This document shows, one piece after another, positions 1 through 42,531 of a stretch of 42,531 bases of DNA; position 1 is the stretch's first letter; the number at the start of each line of letters is the position of its first letter. The DNA comes from a virus, in the IMG/VR virus record IMGVR_UViG_3300027906_000045, positions 1 through 42,531 of that record; one strand, written 5' to 3'. Under the pieces are notes generated by a model that saw nothing but the letters and a program-made list of their open reading frames with translations, did no database searches and had not been told where the DNA came from. The position numbers were made by a program, and so were the translations under genes.

Positions 1-707
1 TTCCCCATCATATCAGAAAGTACATCTTTCCAAGTTTGATGGAATTCGCAATTTCTGTAATTTTTAAACCATGGTCCGCCTTCTGTATAGTGTAAAGCTC
101 TAGGAGTTCCATCATTCTTTTCTACAACATCAGTAATGCCATCAGGCTCATACCAACCAACTAGAAAGTTCCAATCAGTTGGCAGAGCTCCTACTTCACT
201 ATCGTCTAACCAACTAAATCTATGAAAGTATTTTCCATCATAGTTAGGATTGTTAACCATATCTACTGTAATTTTTTGATTGCTAGGATGTCCACAGTTC
301 CATAGTACTACACTTGACCAATTCTTTCTAGGATATTGTGTTTGTACTTGTCCGTCCATCTTTGTTCCTGGTTTAGGTGTGTAGTCATGTTGTACACACA
401 TAACAGCATACTTGTCATCTGCTAGTGCAAATAAATTATCTACATCTTCTAAGAATACTATATCACTATCACAAAATAATGCCCAACCTTCGTAATTCAT
501 TAAGTGTGGAATTAAGAAACGTGTAAAAGTAAACTCTGTACTAGCAAGTTTATCTTCACCTCTCCAATATAATTTATTATCTCTTAATTCTTTTTGCTTT
601 AATGGAATAACTTCTATGTCTTTGTTATGTTGCCATATGCTATGCTCACAAACTTGATATGCAATATCTTCTCTTGTGTCATACCCTACAAATACTCTGT
701 TGCTCAT
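1..707 (-). CDS. Glycosyltransferase, GT-A type, C-terminus cut by window edge
   Basis: The reading frame starts at 707 (MSNRVFVGYDTRED) and stays open to the left edge, giving at least 235 residues. The N-terminal 'VFVGYDTRED' strand and the central 'FCDSDIVFL' segment, with a DSD (DxD) metal- and nucleotide-sugar-binding motif, are typical of GT-A glycosyltransferases; 'DGTPRALHYTEGGPWF' later in the frame fits an acceptor-side loop of GT8-like enzymes. It probably moves a sugar from a nucleotide donor in the cytoplasm, acceptor unknown. Its ATG overlaps the stop of the upstream methyltransferase (ATGA, 704-707), so the two are translationally coupled and belong to one surface-sugar operon. 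The exact GT family and the missing C-terminus cannot be judged here. Confidence 0.75.
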   Translation of the reverse strand, partial: MSNRVFVGYDTREDIAYQVCEHSIWQHNKDIEVIPLKQKELRDNKLYWRGEDKLASTEFTFTRFLIPHLMNYEGWALFCDSDIVFLEDVDNLFALADDKYAVMCVQHDYTPKPGTKMDGQVQTQYPRKNWSSVVLWNCGHPSNQKITVDMVNNPNYDGKYFHRFSWLDDSEVGALPTDWNFLVGWYEPDGITDVVEKNDGTPRALHYTEGGPWFKNYRNCEFHQTWKDVLSDMMG

Positions 708-1399
708 GCTACTTCTTTCTTTACGTATATTGCCTTACCATCAATATTATATATCTCTAGCTTATTTCCAAACACCTCATGAAAGGCTTTTTTACTACCT
801 TGCCAACTTCCATAATCGTCCATTACCATATATCCGCCTACAACCAATTTAGGCCAAAGTACTTGTAATTCCTTTAATGTTGACTCATACCAATCTGTAT
901 CTAGTCTTAATAGTGCAATTTTATCTGGAATATTTTTTGGATCGTTTAATGTTTGTACAATATCGCCTTTAACGAATGTTGTTTGTTCCATAGGCATATT
1001 AAATTTTGATAAGTTTTCTTTTACTTCTTGTATTTCTGATCTGCACCATTGATCGAAACCACGTTTTGCTTTACCACTATCTTTAGCATAACCTCTAGTA
1101 ACTCCGTCAGCTTGTAATCTAAAATCATTATCAGTTGGTGTAGTCATTCCTTCAAACGTATCAAATAACCAAAACTTTCTTTTACTATTTGTGTTTGCTA
1201 ACCAGGCAGATATAATTTGTCCGCCTTTCCATACACCGCACTCTACTATGTCACCTTCTATCTTATTGGCGTCTAGCTGTTGCACAGCAACGTATGTATG
1301 CGCCAAACGTCTGCCACTAGTCATACTGTAATCAGCTGACTTTAAAACAGCTTCTTTAACTTCTTCTGTAGGATTTTTATAAAGACTATAATCTATCAT
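704..1399 (-). CDS. TylF/macrocin-O-methyltransferase-like SAM methyltransferase
   Basis: This 231-residue protein has the TylF-type pattern: an N-terminal helix region with 'SGRRLAHTYVAVQQ', a SAM-binding motif 'GDIVECGVWKGG' (about residues 49-60), 'FWLFDTFEGM' (motif II acidic strand), 'LLRLDTDWYEST' and 'GGYMVMDDYGSW' (metal-binding DD). TylF enzymes O-methylate sugars in antibiotics and surface glycans. It sits between a nucleotidyltransferase-cupin and a glycosyltransferase with 4-bp overlaps on both sides, so the likely substrate is a sugar on the same glycan, acting in the cytoplasm. The family call is from motifs; the substrate is inference. Confidence 0.8.
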   Translation of the reverse strand: MIDYSLYKNPTEEVKEAVLKSADYSMTSGRRLAHTYVAVQQLDANKIEGDIVECGVWKGGQIISAWLANTNSKRKFWLFDTFEGMTTPTDNDFRLQADGVTRGYAKDSGKAKRGFDQWCRSEIQEVKENLSKFNMPMEQTTFVKGDIVQTLNDPKNIPDKIALLRLDTDWYESTLKELQVLWPKLVVGGYMVMDDYGSWQGSKKAFHEVFGNKLEIYNIDGKAIYVKKEVA

Positions 1400-2169
1400 C
1401 TAGTAAATTCCTTTCTTTCAATGTCTGCTTCAACGCATTCATCTCCATATTGTACTTCTAATATATGGCAAGGAACATCTTTTTCATTAATACCTTTATG
1501 CCAAATTTCTTTACCTATTTGGTATCCTGTGTTAGTTGCTGGTAGTGTTACTTCTTGTATACCTGCAGGACCGTCTGTAACAACTATACACTCACCTTTT
1601 AATACGTACCAATGTTCTGCACGTTTAAAATGTCTTTGCATACTTAAACTACTTTTAGGATCTATCACAAGTTCTTTTACTTTATAACCAGGTTGATTAT
1701 CTAATACTCTATACCAACCCCAATTACGTTTTGTTTTAGGGTATTTATACTCTTCTAAAATCCAACTACTAGAGTTCTTTTTATCAGTACCGCCAACACC
1801 AAATACAAATGAAATTTCTCCATTGTCTTTGTAAACTTCCATTTCAGGAATGTTCTTTTCTGTTCGATCGCCACCATTACAAAATATAATTTGGTTACCA
1901 CTTTTACGTAATTTTAATTTGAAGATTGCACCGCAGGCAGTATTATCAGAGTCGTCCCAAGTTATTACTTCGTCGACCATTTTTAAATTTTGTATAATTG
2001 TTTTCCGTTCTTTGAGAGGCATAAACGGTAAACCTTTTTTACGAGTTAACCACTCGTCACTATTAAGCCCGACGACTAATTTGTCGCCGAGCTTTTTAGC
2101 TTCTTCGAAATAAGATATATGTCCAGAATGTAGTGGATCAAAGCCACCTGTTACTAATACAACCTTCAT
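1396..2169 (-). CDS. Fusion: HldE-C/cytidylyltransferase-like domain plus type II PMI-like cupin
   Basis: There are two domains. Residues 1 to about 125 are a small nucleotidyltransferase: 'VTGGFDPLHSGH' with the HxGH motif at residues 14-17 and 'VVGLNSDEW', as in the adenylyl/cytidylyltransferases that include the HldE C-terminus. Residues about 148-250 look like the cupin half of type II mannose-6-phosphate isomerase: 'NWGWYRVLD', 'KVKELVIDP', 'LSMQRHFKRAEHWYVLKGE', with probable metal ligands His180, Glu185 and His186. The product would be a cytoplasmic enzyme making or isomerising an activated sugar. The start is fixed by the first beta strand, which begins at Met1. There is no Shine-Dalgarno; a TTTAAATA box lies exactly 5 nt upstream. 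The substrate is unknown. Confidence 0.78.
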   Translation of the reverse strand: MKVVLVTGGFDPLHSGHISYFEEAKKLGDKLVVGLNSDEWLTRKKGLPFMPLKERKTIIQNLKMVDEVITWDDSDNTACGAIFKLKLRKSGNQIIFCNGGDRTEKNIPEMEVYKDNGEISFVFGVGGTDKKNSSSWILEEYKYPKTKRNWGWYRVLDNQPGYKVKELVIDPKSSLSMQRHFKRAEHWYVLKGECIVVTDGPAGIQEVTLPATNTGYQIGKEIWHKGINEKDVPCHILEVQYGDECVEADIERKEFTR

Positions 2170-2174
2170 AGTTG

Positions 2175-2182
2175 TATTTAAA
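2175..2182 (-). promoter_or_regulatory. Late-promoter-like box TTTAAATA, 5 nt before ATG
   Basis: TTTAAATA on the minus strand ends 5 nt (CAACT) before the ATG at 2169, with no ribosome binding site between. Six of eight bases match T4 TATAAATA plus the same geometry as at genes starting 7916, 9514, 13885 and 18006. It is the weakest match of that group. Confidence 0.4.
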
Positions 2183-2184
2183 TT

Positions 2185-2808
2185 TTATCTGGCTTCTGCT
2201 TCTACGAATTGAATCATTGTTTCTGGATCAGTACAAGTGTAAGGATCATCGTCCTCACCTTTGTGGTTAAATCCGGGCTCTACAAATGCTTCTTTAACTA
2301 AACCGTTCTCAGCATAAAGTGAATATCTCCAGCTACGGTTAGCAAATCCTTTGTCTCTTTTAGTACATAACATACCCATTGAGTCTGTAAAGTCTCCGTT
2401 ACCATCTGCTAATAATTTTACTTTTTCTATGCCAAGTTCTTTAGCCCAAGCATTCATTACAAAGCCGTCATTTACTGATACACAATACACTTCATCTATT
2501 CCAGCCGCCTTAAACCTATCATACATTTCTTCGTATGCTGGTAATTGCTTTGTGGAACAAGTTGGTGTAAATGCACCTGGTAAACTAAACAAAACGATCT
2601 TCTTATTTGCAAATAAATCTGCTGACTGTTGATTAAAAAACTCTCCAGCAACTCTTTGTACAAAACATTCATTTGGAATAGTATCCCATTTTTGAATAGC
2701 TTGTCTTGAGCCTGGTAAGTCAGTTCTCTCAGCATGATTTACTTTAGGTCTTGTGTTGCCGCCATATTGTTTAGCAACTTGACCTGGTTGAGTCTCGCTC
2801 ATTTTCAT
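2185..2808 (-). CDS. Peroxiredoxin, Prx5 type
   Basis: Residues 74-90 carry 'FSLPGAFTPTCSTKQLP', the Prx5/AhpC-TSA signature with peroxidatic Cys84 (Thr81 three before it), followed by 'VYCVSVNDGFVMNAWAKEL' as in Prx5. It would reduce hydrogen peroxide or organic hydroperoxides in the infected cell using a host thiol donor; no glutaredoxin domain is fused to it. The 207 residues are longer than plain Prx5 (about 160), with extra residues (about 1-35) at the N-terminus. The start at 2808 has AAAGGAAA upstream; Met3 is a second possible start. It lies between the recombination block and the sugar genes. It probably protects host or nascent DNA from oxidative damage, which is inference. Confidence 0.9.
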   Translation of the reverse strand: MKMSETQPGQVAKQYGGNTRPKVNHAERTDLPGSRQAIQKWDTIPNECFVQRVAGEFFNQQSADLFANKKIVLFSLPGAFTPTCSTKQLPAYEEMYDRFKAAGIDEVYCVSVNDGFVMNAWAKELGIEKVKLLADGNGDFTDSMGMLCTKRDKGFANRSWRYSLYAENGLVKEAFVEPGFNHKGEDDDPYTCTDPETMIQFVEAEAR

Positions 2809-2825
2809 AATGTTTTCCTTTAATC

Positions 2826-3281
2826 CTAAAGACTTGCGTCTTCCATTCCTGCAACTCGTAACTTAACTATGTTAGTAAGTTGCCATTGTTTTTGGTCTAA
2901 TGCCTTTGTTACGCCTAACCATTTATTACGCATTAATGCAAACTCGTTAATTATTTTTTCATAATCAACAACGTCAGCTTCGCCGTCTACATATTTTTCA
3001 ACGTCTCTGCTTGATAATGCTCGTGCATAATTCTCTAAATACTTTTTAAAAAAACTACTTCTTAAACGTCTTAATTCGATGTTTAGGTATTCTAGTATTG
3101 CTTCTAACTCTTGCAACTGATTAAATCGTTGCTCAACTATACCAGGCATCTCTGCCGCGGCCTTTTCTACATTACCTTTAATACGAATTTGTTTTTTAGC
3201 TTCGTCTAATTCGTCTTCAAAGTACTGTATAGCCTTAGGTATATTGTTAATATCTTTAGCAATATCAGAATACCAACCCAT
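2826..3281 (-). CDS. uvsY: UvsY-like recombination mediator
   Basis: A 151-residue, helix-rich, highly charged protein. Its size and position (just downstream of uvsX) match T4 UvsY (137 residues), the hexameric mediator that loads UvsX onto gp32-coated ssDNA. The segment 'RSSFFKKYLENYARALSSRDVEKYVDGE' (in two parts) and the C-terminal 'DQKQWQLTNIVKLRVAGMED' resemble marine T4-like UvsY, which ends in a similar helix before an acidic tail. The ATG overlaps the stop of the upstream small gene (TAATG at 3281). Sequence similarity to T4 itself is weak, so the call leans on context. Confidence 0.72.
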   Translation of the reverse strand: MGWYSDIAKDINNIPKAIQYFEDELDEAKKQIRIKGNVEKAAAEMPGIVEQRFNQLQELEAILEYLNIELRRLRSSFFKKYLENYARALSSRDVEKYVDGEADVVDYEKIINEFALMRNKWLGVTKALDQKQWQLTNIVKLRVAGMEDASL

Positions 3282-3511
3282 TAATAATCCTCGTCATCAA
3301 TTTCGTCATCGTAGTCAACGTCTTCTTCCAAATAATAACCAATGGCTTTGTCAAGTTCATGATCAGAACCTAAAGCATCTCTAAATGCTTCGTCTTCAGT
3401 TCCAAAATCAGCACATAAATCAACATACTTTTCAGCAACTGTTTCAATATGTTTCTTGTCAATGTATTCTTTGAATACTTGCCACGTTTCTACTATCTGC
3501 GTACCGTCCAT
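3281..3511 (-). CDS. Small acidic protein between uvsX and uvsY
   Basis: A 76-residue protein that I do not recognise. It is very acidic, ending in a run of Asp/Glu/Tyr ('EEDVDYDDEIDDEDY'), with no transmembrane segment or cysteine pair. It starts 5 bp after the uvsX stop and overlaps uvsY by one base, so it is translated with them. The position suggests a role in recombination or a DNA-mimic tail that modulates UvsX, UvsY or gp32; that is inference only. Confidence 0.7.
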   Translation of the reverse strand: MDGTQIVETWQVFKEYIDKKHIETVAEKYVDLCADFGTEDEAFRDALGSDHELDKAIGYYLEEDVDYDDEIDDEDY

Positions 3512-3516
3512 AAGTC

Positions 3517-4578
3517 TTACTCCTCAGTGGTTGTTTCATCAACTTCCTGCACAGGTTCTTCTGTGGATAACTTCTCGAAGTCACTCATAATTATGTCTAG
3601 TTTCTCACCAGACCAGTCTTTTCGATATTCAAGTGTTTCCTTGCCCGTGCTATCAACGTATTTAAGTCTATTGCCTTGTTGATTTAACAGGCCTTTTTTC
3701 TCAAATAGGTCAACTAGACCACTATATGGATTCATTCCAGTTTCATATGGAATTTTAACTTGTACGCCTTCAAACGGTTTTGCATATCTAGTTTTCATAA
3801 CTTTACAACCCGCTCTAATACCACGTACATCGGTAACTTTCTTACCATCTTCGTCCTCTTTTAGTTTCAATTTCTTCATTGCTACTACAATAGAACTTGC
3901 ATAGATAAATCCTTGTCCACCTGATATTTTATCATCTGGATCAAACATATCTTGTGATGCGTAAGTGTGATTAGTACATACTAATCCAACGTTGTGTGAA
4001 CCAATCATGTTAACTGTATTTCTAACAAGTGATGTAAGTGCTTTAGGTTTTCTACCCATATCACCCTTCATATCACCTTTATTAAACTGATCAACATCTG
4101 TTGGTGTAAGTAACATACCCAAACTATCAATAACAAATAACACTTTAGGTCTTTCTTCCTCAGGTGTTTCTCTGTAGTCATTCATAAATGTTGATATAGT
4201 TTTTGCTACATCATCAATCATTGACATATTAAGTTTAAGTAGTTTTTCATCACTAGTGTCAACGTTTAATGCTTGTAACCAAGTTTCATCTAAAGCATTC
4301 TCTGAGTCAATCAAAACAACAAATATGCCTTGCTCTTGTGCCGCCTTTACAATGTTACCTGCACAAATATATGATTTACCTGCACCAGATTCACCTGCAA
4401 AAACAGTTACCTTACCCATTGGAACGCCTTTATTAAAGTCGCCACTAATTAAATAATTGAGTGCATAATTACCTGTACTAATCCAATCAGTTGGATCATG
4501 AAATCCAGCACTCATTCCTGTAATAGATTTAGTTAAGTTTTTACGAAACTTAGAAACGTCAAATGCCTTGTTAGCCAT
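3517..4578 (-). CDS. uvsX: UvsX, RecA-like recombinase
   Basis: A 353-residue RecA-family ATPase. Walker A is GESGAGKS (residues 62-69), a catalytic-strand motif 'VVLIDSENALDE' is at 87-98, and Walker B 'VLFVIDSLG' is at 146-154; 'NMIGSHNVGLVCTNHTY' follows as the allosteric segment. It forms filaments on ssDNA and drives strand exchange and recombination-dependent replication, with gp32 and UvsY as partners. The C-terminus is acidic ('TEEPVQEVDETTTEE'), as in other phage UvsX. The start at 4578 has GGAG at good spacing. gp32, encoded upstream, is separated by a 7-bp GC-rich hairpin. Confidence 0.95.
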   Translation of the reverse strand: MANKAFDVSKFRKNLTKSITGMSAGFHDPTDWISTGNYALNYLISGDFNKGVPMGKVTVFAGESGAGKSYICAGNIVKAAQEQGIFVVLIDSENALDETWLQALNVDTSDEKLLKLNMSMIDDVAKTISTFMNDYRETPEEERPKVLFVIDSLGMLLTPTDVDQFNKGDMKGDMGRKPKALTSLVRNTVNMIGSHNVGLVCTNHTYASQDMFDPDDKISGGQGFIYASSIVVAMKKLKLKEDEDGKKVTDVRGIRAGCKVMKTRYAKPFEGVQVKIPYETGMNPYSGLVDLFEKKGLLNQQGNRLKYVDSTGKETLEYRKDWSGEKLDIIMSDFEKLSTEEPVQEVDETTTEE

Positions 4579-4603
4579 TATTACTCCTTAATCCTATGTA
4601 CTT

Positions 4604-4626
4604 GGGGTTGCCGTGCAGACAACCCC
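4604..4626 (-). terminator. GC-rich hairpin between gp32 and uvsX
   Basis: GGGGTTG (4604-4610) and CAACCCC (4620-4626) form a perfect 7-bp stem with a 9-nt loop, 16 bp after the gp32 stop. There is no T-run after it on the minus strand, so it is more likely an attenuator, pause or mRNA-end-protecting stem than a full terminator. Confidence 0.5.
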
Positions 4627-4641
4627 TTATACAATATTAGT

Positions 4642-5616
4642 TTACGACTGTCTGTTACGGATCATCGCTAGGATGTCTTCCGCTTTATTATTGTCAGCCG
4701 GTGCTTCAGTTGTTGCTGGAGCATCAGTTGTAGTAGGTTGTGCTACTGCCTCTGCTACTTTTGGTGCTTCTGGAGCCGCCGCTGGAGCAGGTGTTGGTGT
4801 AGTAGCTTTTACAGGATCACCTGTTTGTGCTTTTACACCAGCTGGTCTAAAGTATTGACCAAACTGTTCCAAATCGTATGCTTCACCATCAACAGATGCT
4901 TCAAACATCTTCTTGATGACACCAACTTCAACCTCACTTGGTTTCTTAGGTAAGTAATCACCTAAATTAAACAAGCCATGGTCTTCAATAGCTTTATACT
5001 CTTCTTCACTTAATGGTCTCTCTTTACGAGCCCAGTTTGAAGTTGAGTAGTCGGCATATCCACCTTTAGAAGTTTTCGCAATTCTAAAGTCTACACCTGA
5101 TGTATAATCAGTTGGTAACTCATTCATATCAGGATCCATTAATGCTCCCTTAATAATTTGGAAGATTTGTGGTCCAATAATCATTCGTCTAATTGGATTT
5201 GCTGGAGTTGAATCCTCTTTTAAAGGATTGTCTGTAACAAAGCCTTGGAAAACATATGAACGTTTTTTCCAATATTTACGTCCCATATCTTCTAAGTTTT
5301 TGTCTTTAAACCATCCACGTACTTCTGAAAGTACTGGACAAGTTTCACTATACATTTCCATACAAGGTACTTGCACTTGTACTGGACGAGAGTCTGTCTC
5401 GCCTTTAATACCAGCAAAAGGTAGTTTGATCATCAAACGTTCTTGCCAGAAAAATGTATTGTTTTCGTCGCCATCTGGAAGGAAACGGACAGTTGATGTC
5501 TCGCCTTCTTTTAAGTTCCAAAATGGGTAAATGGCGTTGTCGCCGCCTGTGGAAGATCCCGATGAGCGGGTTTCCTGTTCTTTAAGTTTTGCACGAATTT
5601 CTGCTAATGTAGCCAT
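4642..5616 (-). CDS. 32: gp32 single-stranded DNA-binding protein
   Basis: A 324-residue protein with the gp32 layout: a short basic N-terminal arm (MATLAEIRAKLKEQE) for cooperative binding, an OB-fold core about residues 25-240, a Pro/Ala/Thr-rich linker about 255-305 and the conserved C-terminal tip 'AEDILAMIRNRQS'. It coats ssDNA in replication and repair and recruits UvsX, UvsY and polymerase factors. The T4 zinc site is degenerate: Cys85 and Cys93 remain ('VPCMEMYSETCPVL'), but the third cysteine position is Leu96 and no matching histidine is seen, as in other marine T4-like gp32. The start has a strong AGGAGG. A sigma70-like promoter and an inverted repeat lie upstream. Confidence 0.93.
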   Translation of the reverse strand: MATLAEIRAKLKEQETRSSGSSTGGDNAIYPFWNLKEGETSTVRFLPDGDENNTFFWQERLMIKLPFAGIKGETDSRPVQVQVPCMEMYSETCPVLSEVRGWFKDKNLEDMGRKYWKKRSYVFQGFVTDNPLKEDSTPANPIRRMIIGPQIFQIIKGALMDPDMNELPTDYTSGVDFRIAKTSKGGYADYSTSNWARKERPLSEEEYKAIEDHGLFNLGDYLPKKPSEVEVGVIKKMFEASVDGEAYDLEQFGQYFRPAGVKAQTGDPVKATTPTPAPAAAPEAPKVAEAVAQPTTTDAPATTEAPADNNKAEDILAMIRNRQS

Positions 5617-5665
5617 AATATAAGCCTCCTATAATTGTTAAGCCTTCGTTGCTTGTGCCTGTTAA

Positions 5666-5694
5666 TAGTGTAGCACAGTTTATATACTACACTA
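5666..5694. promoter_or_regulatory. Inverted repeat over the gp32 promoter -10 region
   Basis: TAGTGTAG (5666-5673) and CTACACTA (5687-5694) are perfect 8-bp inverted arms around a 13-nt spacer. The right arm overlaps the predicted -10 of the gp32 promoter and the left arm lies just past the expected transcription start, so an operator for a repressor is more likely than an RNA hairpin. Confidence 0.5.
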
Positions 5695-5712
5695 ATATAC
5701 TTATAAAGTCAA
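5684..5712 (-). promoter_or_regulatory. Sigma70-like promoter for gp32-uvsX-uvsY
   Basis: On the minus strand TTGACT (5712-5707, 5/6 to consensus) is 17 nt from TAGTAT (5689-5684, 4/6), leaving a leader of about 60 nt before the gp32 ATG at 5616. This looks like host RNA polymerase recognition, fitting early or middle expression of the recombination block. Together with the inverted repeat it accounts for the 131-bp gene-free stretch 5617-5747. Confidence 0.6.
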
Positions 5713-5747
5713 CCTTCATGTTGCCAAAAAAGTGACTTTATAAATTC

Positions 5748-7916
5748 TTATACACCTGCTAGGTGTTTAATTCTTTCCATCTCGCGATCTTTACCTTGCT
5801 TTAGTCTAGCAATCATTTTTTCTGCAAATGGTATTGCTTTGTCGCCAAACTCTTTTTCACAAGCTGTAACTATCGCTGTTTCGCCTTTTGGAAATGAGTT
5901 AGAAGTGTAGTCGTAATGTGATTTAACCAATTCTTCTAATCTTTCGCTAGGTTTTCTTTTGTCTTCTTTTGCCTTTTCAATACTTCCGTCTGGATTCATT
6001 TTAACAGCAATATCATCTTCGCCTTCTTTGTATCCTTTTTCTTTTGCTTCTGAATCCAATTCTGCTTTACGTCTCATAATTTCTTTTTTAAGTTTCTCAT
6101 CTTTATGAGTGTTTGGATCCATTTGGATATCTTGGATAGCTTTTTTCTTTGCTTGATAATCTTCTTTATCTTTGATTCCAGTATTTCTATCTTCTGTAGC
6201 CATATCACCTGTATCAATTTTTGATAAAATACTTGGTGCTTTAGCTTTAATATATTTCATTACTAAAGGTCGTACATCTGTGCTCGATTCTTTCTGTCCT
6301 ACTTGTTTGAACATATCTAATAGTAATGGGTCGTCTATGACTCCCTTTAAACTCATAACAGCATTGTTACCGTTAACACCTGCTTGAAATTCGCTAGCCA
6401 TTAAGCCATTTAGTTTTTTAATCGCGGCTTGTTGGTCAGCTCCTTGTCCATCGATTAAAGCATCTTCAGTTTCTCCCACTATGTTTGAAAGTTCACTTTC
6501 AAATTCATCTTCTGGTGATAAAGTTTCGTTAGCTTGATATCCTGCTTTGTCCAATGCATCAATAACTGCATCTCTTGGACTCATAGTATGTACAATAACT
6601 CCACCTTGTCGCATTTCATCTGGCTCACAAGTAGCTTTGATACCAGACTTCGAAAGTTCGTATTGCATTTCTTCGCAATCTTTTTCGCTTATGCCTCTGT
6701 CCTCATCATAGTCTCCGTCAATGTCTATTGCGTGTGCGTGTGCTTCGTCACCGCCTTCATATCCACTAGCTTCGTCTTTAATAAGTTCTTGTTGATGTGC
6801 TTCTAGTTCCTCTATTGAATCAAAAGGTCCACCTGTCATCTTACCATCTTTGTAAGAATAAAATTTTCCTTTTTCGTGTTTAGCCGCAAGTCCGTATTTG
6901 TTCATTCCCATATCGGAAACTTCACCTAATAAATCTTCTGGGCTAACTTCTTCAACTTGTTTCTTTTCTTTTACTAAATTATAAATGTATGGAAAAACGT
7001 TTTTCAGTTCTTCGTTGAAAGTTCTAATTGTTAATTCATCAATCCAACTGTTTTGTAGTTCTTCTGGAACTTCTTCGTTAACAACTGGAGTAAAGTTTTT
7101 AAATGCTTCTGCGTAATGAGTTGGTCTTTGTAATTTCATTACTTCCATTTTAATACTGTCAAGTCTTTCATTAACAATATCCATGTAACCTTTTAAGCCT
7201 TCTGCCATTACTGCTGAACGGTTCATGTATGTTTTAAACTGACGTAGCTTTGATAATTCTTCGCTGAGTGAAACGATATGTTTACCAAAGTCATCGTATA
7301 AGTTTCCGCCTTCGCTTACGTGTCTTGCTAAAGCTCTTGCTCCGTTTAAATGTCTAAATGGATACTTAAATCTTTCTCCATTTTCTGATTCTATATAAAG
7401 GCTGTGTACGTGTTGTGTTCTTGCTCCAGGAACTTCTTGGTTCACTGGTTGCGTATGTTTAAGTACTAGCCTAGCTTTGTCAACATCTTCGTAACTTGTT
7501 CTACTAGTGCCGTACATTTTAGATTCACTCATTGTTTTCTCTCCGGCAGTTTTAGTTAAGTGTGCGTAATCTCTTTTATCAAGATTAGATTTAGTTATAT
7601 CACGTGTATCAAAGTTAAGCATATTTCTTTTTGAAAAAGTACGTAGTTCTTTTAAGAAGTCGAACCAACTACTTCTGATACTGTCTGGCTGTTCGCTAAT
7701 AAATGATGTATTGTAAGTAACTGCAACTTCTTTTTCACTTAAAGATATGCTTACTTTACCTAAATTATCTTCACCAACTTTGTAATCAAAGTCAAAGTAA
7801 CGTGCAAGTTTAGGCTCGTCAGTTACAACACCTTCGGCATCGCCGAGTGTTACTGATGGGAATCTACCCCTAATTTTAGCAAATAGCTGATCTGATATAT
7901 ATTCCATATTGCTCAT
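5748..7916 (-). CDS. Large protein of unknown function (722 residues)
   Basis: I do not recognise a family. The protein is hydrophilic and mostly helical. Residues 1 to about 320 look like one domain (with 'SWFDFLKELRTFSKRNML' and 'HVHSLYIESENGERFKYPF'). Residues about 340-400 have 'KYGLAAKHEKGKFYSYKDG', and a His/Asp cluster 'GGDEAHAHAIDIDGDYDED' at about 393-411 could bind metal. A Lys/Glu-rich segment runs about 600-680. There is no signal peptide or membrane segment. It follows gp17 by 8 bp and has a GGTAAATA late box exactly 5 nt before its ATG, so it should be a late protein, perhaps in the virion or in capsid assembly; that is inference. Met4 is an alternative start. Confidence 0.8.
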   Translation of the reverse strand: MSNMEYISDQLFAKIRGRFPSVTLGDAEGVVTDEPKLARYFDFDYKVGEDNLGKVSISLSEKEVAVTYNTSFISEQPDSIRSSWFDFLKELRTFSKRNMLNFDTRDITKSNLDKRDYAHLTKTAGEKTMSESKMYGTSRTSYEDVDKARLVLKHTQPVNQEVPGARTQHVHSLYIESENGERFKYPFRHLNGARALARHVSEGGNLYDDFGKHIVSLSEELSKLRQFKTYMNRSAVMAEGLKGYMDIVNERLDSIKMEVMKLQRPTHYAEAFKNFTPVVNEEVPEELQNSWIDELTIRTFNEELKNVFPYIYNLVKEKKQVEEVSPEDLLGEVSDMGMNKYGLAAKHEKGKFYSYKDGKMTGGPFDSIEELEAHQQELIKDEASGYEGGDEAHAHAIDIDGDYDEDRGISEKDCEEMQYELSKSGIKATCEPDEMRQGGVIVHTMSPRDAVIDALDKAGYQANETLSPEDEFESELSNIVGETEDALIDGQGADQQAAIKKLNGLMASEFQAGVNGNNAVMSLKGVIDDPLLLDMFKQVGQKESSTDVRPLVMKYIKAKAPSILSKIDTGDMATEDRNTGIKDKEDYQAKKKAIQDIQMDPNTHKDEKLKKEIMRRKAELDSEAKEKGYKEGEDDIAVKMNPDGSIEKAKEDKRKPSERLEELVKSHYDYTSNSFPKGETAIVTACEKEFGDKAIPFAEKMIARLKQGKDREMERIKHLAGV

Positions 7917-7921
7917 ATATG

Positions 7922-7929
7922 TATTTACC
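7922..7929 (-). promoter_or_regulatory. Late-promoter-like box GGTAAATA, 5 nt before ATG
   Basis: GGTAAATA then CATAT then the ATG at 7916. There is no Shine-Dalgarno in the gap. The box overlaps the last codons of gp17. Same spacing as the boxes at 9520 and 13891. Confidence 0.5.
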
Positions 7930-9514
7930 TTATATTGGTTGAAATGAATATAGGCATTGGCGGTGTAGTATCGTCGCCTGTATCAGCCTGATTAAACGTT
8001 TCATATACCCTAGGATCCCAGTCTTTTAGTACTGCCATTATACGCATACTCAACAAACTAGCACTAACTAGATCGTCATTTTCACCTGGTTTAGCTTTAT
8101 AACTAGTACCACTAGCAACAAAAGCCTTAAGTTCGCTTACTAATATTTTACTGTTTATTGTTAGCTTGTCGTTTTCAACCATATTCTTTAATCTAGTACA
8201 AGCACTAATTTTAGTACTGTGAGTTGTATTAAATCCTTTTCTAAACTTACGTACATGGCCTTTTCTAATAGGTTCTGATACACACATACCTGGTATATTC
8301 TCTTCTCCTAAATCTCTAATAACAATTAGAGCACCTTCACCTATTGAATTATTTTCTACACTCCAATAAATGTTTTGTCCTTGATTATGACAACAATCTT
8401 TTATGTAGTTACAAATATCTTTTAATATTCTTATTTGTGCAGGTATAGGAGTTTGATTATGCCTCCACTCTGCAATTTGTTTATAGCTTGGTAATTCAAA
8501 TACTTGTATTGCGGCATAGTCACCACCTGTTCCCATAGCAGGATCTAATGCAACAACATAAGTGCTAGTACCTTCTGGCTTTCCATACCAACGTGTTTGT
8601 CCCATATTCATAACAGGATCGATACCTTCTAAACTTGATAACTTAATACTGTTAATAAGTGTTTCATCGTAAACTAAAAACTCACAACCATACTCACGTC
8701 TAAATCTTTCTTCACCAATACGACCTACTTCTACTTTAGCCCACTCTTCATCTCTGTCTGGGTGTTCGTCCCATTTAGCAGTAAAGCCATGAAAACCATT
8801 TTGACCTACTTCAGCTTCGTTACCATCTTCGTCAAATTTGTTTTGTGATTCTTTCCATATAATAGCAAACGTATCTTCATCTGAGTTAGGAGTACTTGTA
8901 ATAATTGCACGACCACCTGTTGCTAGTGTTGGAGATATCGAAGTCCAAAATTCATCTGCAATACTTGGATTAACAAATGCAAACTCATCACAGTATAATA
9001 AAGATATTGACATACCTCTTCCTGTGTTTCCTGTTGTAGTAGCACTAACTATTCTACTACCATTTTCAAATTCCATTGACCCTTTGTTATAGTTTGTAAC
9101 ACCTGCTCTGATACTGTCTGGACATAATTCATATCCGTATCTTATACGTTGCATAATTTCTTGAGCACCTGTATATTTGTGTGCGGCAATTAGTATTGTT
9201 TGGTCTGGATGAAACATAGCATACCATAATAAGTAACCCGCGGCAGTTGTTGTCTTACCACTTTGTCTAGGTAGCATATTAATATTAAATCTGTGATTGT
9301 GATAACTTTCTAATAAACGTTCTTGATATTTAAAAGGTTCAAATAAAGTTTTACCTTGTACAGGGTGTTGTATATTAAAAAACTTTTGGCAAAAGTATAG
9401 GTATCCGCTATCGGGATCCACACACTTCTTAAGCATCTCGATATTTTCTTCATCAAACTTTTCACGTAGGTGTGCTTTTTTGGTTAAGACACCGTCTAAA
9501 CTTTTTGTTGCCAT
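7925..9514 (-). CDS. 17: gp17 large terminase (packaging ATPase and nuclease)
   Basis: A 529-residue terminase. The ATPase half has a Walker A RQSGKTTT (residues 83-90) in the 'NMLPRQSGKTT' context typical of T4 gp17, Walker B 'SLLYCDEFAF' near 175-185 and the coupling motif 'IITSTPN'. The nuclease half has the acidic 'VVALDPAMGTGGDYAA' near 320-335 and 'NNSIGEGAL', an RNase H-like fold that cuts concatemeric DNA. It docks on the portal and drives DNA into the prohead. It is somewhat shorter than T4 gp17 (610). It starts at an ATG 5 nt after a TATAAATA box without a ribosome binding site; a hairpin terminator separates it from the gene upstream. Confidence 0.96.
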   Translation of the reverse strand: MATKSLDGVLTKKAHLREKFDEENIEMLKKCVDPDSGYLYFCQKFFNIQHPVQGKTLFEPFKYQERLLESYHNHRFNINMLPRQSGKTTTAAGYLLWYAMFHPDQTILIAAHKYTGAQEIMQRIRYGYELCPDSIRAGVTNYNKGSMEFENGSRIVSATTTGNTGRGMSISLLYCDEFAFVNPSIADEFWTSISPTLATGGRAIITSTPNSDEDTFAIIWKESQNKFDEDGNEAEVGQNGFHGFTAKWDEHPDRDEEWAKVEVGRIGEERFRREYGCEFLVYDETLINSIKLSSLEGIDPVMNMGQTRWYGKPEGTSTYVVALDPAMGTGGDYAAIQVFELPSYKQIAEWRHNQTPIPAQIRILKDICNYIKDCCHNQGQNIYWSVENNSIGEGALIVIRDLGEENIPGMCVSEPIRKGHVRKFRKGFNTTHSTKISACTRLKNMVENDKLTINSKILVSELKAFVASGTSYKAKPGENDDLVSASLLSMRIMAVLKDWDPRVYETFNQADTGDDTTPPMPIFISTNIR

Positions 9515-9519
9515 ACTAC

Positions 9520-9527
9520 TATTTATA
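9520..9527 (-). promoter_or_regulatory. Late promoter TATAAATA, 5 nt before gp17 ATG
   Basis: A perfect match to the T4 late promoter octamer, followed by GTAGT and the gp17 ATG at 9514. In T4 the octamer covers roughly -13 to -6, so transcription would begin at or next to the A of the ATG, giving a leaderless mRNA. Confidence 0.75.
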
Positions 9528-9532
9528 GGTGA

Positions 9533-9556
9533 AAATAGGGCCCGAAAGCCCTATTT
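9533..9556 (-). terminator. Hairpin terminator upstream of gp17
   Basis: AAATAGGGC (9533-9541) and GCCCTATTT (9548-9556) form a perfect 9-bp stem with a 6-nt loop; on the minus strand it ends in CTATTTT. A second weaker stem (9562-9568 with 9576-9582) lies just before it in the transcript. It probably ends the transcript of the gene at 9592-9945 before the gp17 promoter. Confidence 0.6.
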
Positions 9557-9591
9557 GGTTTACTAATTGGGAGGAAATTAGTTAAAATTTA

Positions 9592-9945
9592 TTATGAACA
9601 AACTACGGAAGTAGCCACTGCAACATCTGAACCTGTAACGTCTAAATTGTTTGGTCCAACTGCTGTTCCTAATGCTCTAATACGTGCCTGCATATCTGCC
9701 GCTGATGAATTCTTATCCATAATTACATGAATAGTACCAGCCGCCGAATCAGTAACCATATACATTAAAGGACTTAATTCTTTCATAACGTATTCAGCAA
9801 CTTCTTCAACTGCATCATCTTCTGCTCTTAAATCTCGAGCGGAATTTGCCGCGTTCTGAATCGTTACCAAATATGCTTTTGCAGAATGTTCGTAAAGTGT
9901 TCCTGCTAAAACACCTAGTCCGTTAACTCTTGTTACGCCTGCCAT
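9592..9945 (-). CDS. Conserved-looking small protein, probably virion-associated
   Basis: A 117-residue protein that I do not recognise. It begins 'MAGVTRVNGLGVLAGTLYE' and has alternating beta-like and helical segments with 'AIRALG'-like amphipathic stretches (seen as MQARIRALGTAVG) near the C-terminus; Cys116 is the only cysteine. There is no signal peptide. Its ATG lies 1 bp after the stop of the upstream gene, in the run gp16, 188 aa, 185 aa, this gene, gp17. The position within the packaging block and the hairpin after it suggest a late, possibly structural or packaging role; this is inference. Confidence 0.75.
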   Translation of the reverse strand: MAGVTRVNGLGVLAGTLYEHSAKAYLVTIQNAANSARDLRAEDDAVEEVAEYVMKELSPLMYMVTDSAAGTIHVIMDKNSSAADMQARIRALGTAVGPNNLDVTGSDVAVATSVVCS

Positions 9946-9946
9946 A

Positions 9947-10504
9947 TTATTCCCCTTTTAACTTTTCTGCTAACTTCGCCGCTAGTTCACTTTTAATTTC
10001 ATCTTCAAGTGCCATTGGATTATCTCCGCCTGCTACTTTTGGATATGATTTTTTCTGTCTGTTTAAGCCACCTGCTAAATCATTTTGCATATAAGCTGTG
10101 TCTTGATATTTTTCATCTGGTGAATTATCCCACTCGCCTTCTGTTGCTTCAGAGTCTTTATTGTCTGCCGCACAAAGTGATTTAGTTATTTCTGTTTCGT
10201 GTGTCTTACCACAAATTCCACAAGCCTCATCATCGTCTCCATCTGCCGCTTTCATTGGCATTGGAAGTTTCATGTCTGGCTCTTTAGGTCCTTCTGGCTT
10301 ATCTAAAATTGCTATTGATTTCTCTATGTCATCTCTTGGAGATAACTTAGGCATTGGTTCTATAACTTCTGGCTTACCGCCTGCGTCTTTAACCATCTTC
10401 ATTAATGTAGCTACATCGTCAGCAGTTTCACCTGACATTGATATAGACATATTAACTGATTCATTTAAAGTATCTATTTTTTTATAAATGTCTTTTAAGT
10501 TCAT
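9947..10504 (-). CDS. Unknown protein with CGICGK zinc-like motif
   Basis: A 185-residue, low-complexity, charged protein with the N-terminus 'MNLKDIYKKIDTLNES'. A central acidic stretch leads into CGICGK (Cys95 and Cys98) with Cys111 nearby, possibly a small zinc site. The C-terminal part has 'DTAYMQNDLAGGLNRQKKSY' and 'GDNPMALEDEIKSEL', a pattern I associate with marine phage core or scaffold-like proteins, though I cannot name the family. 'TLNE' at 12-15 would fit the (L/I)xE cleavage rule of the T4 prohead protease. The stop-start overlap with the upstream 188-residue gene is one base (TAATG). Confidence 0.7.
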   Translation of the reverse strand: MNLKDIYKKIDTLNESVNMSISMSGETADDVATLMKMVKDAGGKPEVIEPMPKLSPRDDIEKSIAILDKPEGPKEPDMKLPMPMKAADGDDDEACGICGKTHETEITKSLCAADNKDSEATEGEWDNSPDEKYQDTAYMQNDLAGGLNRQKKSYPKVAGGDNPMALEDEIKSELAAKLAEKLKGE

Positions 10505-11070
10505 TATTTGCTCCCTACTGGACTAGTTTTTCCTGTTTCACCCATGTCATGTTTTTGCTCTGTGTCTGGCTTTGAACTTGCTCCAGGATCGTTATCACGT
10601 TCCTTACGAACACCTTCTAGCTCTTTAAGTAAATCCATTACACGGTTGTCTCCAACTTTCTTTTGTGCATCCGGGTCTGCTGATTCCATCTCTGTGCCTA
10701 ATTTAGGCTCATATACTTTTACGTATTCTTTGTCTTGATATTCTTCTTGAGGTGCTTCTGCATCTCTAAGACAAATATAAGCTGGATCAATTCCATTAAC
10801 TTGTGAAATGTACTCGCCTAATACCTGTGCAGTAGTAGGGTATGAAAGTTCTGCTTCGAAATATGTAGTTTCCATATTTTGTAATTTAGGGAAGTCTAAT
10901 GGACGTTCTTGAATAGGCGTTTTTTTGCCTGGAGTTAAATTAACTAATCCAAACTTTTGTAAACAGCTTTCGCAACTGTCTGTAAATCCTTCTGGTAATT
11001 CACCAGCAATACCAAACTTAAACTTATAAGTCTTTTTTGCTTCTGTTAGATACTGTTCAAATGTCTTCAT
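10504..11070 (-). CDS. Putative packaged internal protein with T4-like capsid-targeting N-terminus
   Basis: The protein has 188 residues. Its N-terminus, MKTFEQYLTEA, closely resembles the capsid-targeting sequence of T4 internal proteins (MKTYQEFIAEA), including an (L/I)xE site (LTE, then Ala) where the T4 gp21 protease cuts. The middle holds 'DSCESCLQKFGLV' (CxxC) and 'QNMETTYFEAELSYPTTAQV'; the C-terminal third is charged and probably disordered, rich in Lys, Asp, Gly and Ser. The body of the protein is unknown to me. A GATAAATA late box and AGGAAG precede the start, so it is late. Packaging into the head is inference from the N-terminus. Confidence 0.72.
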   Translation of the reverse strand: MKTFEQYLTEAKKTYKFKFGIAGELPEGFTDSCESCLQKFGLVNLTPGKKTPIQERPLDFPKLQNMETTYFEAELSYPTTAQVLGEYISQVNGIDPAYICLRDAEAPQEEYQDKEYVKVYEPKLGTEMESADPDAQKKVGDNRVMDLLKELEGVRKERDNDPGASSKPDTEQKHDMGETGKTSPVGSK

Positions 11071-11087
11071 TGTTCTTCCTTATATGT

Positions 11088-11582
11088 TTATTTATCCATG
11101 TTTTTCAATTTATTAAGCAGTGAGTTACGGTCTGTTACTACATATCCTTCACCGTTTACTATGTCAGATCCACCATCTCCACCGTCTTTATCCTGCTTTT
11201 CTTTGCGTAATTGCAGTTCAACCATCTTTAACTTGTTCTGTAGTTTAGCTGTTTTGGCATCTAAATTGGTTTTAAGCATTTGTCCTGCTACTTCAAAAAC
11301 ACGACCGCTATAACGTGATTCAACATTCATACCAAGATCCATTAAGTCTTCATATGCCTGCATGGCCTTATCTGCTACTTCGCCAAGCTCTGCATCTGCT
11401 TTCTCACCCAAGCCTTTAACTTGCGGTAGTGCCGCTGTAATTTTATCCAATTCTGCTATATCGCGGAAGTCTTCTTTTTGCGTTACTACTGCTTTTTCTT
11501 TAGTTTCAGCTTTTTCTTTTTCTGCCTCAATAATCTCTTGTGAGTCAGGTAAATTAAGTAATTCTTCTAATTTTTTGGTCAT
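11088..11582 (-). CDS. 16: gp16-like small terminase subunit
   Basis: A 164-residue helical protein. Residues about 45-130 ('ADKAMQAYEDLMDLGMNVES', 'RVFEVAGQMLKTNLDAKTAK', 'LQNKLKMVELQLRKEKQ') match the central coiled-coil segment of T4-like gp16, notably the 'ES...R.YEVAGQ(M/L)(L/I)K' signature of marine homologues. Small terminase forms a ring that regulates gp17 and recognises DNA for packaging. An N-terminal Glu/Lys-rich arm and a Gly/Asp linker before the C-terminal tail agree with the family. Length matches T4 gp16 (164). The TATAAATA box 25 nt upstream gives it a normal leader. gp17 lies three genes downstream. Confidence 0.85.
   Translation of the reverse strand: MTKKLEELLNLPDSQEIIEAEKEKAETKEKAVVTQKEDFRDIAELDKITAALPQVKGLGEKADAELGEVADKAMQAYEDLMDLGMNVESRYSGRVFEVAGQMLKTNLDAKTAKLQNKLKMVELQLRKEKQDKDGGDGGSDIVNGEGYVVTDRNSLLNKLKNMDK
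11089..11096 (-). promoter_or_regulatory. Late-promoter-like box GATAAATA before the 188-residue gene
   Basis: GATAAATA lies 18 nt before the ATG at 11070, with AGGAAG in between. It sits over the last codons of gp16. Confidence 0.5.
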
Positions 11583-11607
11583 ATTTGCTGTCCATTATAT
11601 ACTACTA

Positions 11608-11615
11608 TATTTATA
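11608..11615 (-). promoter_or_regulatory. Late promoter TATAAATA before gp16
   Basis: An exact T4 late octamer 25 nt before the gp16 ATG at 11582. It overlaps the stop codon of the small membrane peptide gene. Confidence 0.65.
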
Positions 11616-11703
11616 TGAGTGTTTCGTATTTGATACCCAGATAGATTGAAATGATAATAGCAGTTACGAATATACCAATTAAAATATAAACTATATCGCT
11701 CAT
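11611..11703 (-). CDS. 30-residue single-pass membrane peptide
   Basis: A short frame encoding MSDIVYILIGIFVTAIIISI, then YLGIKYETLI. About 20 hydrophobic residues form one transmembrane helix, with a short charged tail. The ATG overlaps the gp4 stop (ATGA at 11700-11703), which supports translation by coupling. No gene fills the space otherwise, and the next gene, gp16, starts 28 bp downstream. The function is unknown; inner-membrane peptides of this size in phages are often lysis or exclusion factors, but nothing here shows which. Confidence 0.6.
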   Translation of the reverse strand: MSDIVYILIGIFVTAIIISIYLGIKYETLI

Positions 11704-12143
11704 TTTCTATTGCCTTGATGGAATATATCCTTTTCAGTAATAACTCTAAAAAATATTTTCTTACGTTTACACCAATGTCTGGCGGCTTCCCACTTTGCCA
11801 TATTCTGTACGTACTGTGCTTGTTTACCTCTGTCTCGACTTTTCTTTACTTCTTGTAAGTCGGCTTGGTTACCGGGTTTAACTTCTATTAACTCTACGTG
11901 TGGCTTTCCTTTAGCATCTGTATATTGTATCATAAAGTCAGGAACATAAATTGTCATCTGTCCTGTTAAAGGATTTCTATATGGAATCTTAACTGACTCA
12001 CTTGCCCACTTACTTACGGAAGGAGATTCATCACAGAATTTCATAAATGCAAATTCCCAAGATGATCTATATAAGGGATCTTTAAGTCCTGCGTACTTGC
12101 TGGGATTTTTTAATGCAAATCTGCCTTGTGCAAACTTTGGCAT
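11700..12143 (-). CDS. 4: gp4-like head completion protein, PD-(D/E)xK nuclease fold
   Basis: A 147-residue protein close in length to T4 gp4 (150). The pattern 'YRSSWEFAF' (Glu30), 'KWASESVKIPY', 'YVPDFMIQY' (Asp69) and 'ELIEVKPG' (Glu87, Lys89) is the TnsA-like nuclease core shared by gp4, followed by 'KWEAARHWCKRKKIFFRVIT' as in gp4. In T4, gp4 acts after DNA packaging to finish the head so the tail can join. All catalytic residues are present. It sits 4 bp after the upstream gene and overlaps the downstream membrane peptide. Confidence 0.9.
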   Translation of the reverse strand: MPKFAQGRFALKNPSKYAGLKDPLYRSSWEFAFMKFCDESPSVSKWASESVKIPYRNPLTGQMTIYVPDFMIQYTDAKGKPHVELIEVKPGNQADLQEVKKSRDRGKQAQYVQNMAKWEAARHWCKRKKIFFRVITEKDIFHQGNRK

Positions 12144-12147
12144 AGGC

Positions 12148-12510
12148 TTACACCAATATGTTTCGTGATTCTAATTTACTAGATGATTGGTCTACTTTAT
12201 AACCTAATGAACTCATCTTTTGTCTATTGTAATTTAAAACTTCTGTTACTACATTAGAAAGTTGAACTTCATCAAAGCCTTTAAGTGTGTCTAATAATTC
12301 AAATACTTTTACTTCATCAATCTTTGCCTGTCTCATTAATACACCAGCAACTGTTCCAGCTGATGTTTTATCAAAGCCTCTTTTTTCAAAGTATCCTAAT
12401 ACTGCGTCTACTTCGTTTGAAGGAAACTCTAAAGGTGCAGAATAATATTCATCGAAAAAAGTTTTAACTTTTTGTTGTGTATTATTTGTTGTTACAGGTA
12501 AGTTGCTCAT
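12148..12510 (-). CDS. Unknown 120-residue late protein next to gp4
   Basis: An all-helical-looking small protein: 'VKTFFDEYYSAPLEFPSNEV' leads to 'VLGYFEKRGFDKTSAGTVAG' and 'LDTLKGFDEVQLSNVVTEVL'. I have the impression of a protein conserved in marine T4-like phages beside gp4, but I cannot name it with confidence. It has no signal peptide, membrane segment or cysteines. It lies one base after the stop of the tube-like gene and 4 bp before gp4, so all three share a transcript starting at the 13891 box. A virion or assembly role is inference. Confidence 0.75.
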   Translation of the reverse strand: MSNLPVTTNNTQQKVKTFFDEYYSAPLEFPSNEVDAVLGYFEKRGFDKTSAGTVAGVLMRQAKIDEVKVFELLDTLKGFDEVQLSNVVTEVLNYNRQKMSSLGYKVDQSSSKLESRNILV

Positions 12511-12511
12511 T

Positions 12512-13885
12512 TTAAGTACTTATCGTTACGTTACCACTATTACCGTGGGTTTGGGCGTTATCTTTTGTATCAGATTTAAATGCATCTTTGGCCGCACTAG
12601 TCATTTTATTCCATGCACTATTAATAGAATCTACGTTTGCAGAACCTCCGTTAGCTAAATGACTTTTCTTAAATGTTGTTGCTTTAGCTAATTGATCTAA
12701 TGATCCTGGATTATTATCTAAGAAAGAAGTTACTGACGATGCAGAGTTTCCACTAATTGCTTTTATTACTGCCGAACCTGCCGCCACTCCTGCTATTGCA
12801 GTTGTAATATTATTAAGTCCACTTGCATTTAAACTTTTAGGAAATGCTGTATTGGCTACGCCACTAACATCAATCCCTGCCGCTTTTCCTATTTGATCTT
12901 TTAATATGCCAAAACCTTCTTGTCTTAATCCACCTTTAGATAATGACTTTGCATTACCCAGGACACTCGTTGTTTTTAAAACTGTTCCCAAAAAGTTGGC
13001 TGGAGAACTAAATGCTTGACCACTTGTAATATCTCCAAACACATCGGCGGCTCCTGCCGCTACACCACCTTGACCAAATAAGTTTGTTGCACCACCACCT
13101 GCTAATGAATTAGGTGAAGGTGTTTTATCGTAGTGTCCACTTGCCGCACCAAACATTTTAGGTGAAGCACCTTCTGTAATTCCGCCTCTTGAATACCATA
13201 CAGTTTCATATTGAATTTGCATTGTATTTTGTACAGCATCACTTGTACTATTTTCTAAAGTATCATGACCCCATTCACTAATGATAGGATTAACTAAAGT
13301 GAAACAAGTATATCTATGTCTAGACATTTGATAAATTTGTATACTTCTAAAGAAGTGTGAATGACTATCATTATCAAAACCATATCTGTATTTGTTAACA
13401 GCATCACCTAAGTAAGTGTTGTGTCTTGCGTAAGCTGGATTAGTTTCGTTAGGATCTGAACTTCCATTTAACGAAGCATAGTTACCATCTTTATAATAAT
13501 AACGATAGTAGGCTTCCCATAATGCAGTTGTTTGTCCGTAGTTGTCATCATGGAATACTATATTGATTGGATCGTAATCTAATCTTGTTTGTAAGTTTGC
13601 TTTTTTATTGTATTGATGTTTTAGTGTTGTACTAATAGAATATTTAGGTAAGTCAACACTTTTAACTAACATATTAATTTCTTCAGTTTTTATCTGAGGA
13701 ATAACTGCAACCGCTTCTGGGTTTAAGTTAAAACTTACGTGGTATAAAAATTTATGTTTAGGGGATAACCTATGTGCATCATCTACATAGAGTCTAGCCG
13801 CGTGTGACCAATCACCAAGGTTACCTTTTGGGCTTAAAGCACCGCTAACTACATTATCCAAAAATCCGTTTAGTTTGTTTGCCAT
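12512..13885 (-). CDS. Tail-tube-fold protein, candidate baseplate tube initiator (gp54-like)
   Basis: The protein has 457 residues. Residues about 40-235 look like the gp19/Hcp tube fold: 'HKFLYHVSFNLNPEAV', 'NMLVKSVDLPKYSISTTLKH', 'LDYDPINIVFHDD', 'ALWEAYYRYYYKDG' and 'WYSRGG'. After that comes a long Gly/Ala/Ser-rich tail (about 240-457), probably flexible. T4 has three tube-fold proteins: gp19, gp48 and gp54. As gp19 is clearly the next gene upstream, this longer one may be the gp54 or gp48 counterpart that nucleates the tube on the baseplate. It starts 5 nt after GATAAATA with no ribosome binding site. Confidence 0.75.
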   Translation of the reverse strand: MANKLNGFLDNVVSGALSPKGNLGDWSHAARLYVDDAHRLSPKHKFLYHVSFNLNPEAVAVIPQIKTEEINMLVKSVDLPKYSISTTLKHQYNKKANLQTRLDYDPINIVFHDDNYGQTTALWEAYYRYYYKDGNYASLNGSSDPNETNPAYARHNTYLGDAVNKYRYGFDNDSHSHFFRSIQIYQMSRHRYTCFTLVNPIISEWGHDTLENSTSDAVQNTMQIQYETVWYSRGGITEGASPKMFGAASGHYDKTPSPNSLAGGGATNLFGQGGVAAGAADVFGDITSGQAFSSPANFLGTVLKTTSVLGNAKSLSKGGLRQEGFGILKDQIGKAAGIDVSGVANTAFPKSLNASGLNNITTAIAGVAAGSAVIKAISGNSASSVTSFLDNNPGSLDQLAKATTFKKSHLANGGSANVDSINSAWNKMTSAAKDAFKSDTKDNAQTHGNSGNVTIST

Positions 13886-13890
13886 ACTAA

Positions 13891-13898
13891 TATTTATC
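13891..13898 (-). promoter_or_regulatory. Late promoter GATAAATA, 5 nt before ATG
   Basis: GATAAATA, then TTAGT, then the ATG at 13885. It lies just after the gp19 terminator in transcription order, so it restarts transcription for the tube-like protein, gp4 and neighbours. Confidence 0.6.
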
Positions 13899-13923
13899 TA
13901 GATTATAAAGTACGCACATAATA

Positions 13924-13953
13924 AAAAAGGGTGCCTATAAAGACACCCTTTTT
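13924..13953 (-). terminator. Rho-independent terminator after gp19
   Basis: AAAAAGGGTG (13924-13933) and CACCCTTTTT (13944-13953) form a perfect 10-bp stem around a 10-nt loop. On the minus strand it ends in six T residues, 31 nt after the gp19 stop. It would also work on the plus strand. Confidence 0.88.
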
Positions 13954-13984
13954 AGTTTTTCAGGAAATATTATGTATTTTAATC

Positions 13985-14614
13985 TTATGTAGATCCGCCA
14001 CCTGTTATTAAAGTGTTAACAGTTCTACCAACTGCTGTACCAACTCCTGTACCTTGTGGAGTTTGTATTGCGTTGTCGTATCTAATAGCTAAAGCTACTG
14101 TTACTGGATCGTTAGTTGCGTATGCTAAAGTATTGTAGTTAGCACTTTGTAAGTAACAACCATATAACTCAAATGTTTCTAAAACGTTTGCAGTATTGAT
14201 TCCGTTACCACCGTCAAGTACTTCAATTCTAGTAACGAATTTGTAATCGCTACCTGAAGCCGCACTTGATTGTTCAAAGAAATCAAATTGTTTCTGTAGT
14301 TGTTCACCAACTAGTTTCTGTACGTTGTTTGATACATCTTCTCTTAAGTTTAATGTAATTGGTTCCCAAGTATGTTTTCCTGCTAGGAATACACGTGAGT
14401 TGTATACATCAACTTGGATGTCTTCAAAACTTACGTTAGGTCTAGTTACGTCTACAACCTGTTTTGTTAGTTCTGTTGTCGGTGTTGATACTCCGAAGTT
14501 CTCCAAGCTCACTCTAAAGCGATACTGGAGTTTCGGCATCAACAAGCCCTGATTAGAACTAGACGAACTAGAATCTAATGGGACTGTAATTTTTGATAGT
14601 GTTGAAATTGCCAT
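13985..14614 (-). CDS. 19: gp19 tail tube protein
   Basis: A 209-residue protein (T4 gp19 has 163). It carries the tube features 'PKLQYRFRVSLENFG' near the N-terminus, 'DVTRPNVSFEDIQVDVYNSR', 'GKHTWEPITLNLREDV' and 'VLETFELYGCYLQSANY' with 'TNDPVTVALAIRYDNAI'. Hexameric rings of this protein stack into the inner tube through which DNA passes. It follows gp18 by 34 bp and has its own GATAAATA box plus AGGAG. A strong terminator follows, allowing high-level expression of gp18-gp19. Confidence 0.93.
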   Translation of the reverse strand: MAISTLSKITVPLDSSSSSSNQGLLMPKLQYRFRVSLENFGVSTPTTELTKQVVDVTRPNVSFEDIQVDVYNSRVFLAGKHTWEPITLNLREDVSNNVQKLVGEQLQKQFDFFEQSSAASGSDYKFVTRIEVLDGGNGINTANVLETFELYGCYLQSANYNTLAYATNDPVTVALAIRYDNAIQTPQGTGVGTAVGRTVNTLITGGGST

Positions 14615-14636
14615 TGTTAATATCTCCTGTTAAATA

Positions 14637-14644
14637 TATTTATC
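14637..14644 (-). promoter_or_regulatory. Late promoter GATAAATA before gp19
   Basis: GATAAATA is 22 nt before the gp19 ATG, with AGGAG between. It gives a conventional leader. Confidence 0.6.
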
Positions 14645-14648
14645 TCTA

Positions 14649-17600
14649 TTAAAGTTTCGCTATTTCACCTGTATTTTTAAGTCTTAACGGTATGTAAATA
14701 AACTCAACTGCTTTAACCGGTTCAATCGCTATATCTAAATAAAGCTCATTTCTATCAATTCTAGTTGGTGTGTTGTTACTTTCATCACAAACAACTAAGA
14801 AGTCATATAATGCTCTTTGTCCAACTAACTCTAACATTAATGAATCTGCTTGAGCTTTGATTTCATCTCTTGTTATTTTGTCATTTGGTTCAAAGATATA
14901 AGGTTTAGCAAGTTTGTCTAACTGTCCTCTTAGGTAAACAACTAGTCTAGCAACGTTAATTCTGTCTAACGCACTAGCATTTTTGGCTCTAGTTTTTTGA
15001 CCGTAGTTAACAAGTCCTGCACCTGTTAAGAATGTAATTGGGTTAATTTTATTGCTGTACAATGTATCACGTTGACCTGTGTTCAATGCTACTGCTTTAA
15101 ATTCACCTTCTGCATCAATGTATCCTGCACTTGAGGCGTTACTAATTCCACCACGTCTTGTTCCTGCTGGAGCAAACCATGGAAACGAAACACTATCACT
15201 TAAAGCAATAGTTCTTAGTATACCATGTGACGCTGGAACAACAATGTTTTTTCCTGCATTATCACTTGTGAATAAACTTGGATAAAAAGTACCCATGTAT
15301 TCATCACTAGTTACAAGTCCGTCATCGTTGTCTTCAACTGCTAAATTAACGTTTGTTGCGTAGTTGTTAATAGTAGTTGCATCACTTGATAATCTAAATG
15401 GTAAGTCACCAACAACAAATGCTGTTAAGCCTCTGTCTGTGTTTAGTGTAACCATTTCGCCAATTAGCTCTGAGTAACCTGGACAAGCCATCAAGTTAAA
15501 TATTCTTGATTGATCGTCTCTAATATCTTGGTTACTGTTAACCATTGATTGTAATGCTTGTACAACAACTTTTCTTTGAGCTTTTCTACCAAATGAACCT
15601 GAACCGTTTGCCTGGTTAGCTGATTCAGTTACCCATCTGTGTGCGTAGTATGAAGCCATTGATTCGTTGTTGTTAAATCTTGCATTGTTACCTGCTGTAT
15701 CAACAGAGTTTCTAACAAATTTCTTAACGTTAAATCCAGAACGTCTTAAGTTCCAAAGCAACATACCTTTTGGATATAGTGCTGGATCTGGAGCATCTGG
15801 GTCTAAGAAATTGTTACTTAATAGTGCTTCAATAGTTCCTGCTGTTGCACTATTGGCTCCGTTTGTATTGTATCTTGCATCAGCAAATAAAATACCATCT
15901 TCAGTAGTTTGATCTGAATTATCAACTAGTACCCAAGTTAACGTTGAACCGTTGTACTTGTATACTTTAGGATAGTTTTCTAAGTCTGCTGTTGAAATCC
16001 ATAAGTCACCATTTTTAAGTGCAGTACTGTCTGACTGTAAAGTAGGTTCAGTAGCTGAAACAATTGGTCCTTTTGGATCTGTTTTATCACTTGCAGAAGC
16101 TTGATAATATGGAGCAGTTGAGTCTTGGTAACCAACCCAAGTAGTTCCATTGTGTATCATCATATCAACTTCATCTACAACTGAACTGTACCATAAAGTT
16201 TTGTCAGTTGTTAAAGCCGTTACTGCTGTTGCACTTGCAGTATAAGTTAATACCTGCCAGTTACTTGCAACAAAGTCCATTGCACTATCACCTGTTGGTG
16301 CTGTGTATAAGTTTGGAGTTCCTGAATTAGCATCTACGTATGCAGAGTATCCAGCTAGTCCTAAAATACCACCTGTGTCTTTAATTCTAAAGTCACCACC
16401 GTCATTGTGTGAAATAACTATTCTGTTACTTGCGTCTACTTCTGCAACTATGTTAGTAAAGCCTGCACTATTAATAGCACCTGCAATTACATCAGCATCA
16501 CTTGATGCCGCAGTAGTTGTTACACTTATTGTTTTTGCTGAGCTTAATGTAGCTGAGTTAACAATAGTTTCTTGCATATTAAACGCATAAGTTCCTGCTG
16601 TACATTGTGCCGCAATAATGCTTGAAGTAATTGAAGTATTACCTGTTGCTACACGTCTGTGAATTTTAAAGTCACCTACGATAGTATCTTCTGCGTTATT
16701 GTAGTTAATGTATAATGCACCTACTGCCAAGTTTGCACCACCGCCTGTTTTATCTAGACCGTATAATGCCGCTTGGTTAGTTTCGTAAATTGGTGCTGTT
16801 ACAGTTTCCCATAATTTAGTAGTTGCGTTCCACTTTTTAACTTTCCAGTTAGCACCTAAGTTTGGAGTTGTAGTTTTAACCCAAAGTGAACCAGTTGGTT
16901 TTGGTGCTGTGTCAGTTGACTTGTATTCTGGAACTGATGTGTGTGGAGCAATAGTTAAAGCTGGTGCTTTGTAAGTACCTGCTGTTAAACCTATTTCTGT
17001 TAATAGTGTAGAACCGTTAAGTGCTAACACTACATCTGCGCCTGTTGAATAAATTTCTAATTTACCATCAACAACTGCTGAAGTAATACCGGCAATACCC
17101 GCATTAGCAATAGCTGTTACTACATCTGATAAACCTGTACCACCTGCTGTTACAGGCGTACCGTTAATACTCATTGAGTTCGCCGCTCCAACAGTTGGAT
17201 TACTTTCAGTTCCTGTTACAGTTGCCCATGATTGGATCCATGTACTTGAACCTACTTGTACCCAGTCACCTCCTGAGTTTTTGTAGTATACTTTATTTAA
17301 AGTTGTTGTAGCAACTATGGCATAGTCACCTACTGCGCCAACAGAAGTTTTAGGTGCTCCGCCTGTTACTTTGCTTGAGTCTGTAATTACAGTTGGAATC
17401 TTGTTCGTAAAACTCTGACCACCAGTAGTCGAAGCCGCCGCACTATTCCACTCAAATATTCCGAATACACTATTAGCAGTATCAAACCAGTAAGTTCCGT
17501 CTGCTGGGTTCGCCGCTGGAGCCGTTGCTGTTGCAGTTAGCTCTGTAGTGTTTAAATTTGCTCTTGTTACGTATGCTCTGTTTGCCACGCCTAAATAAGA

Positions 17601-17894
17601 ATAAGCCGCTTGTAGACCGTATTCGTTTAGTTCGTTGCCGTGTAAAGCATTGTTGTTTGAGTCAGTGTAGAATGTTGGATCTCCAAACATCTCTACTAAT
17701 TCTCTTTGTGAAGTTATTAAATACGGTTTCTCCGCATTTGCACTTGTTGTTGCCGTTGCTGTTCCTGTTCCTGATGCGTTCTTTTTATCTTGAGCAGATA
17801 CAACAAAAATCATTGGTACTGTACCTGGTTCCGCCGGCGTGTAAAAACTTTCGTCTATTACGGAAACCTGTACTCCTGGTGATACTAAAGCCAT
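14649..17894 (-). CDS. 18: gp18 tail sheath protein with large insertion
   Basis: The N-terminus 'MALVSPGVQVSVIDESFYTP' and the C-terminal domain ('NPITFLTGAGLVNYGQKT', 'INVARLVVYLRGQLDKLAKP', 'TRIDRNELYLDIAIEPVKAV') are those of gp18, the contractile sheath. At 1081 residues it is much longer than T4 gp18 (659). The extra mass lies about residues 115-640. It contains at least five short hairpins of the type 'GDLWISTADLENYPKVYKYNG' with a following Trp, and two related beta-domains ('MSINGTPVTAGGTGLSD', 'KTISVTTTAASSDADV'), each ending in a 'GLTAGTY' or 'GLAGYSAY' turn. These would sit on the outside of the sheath. The start has AGGAGA; gp19 follows. Confidence 0.94.
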   Translation of the reverse strand: MALVSPGVQVSVIDESFYTPAEPGTVPMIFVVSAQDKKNASGTGTATATTSANAEKPYLITSQRELVEMFGDPTFYTDSNNNALHGNELNEYGLQAAYSYLGVANRAYVTRANLNTTELTATATAPAANPADGTYWFDTANSVFGIFEWNSAAASTTGGQSFTNKIPTVITDSSKVTGGAPKTSVGAVGDYAIVATTTLNKVYYKNSGGDWVQVGSSTWIQSWATVTGTESNPTVGAANSMSINGTPVTAGGTGLSDVVTAIANAGIAGITSAVVDGKLEIYSTGADVVLALNGSTLLTEIGLTAGTYKAPALTIAPHTSVPEYKSTDTAPKPTGSLWVKTTTPNLGANWKVKKWNATTKLWETVTAPIYETNQAALYGLDKTGGGANLAVGALYINYNNAEDTIVGDFKIHRRVATGNTSITSSIIAAQCTAGTYAFNMQETIVNSATLSSAKTISVTTTAASSDADVIAGAINSAGFTNIVAEVDASNRIVISHNDGGDFRIKDTGGILGLAGYSAYVDANSGTPNLYTAPTGDSAMDFVASNWQVLTYTASATAVTALTTDKTLWYSSVVDEVDMMIHNGTTWVGYQDSTAPYYQASASDKTDPKGPIVSATEPTLQSDSTALKNGDLWISTADLENYPKVYKYNGSTLTWVLVDNSDQTTEDGILFADARYNTNGANSATAGTIEALLSNNFLDPDAPDPALYPKGMLLWNLRRSGFNVKKFVRNSVDTAGNNARFNNNESMASYYAHRWVTESANQANGSGSFGRKAQRKVVVQALQSMVNSNQDIRDDQSRIFNLMACPGYSELIGEMVTLNTDRGLTAFVVGDLPFRLSSDATTINNYATNVNLAVEDNDDGLVTSDEYMGTFYPSLFTSDNAGKNIVVPASHGILRTIALSDSVSFPWFAPAGTRRGGISNASSAGYIDAEGEFKAVALNTGQRDTLYSNKINPITFLTGAGLVNYGQKTRAKNASALDRINVARLVVYLRGQLDKLAKPYIFEPNDKITRDEIKAQADSLMLELVGQRALYDFLVVCDESNNTPTRIDRNELYLDIAIEPVKAVEFIYIPLRLKNTGEIAKL

Positions 17895-17929
17895 TTTGTT
17901 TCTCCTGTTAGCATAATGTCTATTACTAT

Positions 17930-17937
17930 TATTTAGT
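17930..17937 (-). promoter_or_regulatory. Late-promoter-like box ACTAAATA before gp18
   Basis: ACTAAATA is 35 nt before the gp18 ATG. It is weaker than the exact octamer but matches the NNTAAATA pattern seen upstream of most virion genes here. Confidence 0.45.
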
Positions 17938-17992
17938 CATAATCCAATAAATGTATGCTATAACACGTACGAAAAAGGGGTCTAAAAGGGCA

Positions 17993-18000
17993 GATAAATA
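17993..18000 (+). promoter_or_regulatory. Late promoter GATAAATA (plus strand), 5 nt before ATG
   Basis: GATAAATA, then GATAT, then the ATG at 18006. It shares the 111-bp divergent region with the gp18 promoter. Confidence 0.55.
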
Positions 18001-18005
18001 GATAT

Positions 18006-18344
18006 ATGAGACCTTTATGTGCTTGTGGGCAAAGACCTGTCGCTGTTAATTACTATAAAAAGGGTAAACCCTTCTATCGTAGTAAGTGTGAGGCTTGTAC
18101 CAGATATGGCAAAGTTAGATATAGTCCACCTAAGTGGAAACAAGCAGGGTATGAGCAAAAGAATACTTGCGACAAGTGTGGATACAAGAGTAAGCACAAA
18201 GAACAGTTTTCAGTATACTATGTTGATGCAGATATGAACAACGTAAGGTTTAGTAACCTAAAAACTATATGTGCTAATTGTAGTAAAATATTATATAAAG
18301 AGGGCTTTAAATGGAAACAAGGAGATCTTGTACCTGACTTCTAA
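18006..18344 (+). CDS. HNH-like zinc protein lacking the catalytic histidine
   Basis: A 112-residue protein with two zinc knuckle pairs: Cys5/Cys7 with Cys28/Cys31, and Cys55/Cys58 with Cys89/Cys92. The second pair frames an HNH-like core, 'VYYVDADMNN' then 'NLKTICANC', where active enzymes have 'VHHIDGD.NN...NL..LC..C'. Here both histidines are tyrosines (Tyr71, Tyr72) and the final histidine is missing, so it may bind DNA without cutting. It ends 'KWKQGDLVPDF'. It is the only plus-strand gene inside the minus-strand tail block, and its end overlaps the end of gp1 by 38 bp on the opposite strand. Confidence 0.82.
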   Translation: MRPLCACGQRPVAVNYYKKGKPFYRSKCEACTRYGKVRYSPPKWKQAGYEQKNTCDKCGYKSKHKEQFSVYYVDADMNNVRFSNLKTICANCSKILYKEGFKWKQGDLVPDF

Positions 18345-18900
18345 GATCAGCTATTGTCTTGTTGTTATCAATAACGTGGGTAAATTTAGTCTTAGCCCAA
18401 GCCCATTCTGAAGGGTGTACTTCTTTAGGCTCTGTACCATAGTCCCTATAATCAATAAACCATTTAGGATCTTCCCCACGCACTACTCTCCATACTTGGC
18501 CTTTAATGCCATATATCATTTTAGCTTCGTTAGGAAATCTAACATCTGGAATAACAAAGTTTTTGTCTGGATTATCTAGTATTGTCTTTTTAGTTAAGCT
18601 AACCCATATTCCATCGTAAAAACCATCACGCATACACTCTGTACCAAATAACTGCAATACTAGTCTAGGTGTAATGGTTTCTCCGGTTTCTGCTGTCCAA
18701 TACTGATCTACTTCTTCACGCCATGCTCTACTTTTCTCGGTTTTGCCATCTAGTAGCTCACGATCCCAATCAAACATAACGGATACACTATCTTTAAGTT
18801 TATCAGCAAAGCTGATCTTCTGGAAATTCTGCTCTTTAATCAAATAATCGGCAATAGTGTCTTTACCCGATCCAATTAATCCACAAATTCCTATGATCAT
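18307..18900 (-). CDS. 1: gp1-like deoxynucleoside monophosphate kinase
   Basis: A 197-residue P-loop kinase with GLIGSGKDT at residues 7-15, 'FADKLKDSVSVMFDWDRELL' (substrate-binding LID-like region), 'LVLQLFGTECMRDGF' and 'NFVIPDVRFPNEAKMI' (Walker B-like DVR). This is the T4 gp1 dNMP kinase family, which phosphorylates dTMP, dGMP and 5-hydroxymethyl-dCMP to diphosphates for replication. It is shorter than T4 gp1 (241). It follows the lipoprotein gene by 6 bp and probably shares its sigma70-like promoter, fitting early expression. Confidence 0.92.
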   Translation of the reverse strand: MIIGICGLIGSGKDTIADYLIKEQNFQKISFADKLKDSVSVMFDWDRELLDGKTEKSRAWREEVDQYWTAETGETITPRLVLQLFGTECMRDGFYDGIWVSLTKKTILDNPDKNFVIPDVRFPNEAKMIYGIKGQVWRVVRGEDPKWFIDYRDYGTEPKEVHPSEWAWAKTKFTHVIDNNKTIADLRSQVQDLLVSI

Positions 18901-18906
18901 AATTTA

Positions 18907-19110
18907 TTAGTCCTTAGGCTCAATAAGTTCACAGTCTTTTTCGTTTGCATTTAGACCTTCTTCTTTGTCATACATCCAAACATATGAGTACGTAATTTGT
19001 CCTTTGCCTACTTGACATTTTTTACCAAAGCTAATACTTGGATTCTTTGGAATGCTACAAGCACTCAACATAAACATAGTTACGATTGCTATTAAACACG
19101 TTTTATTCAT
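18907..19110 (-). CDS. Small lipoprotein, possible superinfection-exclusion factor
   Basis: The protein has 67 residues. The signal peptide 'MNKTCLIAIVTMFMLSAC' ends in a lipobox LSAC with the lipidated cysteine at residue 18. The mature part is about 50 residues with two cysteines, in 'KKCQVGKG' and 'EKDCELI', which could form a disulfide in the periplasm. It has its own sigma70-like promoter with good -35 and -10, so it is likely made early. Phage lipoproteins such as T5 Llp block phage receptors; a similar exclusion role is inference, and no similarity to Llp is claimed. The start has AAAGGAA upstream, spaced a little wide. Confidence 0.8.
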   Translation of the reverse strand: MNKTCLIAIVTMFMLSACSIPKNPSISFGKKCQVGKGQITYSYVWMYDKEEGLNANEKDCELIEPKD

Positions 19111-19146
19111 CAGAACAACGTTCCTTTCGTTAGTGTTATTATTAAT

Positions 19147-19175
19147 ATTGTATTATCTATTTAGATGAAAGTCAA
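19147..19175 (-). promoter_or_regulatory. Sigma70-like promoter for lipoprotein and gp1
   Basis: TTGACT (19175-19170, 5/6) and TACAAT (19152-19147, 5/6) are separated by exactly 17 nt on the minus strand. The leader to the ATG at 19110 is about 30 nt. This is the best host-type promoter in the window, lying within a late-gene region. Confidence 0.75.
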
Positions 19176-19182
19176 GTAGTTA

Positions 19183-19941
19183 TTAGCCAATTGTGAAACC
19201 GTAACCTATACCACCTGCAACTTGTAGTTTAAGTTCTTCTTCAAGTTTTTCCATTTCAGCAACTGCTTCATTTTTGAGTGCGTCACCGTTAAGTGTTGAT
19301 CCTCCTTGTGGACCAGCAATAGTGGCAAACTTGCTTCTAGCTTCACCTAGTGCATACTTACAAGTAGCGAGTGCAAAGTCTTTAATCCATTGTGTGGCTA
19401 GGTAGTCTTTTAATAACTCTGAATCTGGACGATAATTGTAACAATATAATAATAGTTCTTCTTCTGCTCTAGGGCGTTGTAATATTACAAGTTCTTTGTT
19501 AGTAGTATTCCATTTAAACTCAATAAAGCTACCAAACATTCTTCCAACAAGTTCTTGATATTGTGTGAACATATTGTAAGTTGCTAATCCACCCATATTA
19601 GTACTTGCTAAAAGATAGGTATTAGTGTAAGCCATATTGAACGGTTCAAATAAAGTACCACCATCTCCCCCACCTGATCTAGAACCAATTGAACGTCTGA
19701 ATATTTTTCTAACTTCTATTGTTTCATCTGGTAGGATATATGTATTTTGATCAATTACAGTAGGTAAAAACATATAAGATTCTTCGACTGAATTGTCAGA
19801 TCTTTGTCTGAATTTAGCCAATGATTTCTTTAATGCCATCTCGTAGTGCTCTGGATCAAGCTCTACATCCACCATTCCACCACCTAAACTTAGGTTGATG
19901 TAATCGAATACTTCTTGTTTCATACTTTTCAAATCCGCCAT
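19183..19941 (-). CDS. 13: gp13-like neck protein
   Basis: A 252-residue protein. Segments such as 'GGGMVDVELDPEHYEMALKK', 'FRQRSDNSVEESYMFLP', 'NMGGLATYNMFTQYQELVGR', 'MFGSFIEFKWNTTNKELVIL' and 'RSKFATIAGPQGGSTLNGDA' match marine T4-like gp13, which with gp14 forms the neck joining head to tail. I place the start at 19941 (MADLKSMKQE), not at the longer frame start 20025. GGAGAAG is well spaced before 19941 and a TATAAATA box lies 17 nt upstream, while the longer form would overlap the divergent gp14 gene and its promoter. T4 gp13 has 309 residues. Confidence 0.9.
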   Translation of the reverse strand: MADLKSMKQEVFDYINLSLGGGMVDVELDPEHYEMALKKSLAKFRQRSDNSVEESYMFLPTVIDQNTYILPDETIEVRKIFRRSIGSRSGGGDGGTLFEPFNMAYTNTYLLASTNMGGLATYNMFTQYQELVGRMFGSFIEFKWNTTNKELVILQRPRAEEELLLYCYNYRPDSELLKDYLATQWIKDFALATCKYALGEARSKFATIAGPQGGSTLNGDALKNEAVAEMEKLEEELKLQVAGGIGYGFTIG

Positions 19942-19958
19942 ATCGTCTTCTCCATATG

Positions 19959-19966
19959 TATTTATA
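19959..19966 (-). promoter_or_regulatory. Late promoter TATAAATA for gp13
   Basis: An exact T4 late octamer 17 nt before the gp13 ATG at 19941, with GGAGAAG between. It is one half of a divergent late promoter pair. Confidence 0.7.
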
Positions 19967-19971
19967 CGTTC

Positions 19972-19979
19972 GATAAATA
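19972..19979 (+). promoter_or_regulatory. Late promoter GATAAATA for gp14 operon
   Basis: GATAAATA on the plus strand, 8 nt before the gp14 ATG at 19988. It is only 5 bp from the gp13 box on the other strand. It would start the transcript through gp14, gp15 and the heptose genes. Confidence 0.6.
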
Positions 19980-19987
19980 CTAACGTT

Positions 19988-21145
19988 ATGCCAAGACTCA
20001 GTTTATACAAACCCGAAAAGGGCAAAGACTACGAATTCCTAGATAAAACCATCACGGAAATGTTCACTGTTGGTGGTACTGATGTGTTTGTTCACAAGTA
20101 TCTAGGGCCTGTAAACCCTGAAGAAGCAGATGCTACTCAGGACAAGCCTCGTTACGATGCCGTTAAAGAGACAAATATTCAGGATATGTTATTCCTTGAA
20201 AATAGGGATAGAAAGTATGATCCTGACATTTACGTAATACGTGGTATTTACAATATTGCTGATATTGACTTTGATATGAGTCAATTTGGTCTGTTTTTAC
20301 AGAACGACACATTGTTTATGACAATACCTATTAATTATAGTGTTAAAACATTAGGTCGTAAAATTATGCCAGGTGACGTTATAGAGCTACCACACTTAAA
20401 AGATGAACACGCACTTAACGATTATCAAGTAGCACTAAAACGTTTTTATGTGGTTGAAGATGTAAACAGAGCGGCAGAAGGATTTTCACAGAGTTGGTAT
20501 CCGCATTTATATAGAGTTAAATTAAAACAAATTGTTGACTCACAAGAATTTAAAGAAATACTTGATTTACCTGCAGAAGAAGGAAGTACAAATACATTAC
20601 GTGATGTGCTTTCAACTTATGAAAAAGAAATGCAGATTAATGATGCCGTTGTTGCTCAAGCAGAAGCAGACGCACCTAAGTCAGGTTACAATACTAAACC
20701 ATTCTATACATTACAAGTTGATAAGTTTGGAAAACCAGAATTAGTTACAACTGATACAAGTACACTAGATGCAAGTACAGCCGGATTGTTAGCTGACAGA
20801 GTAAACCAAACACCTGAAAGATCAGGTTACCAAGGTTACTTGTTAGGAGATGGTATTGCACCAAATGGTGAAACGTTTGGACATGGTGCAAGTTTTCCTT
20901 TAAACCAAGTAAAAGGAGATTACTTTTTGCGTACAGACTTTTTACCAAACAGACTATTTAGATTTGATGGACAACGTTGGTCCAAAATGGAAGATTCAGT
21001 TAGACTTACAATGTCTAATACTGATACGAAACAAACACAAAAAGGAACATTTATTAACAACACTACTACAAGTGATATAGGTGGTGAACAAGTTAAAGAA
21101 AGACAACCTTTGAGTAAAGCACTTAAACCTAAGGCGGATAATTAA
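19988..21145 (+). CDS. 14: gp14-like neck protein
   Basis: A 385-residue protein (T4 gp14 has 256). Residues 1 to about 200 are the neck domain, with 'FLDKTITEMFTVGGTDVFVH', 'FLENRDRKYDPDIYVIRGIY', 'FDMSQFGLFLQNDTLFMT' and 'WYPHLYRVKLKQIVDSQEF', strongly like marine T4-like gp14. The C-terminal extension includes 'GDYFLRTDFLPNRLFRFDGQ' followed by RW, a hairpin also seen in the sheath and gp15 here. It pairs with gp13 to seal the packaged head. It is on the opposite strand to gp13, which is unusual against the T4 order. TAATG overlap with gp15. Confidence 0.92.
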   Translation: MPRLSLYKPEKGKDYEFLDKTITEMFTVGGTDVFVHKYLGPVNPEEADATQDKPRYDAVKETNIQDMLFLENRDRKYDPDIYVIRGIYNIADIDFDMSQFGLFLQNDTLFMTIPINYSVKTLGRKIMPGDVIELPHLKDEHALNDYQVALKRFYVVEDVNRAAEGFSQSWYPHLYRVKLKQIVDSQEFKEILDLPAEEGSTNTLRDVLSTYEKEMQINDAVVAQAEADAPKSGYNTKPFYTLQVDKFGKPELVTTDTSTLDASTAGLLADRVNQTPERSGYQGYLLGDGIAPNGETFGHGASFPLNQVKGDYFLRTDFLPNRLFRFDGQRWSKMEDSVRLTMSNTDTKQTQKGTFINNTTTSDIGGEQVKERQPLSKALKPKADN

Positions 21146-22599
21146 TGTTACATTTTTACGACGGACAAATTAGAAGATATATTACTCAAATAATTAGATT
21201 GTTGAGTAACTTCTCTTATGTTGACGGTAAAGGTAAGTTTGTTAAAGTTCCTGTCATGTATGGAGATATTACAAGACAAGTTGGACACATCATTAGAGAT
21301 AATTCAGAAAATAAAATTCCAAGTGCTCCACGTATAGGTGTATATGTAGCAGGTATGGAGATGGACAGAACTAGAACTGCTGATCCAAGTTATACAGGTA
21401 AAGTACATATTAGAGAACGTGCATTTGATACAGCAGGTAACGAATACTTAAACGAACAAGGTAAAAATTATACAGTTGAACGTATGATGCCTACACCATA
21501 TAACTTAACTGTTACAGCAGATATATGGACAACTAATACAGAACAAAAATTACAAATACTAGAACAAATATTAATGTTGTTTAACCCTAGTTTAGAAATA
21601 CAAACTACTGACAACTATGTAGACTGGACTTCTTTATCAGTTGTTAATTTAGAAAACATTAACTTTAGTTCAAGAAGTATTCCAGTAGGAACTGAATCAG
21701 ATATTGATGTTGCAACATTAGGATTTAGTACACCAATTTATATTAGTCCACCTGCTAAAGTTAAAAAGCTAGGTGTTATTACAAATGTTGTAATGAGTAT
21801 ATTTGACGAAAGCAAAGGTACTATTAACTTACAAGACAGTATGCCTGAACTACAAGCATACGATGATACTAATGCTAACTTGGCTAAAGGTTCAGATACA
21901 AGTACAGCAGGTAAATCAGGATCAGGTAAGTCAAGCAAATCTACAGCTTCATTAACTGTTTCAACTGCGTCTGGATATGATGCTATTGTAATGGGTAACG
22001 TTGTACAATTAGGTAAGAACGGTATTGCTGGTGAAATTAATTGGCGTGAAGTTCTTGAATCAGAACCTGGTATGTACAGAGCAAGTTTAAGTAAAATTTA
22101 TCTTGAAAGAGCAGGATTTACAACTTCTGTTGTAGGTACGTTTGCATTAAACACATTAGATGAAACACAATTAATAGTTAATTGGGACGAAGATACTATA
22201 CCAACAAACACAGTTTTAGTTGGTCCTTTAGCAACTAAAGGAACAATAGATTATATTATAGATCCTACTAAAACTAATCCAACTAATATAAGAGGTAATG
22301 GAGTAAGAATTCTTTTATTAGGTGATATTGGCTCAACTGAAAATACAGATGGTGCTGATGCTTGGAAAGGATCAAAAGGCGACTTTATTGCTAAAGAAAA
22401 TGACATTGTTGAATGGGACGGAAATGATTGGAATATCGTTTTTGATGCTAGTGGTAATAGCGGACAAGATTCAACAGTACCAGAGGTTACATATACAACC
22501 AACCTAAATACAGGTATCCAATATAAATGGGACGGCACAGAATGGACATTAACGTTCGAAGGCGAGTACCGAAAAGGAACCTGGCGCCTAGCACTCTAA
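21145..22599 (+). CDS. 15: gp15-like tail terminator / sheath stabiliser
   Basis: The N-terminal 240 residues match T4 gp15: 'MLHFYDGQIRRYITQIIRLL' then 'FVKVPVMYGD', 'NYTVERMMPTPYNLTVTADI' and 'QKLQILEQILMLFNPSLEIQ'. gp15 caps the finished tail so that it binds the neck. At 484 residues it is longer than T4 gp15 (272). A Ser/Gly/Lys linker (about 250-272) leads to a C-terminal region with 'SKIYLERAGFTTSVVGTFAL' and two 'WDG..W' hairpins ('VEWDGNDWNIVF', 'YKWDGTEWTLTF'). It overlaps gp14 by one base; the Nudix gene follows after 13 bp with no terminator. Confidence 0.9.
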   Translation: MLHFYDGQIRRYITQIIRLLSNFSYVDGKGKFVKVPVMYGDITRQVGHIIRDNSENKIPSAPRIGVYVAGMEMDRTRTADPSYTGKVHIRERAFDTAGNEYLNEQGKNYTVERMMPTPYNLTVTADIWTTNTEQKLQILEQILMLFNPSLEIQTTDNYVDWTSLSVVNLENINFSSRSIPVGTESDIDVATLGFSTPIYISPPAKVKKLGVITNVVMSIFDESKGTINLQDSMPELQAYDDTNANLAKGSDTSTAGKSGSGKSSKSTASLTVSTASGYDAIVMGNVVQLGKNGIAGEINWREVLESEPGMYRASLSKIYLERAGFTTSVVGTFALNTLDETQLIVNWDEDTIPTNTVLVGPLATKGTIDYIIDPTKTNPTNIRGNGVRILLLGDIGSTENTDGADAWKGSKGDFIAKENDIVEWDGNDWNIVFDASGNSGQDSTVPEVTYTTNLNTGIQYKWDGTEWTLTFEGEYRKGTWRLAL

Positions 22600-22612
22600 G
22601 ATAATTAATAGT

Positions 22613-23050
22613 ATGAGTAAGATTATTTGTAGTGGAGCTCTCTTCTATACATTAGATACACAAAGGTTCTTGTTTTTACATAGAACCCAAAGTAGACAAG
22701 CAGATGTTTGGGGACTTGTAGGTGGTACTAATGAAAGTGAAGAAATTCCGTATCAAGCATTATTAAGAGAAATAAAAGAAGAAATAGGAAGTACACCTTC
22801 TATTATTAAATCTATTCCACTAGAAACTTTTGTAAGTAATGATGAAAAATTTAATTTTCATACATATCTTTGCGTAGTAAAAGAAGAATTTATTCCAAAA
22901 TTAAATAAAGAGCATAATGGATATGCTTGGGTTAGTTTTGGTAAATGGCCTAAACCTTTGCACCAAGGATTAAGAAACACATTACAAAGCAAAGCAAACC
23001 TCACAAAATTACAAACAGTATTTCAACTTATCTCACTATTGGAGAAATAA
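22613..23050 (+). CDS. Nudix hydrolase
   Basis: A 145-residue protein with an intact Nudix box: G38, five residues, E44, seven residues, then REIKEEIG (52-59), the metal-binding REUXEEXG motif. The fold context 'VWGLVGGTNES' before it agrees. It would hydrolyse a nucleoside diphosphate linked to another group. Placed directly before hldE-hldD (stop and start adjacent at 23050/23051) it may act on a nucleotide sugar, such as a GDP-mannose hydrolase-like activity, or on a toxic by-product; the substrate is not visible. It follows the late gene gp15 in the same transcript. Confidence 0.9.
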   Translation: MSKIICSGALFYTLDTQRFLFLHRTQSRQADVWGLVGGTNESEEIPYQALLREIKEEIGSTPSIIKSIPLETFVSNDEKFNFHTYLCVVKEEFIPKLNKEHNGYAWVSFGKWPKPLHQGLRNTLQSKANLTKLQTVFQLISLLEK

Positions 23051-24295
23051 ATGATTAGAGTATTTGGCGACATAATGTTAGACCGCTGGATAGTGGGAGA
23101 AGCAAATAGAATGTCACCAGAGGCTCCTGTTCCTGTATTACTAGAACAAGAACAAAAATATTCAATAGGAGGAGCAGGCAATTTAGCAGTTAATATTAAA
23201 AGTTTAGGTTCAGAAGTAGAACTTACTACTGTTACTGGACAAGATAAAGAAGGTTATAAGTTACAAGAACTTTTATTAAAGACAGGTTTACAATGTTCAT
23301 TAGCAGGAGATGTTAATGTTACAACAACTAAAACAAGACTAGTTTCAAAAGGTGGACAACATATTGTACGTTGGGATAGAGAAGAACAATACATAGGCGA
23401 AGATGCATTTGATAGATTTACAGTTCATAAAGATGATATTATTTGCATAAGCGATTATAATAAAGGTACTGTTAGAAGAGATACAATAGGAAATTTATTA
23501 GATAAAGGTACAAAAATTTTAGTAGATCCTAAACAAGATGCAAACTTTTATCATGGAGCATACCTTGTTAAACCTAATATGCAAGAGTATGAAGAATGGT
23601 TTGGCAAATGGGATAAAACTACTGCTCTTAGACAAATGCAAAGATTAGATTGGACTTGGTTAGTTGTTACTGATGGAGCCAATGGTATGCACGTATTAAA
23701 CATACTAGATGAATACAAACATTTTAAAGAAGAAGTAAAAGAAGTAGCAGATGTTACAGGTGCAGGAGATACTGTAATGGCAGTTATTGCCTATGGTATT
23801 GATAAAGGTATGGACGTATTTGATTCGTGTAAATTAAGCTGTTATGCGGCGGCTAGAATAGTAGAAAAAAGAGGTGTTGCTATAATACAACAGGACGATT
23901 TGGAACGCAATATCGTATGGACTAATGGGGTGTTTGATATACTGCATACTGGCCATTTAAAGCTACTTAGACACGCACACACGCTTGGAAAACGCCTTGT
24001 GGTGGGCATTAATAGTGATTCCAGTGTAAAACGTTTAAAAGGCGATTTAAGGCCCATAAACGATCAGAATACACGTAAAGAAGCATTGTTAGAATTAGGC
24101 TTTGTAGATGATGTTGTTATATTTGAAGAAGATACACCATATGAAAAAATTAAAGAAATACAACCAGATGTTATAGTAAAGGGCGGTGATTACAAAGTAT
24201 CAGAAGTAGTCGGAAATGATTTAGCCAAGGTAGAGATTTTCCCAACTGTAAAAGGGCATTCAACAACTACAATAATTGAAAGATTAAAATCATGA
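23051..24295 (+). CDS. hldE: HldE-like bifunctional heptose 7-phosphate kinase / heptose 1-phosphate adenylyltransferase
   Basis: The protein has 414 residues and two domains, in the same order as bacterial HldE (E. coli 477). Residues 1 to about 270 are a PfkB/ribokinase-type kinase: 'FGDIMLDRW', 'SPEAPVPVLL', 'SIGGAGNLAVN' and 'DVTGAGD' with catalytic Asp240. Residues about 285-414 are the nucleotidyltransferase: 'WTNGVFDILHTGH' with HTGH at 299-302, 'VVGINSDSSVKRLKG' and 'DVIVKGGDYK'. Together they turn heptose 7-phosphate to the 1,7-bisphosphate and, after dephosphorylation, make ADP-heptose. All key motifs look intact. hldD follows with a 4-bp overlap. No GmhA or GmhB is seen here, so the host must supply those steps. 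Confidence 0.92.
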   Translation: MIRVFGDIMLDRWIVGEANRMSPEAPVPVLLEQEQKYSIGGAGNLAVNIKSLGSEVELTTVTGQDKEGYKLQELLLKTGLQCSLAGDVNVTTTKTRLVSKGGQHIVRWDREEQYIGEDAFDRFTVHKDDIICISDYNKGTVRRDTIGNLLDKGTKILVDPKQDANFYHGAYLVKPNMQEYEEWFGKWDKTTALRQMQRLDWTWLVVTDGANGMHVLNILDEYKHFKEEVKEVADVTGAGDTVMAVIAYGIDKGMDVFDSCKLSCYAAARIVEKRGVAIIQQDDLERNIVWTNGVFDILHTGHLKLLRHAHTLGKRLVVGINSDSSVKRLKGDLRPINDQNTRKEALLELGFVDDVVIFEEDTPYEKIKEIQPDVIVKGGDYKVSEVVGNDLAKVEIFPTVKGHSTTTIIERLKS

Positions 24296-25134
24296 GAGTA
24301 TTAGTAACAGGACATAAAGGATTTATTGGAAGAAACTTATGTGCATACTTGCTACATAGAGGACACCAAGTTGAAGGCTGGGAATGGGAAATAAACAAAG
24401 TTCCAGATCCACAAAACTATGATAGAGTTGTACACCTAGGTGCTTTAAGTAGCACAACAGAACGTGATGTAGAAAAAGTTTTAATGCAGAATTTTGAATT
24501 TAGTCAAAGACTTTTACAACTTTGTGACCAATGTGGAACAACTTTAATATATGCCTCAAGTGCTAGTGTATATGGTAACGAACAAACTCAAAGAAACTTA
24601 AAACAAATTAAAGAAAACGATCCAAAGTATCCAATGAGTCCATATAGTTGGAGCAAATATTTGTTTGATAAACTTGTAATGGAAATACCTGAGTATACAA
24701 TTAATGTACAAGGACTTAGATTCTTTAATGTATATGGACCTGGTGAACAAGATAAAGGCGAACAACAAAGTGTTTTTGGTAAGTTTGAATTACAAGCAAA
24801 GAACTTAAAAGAAATAACTGTATTTGAAAAGAGTGCTTTTATTAGAAGAGATTTTATTTGGGTAGGAGATGTATGTCAAATTATTGAAAAAATGTTTGAT
24901 GTAGATGCTACTGATATTTGGAATGTTGGAACAGGTATTGCTCCATCGTTTATGGATATTGCAGAAGGTTATGCTAAACTTTATGATGCTAAAATTAAAG
25001 AAGTACCATTACCAACACATTTACAAGGCCAATATCAGTATTACACTTGCGCCAATATAGACAAGCTAATTAATAGTATAGGTGAATACAAGTTTAAGAC
25101 TGTACAGGAGTATATAGATGCCAGCAAGACATAG
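24292..25134 (+). CDS. hldD: HldD-like ADP-heptose 6-epimerase (extended SDR)
   Basis: A 280-residue SDR epimerase. The NAD(P)-binding GHKGFIG is at residues 7-13, 'HLGALSSTTERDVEKVLMQN' corresponds to the HldD-specific 'GA.SSTTE' segment, and the active site is Ser/Tyr118/Lys122 ('YSWSK'). 'FFNVYGPGE', 'IRRDFIWVGDV', 'WNVGTGIAPSF' and 'LPTHLQGQYQYYT' match HldD strand by strand. HldD (E. coli 310) converts ADP-D-glycero- to ADP-L-glycero-D-manno-heptose, the LPS core donor. Coupling to hldE (ATGA at 24292-24295) supports the pathway. A different NDP-sugar epimerase is possible but less likely. Confidence 0.87.
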   Translation: MRVLVTGHKGFIGRNLCAYLLHRGHQVEGWEWEINKVPDPQNYDRVVHLGALSSTTERDVEKVLMQNFEFSQRLLQLCDQCGTTLIYASSASVYGNEQTQRNLKQIKENDPKYPMSPYSWSKYLFDKLVMEIPEYTINVQGLRFFNVYGPGEQDKGEQQSVFGKFELQAKNLKEITVFEKSAFIRRDFIWVGDVCQIIEKMFDVDATDIWNVGTGIAPSFMDIAEGYAKLYDAKIKEVPLPTHLQGQYQYYTCANIDKLINSIGEYKFKTVQEYIDASKT

Positions 25135-25534
25135 TGGTAAGGTAGACAAAGGTTGGGGATATGAATTAATTTGGGCAACCAACGACTTGTACTGCGGAAA
25201 GATTTTGGTTTTTGAAAAAGCCGGTTCCAAAATGTCAATGCATTTTCATAAAATAAAAGATGAATCTTGGTTTGTTAATCAAGGTAGTTTTAAATTAAGA
25301 TATATTGATACTGCTAAAGCACAAACAATGGAAGTTGTAATTAAAGCAGGAGACACTTGGAGAAATCCCCCACTTATGCCACATCAACTAGAAGCCATCG
25401 AAGCAGGTAGTTCACTTACTGAAGTAAGCACATCTGATTCAATCGAAGATAATTATAGACTTGCTCCGGGTGATAGTCAAAAGGATCAACCAGATGCAAA
25501 TCTACAAGTCACAACTGAAACACAACCTAAGTAG
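25118..25534 (+). CDS. Single-domain cupin, sugar-isomerase-like
   Basis: A 138-residue cupin. 'KGWGYELIWATND', 'KMSMHFHKIKDESWFVNQGS' and 'PPLMPHQLEAIEAG' give metal ligands His42, His44, Glu49 and His89, the pattern of type II mannose-6-phosphate isomerase-like cupins. The C-terminal 25 residues are charged and probably disordered. It overlaps the end of hldD by 17 bp and itself overlaps the next gene, so it belongs to the heptose operon and probably acts on a sugar phosphate or NDP-sugar. The related cupin fused to a nucleotidyltransferase at 1396-2169 suggests the family is used twice in this phage. Confidence 0.85.
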   Translation: MPARHSGKVDKGWGYELIWATNDLYCGKILVFEKAGSKMSMHFHKIKDESWFVNQGSFKLRYIDTAKAQTMEVVIKAGDTWRNPPLMPHQLEAIEAGSSLTEVSTSDSIEDNYRLAPGDSQKDQPDANLQVTTETQPK

Positions 25535-26180
25535 TTTCGTACATACAAGTAAATTTCTAGCTAATCAAATTGCAAATGAAATTGCTTTACCGAATGGTTT
25601 AGCAAACGTTCCACACCCTAGTTTATGTACTGCTTGTAGCCCACATTATAATTTGTTTACAAGTACTATGCCAGAAGTAGTAGCTTTGTATAAAGACATA
25701 CAAGAATTTTTTAATAAAGAAGTAACGCACGATAGTAGAAAGTTTTATTGGATAGTAGGTTGGTTAAACTATTGGCCACATAAAGGCGAAGTATTAGATT
25801 GGCATGGTCACGATTATGGTGGAGGTGTAGATTGCTTTCATGGTATATATGGTATTAACTGTGAACCAAGTTATGCAGAATATAGAGAAATAGGAACAGA
25901 AGAAATTGTTGAAAAAGTAGAAAATAAAAATAATCAATTACTAATTACACACTCTACTAACATAGAACATAGAATAAGTGACTGGGAAGATAAAGAACCA
26001 CGCATAACGATAGCTTTTAACATACAACCAATGGATACTATGCTACAACATATCCGAACGCCTCAAGTTAATCAGGCAAATAAGGTCGGTCTACAGTTAC
26101 ATCAAGACAACTTAAGAATGAATCAACCTGGTTCTTTTACGCCAGGCGGTAACCCATTAAACTATTACGTGCCACTATAA
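25494..26180 (+). CDS. Putative 2OG-Fe(II) oxygenase
   Basis: A 228-residue protein from the chosen start (MQIYKSQLKH), which has AAGGA 8 nt upstream; a longer frame begins at 25461 without a good site. 'VLDWHGHDYGG' (His104, His106, Asp107), 'LITHSTNIEHRISDW' (His159) and 'EPRITIAFNI' (Arg170) fit the double-stranded beta-helix metal and 2-oxoglutarate sites of marine phage oxygenases. It would hydroxylate or oxidise a sugar, protein or base; the substrate is unknown. It overlaps the cupin gene by 41 bp and the next oxygenase by one base (TAATG at 26180), so it is part of the same run. Confidence 0.68.
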   Translation: MQIYKSQLKHNLSSFVHTSKFLANQIANEIALPNGLANVPHPSLCTACSPHYNLFTSTMPEVVALYKDIQEFFNKEVTHDSRKFYWIVGWLNYWPHKGEVLDWHGHDYGGGVDCFHGIYGINCEPSYAEYREIGTEEIVEKVENKNNQLLITHSTNIEHRISDWEDKEPRITIAFNIQPMDTMLQHIRTPQVNQANKVGLQLHQDNLRMNQPGSFTPGGNPLNYYVPL

Positions 26181-26776
26181 TGAAATACGAAAATATATTC
26201 CCAACTGGTATACTAATACATGATGTACCTAGCAATATTGCAAACGAAGTTGAAGAACTTGTAGTAAGTCGTATAGATCAATTACAAAGACCAGATGACA
26301 ATGCTCCACACGCCACAGATTATTTTGAAAGAGATAAAATTATAGATTTAAAATACGACACACCTAATTTATATTCTGAAATAGATATGTGTGTTAGAGA
26401 TTATCAAAATAAAAATGCAATGAATAGAATAAACGAAGGCTATGGATATAACTATTGGACACAAGATTATAAAGAAGGTGATATACATAGTGAACATCAT
26501 CATAACGTAGGACAAATTAGTGGTGTGTATTATGTTCGTGCTAATGAAAGTGCAGGAGGAATTAGTTTTAGAAATCCAAATCCTTTTACAGAATACGGAC
26601 ATACAATGAGAGATACTGCACCTTATAGTTGGCAAGAATATGTATATAAACCTGTTAAAGGAAGAATACTATTGTTTCCAAGTTACTTGAAACATACAGC
26701 TTTACCTAGTGGAAAAAATTGTGTTAGGAGTGTTATAGCTTTTAACGTTACGTCAGCTTTTCCGCCAACAAAATAA
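26180..26776 (+). CDS. 2OG-Fe(II) oxygenase, phage DSBH type
   Basis: The 198 residues match the putative 2OG-Fe(II) oxygenase family common in cyanophages: 'IHSEHHHNVGQISGVYYVRA' (His106 and His108 as likely ligands), 'GISFRNPN', 'GRILLFPSYLKHTALPSG' (His172) and 'RSVIAFNV' (Arg183 for 2-oxoglutarate). The order and spacing are standard. The substrate is unknown; next to sugar genes it may oxidise a glycan or nucleotide sugar. It ends base-to-base against the oppositely oriented giant tail gene (26776/26777), with no terminator visible between. Confidence 0.85.
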   Translation: MKYENIFPTGILIHDVPSNIANEVEELVVSRIDQLQRPDDNAPHATDYFERDKIIDLKYDTPNLYSEIDMCVRDYQNKNAMNRINEGYGYNYWTQDYKEGDIHSEHHHNVGQISGVYYVRANESAGGISFRNPNPFTEYGHTMRDTAPYSWQEYVYKPVKGRILLFPSYLKHTALPSGKNCVRSVIAFNVTSAFPPTK

Positions 26777-29700
26777 TTACGCCTGAGCTTCACCCCATCT
26801 TAGAATAATGTTCGCTTTAGTATCAGCACCCTCCGCCTTATAAACGTTAATTGCTAATACGTCTGGTCCGTTCGGGAAAGTACCTCGCCCACCTAGTGTG
26901 GTATTAGTTAATTCTTTCAACGTACTTAAATCTAATGAACTTTGTTCACCTGGTGTAGCAATAAATGAAAATACTGTTTCACCTGGTTGTGCGTATGGCG
27001 GTTGTCCAAATAAGAACCCAACAGTATCACCTGCGTTAATTGTTGTGTTCGAAGTCTGTGTAAACGTAATTCTGTAGTAATCTGTTCCACCATAACTTAA
27101 TGGACCTTGTACACCAGAAACGTATGTTCCTCCCGGAAACTTACTATCGTTAACCTCTGTACCTGATATAGCACCAGTCGCCTCCCAACTTGTTTTTGTA
27201 AAGTACAAGTAGTTTGTGCCAGTTAATGAAGCACCTGGGTTAACTGAAACTGTAATAGTTTCACTTGCACTAATTGTAGAAGTGTTTCTATTACTAAATC
27301 TAAATAGTTTAGGATTATAGTTTTCATAGATATCAGTAATAGTAGTACCAGCTGGGAAGTCAGATAATCCTGTATTTGGATTACCAGTTGCTGTAACTGT
27401 TTGACCCGTTGTTACTTCACTACTTACTAGGTTCCATGAAGCATTAGTTATCCAATGCCATTGTGTATTATTTCTATTATATTGTGCAACAACATCGTTT
27501 GTCATCTCTGCAACAATAGTACCATTTCTAGTAACCTGAGTTGCACCTGTTGACCATACAACAGATCCACCCGGGGCTATCTGAGCAAAACTTGGTTGTC
27601 CACCAGCCGCTGATCCTGTTAATGCCGCCCAACCAACGTCACCTGGATCAAGTGGATAGTTTTGTGGATTTAGAATTCCTTCAACAACAATTCCACCTAC
27701 GATCGGATTACCACTTCCGTCACTACCATCTGATGTAATCTCAACACCTTCTAGTAGCAACTGTGCTCTGTTTAATAATTCTCTTTCACCTAAGTCACCC
27801 ACAATAGCATTAGATACACTAGGTGCTAGTCTTAACATAAACACCGTGTTTCTTGTTGAACTAATTGTGTTTGCAGTAGAAGTATATGAAAAGATATAAC
27901 CTCTATCACTATCAAACCCACCGTCTGTTTGGAAAGCTGATCCCCAGTGTGATATAATTGGTGTAATAGTATTACTAATTAATATAACACCAGTACGTGC
28001 TGTGTGCGTTGCGGCAACACCTGCCGTATAAGTTCTTGTTGCTCCTGCGGCAAAGTTTGTTAATGGTGCCGCTCTAGTACAACCAGTTAATGTATCTCCA
28101 GTTATACCTGTGTATTGTATCATTTCGTTATCAATAATAACTGTACCACCATTGTCTGGGAAGAATGAAGCGTCTTCTAATGGTATAGTATTTTGTGCAT
28201 CTGTCATATCAGCCGCTAACTTATCGTTAGGACCTTCGTTTGATACTTCGTAACGTACCGGCATATTACCTGTACGCATAAATGCTTCTGTGTTAACGTT
28301 TGAGTTTCTCATTCTGTGATAGAATATAAAGTTACCATCATCACCTCTAAGCATCCAGTCAATAAAACCAGCTCCGTACCAACTGTACTGTATTCCAATC
28401 ATCTGCATTTTAGATATATCCATAATATATCCTGATGATCCTGAACCATCTAATTTATCTTTGTTAAAGTCTGCTTGTTTAGATTTTTTATCTGAAACTA
28501 AACATAACTTGGCTCCACTTGCTGGAGTTACACCTCTAAAGTCTGGTGTTACGTTCATGTTAGTTTGATCAACTACTTGTGATACAACGTGTGTCATACC
28601 TTTAATAACAATTCTGTCACCAGCTTTAATTTGATCTCTAAATCTTGTTCCTGTACCTGTAACTGCGTTACTGTCTACTGCTAATGATATTGTACCTGAT
28701 AATTGTAATGTTGCAGTTCTTTGAACAGCATTAAAGTTTGATCCATCGTATTCCATAAAGATACCATTCTGATCATCAAACGCACCTGAACGTACAGTTG
28801 CACCGTGCCAGTTAAGTAATGAAACTTGAGCTTTTGCACTTAATACTGGAACTGTTGCTCCTAGTCCTGTTTGTGCAATAACTTTAAATGTTCTTTCACT
28901 AGTAATAGCTGATACTGTATATGGTCCATTATATCCTGGAGTTTCAATACCAATTAATTTAATTTGTCCACCAACTTGTAAACCGTGGTCAACATCATCA
29001 GTTGTAATATTAATAAATGATCCTTGTGCTACTGCATCTGCTTGTACAGTTAATAAGTCATAGGACGGAGCAAATAAGGCACCAGTTGTATACATAATAC
29101 CTTTACCTGATTGGTATCTAATATATTTTTTACTCTGTCTAATTGCCTGTGCACCGTGTTGTGGTCCACCTGTTCCTAACATAACACCACCATCATATGG
29201 TCTGTGTACAAAGAATGAATCTGGTCTTGGATACAATACAGCATTAATGTCGCCAACATCACTAATGGCTCCTGCCGCTCTACACTGATATCTCAGTGAA
29301 GTTGTTGTTGGAACTTGCTGTGCAAAGAACGGACCTTCTAATAATGTATGATTGTTTGTTCCATCATCTGTACTTACTGTAACAATAAATGCATCTCCTG
29401 GAATTAATCCGTGTGCAGTTGTAAATGAAACTTCAACAGTTGCCAATGCCGCAAATTGTATTGTTGTATTTTGTGGAATACCTGATGTTAAACTCTCTGA
29501 CATAGTTACAGTTGAATATGATTTAACAACTGTACCTGCTACTGCTGTACCTGAACTTGAACAAGCAATAATTCCTCCGTCTGTTGCAACTTCAGAAATT
29601 GTAACAACACAATCATTAGTTGGAGTTTGTCCACCTAAACTTGTACCTGCAATTTTAATTTTGTTTCCTACTTGGTAGTTAAGTCCATCGTTATTAACAA

Positions 29701-32700
29701 TAGCAGTTGAATATGCTCCTAAATTTCTTGTAATATTAAACGTAGCATTCATACCACTGTTTTGTAAGTTCTGTCCTGGAATTCCTGTGTAACTTCCTGT
29801 ACCTGAAGGTCCTGTACCTGAACCACTAATAGTTGAAATGTCACCACCTGCACCAACGGCTGTAATATTAATTGTAATATCGTTAGTTGGAGTAACACCA
29901 CCTACTTGGTTACCTTGTATTTTAATATTTTGATCTGTGTAGTAACCAGTACCTGGAGTGTTTACTGCATAACTATATGTTCCACCAGTAATTGTAATAT
30001 CAAATGTTGCTGTAGAACCTGTTAAGTTTGTTGCTTCTCCGTCAAACTGACTTAAATCTTCAACTGTTTTTGTGTCTAAGGCTGTACCTGCTACCGTTAC
30101 AGTTAAAACTTCACCAGTACCTGCGTCAACTGTTGCAACTGTAACTGTACAGTTGTTTGTAACATCAACACCGCCTAATGCACTACCTAGTACAACAAAT
30201 TCTTCACCAACTAGATATCCAGTACCACCTACAGTTACAATAGCACTATAAGCCGTGTCTAATCTTGTAACGTTCATGGCAAAGTTCGCACCACCAACTG
30301 TGTTTGAAGTGTAAGCCGGAGTGGCATAAGTTTCTGTGGCATCTGGTGCTGTACCAGTTATACTAATTGTATTAATTCTTCCTGTTCCACTTACTGCATC
30401 TACTTTTACAATAGCGTCATGTGTTGGACTACTACCACCTAAATTAGTTCCTAAAATTTGTAATCTATCACCAGCCGCATATCCCGCCGTTGCATCTGCG
30501 GCAGTACCTGAAGAGCTAAATGATGTAATACCACCTGAGGCATTTGCACCTGTAACATTAATTGTTAAATCGTTTGCTGGTGAAGTACCACCTAAGTTTG
30601 CTCCTGAAACAATAATAGTGTTACCACTACCATAGTTAGTTCCTACTTCGTTACCTTGTGTAACTGTATAGCTGTTATTGTAATTTACAGTAATGTTAAA
30701 TGAAGCCGCCGCTCCAACTATGTTTTGACCTGATGTTACGTTTGTATAAGTTGCAGAGTTAACTGCTGTACCTGTAACACTAATTGCAGTAATAACACCT
30801 GAACCGTCAACAGTATCAATAGTAATTGTAGCATCGTTGGCCGGACTTGCACCACCTAAGTTTGCACCTGAAATGACACACGTTTCTGTTGCACTATATC
30901 CTGAACCTGGAGCAACAACACTTGCAGTATAAGTTGTTCCAGTAAATTGTACGTTGAATGTAGCATTTGATCCAACACCACTGTAAGTATATGCTGGTTC
31001 ACTAAAAGTACCTTGTGCCGCGGCACCTGTTCCTGATGCATTAAATGATGTAATACCACCACTACCATCAACACCTGTTATTGAAATATCTAAATCTTCT
31101 GCTGGACTTGATCCACCAAAGTTAGTTCCTGGAATTCTAATTAAGTCACCAACAATATAACCTGCGTCGGCGGCGCCTGCGTTTTCTGTAACGTTGTAAG
31201 TATTATTTGTTAATACAACGTCCCAAGCCGCACCAGTACCAACACCACCTTGTGTTACACCTGTTGCATTATTGGCATAAGTTGGATCTTTTAAACTTAC
31301 TGTATAAGCATTGTTTGTATATGTAACATCAAATATTGCACCTAAACCGTTACCGTTCATGTTTTGACCAGCGATGTTACTAAAACTTCCGTTACCGTCA
31401 AATGCTGAACCTGACGAGCTAAATGATGTAATTGATCCGCTTGAATCAACTGAGTTAACAGTAATTCGACAATCGTTAGTTGTAGTTTGTCCACCTAATG
31501 TGTTACCAAGTACAACAATAACATCATCTACTTCATATTGATCACCACCTGTATTATTTTGTGTAACTGTATAGTTTCCACCTGCTCTGTCAATATCCCA
31601 CAATGCACCAAAACCTGTGCTGTTATAGTTTGTTCCTGCAACTGCTGTATATTGTACGTTGTTACCAACGATAGCACTTGTTGTATTACCATCTAAGTTT
31701 ACATCAGTTCCAACAATACTTGATACGTGAACTGCTGTACCATCTCCTCTATCAATGGCCTGTCCTGCTAATACTCCTGTTACATCACTTAATGCAATTT
31801 GGTTAACACCACTTGCATAATCTCCTGCAACTGACCAAGTAGCAATTTCTCCGCCACCACCTGTTACAACTGTAACCTGAGCACCACTTCCAATACCTGT
31901 TCCATCTGTTTTAGTTGCAACTTGGAAAGTTAATGCTGGTGCACCACCGCCTCCTAATGAAGCGTCTAATACTGTGATAGTATCGCCTACTGCGTTATTT
32001 CTACCACCTTTAAAATTTGTTATACTTGTTGCCGCACCTGTACCGTCAATAACAATATCAAATGTACCAACAATTAATTCTGAAGCAATACTATCTGAAC
32101 TACCACTTATTGCTGTGTAAGTTCCTGCTGTTCTACTTGCATTCGCAACACCTATTGTACCTGCTGTTGCAATTTGTCCTGCAACGTTTTGTACCGGAGC
32201 ACCAATCTCTGGTGTGTTTCCAATCCAAGTAACTTTGTCTGAACCATTTGGAGCCGCTAATGGGTTTGTAAATGTACCTGCTGTACCTTGTGATATAATA
32301 CTAAATGTTGGACTACCAATCGCCGCACCAGTATAAAAGTTTGCTTCTCTTAACTGTGTGTAATAAGTTGAAAGTACTTGTCCGTTACTTGTACCAACTT
32401 TTGATTTAGCAAAAAATGTAAATGTATTTGCAGTAGGAACAGTTGAAATTATAAACGAACCTTCTGCTCTACTTGCCCCTTGAATACTATTTTCAAGAGC
32501 TTTAATTGTAATAGGTGTACCTGCTACAATACCATGAGCACCAACTGTTGTTACTGTAATTAAACTTTGACCAACACCACCTGTACCTGTTGAAGCATCA
32601 GTTACAACTGAAGCAACTTCTTTATCAGTACCTGGTACTTCGTAAATACTTGGATAACCTCTTTGCATAGCAATCGCTTGCCACTTCGTAGGCTGTAGAC

Positions 32701-34153
32701 CATATTCAAAGTCAGCATCAAGCATGGATACGGAGTTTGAAACTCTCATACGTTCAATAGCATCAGTACCAAAATCAAATGGTCTTGTTCTTGTTTCACC
32801 TTGATCTATAAAGATCTGTAAATCATCTGTGTCGTAGTATAAAGGTATTTTTTCTTCAATTGGTAAATTGTCTAAACCATTCTCAATTACATCTGTAATA
32901 ACAAAGAATAAGTTAGTTACTCTTGTATTAACACCTATTTCAGGTAAACTTAAAATAACATTCTGTGATACTGCACCTGCTCCAACTTGTTGTGAAGTGT
33001 ATGCAACATTTTTTAAAATGTAATTGTTAATTAAATCTCTTGCAAAGTTTTTAGCCGCAATCTCTGGAGTTCTATCACCGTCAATTTGTGGAGTTGTTTG
33101 TACCCAATACTTACTTGCATTAAGATATGTGTTTGCATTACCGCCGTACTTGATATCTTTTGTAATACCAGCTACGTTTAATCCCATATCTCTTTCACAC
33201 TTGGTAGTGTTGTATGTATAATTGTGCCACATACCTGAAGTTGCACTTGCCACGTTTGCCGCAATCCAGGCTACTGTTTCTTTTTTAACAAATTCTAAGT
33301 TTGCTTCTAAAACTGCTACTGCTTTATCTGTATAAGTTATGTTGTCTGTATTTTTATCTAGATAAACAGTTGTAATAGTTCCTGTTCTTTCTAAGAACTT
33401 TGGAAAGTCTTCTTCAACACCTTTAGTTAATTGTGAAGTATCATCTGTTTGGAATTCACAACTTCCACCTAATTTAGGATCACTAAAGTTAAAGATAACT
33501 TCGTTGTTTGTTGTATCAGTAATTAATAATAAATCGTTTGATGGAACACGAGTCTGCATCTTAACACTTGAAACTTTTGTTCTATCAAGTGCTGGAACAT
33601 TATCAAGTCCGTTTGTAATAACGTCTGTAATAATTGCAAACAAGGCAGTAACTCTTGCATCTGATCCTGATTCATAACTTGAACCATTGTTAGTATATTG
33701 TGTTGTTACTACTGGACTTTGTGCAGATGTAAAAGTTGCTTGAGGTAAAATATAGTTATTAATTAAACTAACAACAAAGTTCTTTGCCGCTACTTCAGGT
33801 TGTCTATCTCCGTCAACCTGTGGAGTTGAATTAATCCAATATTTACTTGCTAAAAATCTTGCCTGTGCGTTTCCGCCATATCTTAAATCGTATAAAATAC
33901 CACCGTCACCATTTACACCTTGTAAATTGTATCTTGTATCTCTTTCACACTTTGGTGAATTGTATGTATAGTTGTACCAGAAGCTAGTAGGGTCAGCCGC
34001 ATTGGCTAAAACCTGTGCGGCAATCCATGCCACAGTTTCGTCACAGATAAACTCAACGTTATTTTTAATTAATTCATACGCATGAGGGTTTCTGTTTTCT
34101 GAAACGGGAATTCCTGGTTGGAATATATACGTATCTATCTTTTGTTTAGCCAT
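26777..34153 (-). CDS. Giant tail/fibre structural protein, 2458 residues, repeat-rich
   Basis: There are three regions. Residues 1 to about 400 hold a duplicated domain: copies at about 27-135 and 281-385 share 'ETVAWIAA', 'YNYTYN..KCERD' and 'AAKNF...LINNYIL'. Residues about 715-1550 are tandem beta-rich repeats of about 88 residues with 'GSGYSATETCVISGANLGGA' and 'SPANDATITIDTVDGSG'. The C-terminal part (about 1640-2458) has 'FFVHRPYDGGVMLGTGGPQH', 'IRYQSGKGIMYTTGALF' and ends 'TKANIILRWGEAQA', which I recognise from large marine T4-like virion proteins, though not by a gene number. There is no signal peptide. It is probably a baseplate-attached host-recognition or adhesion fibre. AGGAAG lies 8 nt before the start; the 343-residue fibre gene lies 5 bp upstream. 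Confidence 0.85.
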   Translation of the reverse strand: MAKQKIDTYIFQPGIPVSENRNPHAYELIKNNVEFICDETVAWIAAQVLANAADPTSFWYNYTYNSPKCERDTRYNLQGVNGDGGILYDLRYGGNAQARFLASKYWINSTPQVDGDRQPEVAAKNFVVSLINNYILPQATFTSAQSPVVTTQYTNNGSSYESGSDARVTALFAIITDVITNGLDNVPALDRTKVSSVKMQTRVPSNDLLLITDTTNNEVIFNFSDPKLGGSCEFQTDDTSQLTKGVEEDFPKFLERTGTITTVYLDKNTDNITYTDKAVAVLEANLEFVKKETVAWIAANVASATSGMWHNYTYNTTKCERDMGLNVAGITKDIKYGGNANTYLNASKYWVQTTPQIDGDRTPEIAAKNFARDLINNYILKNVAYTSQQVGAGAVSQNVILSLPEIGVNTRVTNLFFVITDVIENGLDNLPIEEKIPLYYDTDDLQIFIDQGETRTRPFDFGTDAIERMRVSNSVSMLDADFEYGLQPTKWQAIAMQRGYPSIYEVPGTDKEVASVVTDASTGTGGVGQSLITVTTVGAHGIVAGTPITIKALENSIQGASRAEGSFIISTVPTANTFTFFAKSKVGTSNGQVLSTYYTQLREANFYTGAAIGSPTFSIISQGTAGTFTNPLAAPNGSDKVTWIGNTPEIGAPVQNVAGQIATAGTIGVANASRTAGTYTAISGSSDSIASELIVGTFDIVIDGTGAATSITNFKGGRNNAVGDTITVLDASLGGGGAPALTFQVATKTDGTGIGSGAQVTVVTGGGGEIATWSVAGDYASGVNQIALSDVTGVLAGQAIDRGDGTAVHVSSIVGTDVNLDGNTTSAIVGNNVQYTAVAGTNYNSTGFGALWDIDRAGGNYTVTQNNTGGDQYEVDDVIVVLGNTLGGQTTTNDCRITVNSVDSSGSITSFSSSGSAFDGNGSFSNIAGQNMNGNGLGAIFDVTYTNNAYTVSLKDPTYANNATGVTQGGVGTGAAWDVVLTNNTYNVTENAGAADAGYIVGDLIRIPGTNFGGSSPAEDLDISITGVDGSGGITSFNASGTGAAAQGTFSEPAYTYSGVGSNATFNVQFTGTTYTASVVAPGSGYSATETCVISGANLGGASPANDATITIDTVDGSGVITAISVTGTAVNSATYTNVTSGQNIVGAAASFNITVNYNNSYTVTQGNEVGTNYGSGNTIIVSGANLGGTSPANDLTINVTGANASGGITSFSSSGTAADATAGYAAGDRLQILGTNLGGSSPTHDAIVKVDAVSGTGRINTISITGTAPDATETYATPAYTSNTVGGANFAMNVTRLDTAYSAIVTVGGTGYLVGEEFVVLGSALGGVDVTNNCTVTVATVDAGTGEVLTVTVAGTALDTKTVEDLSQFDGEATNLTGSTATFDITITGGTYSYAVNTPGTGYYTDQNIKIQGNQVGGVTPTNDITINITAVGAGGDISTISGSGTGPSGTGSYTGIPGQNLQNSGMNATFNITRNLGAYSTAIVNNDGLNYQVGNKIKIAGTSLGGQTPTNDCVVTISEVATDGGIIACSSSGTAVAGTVVKSYSTVTMSESLTSGIPQNTTIQFAALATVEVSFTTAHGLIPGDAFIVTVSTDDGTNNHTLLEGPFFAQQVPTTTSLRYQCRAAGAISDVGDINAVLYPRPDSFFVHRPYDGGVMLGTGGPQHGAQAIRQSKKYIRYQSGKGIMYTTGALFAPSYDLLTVQADAVAQGSFINITTDDVDHGLQVGGQIKLIGIETPGYNGPYTVSAITSERTFKVIAQTGLGATVPVLSAKAQVSLLNWHGATVRSGAFDDQNGIFMEYDGSNFNAVQRTATLQLSGTISLAVDSNAVTGTGTRFRDQIKAGDRIVIKGMTHVVSQVVDQTNMNVTPDFRGVTPASGAKLCLVSDKKSKQADFNKDKLDGSGSSGYIMDISKMQMIGIQYSWYGAGFIDWMLRGDDGNFIFYHRMRNSNVNTEAFMRTGNMPVRYEVSNEGPNDKLAADMTDAQNTIPLEDASFFPDNGGTVIIDNEMIQYTGITGDTLTGCTRAAPLTNFAAGATRTYTAGVAATHTARTGVILISNTITPIISHWGSAFQTDGGFDSDRGYIFSYTSTANTISSTRNTVFMLRLAPSVSNAIVGDLGERELLNRAQLLLEGVEITSDGSDGSGNPIVGGIVVEGILNPQNYPLDPGDVGWAALTGSAAGGQPSFAQIAPGGSVVWSTGATQVTRNGTIVAEMTNDVVAQYNRNNTQWHWITNASWNLVSSEVTTGQTVTATGNPNTGLSDFPAGTTITDIYENYNPKLFRFSNRNTSTISASETITVSVNPGASLTGTNYLYFTKTSWEATGAISGTEVNDSKFPGGTYVSGVQGPLSYGGTDYYRITFTQTSNTTINAGDTVGFLFGQPPYAQPGETVFSFIATPGEQSSLDLSTLKELTNTTLGGRGTFPNGPDVLAINVYKAEGADTKANIILRWGEAQA
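29560..31540 (-). repeat. Tandem domain repeats in the giant tail gene, period about 265 bp
   Basis: The codons for 'LGG..P.ND' recur near 29630, 29900, 30170, 30435, 30585, 30850, 31112 and 31487, with a degenerate copy near 31950. Most steps are 262-270 bp; one unit is only about 150 bp (its first half is missing) and one step is about 375 bp. Each unit has the pattern Y.V, GxGYxxGDxIxIxG, LGGxxPxND, IxVxxVDxxGxI, SGT. This suggests duplication and deletion by recombination between units. Confidence 0.85.
33010..34075 (-). repeat. Two-copy N-terminal domain in the giant tail gene
   Basis: Copy one (about 33760-34075) and copy two (about 33010-33320) encode parallel blocks: 'VEFICDETVAWIAAQV' versus 'LEFVKKETVAWIAANV', 'TPQVDGDRQPEVAAKNF' versus 'TPQIDGDRTPEIAAKNF', and 'ALFAIITDVITNGLDNVP' versus 'NLFFVITDVIENGLDNLP' after each. 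The spacing, about 750 bp, points to an old in-frame duplication. Confidence 0.8.
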
Positions 34154-34158
34154 CTATT

Positions 34159-35190
34159 TTAACTTCCTAATGCTATTGCCAATGCCGTCGCTCTTGAGTC
34201 CACGTACTTCTTATTAGCTATTGCCGTACTTTGTGTAGGCTCGCCTTGTACATTACCCGTCGTAAACGTAGCTTTATTTGGTTTAGTATTACCTATTACT
34301 GTATTATTTAGCGTCCCTGCACTCGCAACTAAATTTGTTGAAGTAACCGTTCCCGGTGTCGTAGCACCTATATTCATGTTATCTAATGTTCCACCAGCCG
34401 CTGGATTTATCAATACTGTACCACCTGATCCTGTTGGAGCAATTCTAATGTCTGAGTTTTCACCAGTTAAAGTAACGTTATCTGAAGCCGTTAATCTTAA
34501 TGCATTAACGTCCATATTGTTAATAGTTCCACCATTTGTTGGATTTATTACTACTGTACCTGAACTTCCTGTAGGCGATAATGTAATTACAGCATTTTCA
34601 CCTTGTGCAGTTATATTACCTGTTGTAAGTATGCTTGAGAAACTACCAACACCAGTAATAGTTGGATCTTCAATAGTAAACATTCCTACTGGATTAGCAT
34701 CAGCATCTCCATAATATAAAGCCGCCGGAGCATTTGTTGGTACTGTGAAAGTTGTTTTACCTGTAAATTGTCCTTGTGCTTCTGATTCTGTTTTCTTATC
34801 TGTACCACCAGCATTTAACCAAGATAGTCCTGTGTCATATAATGTATAACCACCACTATCATCTATACTAAAAACGTTGAAACTATTATTACCAAGTGTT
34901 TGTCCTGCTTGGTTAACTGTTCTTAAAGTTAAATTGAATACGTATGCACTACCTCTTGTTAAAGTAACGCCTGGATTTGTTTTTAATGTAATACCGTCTG
35001 ATTCAAACTGTCCATCAAATGTAAAGTTACCACCTGCATCTCTAACAACATAGTCACCTGATACATCAGTTTCTTCTGCTGTGTATGTATATGTTACACT
35101 ACGTAAGGTAACGTTACCTTGTTCATCGACTGTGAATCCTGGTGATTTAAATCCGTGTTGTGCCTCAAATGCTGATTTTACGACTGCCAT
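34159..35190 (-). CDS. Tail-fibre-like structural protein
   Basis: A 343-residue protein with the N-terminus 'MAVVKSAFEAQHGFKSPGFT', an attachment-like start that I associate with marine T4-like fibre proteins. It is beta-rich throughout. Two related blocks, 'LSPTGSSGTVVINPTNGGTI' and 'IAPTGSGGTVLINPAAGGTL', each followed by N(N/D)M(D/N), are a short tandem repeat about residues 205-275. The C-terminal 'TAIANKKYVDSRATALAIAL' is like the trimerising end of phage fibres. A GATAAATA box and AGGAGC precede the start. It probably joins the proximal end of a fibre to the baseplate. Confidence 0.78.
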   Translation of the reverse strand: MAVVKSAFEAQHGFKSPGFTVDEQGNVTLRSVTYTYTAEETDVSGDYVVRDAGGNFTFDGQFESDGITLKTNPGVTLTRGSAYVFNLTLRTVNQAGQTLGNNSFNVFSIDDSGGYTLYDTGLSWLNAGGTDKKTESEAQGQFTGKTTFTVPTNAPAALYYGDADANPVGMFTIEDPTITGVGSFSSILTTGNITAQGENAVITLSPTGSSGTVVINPTNGGTINNMDVNALRLTASDNVTLTGENSDIRIAPTGSGGTVLINPAAGGTLDNMNIGATTPGTVTSTNLVASAGTLNNTVIGNTKPNKATFTTGNVQGEPTQSTAIANKKYVDSRATALAIALGS

Positions 35191-35205
35191 ATTATGCTCC
35201 TATTG

Positions 35206-35213
35206 TATTTATC
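35206..35213 (-). promoter_or_regulatory. Late promoter GATAAATA before the fibre gene
   Basis: GATAAATA is 15 nt before the ATG at 35190, with AGGAGC between. It should drive the fibre-like gene and the giant tail gene 5 bp beyond it. Confidence 0.6.
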
Positions 35214-35218
35214 TGCAT

Positions 35219-36910
35219 TTAACTTACCACGATTAAGCCGTGCATACCAGCATGAAATTCGCAGTTGTAATGGTATGTACCTGCTGTACTTGGGGTCCAA
35301 GTAATACTTCCTGAAACATTACCTTGGCCTACTGCCGCTGGTGTTGTAACTTGGTTACCTGTACCTGTTGAGTTTGTTGTTTTAATATATAATGGATGAC
35401 CTACTGCGTTCATTGATAATGTTAAATTATCATTTACATTTAAATTAATCTGTGGATTATTTCCGCCGCCTATTGCACCATTTCTATCTGTACCTGACAT
35501 TGTGTATCCACTTGATCCACTATTTGTAACTGTAATATTATAATTGTTACCTGGAGTAATTGAAGTATCATTAATTGTAACACCTACTGTACTTTCTCCA
35601 TTGTCTAGTGCTAGTTGGAATGTTTCAACACCTTCAGTTGATGCATCTGCTGTAACATTGAATACTCTTGATTCTTGTGAACCAACAATAAAGTCTCCAG
35701 TTAGAGCAGTTCCACCTATGTCTGCACTTGTAATTCCTGTAATTGTATAAGGTAAACTTGTACCATTAGCAACGTTTGTCGTTGTAAGTGTAATAGTAAA
35801 ACTATCACCTTCATTAACTGTTGCCGCCGAACGTCCTAAACTGTAACTAGGTACTGCTGGACTTACAGAAGTATCTGCAATTTGTACCTGTGCAGTTGCT
35901 TCACCATTGTTAAGTGCAATATTAAAACTTTCTACACCTTCTGTTGTAACATCTTCTGCAAGTGTAAAGTCAAAATAATCAGTTGTACCTACAATGAAAC
36001 TTCCTGTTAAACTTCCTTGTGTAAGGTCAGCCCCAGTAACACCTGTAACTGTATAATCTAATGTTTCACCTGGATCAACGTTTCCTGTTGTTAGTGTAAT
36101 TCTAAATGTATCACCTTCATTAACATTTGATAAGTTTGAAGTTAATGTGTATGATAAAGCAGGAGTTTGTGAAGTATCATTTAGTATAACACTTGCAGTA
36201 GTATCTTTACCGTCAAGAGTCATTGTAAATGTTTCTGCACCTTCTGTTGATAAGTCTGCTGTAACTGGATATGTAAATGTATCAGTAGTTCCAGTAATAA
36301 AGTTTCCTGTTAAATTTGCACCACCAATATCTGCTTGTTGTACTCCAGTAATTGTAAATGGAATAGTTGTACCTGCGTTTACATTTGTTGTAATAAGTGT
36401 AATACTAAAGCTCTGTCCTTCGTTTGCTTGTGAAGTACTTCTGCTTAATGTATAAGTTGGTGCATACGCACTTGAACTTGATCCTGCAATAACAGGTCCT
36501 GGCTCGTTTAGTGTTGCATAATAGTTTGCACTATGTATAATTTTTGCACCAGATATACTTGTTGAATCTTCTTGTACTCTAGGATATGCCATAAGTTTAA
36601 AGTAAGCATCTGTTACTTCAACTTCTAGCTGTAATAAGTCATTACCTAAGTTACTTCTACCGTATATTACTATGTTTGCTGTGCTTGTACTAGCTGTACA
36701 TAAGCATTTAATAATCTCTTTACGTGCGGAGTTAACATCACAAGCAATAGTGTATTCTACGCCGAAATAAGAACCAACATACCAACGGTCTAATTCAGTA
36801 CCGTTTTCAACAAGAGTTGCTGATGGACCTGCATATGACAGGTTTGCTCCACCTCTAAATTCAACTGTGTTGTTTTGTCCTTTACGTAAAAACTTGCTGA
36901 TATCAAACAT
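35219..36910 (-). CDS. Tail protein: three Calx-beta-like repeats plus C-terminal cupredoxin
   Basis: A 563-residue protein. Residues 1-150 are an attachment domain ('MFDISKFLRKGQNNTVEFRG'). About residues 150-450 hold three repeats of about 100 residues, each with 'NEGdsFtITLtTtNV', 'PYTITGITSADIGG' and 'STEGVETFQLALDNGES', like Calx-beta or invasin-type Ig-like modules. The last 100 residues look like a cupredoxin: His505 in 'VGHPLYIK', then Cys550, His553 and Met556 in 'YHYNCEFHAGMHGLIVV', the Cxx(H)xxM spacing of amicyanin. All four type-1 copper ligands are present. There is no signal peptide, so it is virion, not periplasmic. A GGTAAATA box and GAGG precede it. Confidence 0.85.
   Translation of the reverse strand: MFDISKFLRKGQNNTVEFRGGANLSYAGPSATLVENGTELDRWYVGSYFGVEYTIACDVNSARKEIIKCLCTASTSTANIVIYGRSNLGNDLLQLEVEVTDAYFKLMAYPRVQEDSTSISGAKIIHSANYYATLNEPGPVIAGSSSSAYAPTYTLSRSTSQANEGQSFSITLITTNVNAGTTIPFTITGVQQADIGGANLTGNFITGTTDTFTYPVTADLSTEGAETFTMTLDGKDTTASVILNDTSQTPALSYTLTSNLSNVNEGDTFRITLTTGNVDPGETLDYTVTGVTGADLTQGSLTGSFIVGTTDYFDFTLAEDVTTEGVESFNIALNNGEATAQVQIADTSVSPAVPSYSLGRSAATVNEGDSFTITLTTTNVANGTSLPYTITGITSADIGGTALTGDFIVGSQESRVFNVTADASTEGVETFQLALDNGESTVGVTINDTSITPGNNYNITVTNSGSSGYTMSGTDRNGAIGGGNNPQINLNVNDNLTLSMNAVGHPLYIKTTNSTGTGNQVTTPAAVGQGNVSGSITWTPSTAGTYHYNCEFHAGMHGLIVVS
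35540..36460 (-). repeat. Three tandem Calx-beta-like repeats
   Basis: The 'NEG.(S/T)F.ITL.T.NV' codons lie near 36420, 36115 and 35815, a period of about 300 bp, with matching 'T(E)G.E.F...L(D/N)(N/G)' blocks in each unit. The units differ by many substitutions, so the array is not recent. Confidence 0.8.
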
Positions 36911-36928
36911 TAACTATCCTCTTTAGTA

Positions 36929-36936
36929 TATTTACC
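36929..36936 (-). promoter_or_regulatory. Late-promoter-like box GGTAAATA before the cupredoxin tail gene
   Basis: GGTAAATA is 18 nt before the ATG at 36910, with AGAGGAT between. A second TTAAATA lies just upstream. Confidence 0.45.
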
Positions 36937-36980
36937 TATTTAAGCGAGGCTTCAGTCCAAAACCGTTTTACCGCTTTTAA

Positions 36981-37021
36981 CCGCTTCGCGGCATTAAATT
37001 TGCTTTTTTACCGCTCCGCGG
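36981..37021. repeat. Paired short GC hairpins CCGC-3-GCGG
   Basis: CCGCTTCGCGG (36981-36991) and CCGCTCCGCGG (37011-37021) are near-identical 4-bp stem hairpins 30 bp apart, amid repeated 'TTTTACCGCTT' words, in an AT-rich setting. The second lies within the last codons of the methyltransferase gene. No clear T-tract follows on the minus strand. Confidence 0.5.
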
Positions 37022-37643
37022 ATTCTCTCGCTATCCCCAAATACCACATATCTAACGGATACTGTTTTGAAGGAAAATGATGAGTAATCTTGAGATTATT
37101 TTCAGCAATCATGTCTTTAAATGTGTCAGGATTTGACCCCCATACATTTTCAGCAAGTATTATTACTCCGTCATTTGACAAGTAATCTCCGACGTTATTA
37201 AAGAAATCTTTGTGTATAGACCAGTCTAAATCTTTATATTTCCTTGGATCGTCATAGTGTGCAACATACGGGTCACCATTAAAATGTGGAGGATTAGCAA
37301 CAATTAGGTCAAAAGATTGTTTAGGAATTAACTTAAAATTGTCACTTAAGAAGAATTGTGCTTTTTCATCAAGTTCATTTTTTAGTATAGTATGTAATAC
37401 AGGTTTCTGGTTAGGTTCCCAGATATCAGATAAAGTTATCTTTTCTGTTTTACCTGTAGTTAGCAACCCAAACCCCCAAAAGCCTGGTCCACTACACCAT
37501 TCTAACGAGTTGTAAAAAACTTTGTCACTAGTGATAAAAGAAGTTGCGTCTAAGAAATCATCAATCATGGTATTACCACAACCGTCTATTTCATCAGTCC
37601 AGTATATCTTTGTGTCGAAATATTGTGTAAATTTATCCGTCAT
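37008..37643 (-). CDS. MTS-type SAM methyltransferase (NPPH motif)
   Basis: A 211-residue class I methyltransferase. The SAM loop 'LEWCSGPGFWGFGLL' is at 47-61 and the catalytic 'FDLIVANPPHF' at 111-121, the NPP(Y/H/F) motif of enzymes that methylate exocyclic or amide nitrogens (PrmC, RsmC and DNA adenine types). Its target may be RNA, DNA, protein or a sugar amine. It overlaps the carbamoyltransferase by 11 bp and ends the operon of glycan genes, so it may modify the same glycan; a role in protecting phage DNA is an alternative. The last codons sit in a GC hairpin, so the C-terminus 'RESAER' may be a recent extension. Confidence 0.82.
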   Translation of the reverse strand: MTDKFTQYFDTKIYWTDEIDGCGNTMIDDFLDATSFITSDKVFYNSLEWCSGPGFWGFGLLTTGKTEKITLSDIWEPNQKPVLHTILKNELDEKAQFFLSDNFKLIPKQSFDLIVANPPHFNGDPYVAHYDDPRKYKDLDWSIHKDFFNNVGDYLSNDGVIILAENVWGSNPDTFKDMIAENNLKITHHFPSKQYPLDMWYLGIARESAER

Positions 37644-39438
37644 TTTTAAGCGTCACAAGTTTGTTATATTCAGGTAACCATAAGTACTCAATGTCGCTGT
37701 GCTTTAATGTACGTACAGCATCATCTAATGTTTCTACTAATGGTTCTCCACCTAAATTAAAACTTGTATTAAAGATAATAGACAATCCAGTCTTTTCTTT
37801 CCACGCTTTAATCAAATTATAGTAATGAGGATTTTGTTTTTCACTAACTGTTTGTATTCTACAAGTTCCGTCAACGTGTATAATGCTTGGAATTCTTTCT
37901 GCAATACCTTCTTGACAGTTTACAGCATACATCATAGTTGGTGAACTTTTCATACCACGTAAGTCAAACCATTCATGTACATCTTCTTCAAGTATACTAC
38001 CTGCAAAAGGTCTAAAGTATTCTCTACGTTTAACTAGATTAACGTGATCTTTACCATTAGGATCACTTGGGTCATACATAATAGTTCTATTACCTAAAGC
38101 ACGTGGACCATTTTCTGAACGTCCTTGAAAAATAGTACAAATTTTTCTATCAGCTAATATGTCAACTACTTTGCTTTTATCTGAATCTTCAATAGTTGCA
38201 CCATATTTTTCTACAATAGCATTTATTTGTTCATCTGAATAACAATAAGCAGGACCTTCGTATAGTGTATCCTGTTGCTCTTGAACATTATTATCTTTTG
38301 TAAGTCTTCTATGCATTAACATTGCCGCACCCATGGCCGTACCTGCGTCATTACTTACTGGTTCAACATATATTTCAATATTTTGGTCTTTTAGTTGTTC
38401 TAAATATTCGTAGTTTGCTACACAATTTAATCCGTAACCACCACTAATAACAACTTTATTTTTACCTGACATTTCTACTGCACGTTTAATTAATTTAACA
38501 ACTTGATTTTGTGTTTCTGTTTGTACAGCATAAGCTAAATTTCTTCTGTTTTCTAATTTGCTTACATCTTCGTTATCATGATCTATAAGTTCTTGGAAGA
38601 AGTTATAGTTTACGTGAGCACCGTTTGGATATGTAGGTATAATCATTTGTCTATCTGATATAGGCCACATAGTATCATTTCTAAATAATTTAATATTAGC
38701 ACGTCTACCATATGGAAATAATCCCATTGTTTTACCTGCTTCAATAAAACTAAAGCCACAGTATTCTGTTACTGCCTCATAAGTTTTTACTATACCTGCA
38801 TTTTCAGTAAGTAAAACATCGTGTGTCCATTCTTTAGGTTCATCATATAACTCACTTGACATATCTTTTAAGTATTGCGTAACCATAGGACCATTAGTAC
38901 CTAAGTGTTTGTAAAGTGTTTTAAAATTATCTGGATATGCACAATCATATATTGTTTCTGTTTCCCAAACAGTTTGTGGTTCACCTGTATTAGTAGCTAA
39001 ATCTATAAACGTACCTGCACCATCAACAATAACTGCTACTGCATCACTAAATCCTGATCTATAAAAAGCTGTCGCGGCGTGTAATTTATGATGTATATGA
39101 CTCATGTCAATTACTTGTGGGTGATTTTCTTCTGGGTTATAAGGCTTTCTACTTATTAATCCTAACTTACGTGCTAGTCCAGTATAAACATCATCGCCAC
39201 TAAAGTCAACTCTACCTGCTGTTCTTTGTAAATTTTGTGTATGTGCAACTACTAAAAAGTCTAGCTTATCAGTATATTCTAAAATTTTTAACATAGAAGC
39301 ATAAGGACCACCATCGTATTTTTGACGTGTAAGTCTTTCTTCTTCTATTGCAAAAACTATTTCGCCGTCTTTCAATAAACATACACCTGCGTTATGTCCT
39401 CGAGCTATTCCGGCAATCCATACTGGTTCTTTTTTCAT
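37633..39438 (-). CDS. Carbamoyltransferase, NodU/CmcH family
   Basis: A 601-residue protein with the full family pattern: 'GIARGHNAGVCLLKDGEIVF' (His15), 'EEERLTRQKYDGG', the 'HIHHKLHAATAFYRSGF' metal-binding histidines, 'VIVDGAGTFID', 'VISGGYGLNCVANYEYL', 'GRSENGPRALGNRTI' and the C-terminal YrdC-like-side motif 'IIFNTSFNLGGEPLV'. These enzymes use carbamoyl phosphate and ATP to carbamoylate a hydroxyl group on a sugar or antibiotic. Similar genes occur in cyanophages. Here it is between an SGNH-like hydrolase and a methyltransferase, so a sugar acceptor on LPS, capsule or virion glycan is likely. Confidence 0.93.
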   Translation of the reverse strand: MKKEPVWIAGIARGHNAGVCLLKDGEIVFAIEEERLTRQKYDGGPYASMLKILEYTDKLDFLVVAHTQNLQRTAGRVDFSGDDVYTGLARKLGLISRKPYNPEENHPQVIDMSHIHHKLHAATAFYRSGFSDAVAVIVDGAGTFIDLATNTGEPQTVWETETIYDCAYPDNFKTLYKHLGTNGPMVTQYLKDMSSELYDEPKEWTHDVLLTENAGIVKTYEAVTEYCGFSFIEAGKTMGLFPYGRRANIKLFRNDTMWPISDRQMIIPTYPNGAHVNYNFFQELIDHDNEDVSKLENRRNLAYAVQTETQNQVVKLIKRAVEMSGKNKVVISGGYGLNCVANYEYLEQLKDQNIEIYVEPVSNDAGTAMGAAMLMHRRLTKDNNVQEQQDTLYEGPAYCYSDEQINAIVEKYGATIEDSDKSKVVDILADRKICTIFQGRSENGPRALGNRTIMYDPSDPNGKDHVNLVKRREYFRPFAGSILEEDVHEWFDLRGMKSSPTMMYAVNCQEGIAERIPSIIHVDGTCRIQTVSEKQNPHYYNLIKAWKEKTGLSIIFNTSFNLGGEPLVETLDDAVRTLKHSDIEYLWLPEYNKLVTLKNDG

Positions 39439-40254
39439 TTAAAATCCTCTATAAGTTCTATTCCAATTTACTGTTTTAGAAATATTTGCAATAGTCTCTT
39501 TATAATCATCAGTTTTTGCTTTAACAGTTGTATCTATCAATTTTTTTTGTTCTTCTGTTACGTTCTGGTTATGATTGTGTACCCAATCTAAATGTTGATA
39601 AGGACTAGGATGTAATTCTACCCATCTTCCTTCATCACCATTGAACCACCACGTTAAGTCTGGTCTATTCCAAGCATGAAGTCCTATTGGACATAACCAA
39701 TGATCACCTTTTAGTACATCTTTATATTCTTCTAAATTATATTCTTTTATAGCATCTGCAAGTTCAGGTGTGTTTCTTAAGTTTTCTCCATGACCTTTTT
39801 GATGTGGAATATCTGTTCCTAATGTATTAAGATCACTTATACTTGTAAAATAAAATTCACAACCTGTAGATTCTAATAAGCCTTTTGTTAATTCTATTGC
39901 GTGTAATGTATGTAAGAAAAATGCTTTCTCATCATAAAAAGTATCAATCCATTCTTTATCATATAGTTCTTCATTTTGATAACTGAATATACTACCTTTT
40001 GTTTGCCAAGGTTCTTTATGTTTAAAGTTCAACCAATCATGTCTTAAATGACTAGTCCATTGTATTATAACTTGATCTTTGTTATTGAATTTATTTTTTA
40101 TATTGCATTCTGCAACACGTTCAGCAATAGCACGATTGCCTAAACCAGCATGACCCCAGTTTTCGTAATAGTTAGCTTCAAGGCTTAAGATGTCTGCCCA
40201 CGTTGGCCAGTTCCATGAAGTATATGAACAACCAAATGTAAACAGTCTATCCAT
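39439..40254 (-). CDS. SGNH/GDSL-like hydrolase or acyltransferase
   Basis: A 271-residue protein with block I 'LFTFGCSYTSW' (Ser10 in place of the GDS serine), block II-like 'WGHAGLGNRAIAE' (Gly and Asn40) and a C-terminal 'LHPSPYQHLDWV' resembling the catalytic Asp/His block. This looks like the GCSYT-type SGNH-like proteins that occur in marine phages, although I cannot confirm the family. It may remove or transfer acyl groups on a glycan. No signal peptide is seen, so action in the cytoplasm. It abuts the carbamoyltransferase and overlaps the GT9-like gene by one base (TAATG at 40254). Confidence 0.72.
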   Translation of the reverse strand: MDRLFTFGCSYTSWNWPTWADILSLEANYYENWGHAGLGNRAIAERVAECNIKNKFNNKDQVIIQWTSHLRHDWLNFKHKEPWQTKGSIFSYQNEELYDKEWIDTFYDEKAFFLHTLHAIELTKGLLESTGCEFYFTSISDLNTLGTDIPHQKGHGENLRNTPELADAIKEYNLEEYKDVLKGDHWLCPIGLHAWNRPDLTWWFNGDEGRWVELHPSPYQHLDWVHNHNQNVTEEQKKLIDTTVKAKTDDYKETIANISKTVNWNRTYRGF

Positions 40255-41243
40255 TAGTCTTTGTCTTTATATTTGTGTCCTATCCTCGGTTTACCAGTCA
40301 TTCCATTTGTAACTGACTCAACAATAATTGCTTCAACTTTATCGTTCATTGCCATAATACCATCATTGGTTCTATCAGCATATTCATCAGTTGTAACTCT
40401 AATAGGCGAATAAGTTCTTGCACCTAAGCCCATATCTAGAATGTCAATGTTTTCATCGTCGGGATAAGAAACGTTAATAGGAAAAGTTGATCCAATTACT
40501 ACTGTACATTTTTTATCTAATGCATGGACCATATGTTGTCCTGAACTATCACAACCTAAGAAGTAATCTGCATTTGCAATTATTCCGCACCAATGTCTTA
40601 AGTCTGCTCCCATAGGACTTGCTACTGGATCTTTTACTTCATGTTTTTGAAAATCAATTCCAAACTCTGCCATGTGAATTACGCCAAACTTTTTAGAGAG
40701 TTTTTTAACAATACTAACGGCATTTTCAGCCTCGAAACTTCTACCACTATAATCTGATATCATTCCGTTCTCATGGTGTACTGTTCTACCATAAGGTTGA
40801 AAAACTAATACTTTGTCTTTTTTAGTTTTTTCTTTTACTTCGTCTACAAGTTTTTTACCAAAGATCATTTCTTCTTTGTTTAATCTAATTCTAGGTTTTT
40901 GTAGTTTTCTTAATCCTTTGTTGTTAATAGCAATATCATATGCTTGAGCTATTGAACACATTTGATTATAATATTCCCAAACTCTATATGGTTCAGGTGT
41001 TATTAAATTTCGTTCTTTTAATTTATCTTGAAATAAGCCTTTGTGCCAATGGTCGTACACTCTAGCATATAAGGATTGATGTCCTTTAAAGAAATCAGTT
41101 CCTCCTTCGCAAACAATAACAAAGTCATCGTCTGGATTTTCTTCTTGAAATTTTTCTAGAGCAGGTATTGATGCAATGACTCGTCCAGCACCACCATTAA
41201 TAAAAATGGCAGAGTTACGTTTTTTAACTTCTTCTGTTGACAT
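40254..41243 (-). CDS. GT9-like (heptosyltransferase-type) glycosyltransferase
   Basis: A 329-residue GT-B protein. The N-terminal 'SAIFINGGAGRVIASIPALE' corresponds to the glycine-rich start and 'PAL' helix of GT9. 'KDKVLVFQPYGRTVHHENGM' is the donor-domain entry, and 'HWCGIIANADYFLGCDSSGQ' with 'HMVHALDKKCTVVIGSTFPI' matches the 'A.LIA.AD..IG.DSG..H.AAA' core of heptosyltransferases. It would transfer a heptose-like sugar from an NDP donor, plausibly the ADP-heptose made by HldE and HldD in this genome. Specificity for heptose is inference. AAAGGATG precedes the start. First gene of the minus-strand glycan operon. Confidence 0.78.
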   Translation of the reverse strand: MSTEEVKKRNSAIFINGGAGRVIASIPALEKFQEENPDDDFVIVCEGGTDFFKGHQSLYARVYDHWHKGLFQDKLKERNLITPEPYRVWEYYNQMCSIAQAYDIAINNKGLRKLQKPRIRLNKEEMIFGKKLVDEVKEKTKKDKVLVFQPYGRTVHHENGMISDYSGRSFEAENAVSIVKKLSKKFGVIHMAEFGIDFQKHEVKDPVASPMGADLRHWCGIIANADYFLGCDSSGQHMVHALDKKCTVVIGSTFPINVSYPDDENIDILDMGLGARTYSPIRVTTDEYADRTNDGIMAMNDKVEAIIVESVTNGMTGKPRIGHKYKDKD

Positions 41244-41272
41244 TTATCATCCTTTAATCTGTGCGTAATTTA

Positions 41273-41290
41273 GTACTAGTTTCGTACTAG
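41273..41290. promoter_or_regulatory. Direct repeat GTACTAG, 11-bp period, upstream of GT9-like gene
   Basis: GTACTAG at 41273-41279 and again at 41284-41290, one helical turn apart, in the 79-bp gap before the glycan operon. It may be a binding site for a regulator. No convincing -10/-35 pair is placed near it. Confidence 0.3.
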
Positions 41291-41322
41291 CACTATGCAG
41301 TTATTTAAAAGGATTTATTTTA

Positions 41323-42531
41323 CTAAGATTGTTTTCTGGCTGTAATAGTTCCAGCTATTCTAGTCTTTCCTTTAGCGTCTGTAGGCGCCGCAGGTAGCCC
41401 ATCTGCTACACCATCGTCAAATGGAGTACCGTCTGTGCTTAAATTTAGTCTAGCTAGGTCTGTACCAAAGTAATGTCCGCCCATTTCTGGTGGAATCATG
41501 TGCCCTGTTGCAGGGTGGTAAGTGTGTTCCATTAACCAACCATCAGCTGGATTATCTCTATTAGCTTCTGATGTACCATCTGGAACATTGTCACCAATAG
41601 TAGTTGCCGCGTCCATACCGTTTACAGCCGCGCCATAACGTCCAGTAGCACCTGGGAACTGATCGTTTTCGCCCCAAATTCCTGGTTGTTTAGCTTTTGG
41701 TGATTGTGGTAAACGTACTTTCCAAGGTTCAATACGTTCGTTTTTCTCTAATTTGAATTTAGCACCAGTTCCTGTTGTTGAACTGTCGCCTGTTTTAACA
41801 ATAGTATAAGCTACATCGTTAATTGTTTTAGCTTCTTTCATGTGTCGAGCATTAAAGGCGTTACGTGTTCTAACACCTGTAATAGCACCGTCTTGTCCAA
41901 TGCTTGTAACAATAATGTTTACGTCTAATGAACCTTTTGCATCATCTGAACTTGCATCTGGTTTCCAAGCTTCTCCATCATTTGGATTTGCTTCAAAATC
42001 ATAACCTGGTCTTTGTCCCATTGGTGCTGATAAGTCATCTAATGTTCCAACTTGATCTGCACTATAACCTAATACACTAGCGTCAACTAACATATGATCG
42101 CCTACTGAATAACCTGTTCCACCTGCTGTAATAGTAGGTGTCCAACAAGCACCATATAGTTCTGGTAAATCTCTTAATTCTTGTCTAAATTTTTTCCATT
42201 CATTTGCTAAACTTTCTGGCATATCATCTGATAAATGCGAGTCTGACCAAGAAAGCTGTGACCATCTAGTACGTTTAATTTCATCCCAACCTACGTGTGG
42301 CTTTAAGAATGGATATGGTGTGTTCCATTGTTTAGCTACTGGATCATAAGTAATTTCATCTCTGTCATATGTATGATCTGGTGTAGGAACTTTTGGTTCA
42401 ATGTGTACAAAGTTATTACCATTAATATCTTTTTGTGGTAAAGTAGTTGTTACATTTTCTCTGCCTTCTAACATTAAAGTATCTTGATGTACTTCCATTA
42501 GTTCGCATAATAAAGGATTTTCTTCACAATT
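41323..42531 (-). CDS. Tail-assembly-chaperone-like / structural protein, 5' end cut by window edge
   Basis: The frame is open from the stop at 41323 to the right edge, reading '..NCEENPLLCELMEVHQDT' upstream of the ATG at 42498; that ATG has no ribosome binding site, so the true start is probably outside. 'WDEIKRTRWSQLSWSDSHLS' then 'LANEWKKFRQELRDLPE' (about 80-110 from the internal Met) matches the phage tail assembly chaperone pattern 'R..R..lL..sD...d.P...W..yRq.LRd.P'. It is followed by 'ITAGGTGYSVGDHMLVDA', one copy of the GxGYxxGD unit found in the giant tail gene, and a Pro/Gly-rich tail. It is probably a virion or fibre-assembly protein. Confidence 0.7.
   Translation of the reverse strand, partial: NCEENPLLCELMEVHQDTLMLEGRENVTTTLPQKDINGNNFVHIEPKVPTPDHTYDRDEITYDPVAKQWNTPYPFLKPHVGWDEIKRTRWSQLSWSDSHLSDDMPESLANEWKKFRQELRDLPELYGACWTPTITAGGTGYSVGDHMLVDASVLGYSADQVGTLDDLSAPMGQRPGYDFEANPNDGEAWKPDASSDDAKGSLDVNIIVTSIGQDGAITGVRTRNAFNARHMKEAKTINDVAYTIVKTGDSSTTGTGAKFKLEKNERIEPWKVRLPQSPKAKQPGIWGENDQFPGATGRYGAAVNGMDAATTIGDNVPDGTSEANRDNPADGWLMEHTYHPATGHMIPPEMGGHYFGTDLARLNLSTDGTPFDDGVADGLPAAPTDAKGKTRIAGTITARKQS

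Follow-up and report, generated by a model that had tools for sequence, protein, structure and literature searches.

The window analysed here, the whole 42,531-nucleotide stretch of IMG/VR virus record IMGVR_UViG_3300027906_000045, carries two adjacent genes resembling bacterial hldE and hldD. They lie in a predicted plus-strand transcription unit that also encodes virion proteins, and the features of this region are the following.

19974..19979, plus strand: TAAATA late-promoter-like motif before the unit, 14 nt before the gp3-like start
19988..21145, plus strand: virion structural protein, first gene of the unit (gp3-like start; phrog_11591)
21145..22599, plus strand: gp15-like tail sheath stabiliser (PF16724, 4e-27)
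22613..23050, plus strand: NUDIX hydrolase, directly before hldE (PF00293, 1.4e-14)
23051..24295, plus strand: HldE-like fused heptose-7-P kinase / heptose-1-P adenylyltransferase, 414 aa (family, PDB and motif matches)
24292..25134, plus strand: HldD-like ADP-heptose 6-epimerase, 280 aa (NCBIfam, PDB, tree and motifs)
25118..25534, plus strand: cupin (phrog_7851; Pfam match below cut-off; counterpart in cyanophage cassettes)
25494..26180, plus strand: protein of unknown function, phrog_2696, present in part of the relatives
26180..26776, plus strand: 2OG-Fe(II) oxygenase (PF13759, 1.1e-19), present in part of the relatives
26777..34153, minus strand: large structural protein of the virion, oriented convergently to the cassette (phrog_5838, 1.8e-229)

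The hldE and hldD reading frames overlap by 4 bases (ATGA), and every motif that the original prediction had named for such an overlapping pair is present: GAGD with Asp240 and HTGH (299-302) in HldE, and GHKGFIG (7-13), SSTTE (53-57) and Tyr118/Lys122 in HldD. HldE contains two domains that both exceed the Pfam cut-off (PF00294 at 4-278 and PF01467 at 290-395). Its best NCBIfam match is PRK11316 HldE (E=3.3e-106), at 355.7 bits below the cut-off of 521; the scores for rfaE_dom_I (240 bits, with the next family at 53.9) and rfaE_dom_II (159.4 bits) similarly stay below their cut-offs of 345 and 181.5. HldD best matches TIGR02197 (E=1.4e-64; 218.3 bits, below the cut-off of 274.6), and the next non-heptose NCBIfam family, galE, scores 66.5. 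Because the heptose models score below the NCBIfam equivalog cut-offs, we refer to the proteins as HldE-like and HldD-like and not as certified equivalogs. Matches in the PDB were heptose 7-phosphate kinase 4e84 (1.9e-38) and the putative cytidylyltransferase 5x9q (6.3e-26) for HldE and HldD 1eq2 (3.7e-39) for HldD. Agreement at this level greatly exceeds what chance would give. Lys161, Asp240, His299, Gly301 and His302 of HldE are present in 54/54 alignment rows, and Thr55, Tyr118, Lys122 and Lys155 of HldD in 31/31 HldD-type rows, counts that are illustrative and not a blind test since we picked the residues ourselves. The column of Thr55 holds Val in 11/11 other SDRs, and Lys155 aligns with Lys178 of 1eq2, which in E. 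coli HldD we take to be the functionally relevant second lysine.

In the HldD tree, the phage sequences, 20 rows of the window type and 4 from cyanophages, group as one clade (support 100/99), which joins 7 bacterial HldD proteins at 100/100, separate from 11 other SDRs (weak TIGR02197 matches without names). The clade that contains the window HldE has 21 rows, all of them viral (98/91). Placement among other sugar families, the outcome that had originally been named as refuting the assignment, did not occur for HldD in the tree with these 11 SDRs, and HldE was compared with other PfkB families by profile scores only. In view of the viral-only HldE clade (21 rows) and the phage-only HldD clade (24 rows), we reject the idea that the genes were recently captured from any of the sampled bacteria. 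From their sequences, HldE and HldD of this marine bacterial virus probably make ADP-heptose, an activated seven-carbon sugar. It is conceivable that the enzymes have instead drifted to another nucleotide sugar, such as a different heptose isomer or another ADP- or CDP-sugar, since the NCBIfam scores are under the cut-offs, HldE sits on a long independent viral branch and HldD is shortened (280 aa, compared with 310 in 1eq2). We consider such drift improbable: the tested residues are all kept, HldD falls on the HldD side of its tree, and a few relatives encode a GmhB-like partner.

Two further enzymes of ADP-heptose synthesis, GmhA and GmhB, had been noted as missing, and at the thresholds used we likewise found neither in the window. 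Among phage records, the GmhA model TIGR00441 matched 0/25. The ‘phosphoheptose isomerase’ of cyanophage P-SSM2, a candidate GmhA, was rejected; it scores as an EcbF/BcbF-type HAD phosphatase and reaches only 35.2/162 bits. GmhB-like genes are found in 3/22 HldE-bearing records, one with an internal stop codon, and a gene of this type lies inside the cassette in relatives L031 and L182. In another relative (L102:1357-2046) the best family is PRK08942, at 142.5 bits against a cut-off of 178, with the DRDGVIN motif kept. In the MAG containing L182, a GmhA-like gene is located on a different contig from the phage genes and is thus not informative on the phage. We picture a route in which host GmhA would supply the precursor from host sedoheptulose 7-phosphate and HldE would convert D-glycero-D-manno-heptose 7-phosphate to the 1,7-bisphosphate. 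The 7-phosphate would be removed by a 7-phosphatase, here presumably host GmhB and in a few relatives a phage-borne one, and the second domain of HldE would adenylylate heptose 1-phosphate.

The linked pair had been thought unusual in phages, a view that fails. A single IMG/VR scan returned 318 stretches that encode a relative of HldE, and the cultured cyanophages P-SSM2, S-SSM7 and Sf-FS3 have an annotated split form. Hosts of the cultured carriers are marine Synechococcus and Prochlorococcus, with Sf-FS3 infecting Synechococcus WH8102. A NUDIX gene accompanies hldE in 90/91 related loci (5 of the 91 being repeat fetches of contigs already counted), and the order NUDIX-hldE-hldD-cupin-fibre is kept in each of the 61 related loci where all five genes are present.

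Passages of a study from 2010 left the role of cyanophage ‘LPS’ genes open, either functional or ‘stuffer DNA’ (PMC3037559). The latter possibility, non-functional cargo that fills the head during headful packaging, would accommodate the absence of the cassette from some relatives such as L276, in which a NUDIX gene and a fibre-like gene (judged by eye) are adjacent. However, comparisons with relatives, 8 for each gene, give omega of 0.16-0.33 for hldE and 0.09-0.26 for hldD, purifying selection similar to that on gp15; the catalytic columns are intact and gene order is conserved. This evidence argues against filler for the heptose genes, and we regard that explanation as very improbable.

The heptose genes belong to a wider module with a GT9-like protein and a NodU-type carbamoyltransferase. 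In the window these two lie on the opposite strand, the GT9-like gene 16 kb from hldE.

37633..39438, minus strand: NodU/Nol-type carbamoyltransferase (PF16861, 1.1e-56; PF02543, 6.8e-25)
39439..40254, minus strand: protein with SGNH-hydrolase-like blocks (GCSxT, GxGN, HPS) in an alignment read by eye; no match in a Pfam search
40254..41243, minus strand: GT9-like (heptosyltransferase-fold) protein, 329 aa (phrog_8954, a PHROG family of unknown function; AF2 fold)
41302..41307, minus strand: TAAATA late-promoter-like motif, 64 nt before the start of the GT9-like gene
41323..42498, minus strand: protein resembling tail-fibre assembly proteins, encoded upstream of the GT9-like gene (PF16778, 8.3e-5, below cut-off; phrog_4912, 2.5e-5)

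Of 50,697 phage records, 23 contain the GT9-like gene, and in 22 of these 23 the heptose kinase and HldD are encoded as well; 14 of the 36 kinase records in the phage collection are without it. When 35 IMG/VR records with a GT9-like gene and no heptose gene in the fetched stretch were searched whole, 16 gave no HldE match, and 6 of these 16 hold a NUDIX relative, two weakly. The coupling of the GT9-like and heptose genes is therefore not absolute. The carbamoyltransferase, whose domains both exceed their cut-offs (PF02543, 88.7 bits; PF16861, 191.5 bits) and whose NodU equivalog score is far under its own (135.3 vs 1000), comes after the GT9-like gene in 70/72 loci.

Assignment of the 329-aa protein relies on its predicted fold. 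The AF2 model (pLDDT 83.9, pTM 0.85) matches 3tov in a Foldseek search (7.6e-10), suggesting a GT9-like fold, and structural alignments give Z of 18.6-23.1 for GT9-fold rows and no more than 12.0 for the rows listed after them. Profile-profile comparison with bacterial GT9 (hhalign) gave E=1.8e-8 and 95.4%, with unrelated folds as controls, so that it cannot separate GT9 from other GT-B families and the fold search is better suited. The window protein has no match to Pfam Glyco_transf_9 and the P-SSM2 homologue scores 15.4 against a cut-off of 22 bits, hence the term GT9-like; one phmmer and one profile search against PDB sequences returned nothing relevant. The protein shares its fold with TibC/AAH and WaaC/WaaF, and the Asp and His of the C-terminal motif align with bacterial GT9. 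It differs from them in having Arg for the N-terminal Asp, at 8-15% identity in the structural alignments. This residue, Arg21, is invariant in 34/34 phage rows, and its counterpart, the Asp in the GD motif of GT9, we take to be catalytic in WaaC. In addition, plant GT9-like NDH subunits fit the fold about as well as enzymes do. The GT9-like protein may thus not be an active transferase.

TAAATA is found ≤80 nt upstream of 15/38 genes, compared with a mean of 1.5 after circular shift and 0/2000 shifts as high, where the 38 genes are our own ORF selection with the neck gene start moved to 19941. Copies precede both predicted transcription units, the one with the heptose genes and the one with the GT9-like gene. 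In the whole window the motif is rarer than in shuffles (40 vs 77.6); what stands out is solely its position ahead of gene starts. The exact TATAAATA is not enriched across the whole window (4 vs 6.4). Between 19.5 and 27.5 kb, scans for sigma-70 promoters and for terminators gave no more matches than shuffles did, and Rfam scans (whole window; 18-28 kb) and a tRNA scan found nothing.

From gene content, homology, active-site residues, selection, linkage and promoter-motif placement we infer enzyme activity, late timing, use of the donor by the GT9-like protein and an acceptor on the virion or surface. We think it fairly probable that late in infection the two enzymes produce ADP-heptose for a phage-directed decoration pathway in which the GT9-like protein and the carbamoyltransferase take part. 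ADP-heptose would then be spent by this pathway on a virion or surface acceptor. Two more specific explanations are partly nested in this one, as both name the acceptor. In the first, the GT9-like protein would act as TibC does on autotransporters and transfer ADP-heptose to a protein of the tail or of a fibre, followed by carbamoylation or other modification. The fold shared with TibC (described in passages of PMC4358343), the position of the GT9-like gene beside tail-fibre-like genes and behind a late-type motif, and the reportedly heptose-free LPS of one carrier's host make virion glycosylation a possibility that we hold tentatively. However, the catalytic Asp is replaced, the AF2 model of the 391-aa protein encoded upstream (mean pLDDT 48.4) is of too low quality for a fold search, and a relative of its gene lies upstream of the GT9-like gene in only 35/72 loci with room for it.

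In the second, which was the view of the original prediction, the phage raises ADP-heptose for the LPS core or O-chain of its host, for example against superinfection. The enzymes are identical in kind to those of the LPS pathway, passages of PMC3037559 and PMC7029224 read such phage genes as LPS genes, and the host of this phage may itself carry heptose in its LPS. On the other hand, passages of PMC4515613 report LPS of WH8102 with neither heptose nor KDO, and late-type motifs with virion neighbours suit superinfection exclusion less well. While the predicted identity of the enzymes stands, the LPS inner core as their sink is doubtful in view of the GT9-like protein and carbamoyltransferase in the region, the late-type motifs and virion genes, and the WH8102 report; host surface remodelling as a whole we judge less likely than not. 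Late, phage-directed decoration is also compatible with a bolder version, which we hold to be rather unlikely: marine T4-like phages would heptosylate and then carbamoylate their own virion proteins through phrog_8954, a previously unrecognised GT9-fold family, independent of host LPS. Among the matches listed in the open-licence literature there was no paper on phage use of ADP-heptose on virions or on this GT9-like family.

With these findings there is a second marine phage group in which heptose genes are linked to a carbamoyltransferase and a GT9-fold protein. The cyanophage ‘LPS’ clusters (P-SSM2, S-SSM7 and Sf-FS3 were opened; S-CAM1 and S-CAM3 are known from search rows) contain in the three opened a GT9-like protein, carbamoyltransferase, nucleotidyltransferase, kinase, cupin, HldD-like epimerase and 2OG oxygenases, and those of S-SSM7 and Sf-FS3 lie beside gp13/14/15-type genes. 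They differ in having separate genes for the kinase and the nucleotidyltransferase, with HldD encoded on the opposite strand, whereas the window has a fused HldE overlapping HldD and its GT9-like and carbamoyltransferase genes elsewhere, on the other strand. The bacterial enzymes share the fused two-domain HldE and equal residues at the tested columns; in contrast, the viral lineages are separate, their proteins are shorter (414 and 280 aa) and, among the phage records examined, gmhA was not found and gmhB only in few relatives. Many marine viruses carry such genes, usually along with one for a predicted sugar transferase and in the midst of genes for building the particle, which raises the possibility that the sugar serves the virus otherwise than in the host cell wall. 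Since one cultured carrier infects a host whose LPS is reported to be heptose-free, the sink of the sugar is directly testable. Marine T4-like phages with rfaE and glycosyltransferase genes among host-surface-type genes also include the pelagimyophages; passages of PMC7029224 make no mention of a GT9-like/carbamoyltransferase module there and read those genes as O-chain genes.

The original prediction placed an HldE-like and an HldD-like reading frame side by side at 23051-25134, and both are present there. The features discussed here are:

22613-23050, plus strand: NUDIX gene
23051-24295, plus strand: hldE, an HldE-like protein of 414 aa (PfkB domain, 4-278; cytidylyltransferase-like domain, 290-395)
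24292-25134, plus strand: hldD, an HldD-like protein of 280 aa
25118-25534, plus strand: cupin gene
26777-34153, minus strand: fibre gene, convergent with the NUDIX-hldE-hldD-cupin cassette
37633-39438, minus strand: NodU-type carbamoyltransferase gene
39439-40254, minus strand: SGNH-like gene
40254-41243, minus strand: gene for a GT9-like protein of 329 aa (PHROG 8954, a family filed as function unknown)

The NUDIX stop codon immediately precedes the first base of hldE, hldE and hldD overlap in ATGA, and hldD runs into the cupin gene. For both proteins heptose families top the NCBIfam ranking by a wide margin, with none of the heptose-family scores reaching the curated cut-offs; the PDB matches are heptose 7-phosphate kinase and cytidylyltransferase for the HldE-like protein and HldD for its partner. 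Asp240, His299, Gly301, His302 and Lys161 of HldE are kept in all 54 aligned rows (22 viral, 4 cyanophage with the two genes joined, 28 bacterial). Among the 42 rows of the HldD/SDR alignment, from which SDR locus L290 was dropped (no hit), Lys155 occurs in 31/31 HldD-type rows, and the Thr55 position is Val in 11/11 other SDRs. Phylogeny, proposed as a check on this assignment, sides with it: 20 window-type and 4 cyanophage rows form a single phage clade (support 100/99) beside seven bacterial HldD (jointly 100/100), with the 11 other SDRs apart. In the HldE tree the window falls inside a 21-row viral-only clade (98/91) and the cyanophage rows form another (100/100); the deepest forks are weakly supported, and a huge-phage row, L097, sits on a very long branch of unsure placement. 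Comparison with eight relatives gives omega values of 0.16-0.33 (hldE) and 0.09-0.26 (hldD), resembling gp15 (0.12-0.34). The HldE/HldD-like enzymes are real and probably active. Rfam and tRNA scans of the window gave no matches.

The linked pair, previously thought unusual in phages, is not. A pattern scan of IMG/VR returned 318 stretches encoding a protein related to all or part of HldE, of which the best 80 were examined, and an HldD scan returned 16 loci, repeats among them. NUDIX and hldE are both present in 90 of 91 related loci (five come from contigs counted elsewhere in the set, and there are several near-copy contigs); hldD accompanies them in 85 of the 90, always on the strand of hldE and within 50 bases of it in 67. 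All 61 loci with the five genes share the order NUDIX-hldE-hldD-cupin-fibre, the fibre gene opposed. HldE-like matches occur in 51 of 50,697 named phage records (29 with at least 80% query coverage), 28 of them Synechococcus, Prochlorococcus or cyanophage records, and in those opened the kinase and nucleotidyltransferase domains are split. A 2010 T4-like genome comparison reports seven gene clusters of unknown function co-occurring in P-SSM2, S-SM2 and S-SSM7 (PMC3037559); four of them, T4-GC 304, 305, 307 and 308, are nucleotidyltransferase, kinase, cupin and epimerase in the P-SSM2 record. New here are the fusion of HldE and the overlap of its gene with hldD in a further marine T4-like group, a predicted GT9-fold partner of the heptose genes, the putative GmhB-like gene of a few relatives, and a late-type promoter setting for the module. 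The terminase large subunit (7925-9514, minus strand) is closest to PA5oct-type Pseudomonas phages (53%), not cyanophages.

Relatives carry extra cassette genes. An additional ORF separates hldE from hldD in five loci (L051, L054, L056, L058 and L063), and the one scanned, from L054, is methyltransferase-like. At L029:2055-4969 two ORFs separate NUDIX from hldE, the second, which is the one scanned, weakly halogenase-like (CmlS, 41.9 of 900 bits); the S-SSM7 cassette likewise has an annotated tryptophan halogenase. The L182 cassette includes an extra 2OG oxygenase.

A GmhA model matched none of 25 phage records. GmhB-like genes were found in 3 of 22 HldE-bearing records searched: as a HAD gene lying between the cupin and fibre genes in L031 and L182, and at another place in the L041 record, there with an internal stop codon. 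L182 (PBPT01000016.1) is a 335-kb contig assigned to a Candidatus Neomarinimicrobiota MAG. Its T4-like phage genes for structural proteins share synteny with the window, and the genes of this stretch are those of the phage; it is probably a misbinned large phage genome. The window phage would depend on a host phosphatase or on an undetected one. Its 42.5-kb virus contig is probably a fragment, and therefore the absence of gmhA and gmhB holds for this contig, which the gene searches cover. In L276 (5305-5934, minus strand), a relative without an HldE match, a GmhB-like HAD protein has SRDGVIN instead of DRDGVIN as its first motif. Four cyanophage loci (L093:13113-13457, L094:12052-12387, L095:10269-10607, L096:10855-11181) have a "phosphoheptose isomerase" of about 110 aa with a HAD-type DxD motif; the P-SSM2 protein, the one scanned in NCBIfam, best matches an EcbF/BcbF-type phosphatase, below cut-off, and the label is possibly a spread misannotation.

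The window's GT9-like protein had no match in a Pfam search, and its P-SSM2 homologue a sub-threshold one to GT9. An AF2 model built from 34 phage sequences (pLDDT 83.9, pTM 0.85) retrieved GT9 proteins at the top in Foldseek, including WaaC, WaaF and TibC, with VIA Z of 18.6-23.1 for GT9-fold rows (plant NDH subunits among them) against 12.0 or less for the next matches listed. hhalign also aligned the family with nine bacterial GT9 proteins (95.4%, E=1.8e-8; below 1% probability for SDR, HldE and SGNH-like controls), and we assign the modelled protein the GT9 fold. Arg21, invariant in 34/34 phage rows, falls on the GT9 Asp that serves as catalytic base, so catalytic activity is putative. For TibC, a published superposition with WaaC and MurG singled out Asp-110 as the candidate base (PMC4358343). 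The conserved protein at 39439-40254, between the GT9-like and carbamoyltransferase genes, has SGNH-like blocks by eye and no match in Pfam or PHROG.

The GT9-like gene travels with the heptose genes. It occurs in 23 of 50,697 phage records, by name about nine lineages rather than 23 independent cases; 22 have heptose kinase and HldD matches, and the other is a 4-kb fragment ending in the nucleotidyltransferase. The converse is weaker, the GT9-like gene missing from 14 of 36 kinase-bearing records. Of 79 GT9-like loci fetched from IMG/VR, 42 include a kinase or nucleotidyltransferase gene within the stretch; 35 of the other 37 were searched over the whole record (L127 and L153 left out), and HldE matched in 19, counting two with a separate nucleotidyltransferase ORF only (G026, G047) and a contig-end stub (G052). 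A NUDIX relative is present in 6 of the 16 unmatched records, weakly in G024 and G043 (49.6 bits, half of the protein); the search found none in the other 10, and the cassette site therefore probably lies outside those fragments. In L276, from one of the six, NUDIX lies 33 bases from a putative fibre gene (by eye), with no cassette between. Of the 72 loci with 2 kb of room, 70 have the carbamoyltransferase after the GT9-like gene and two, L169 and L171, before it.

TAAATA is the core of T4-type late promoters. It lies within 80 nt upstream, on the same strand, of 15 of 38 gene starts (2000 circular shifts: mean 1.5, maximum 7), among them those of the GT9-like gene and of the gp3-like gene leading on to hldE-hldD. 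No copy comes within 80 nt of hldE, and one sits inside the NUDIX gene, at 22902. We infer that the heptose genes are expressed late, with the virion genes. Over both strands the motif is rarer than in shuffles (40 versus 77.6), and its copies cluster ahead of gene starts, as though the rest of the window avoided it.

The explanation we favour, and consider reasonably likely, is that ADP-heptose is made late and spent by a phage-directed decoration pathway; virion glycosylation is a bolder reading of its use, to which we give a rather low chance. The sink first proposed was the LPS inner core. Two reviews describe cyanobacterial LPS as without heptose and KDO. One of them mentions Synechococcus WH8102 and CC9311 by name, and records heptose for Spirulina and possibly an amino-heptose for Anacystis (PMC4515613). 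Phage Sf-FS3, whose host is WH8102, has the whole module, which, given the reported heptose-free LPS, argues against that sink in Sf-FS3; this bears on that phage, not on the window's host. An O-chain or other surface glycan may still be the sink.

At 1396-2169 (minus strand) lies a second HldE-C-like nucleotidyltransferase, which scores 77.1 bits with TIGR02199, under the cut-off, and is joined to a mannose-6-phosphate-isomerase-type cupin; a TylF-type methyltransferase (704-1399) adjoins it. Four records (G004, G005, G032 and G033) have matching separate ORFs of comparable size (259-260 aa).
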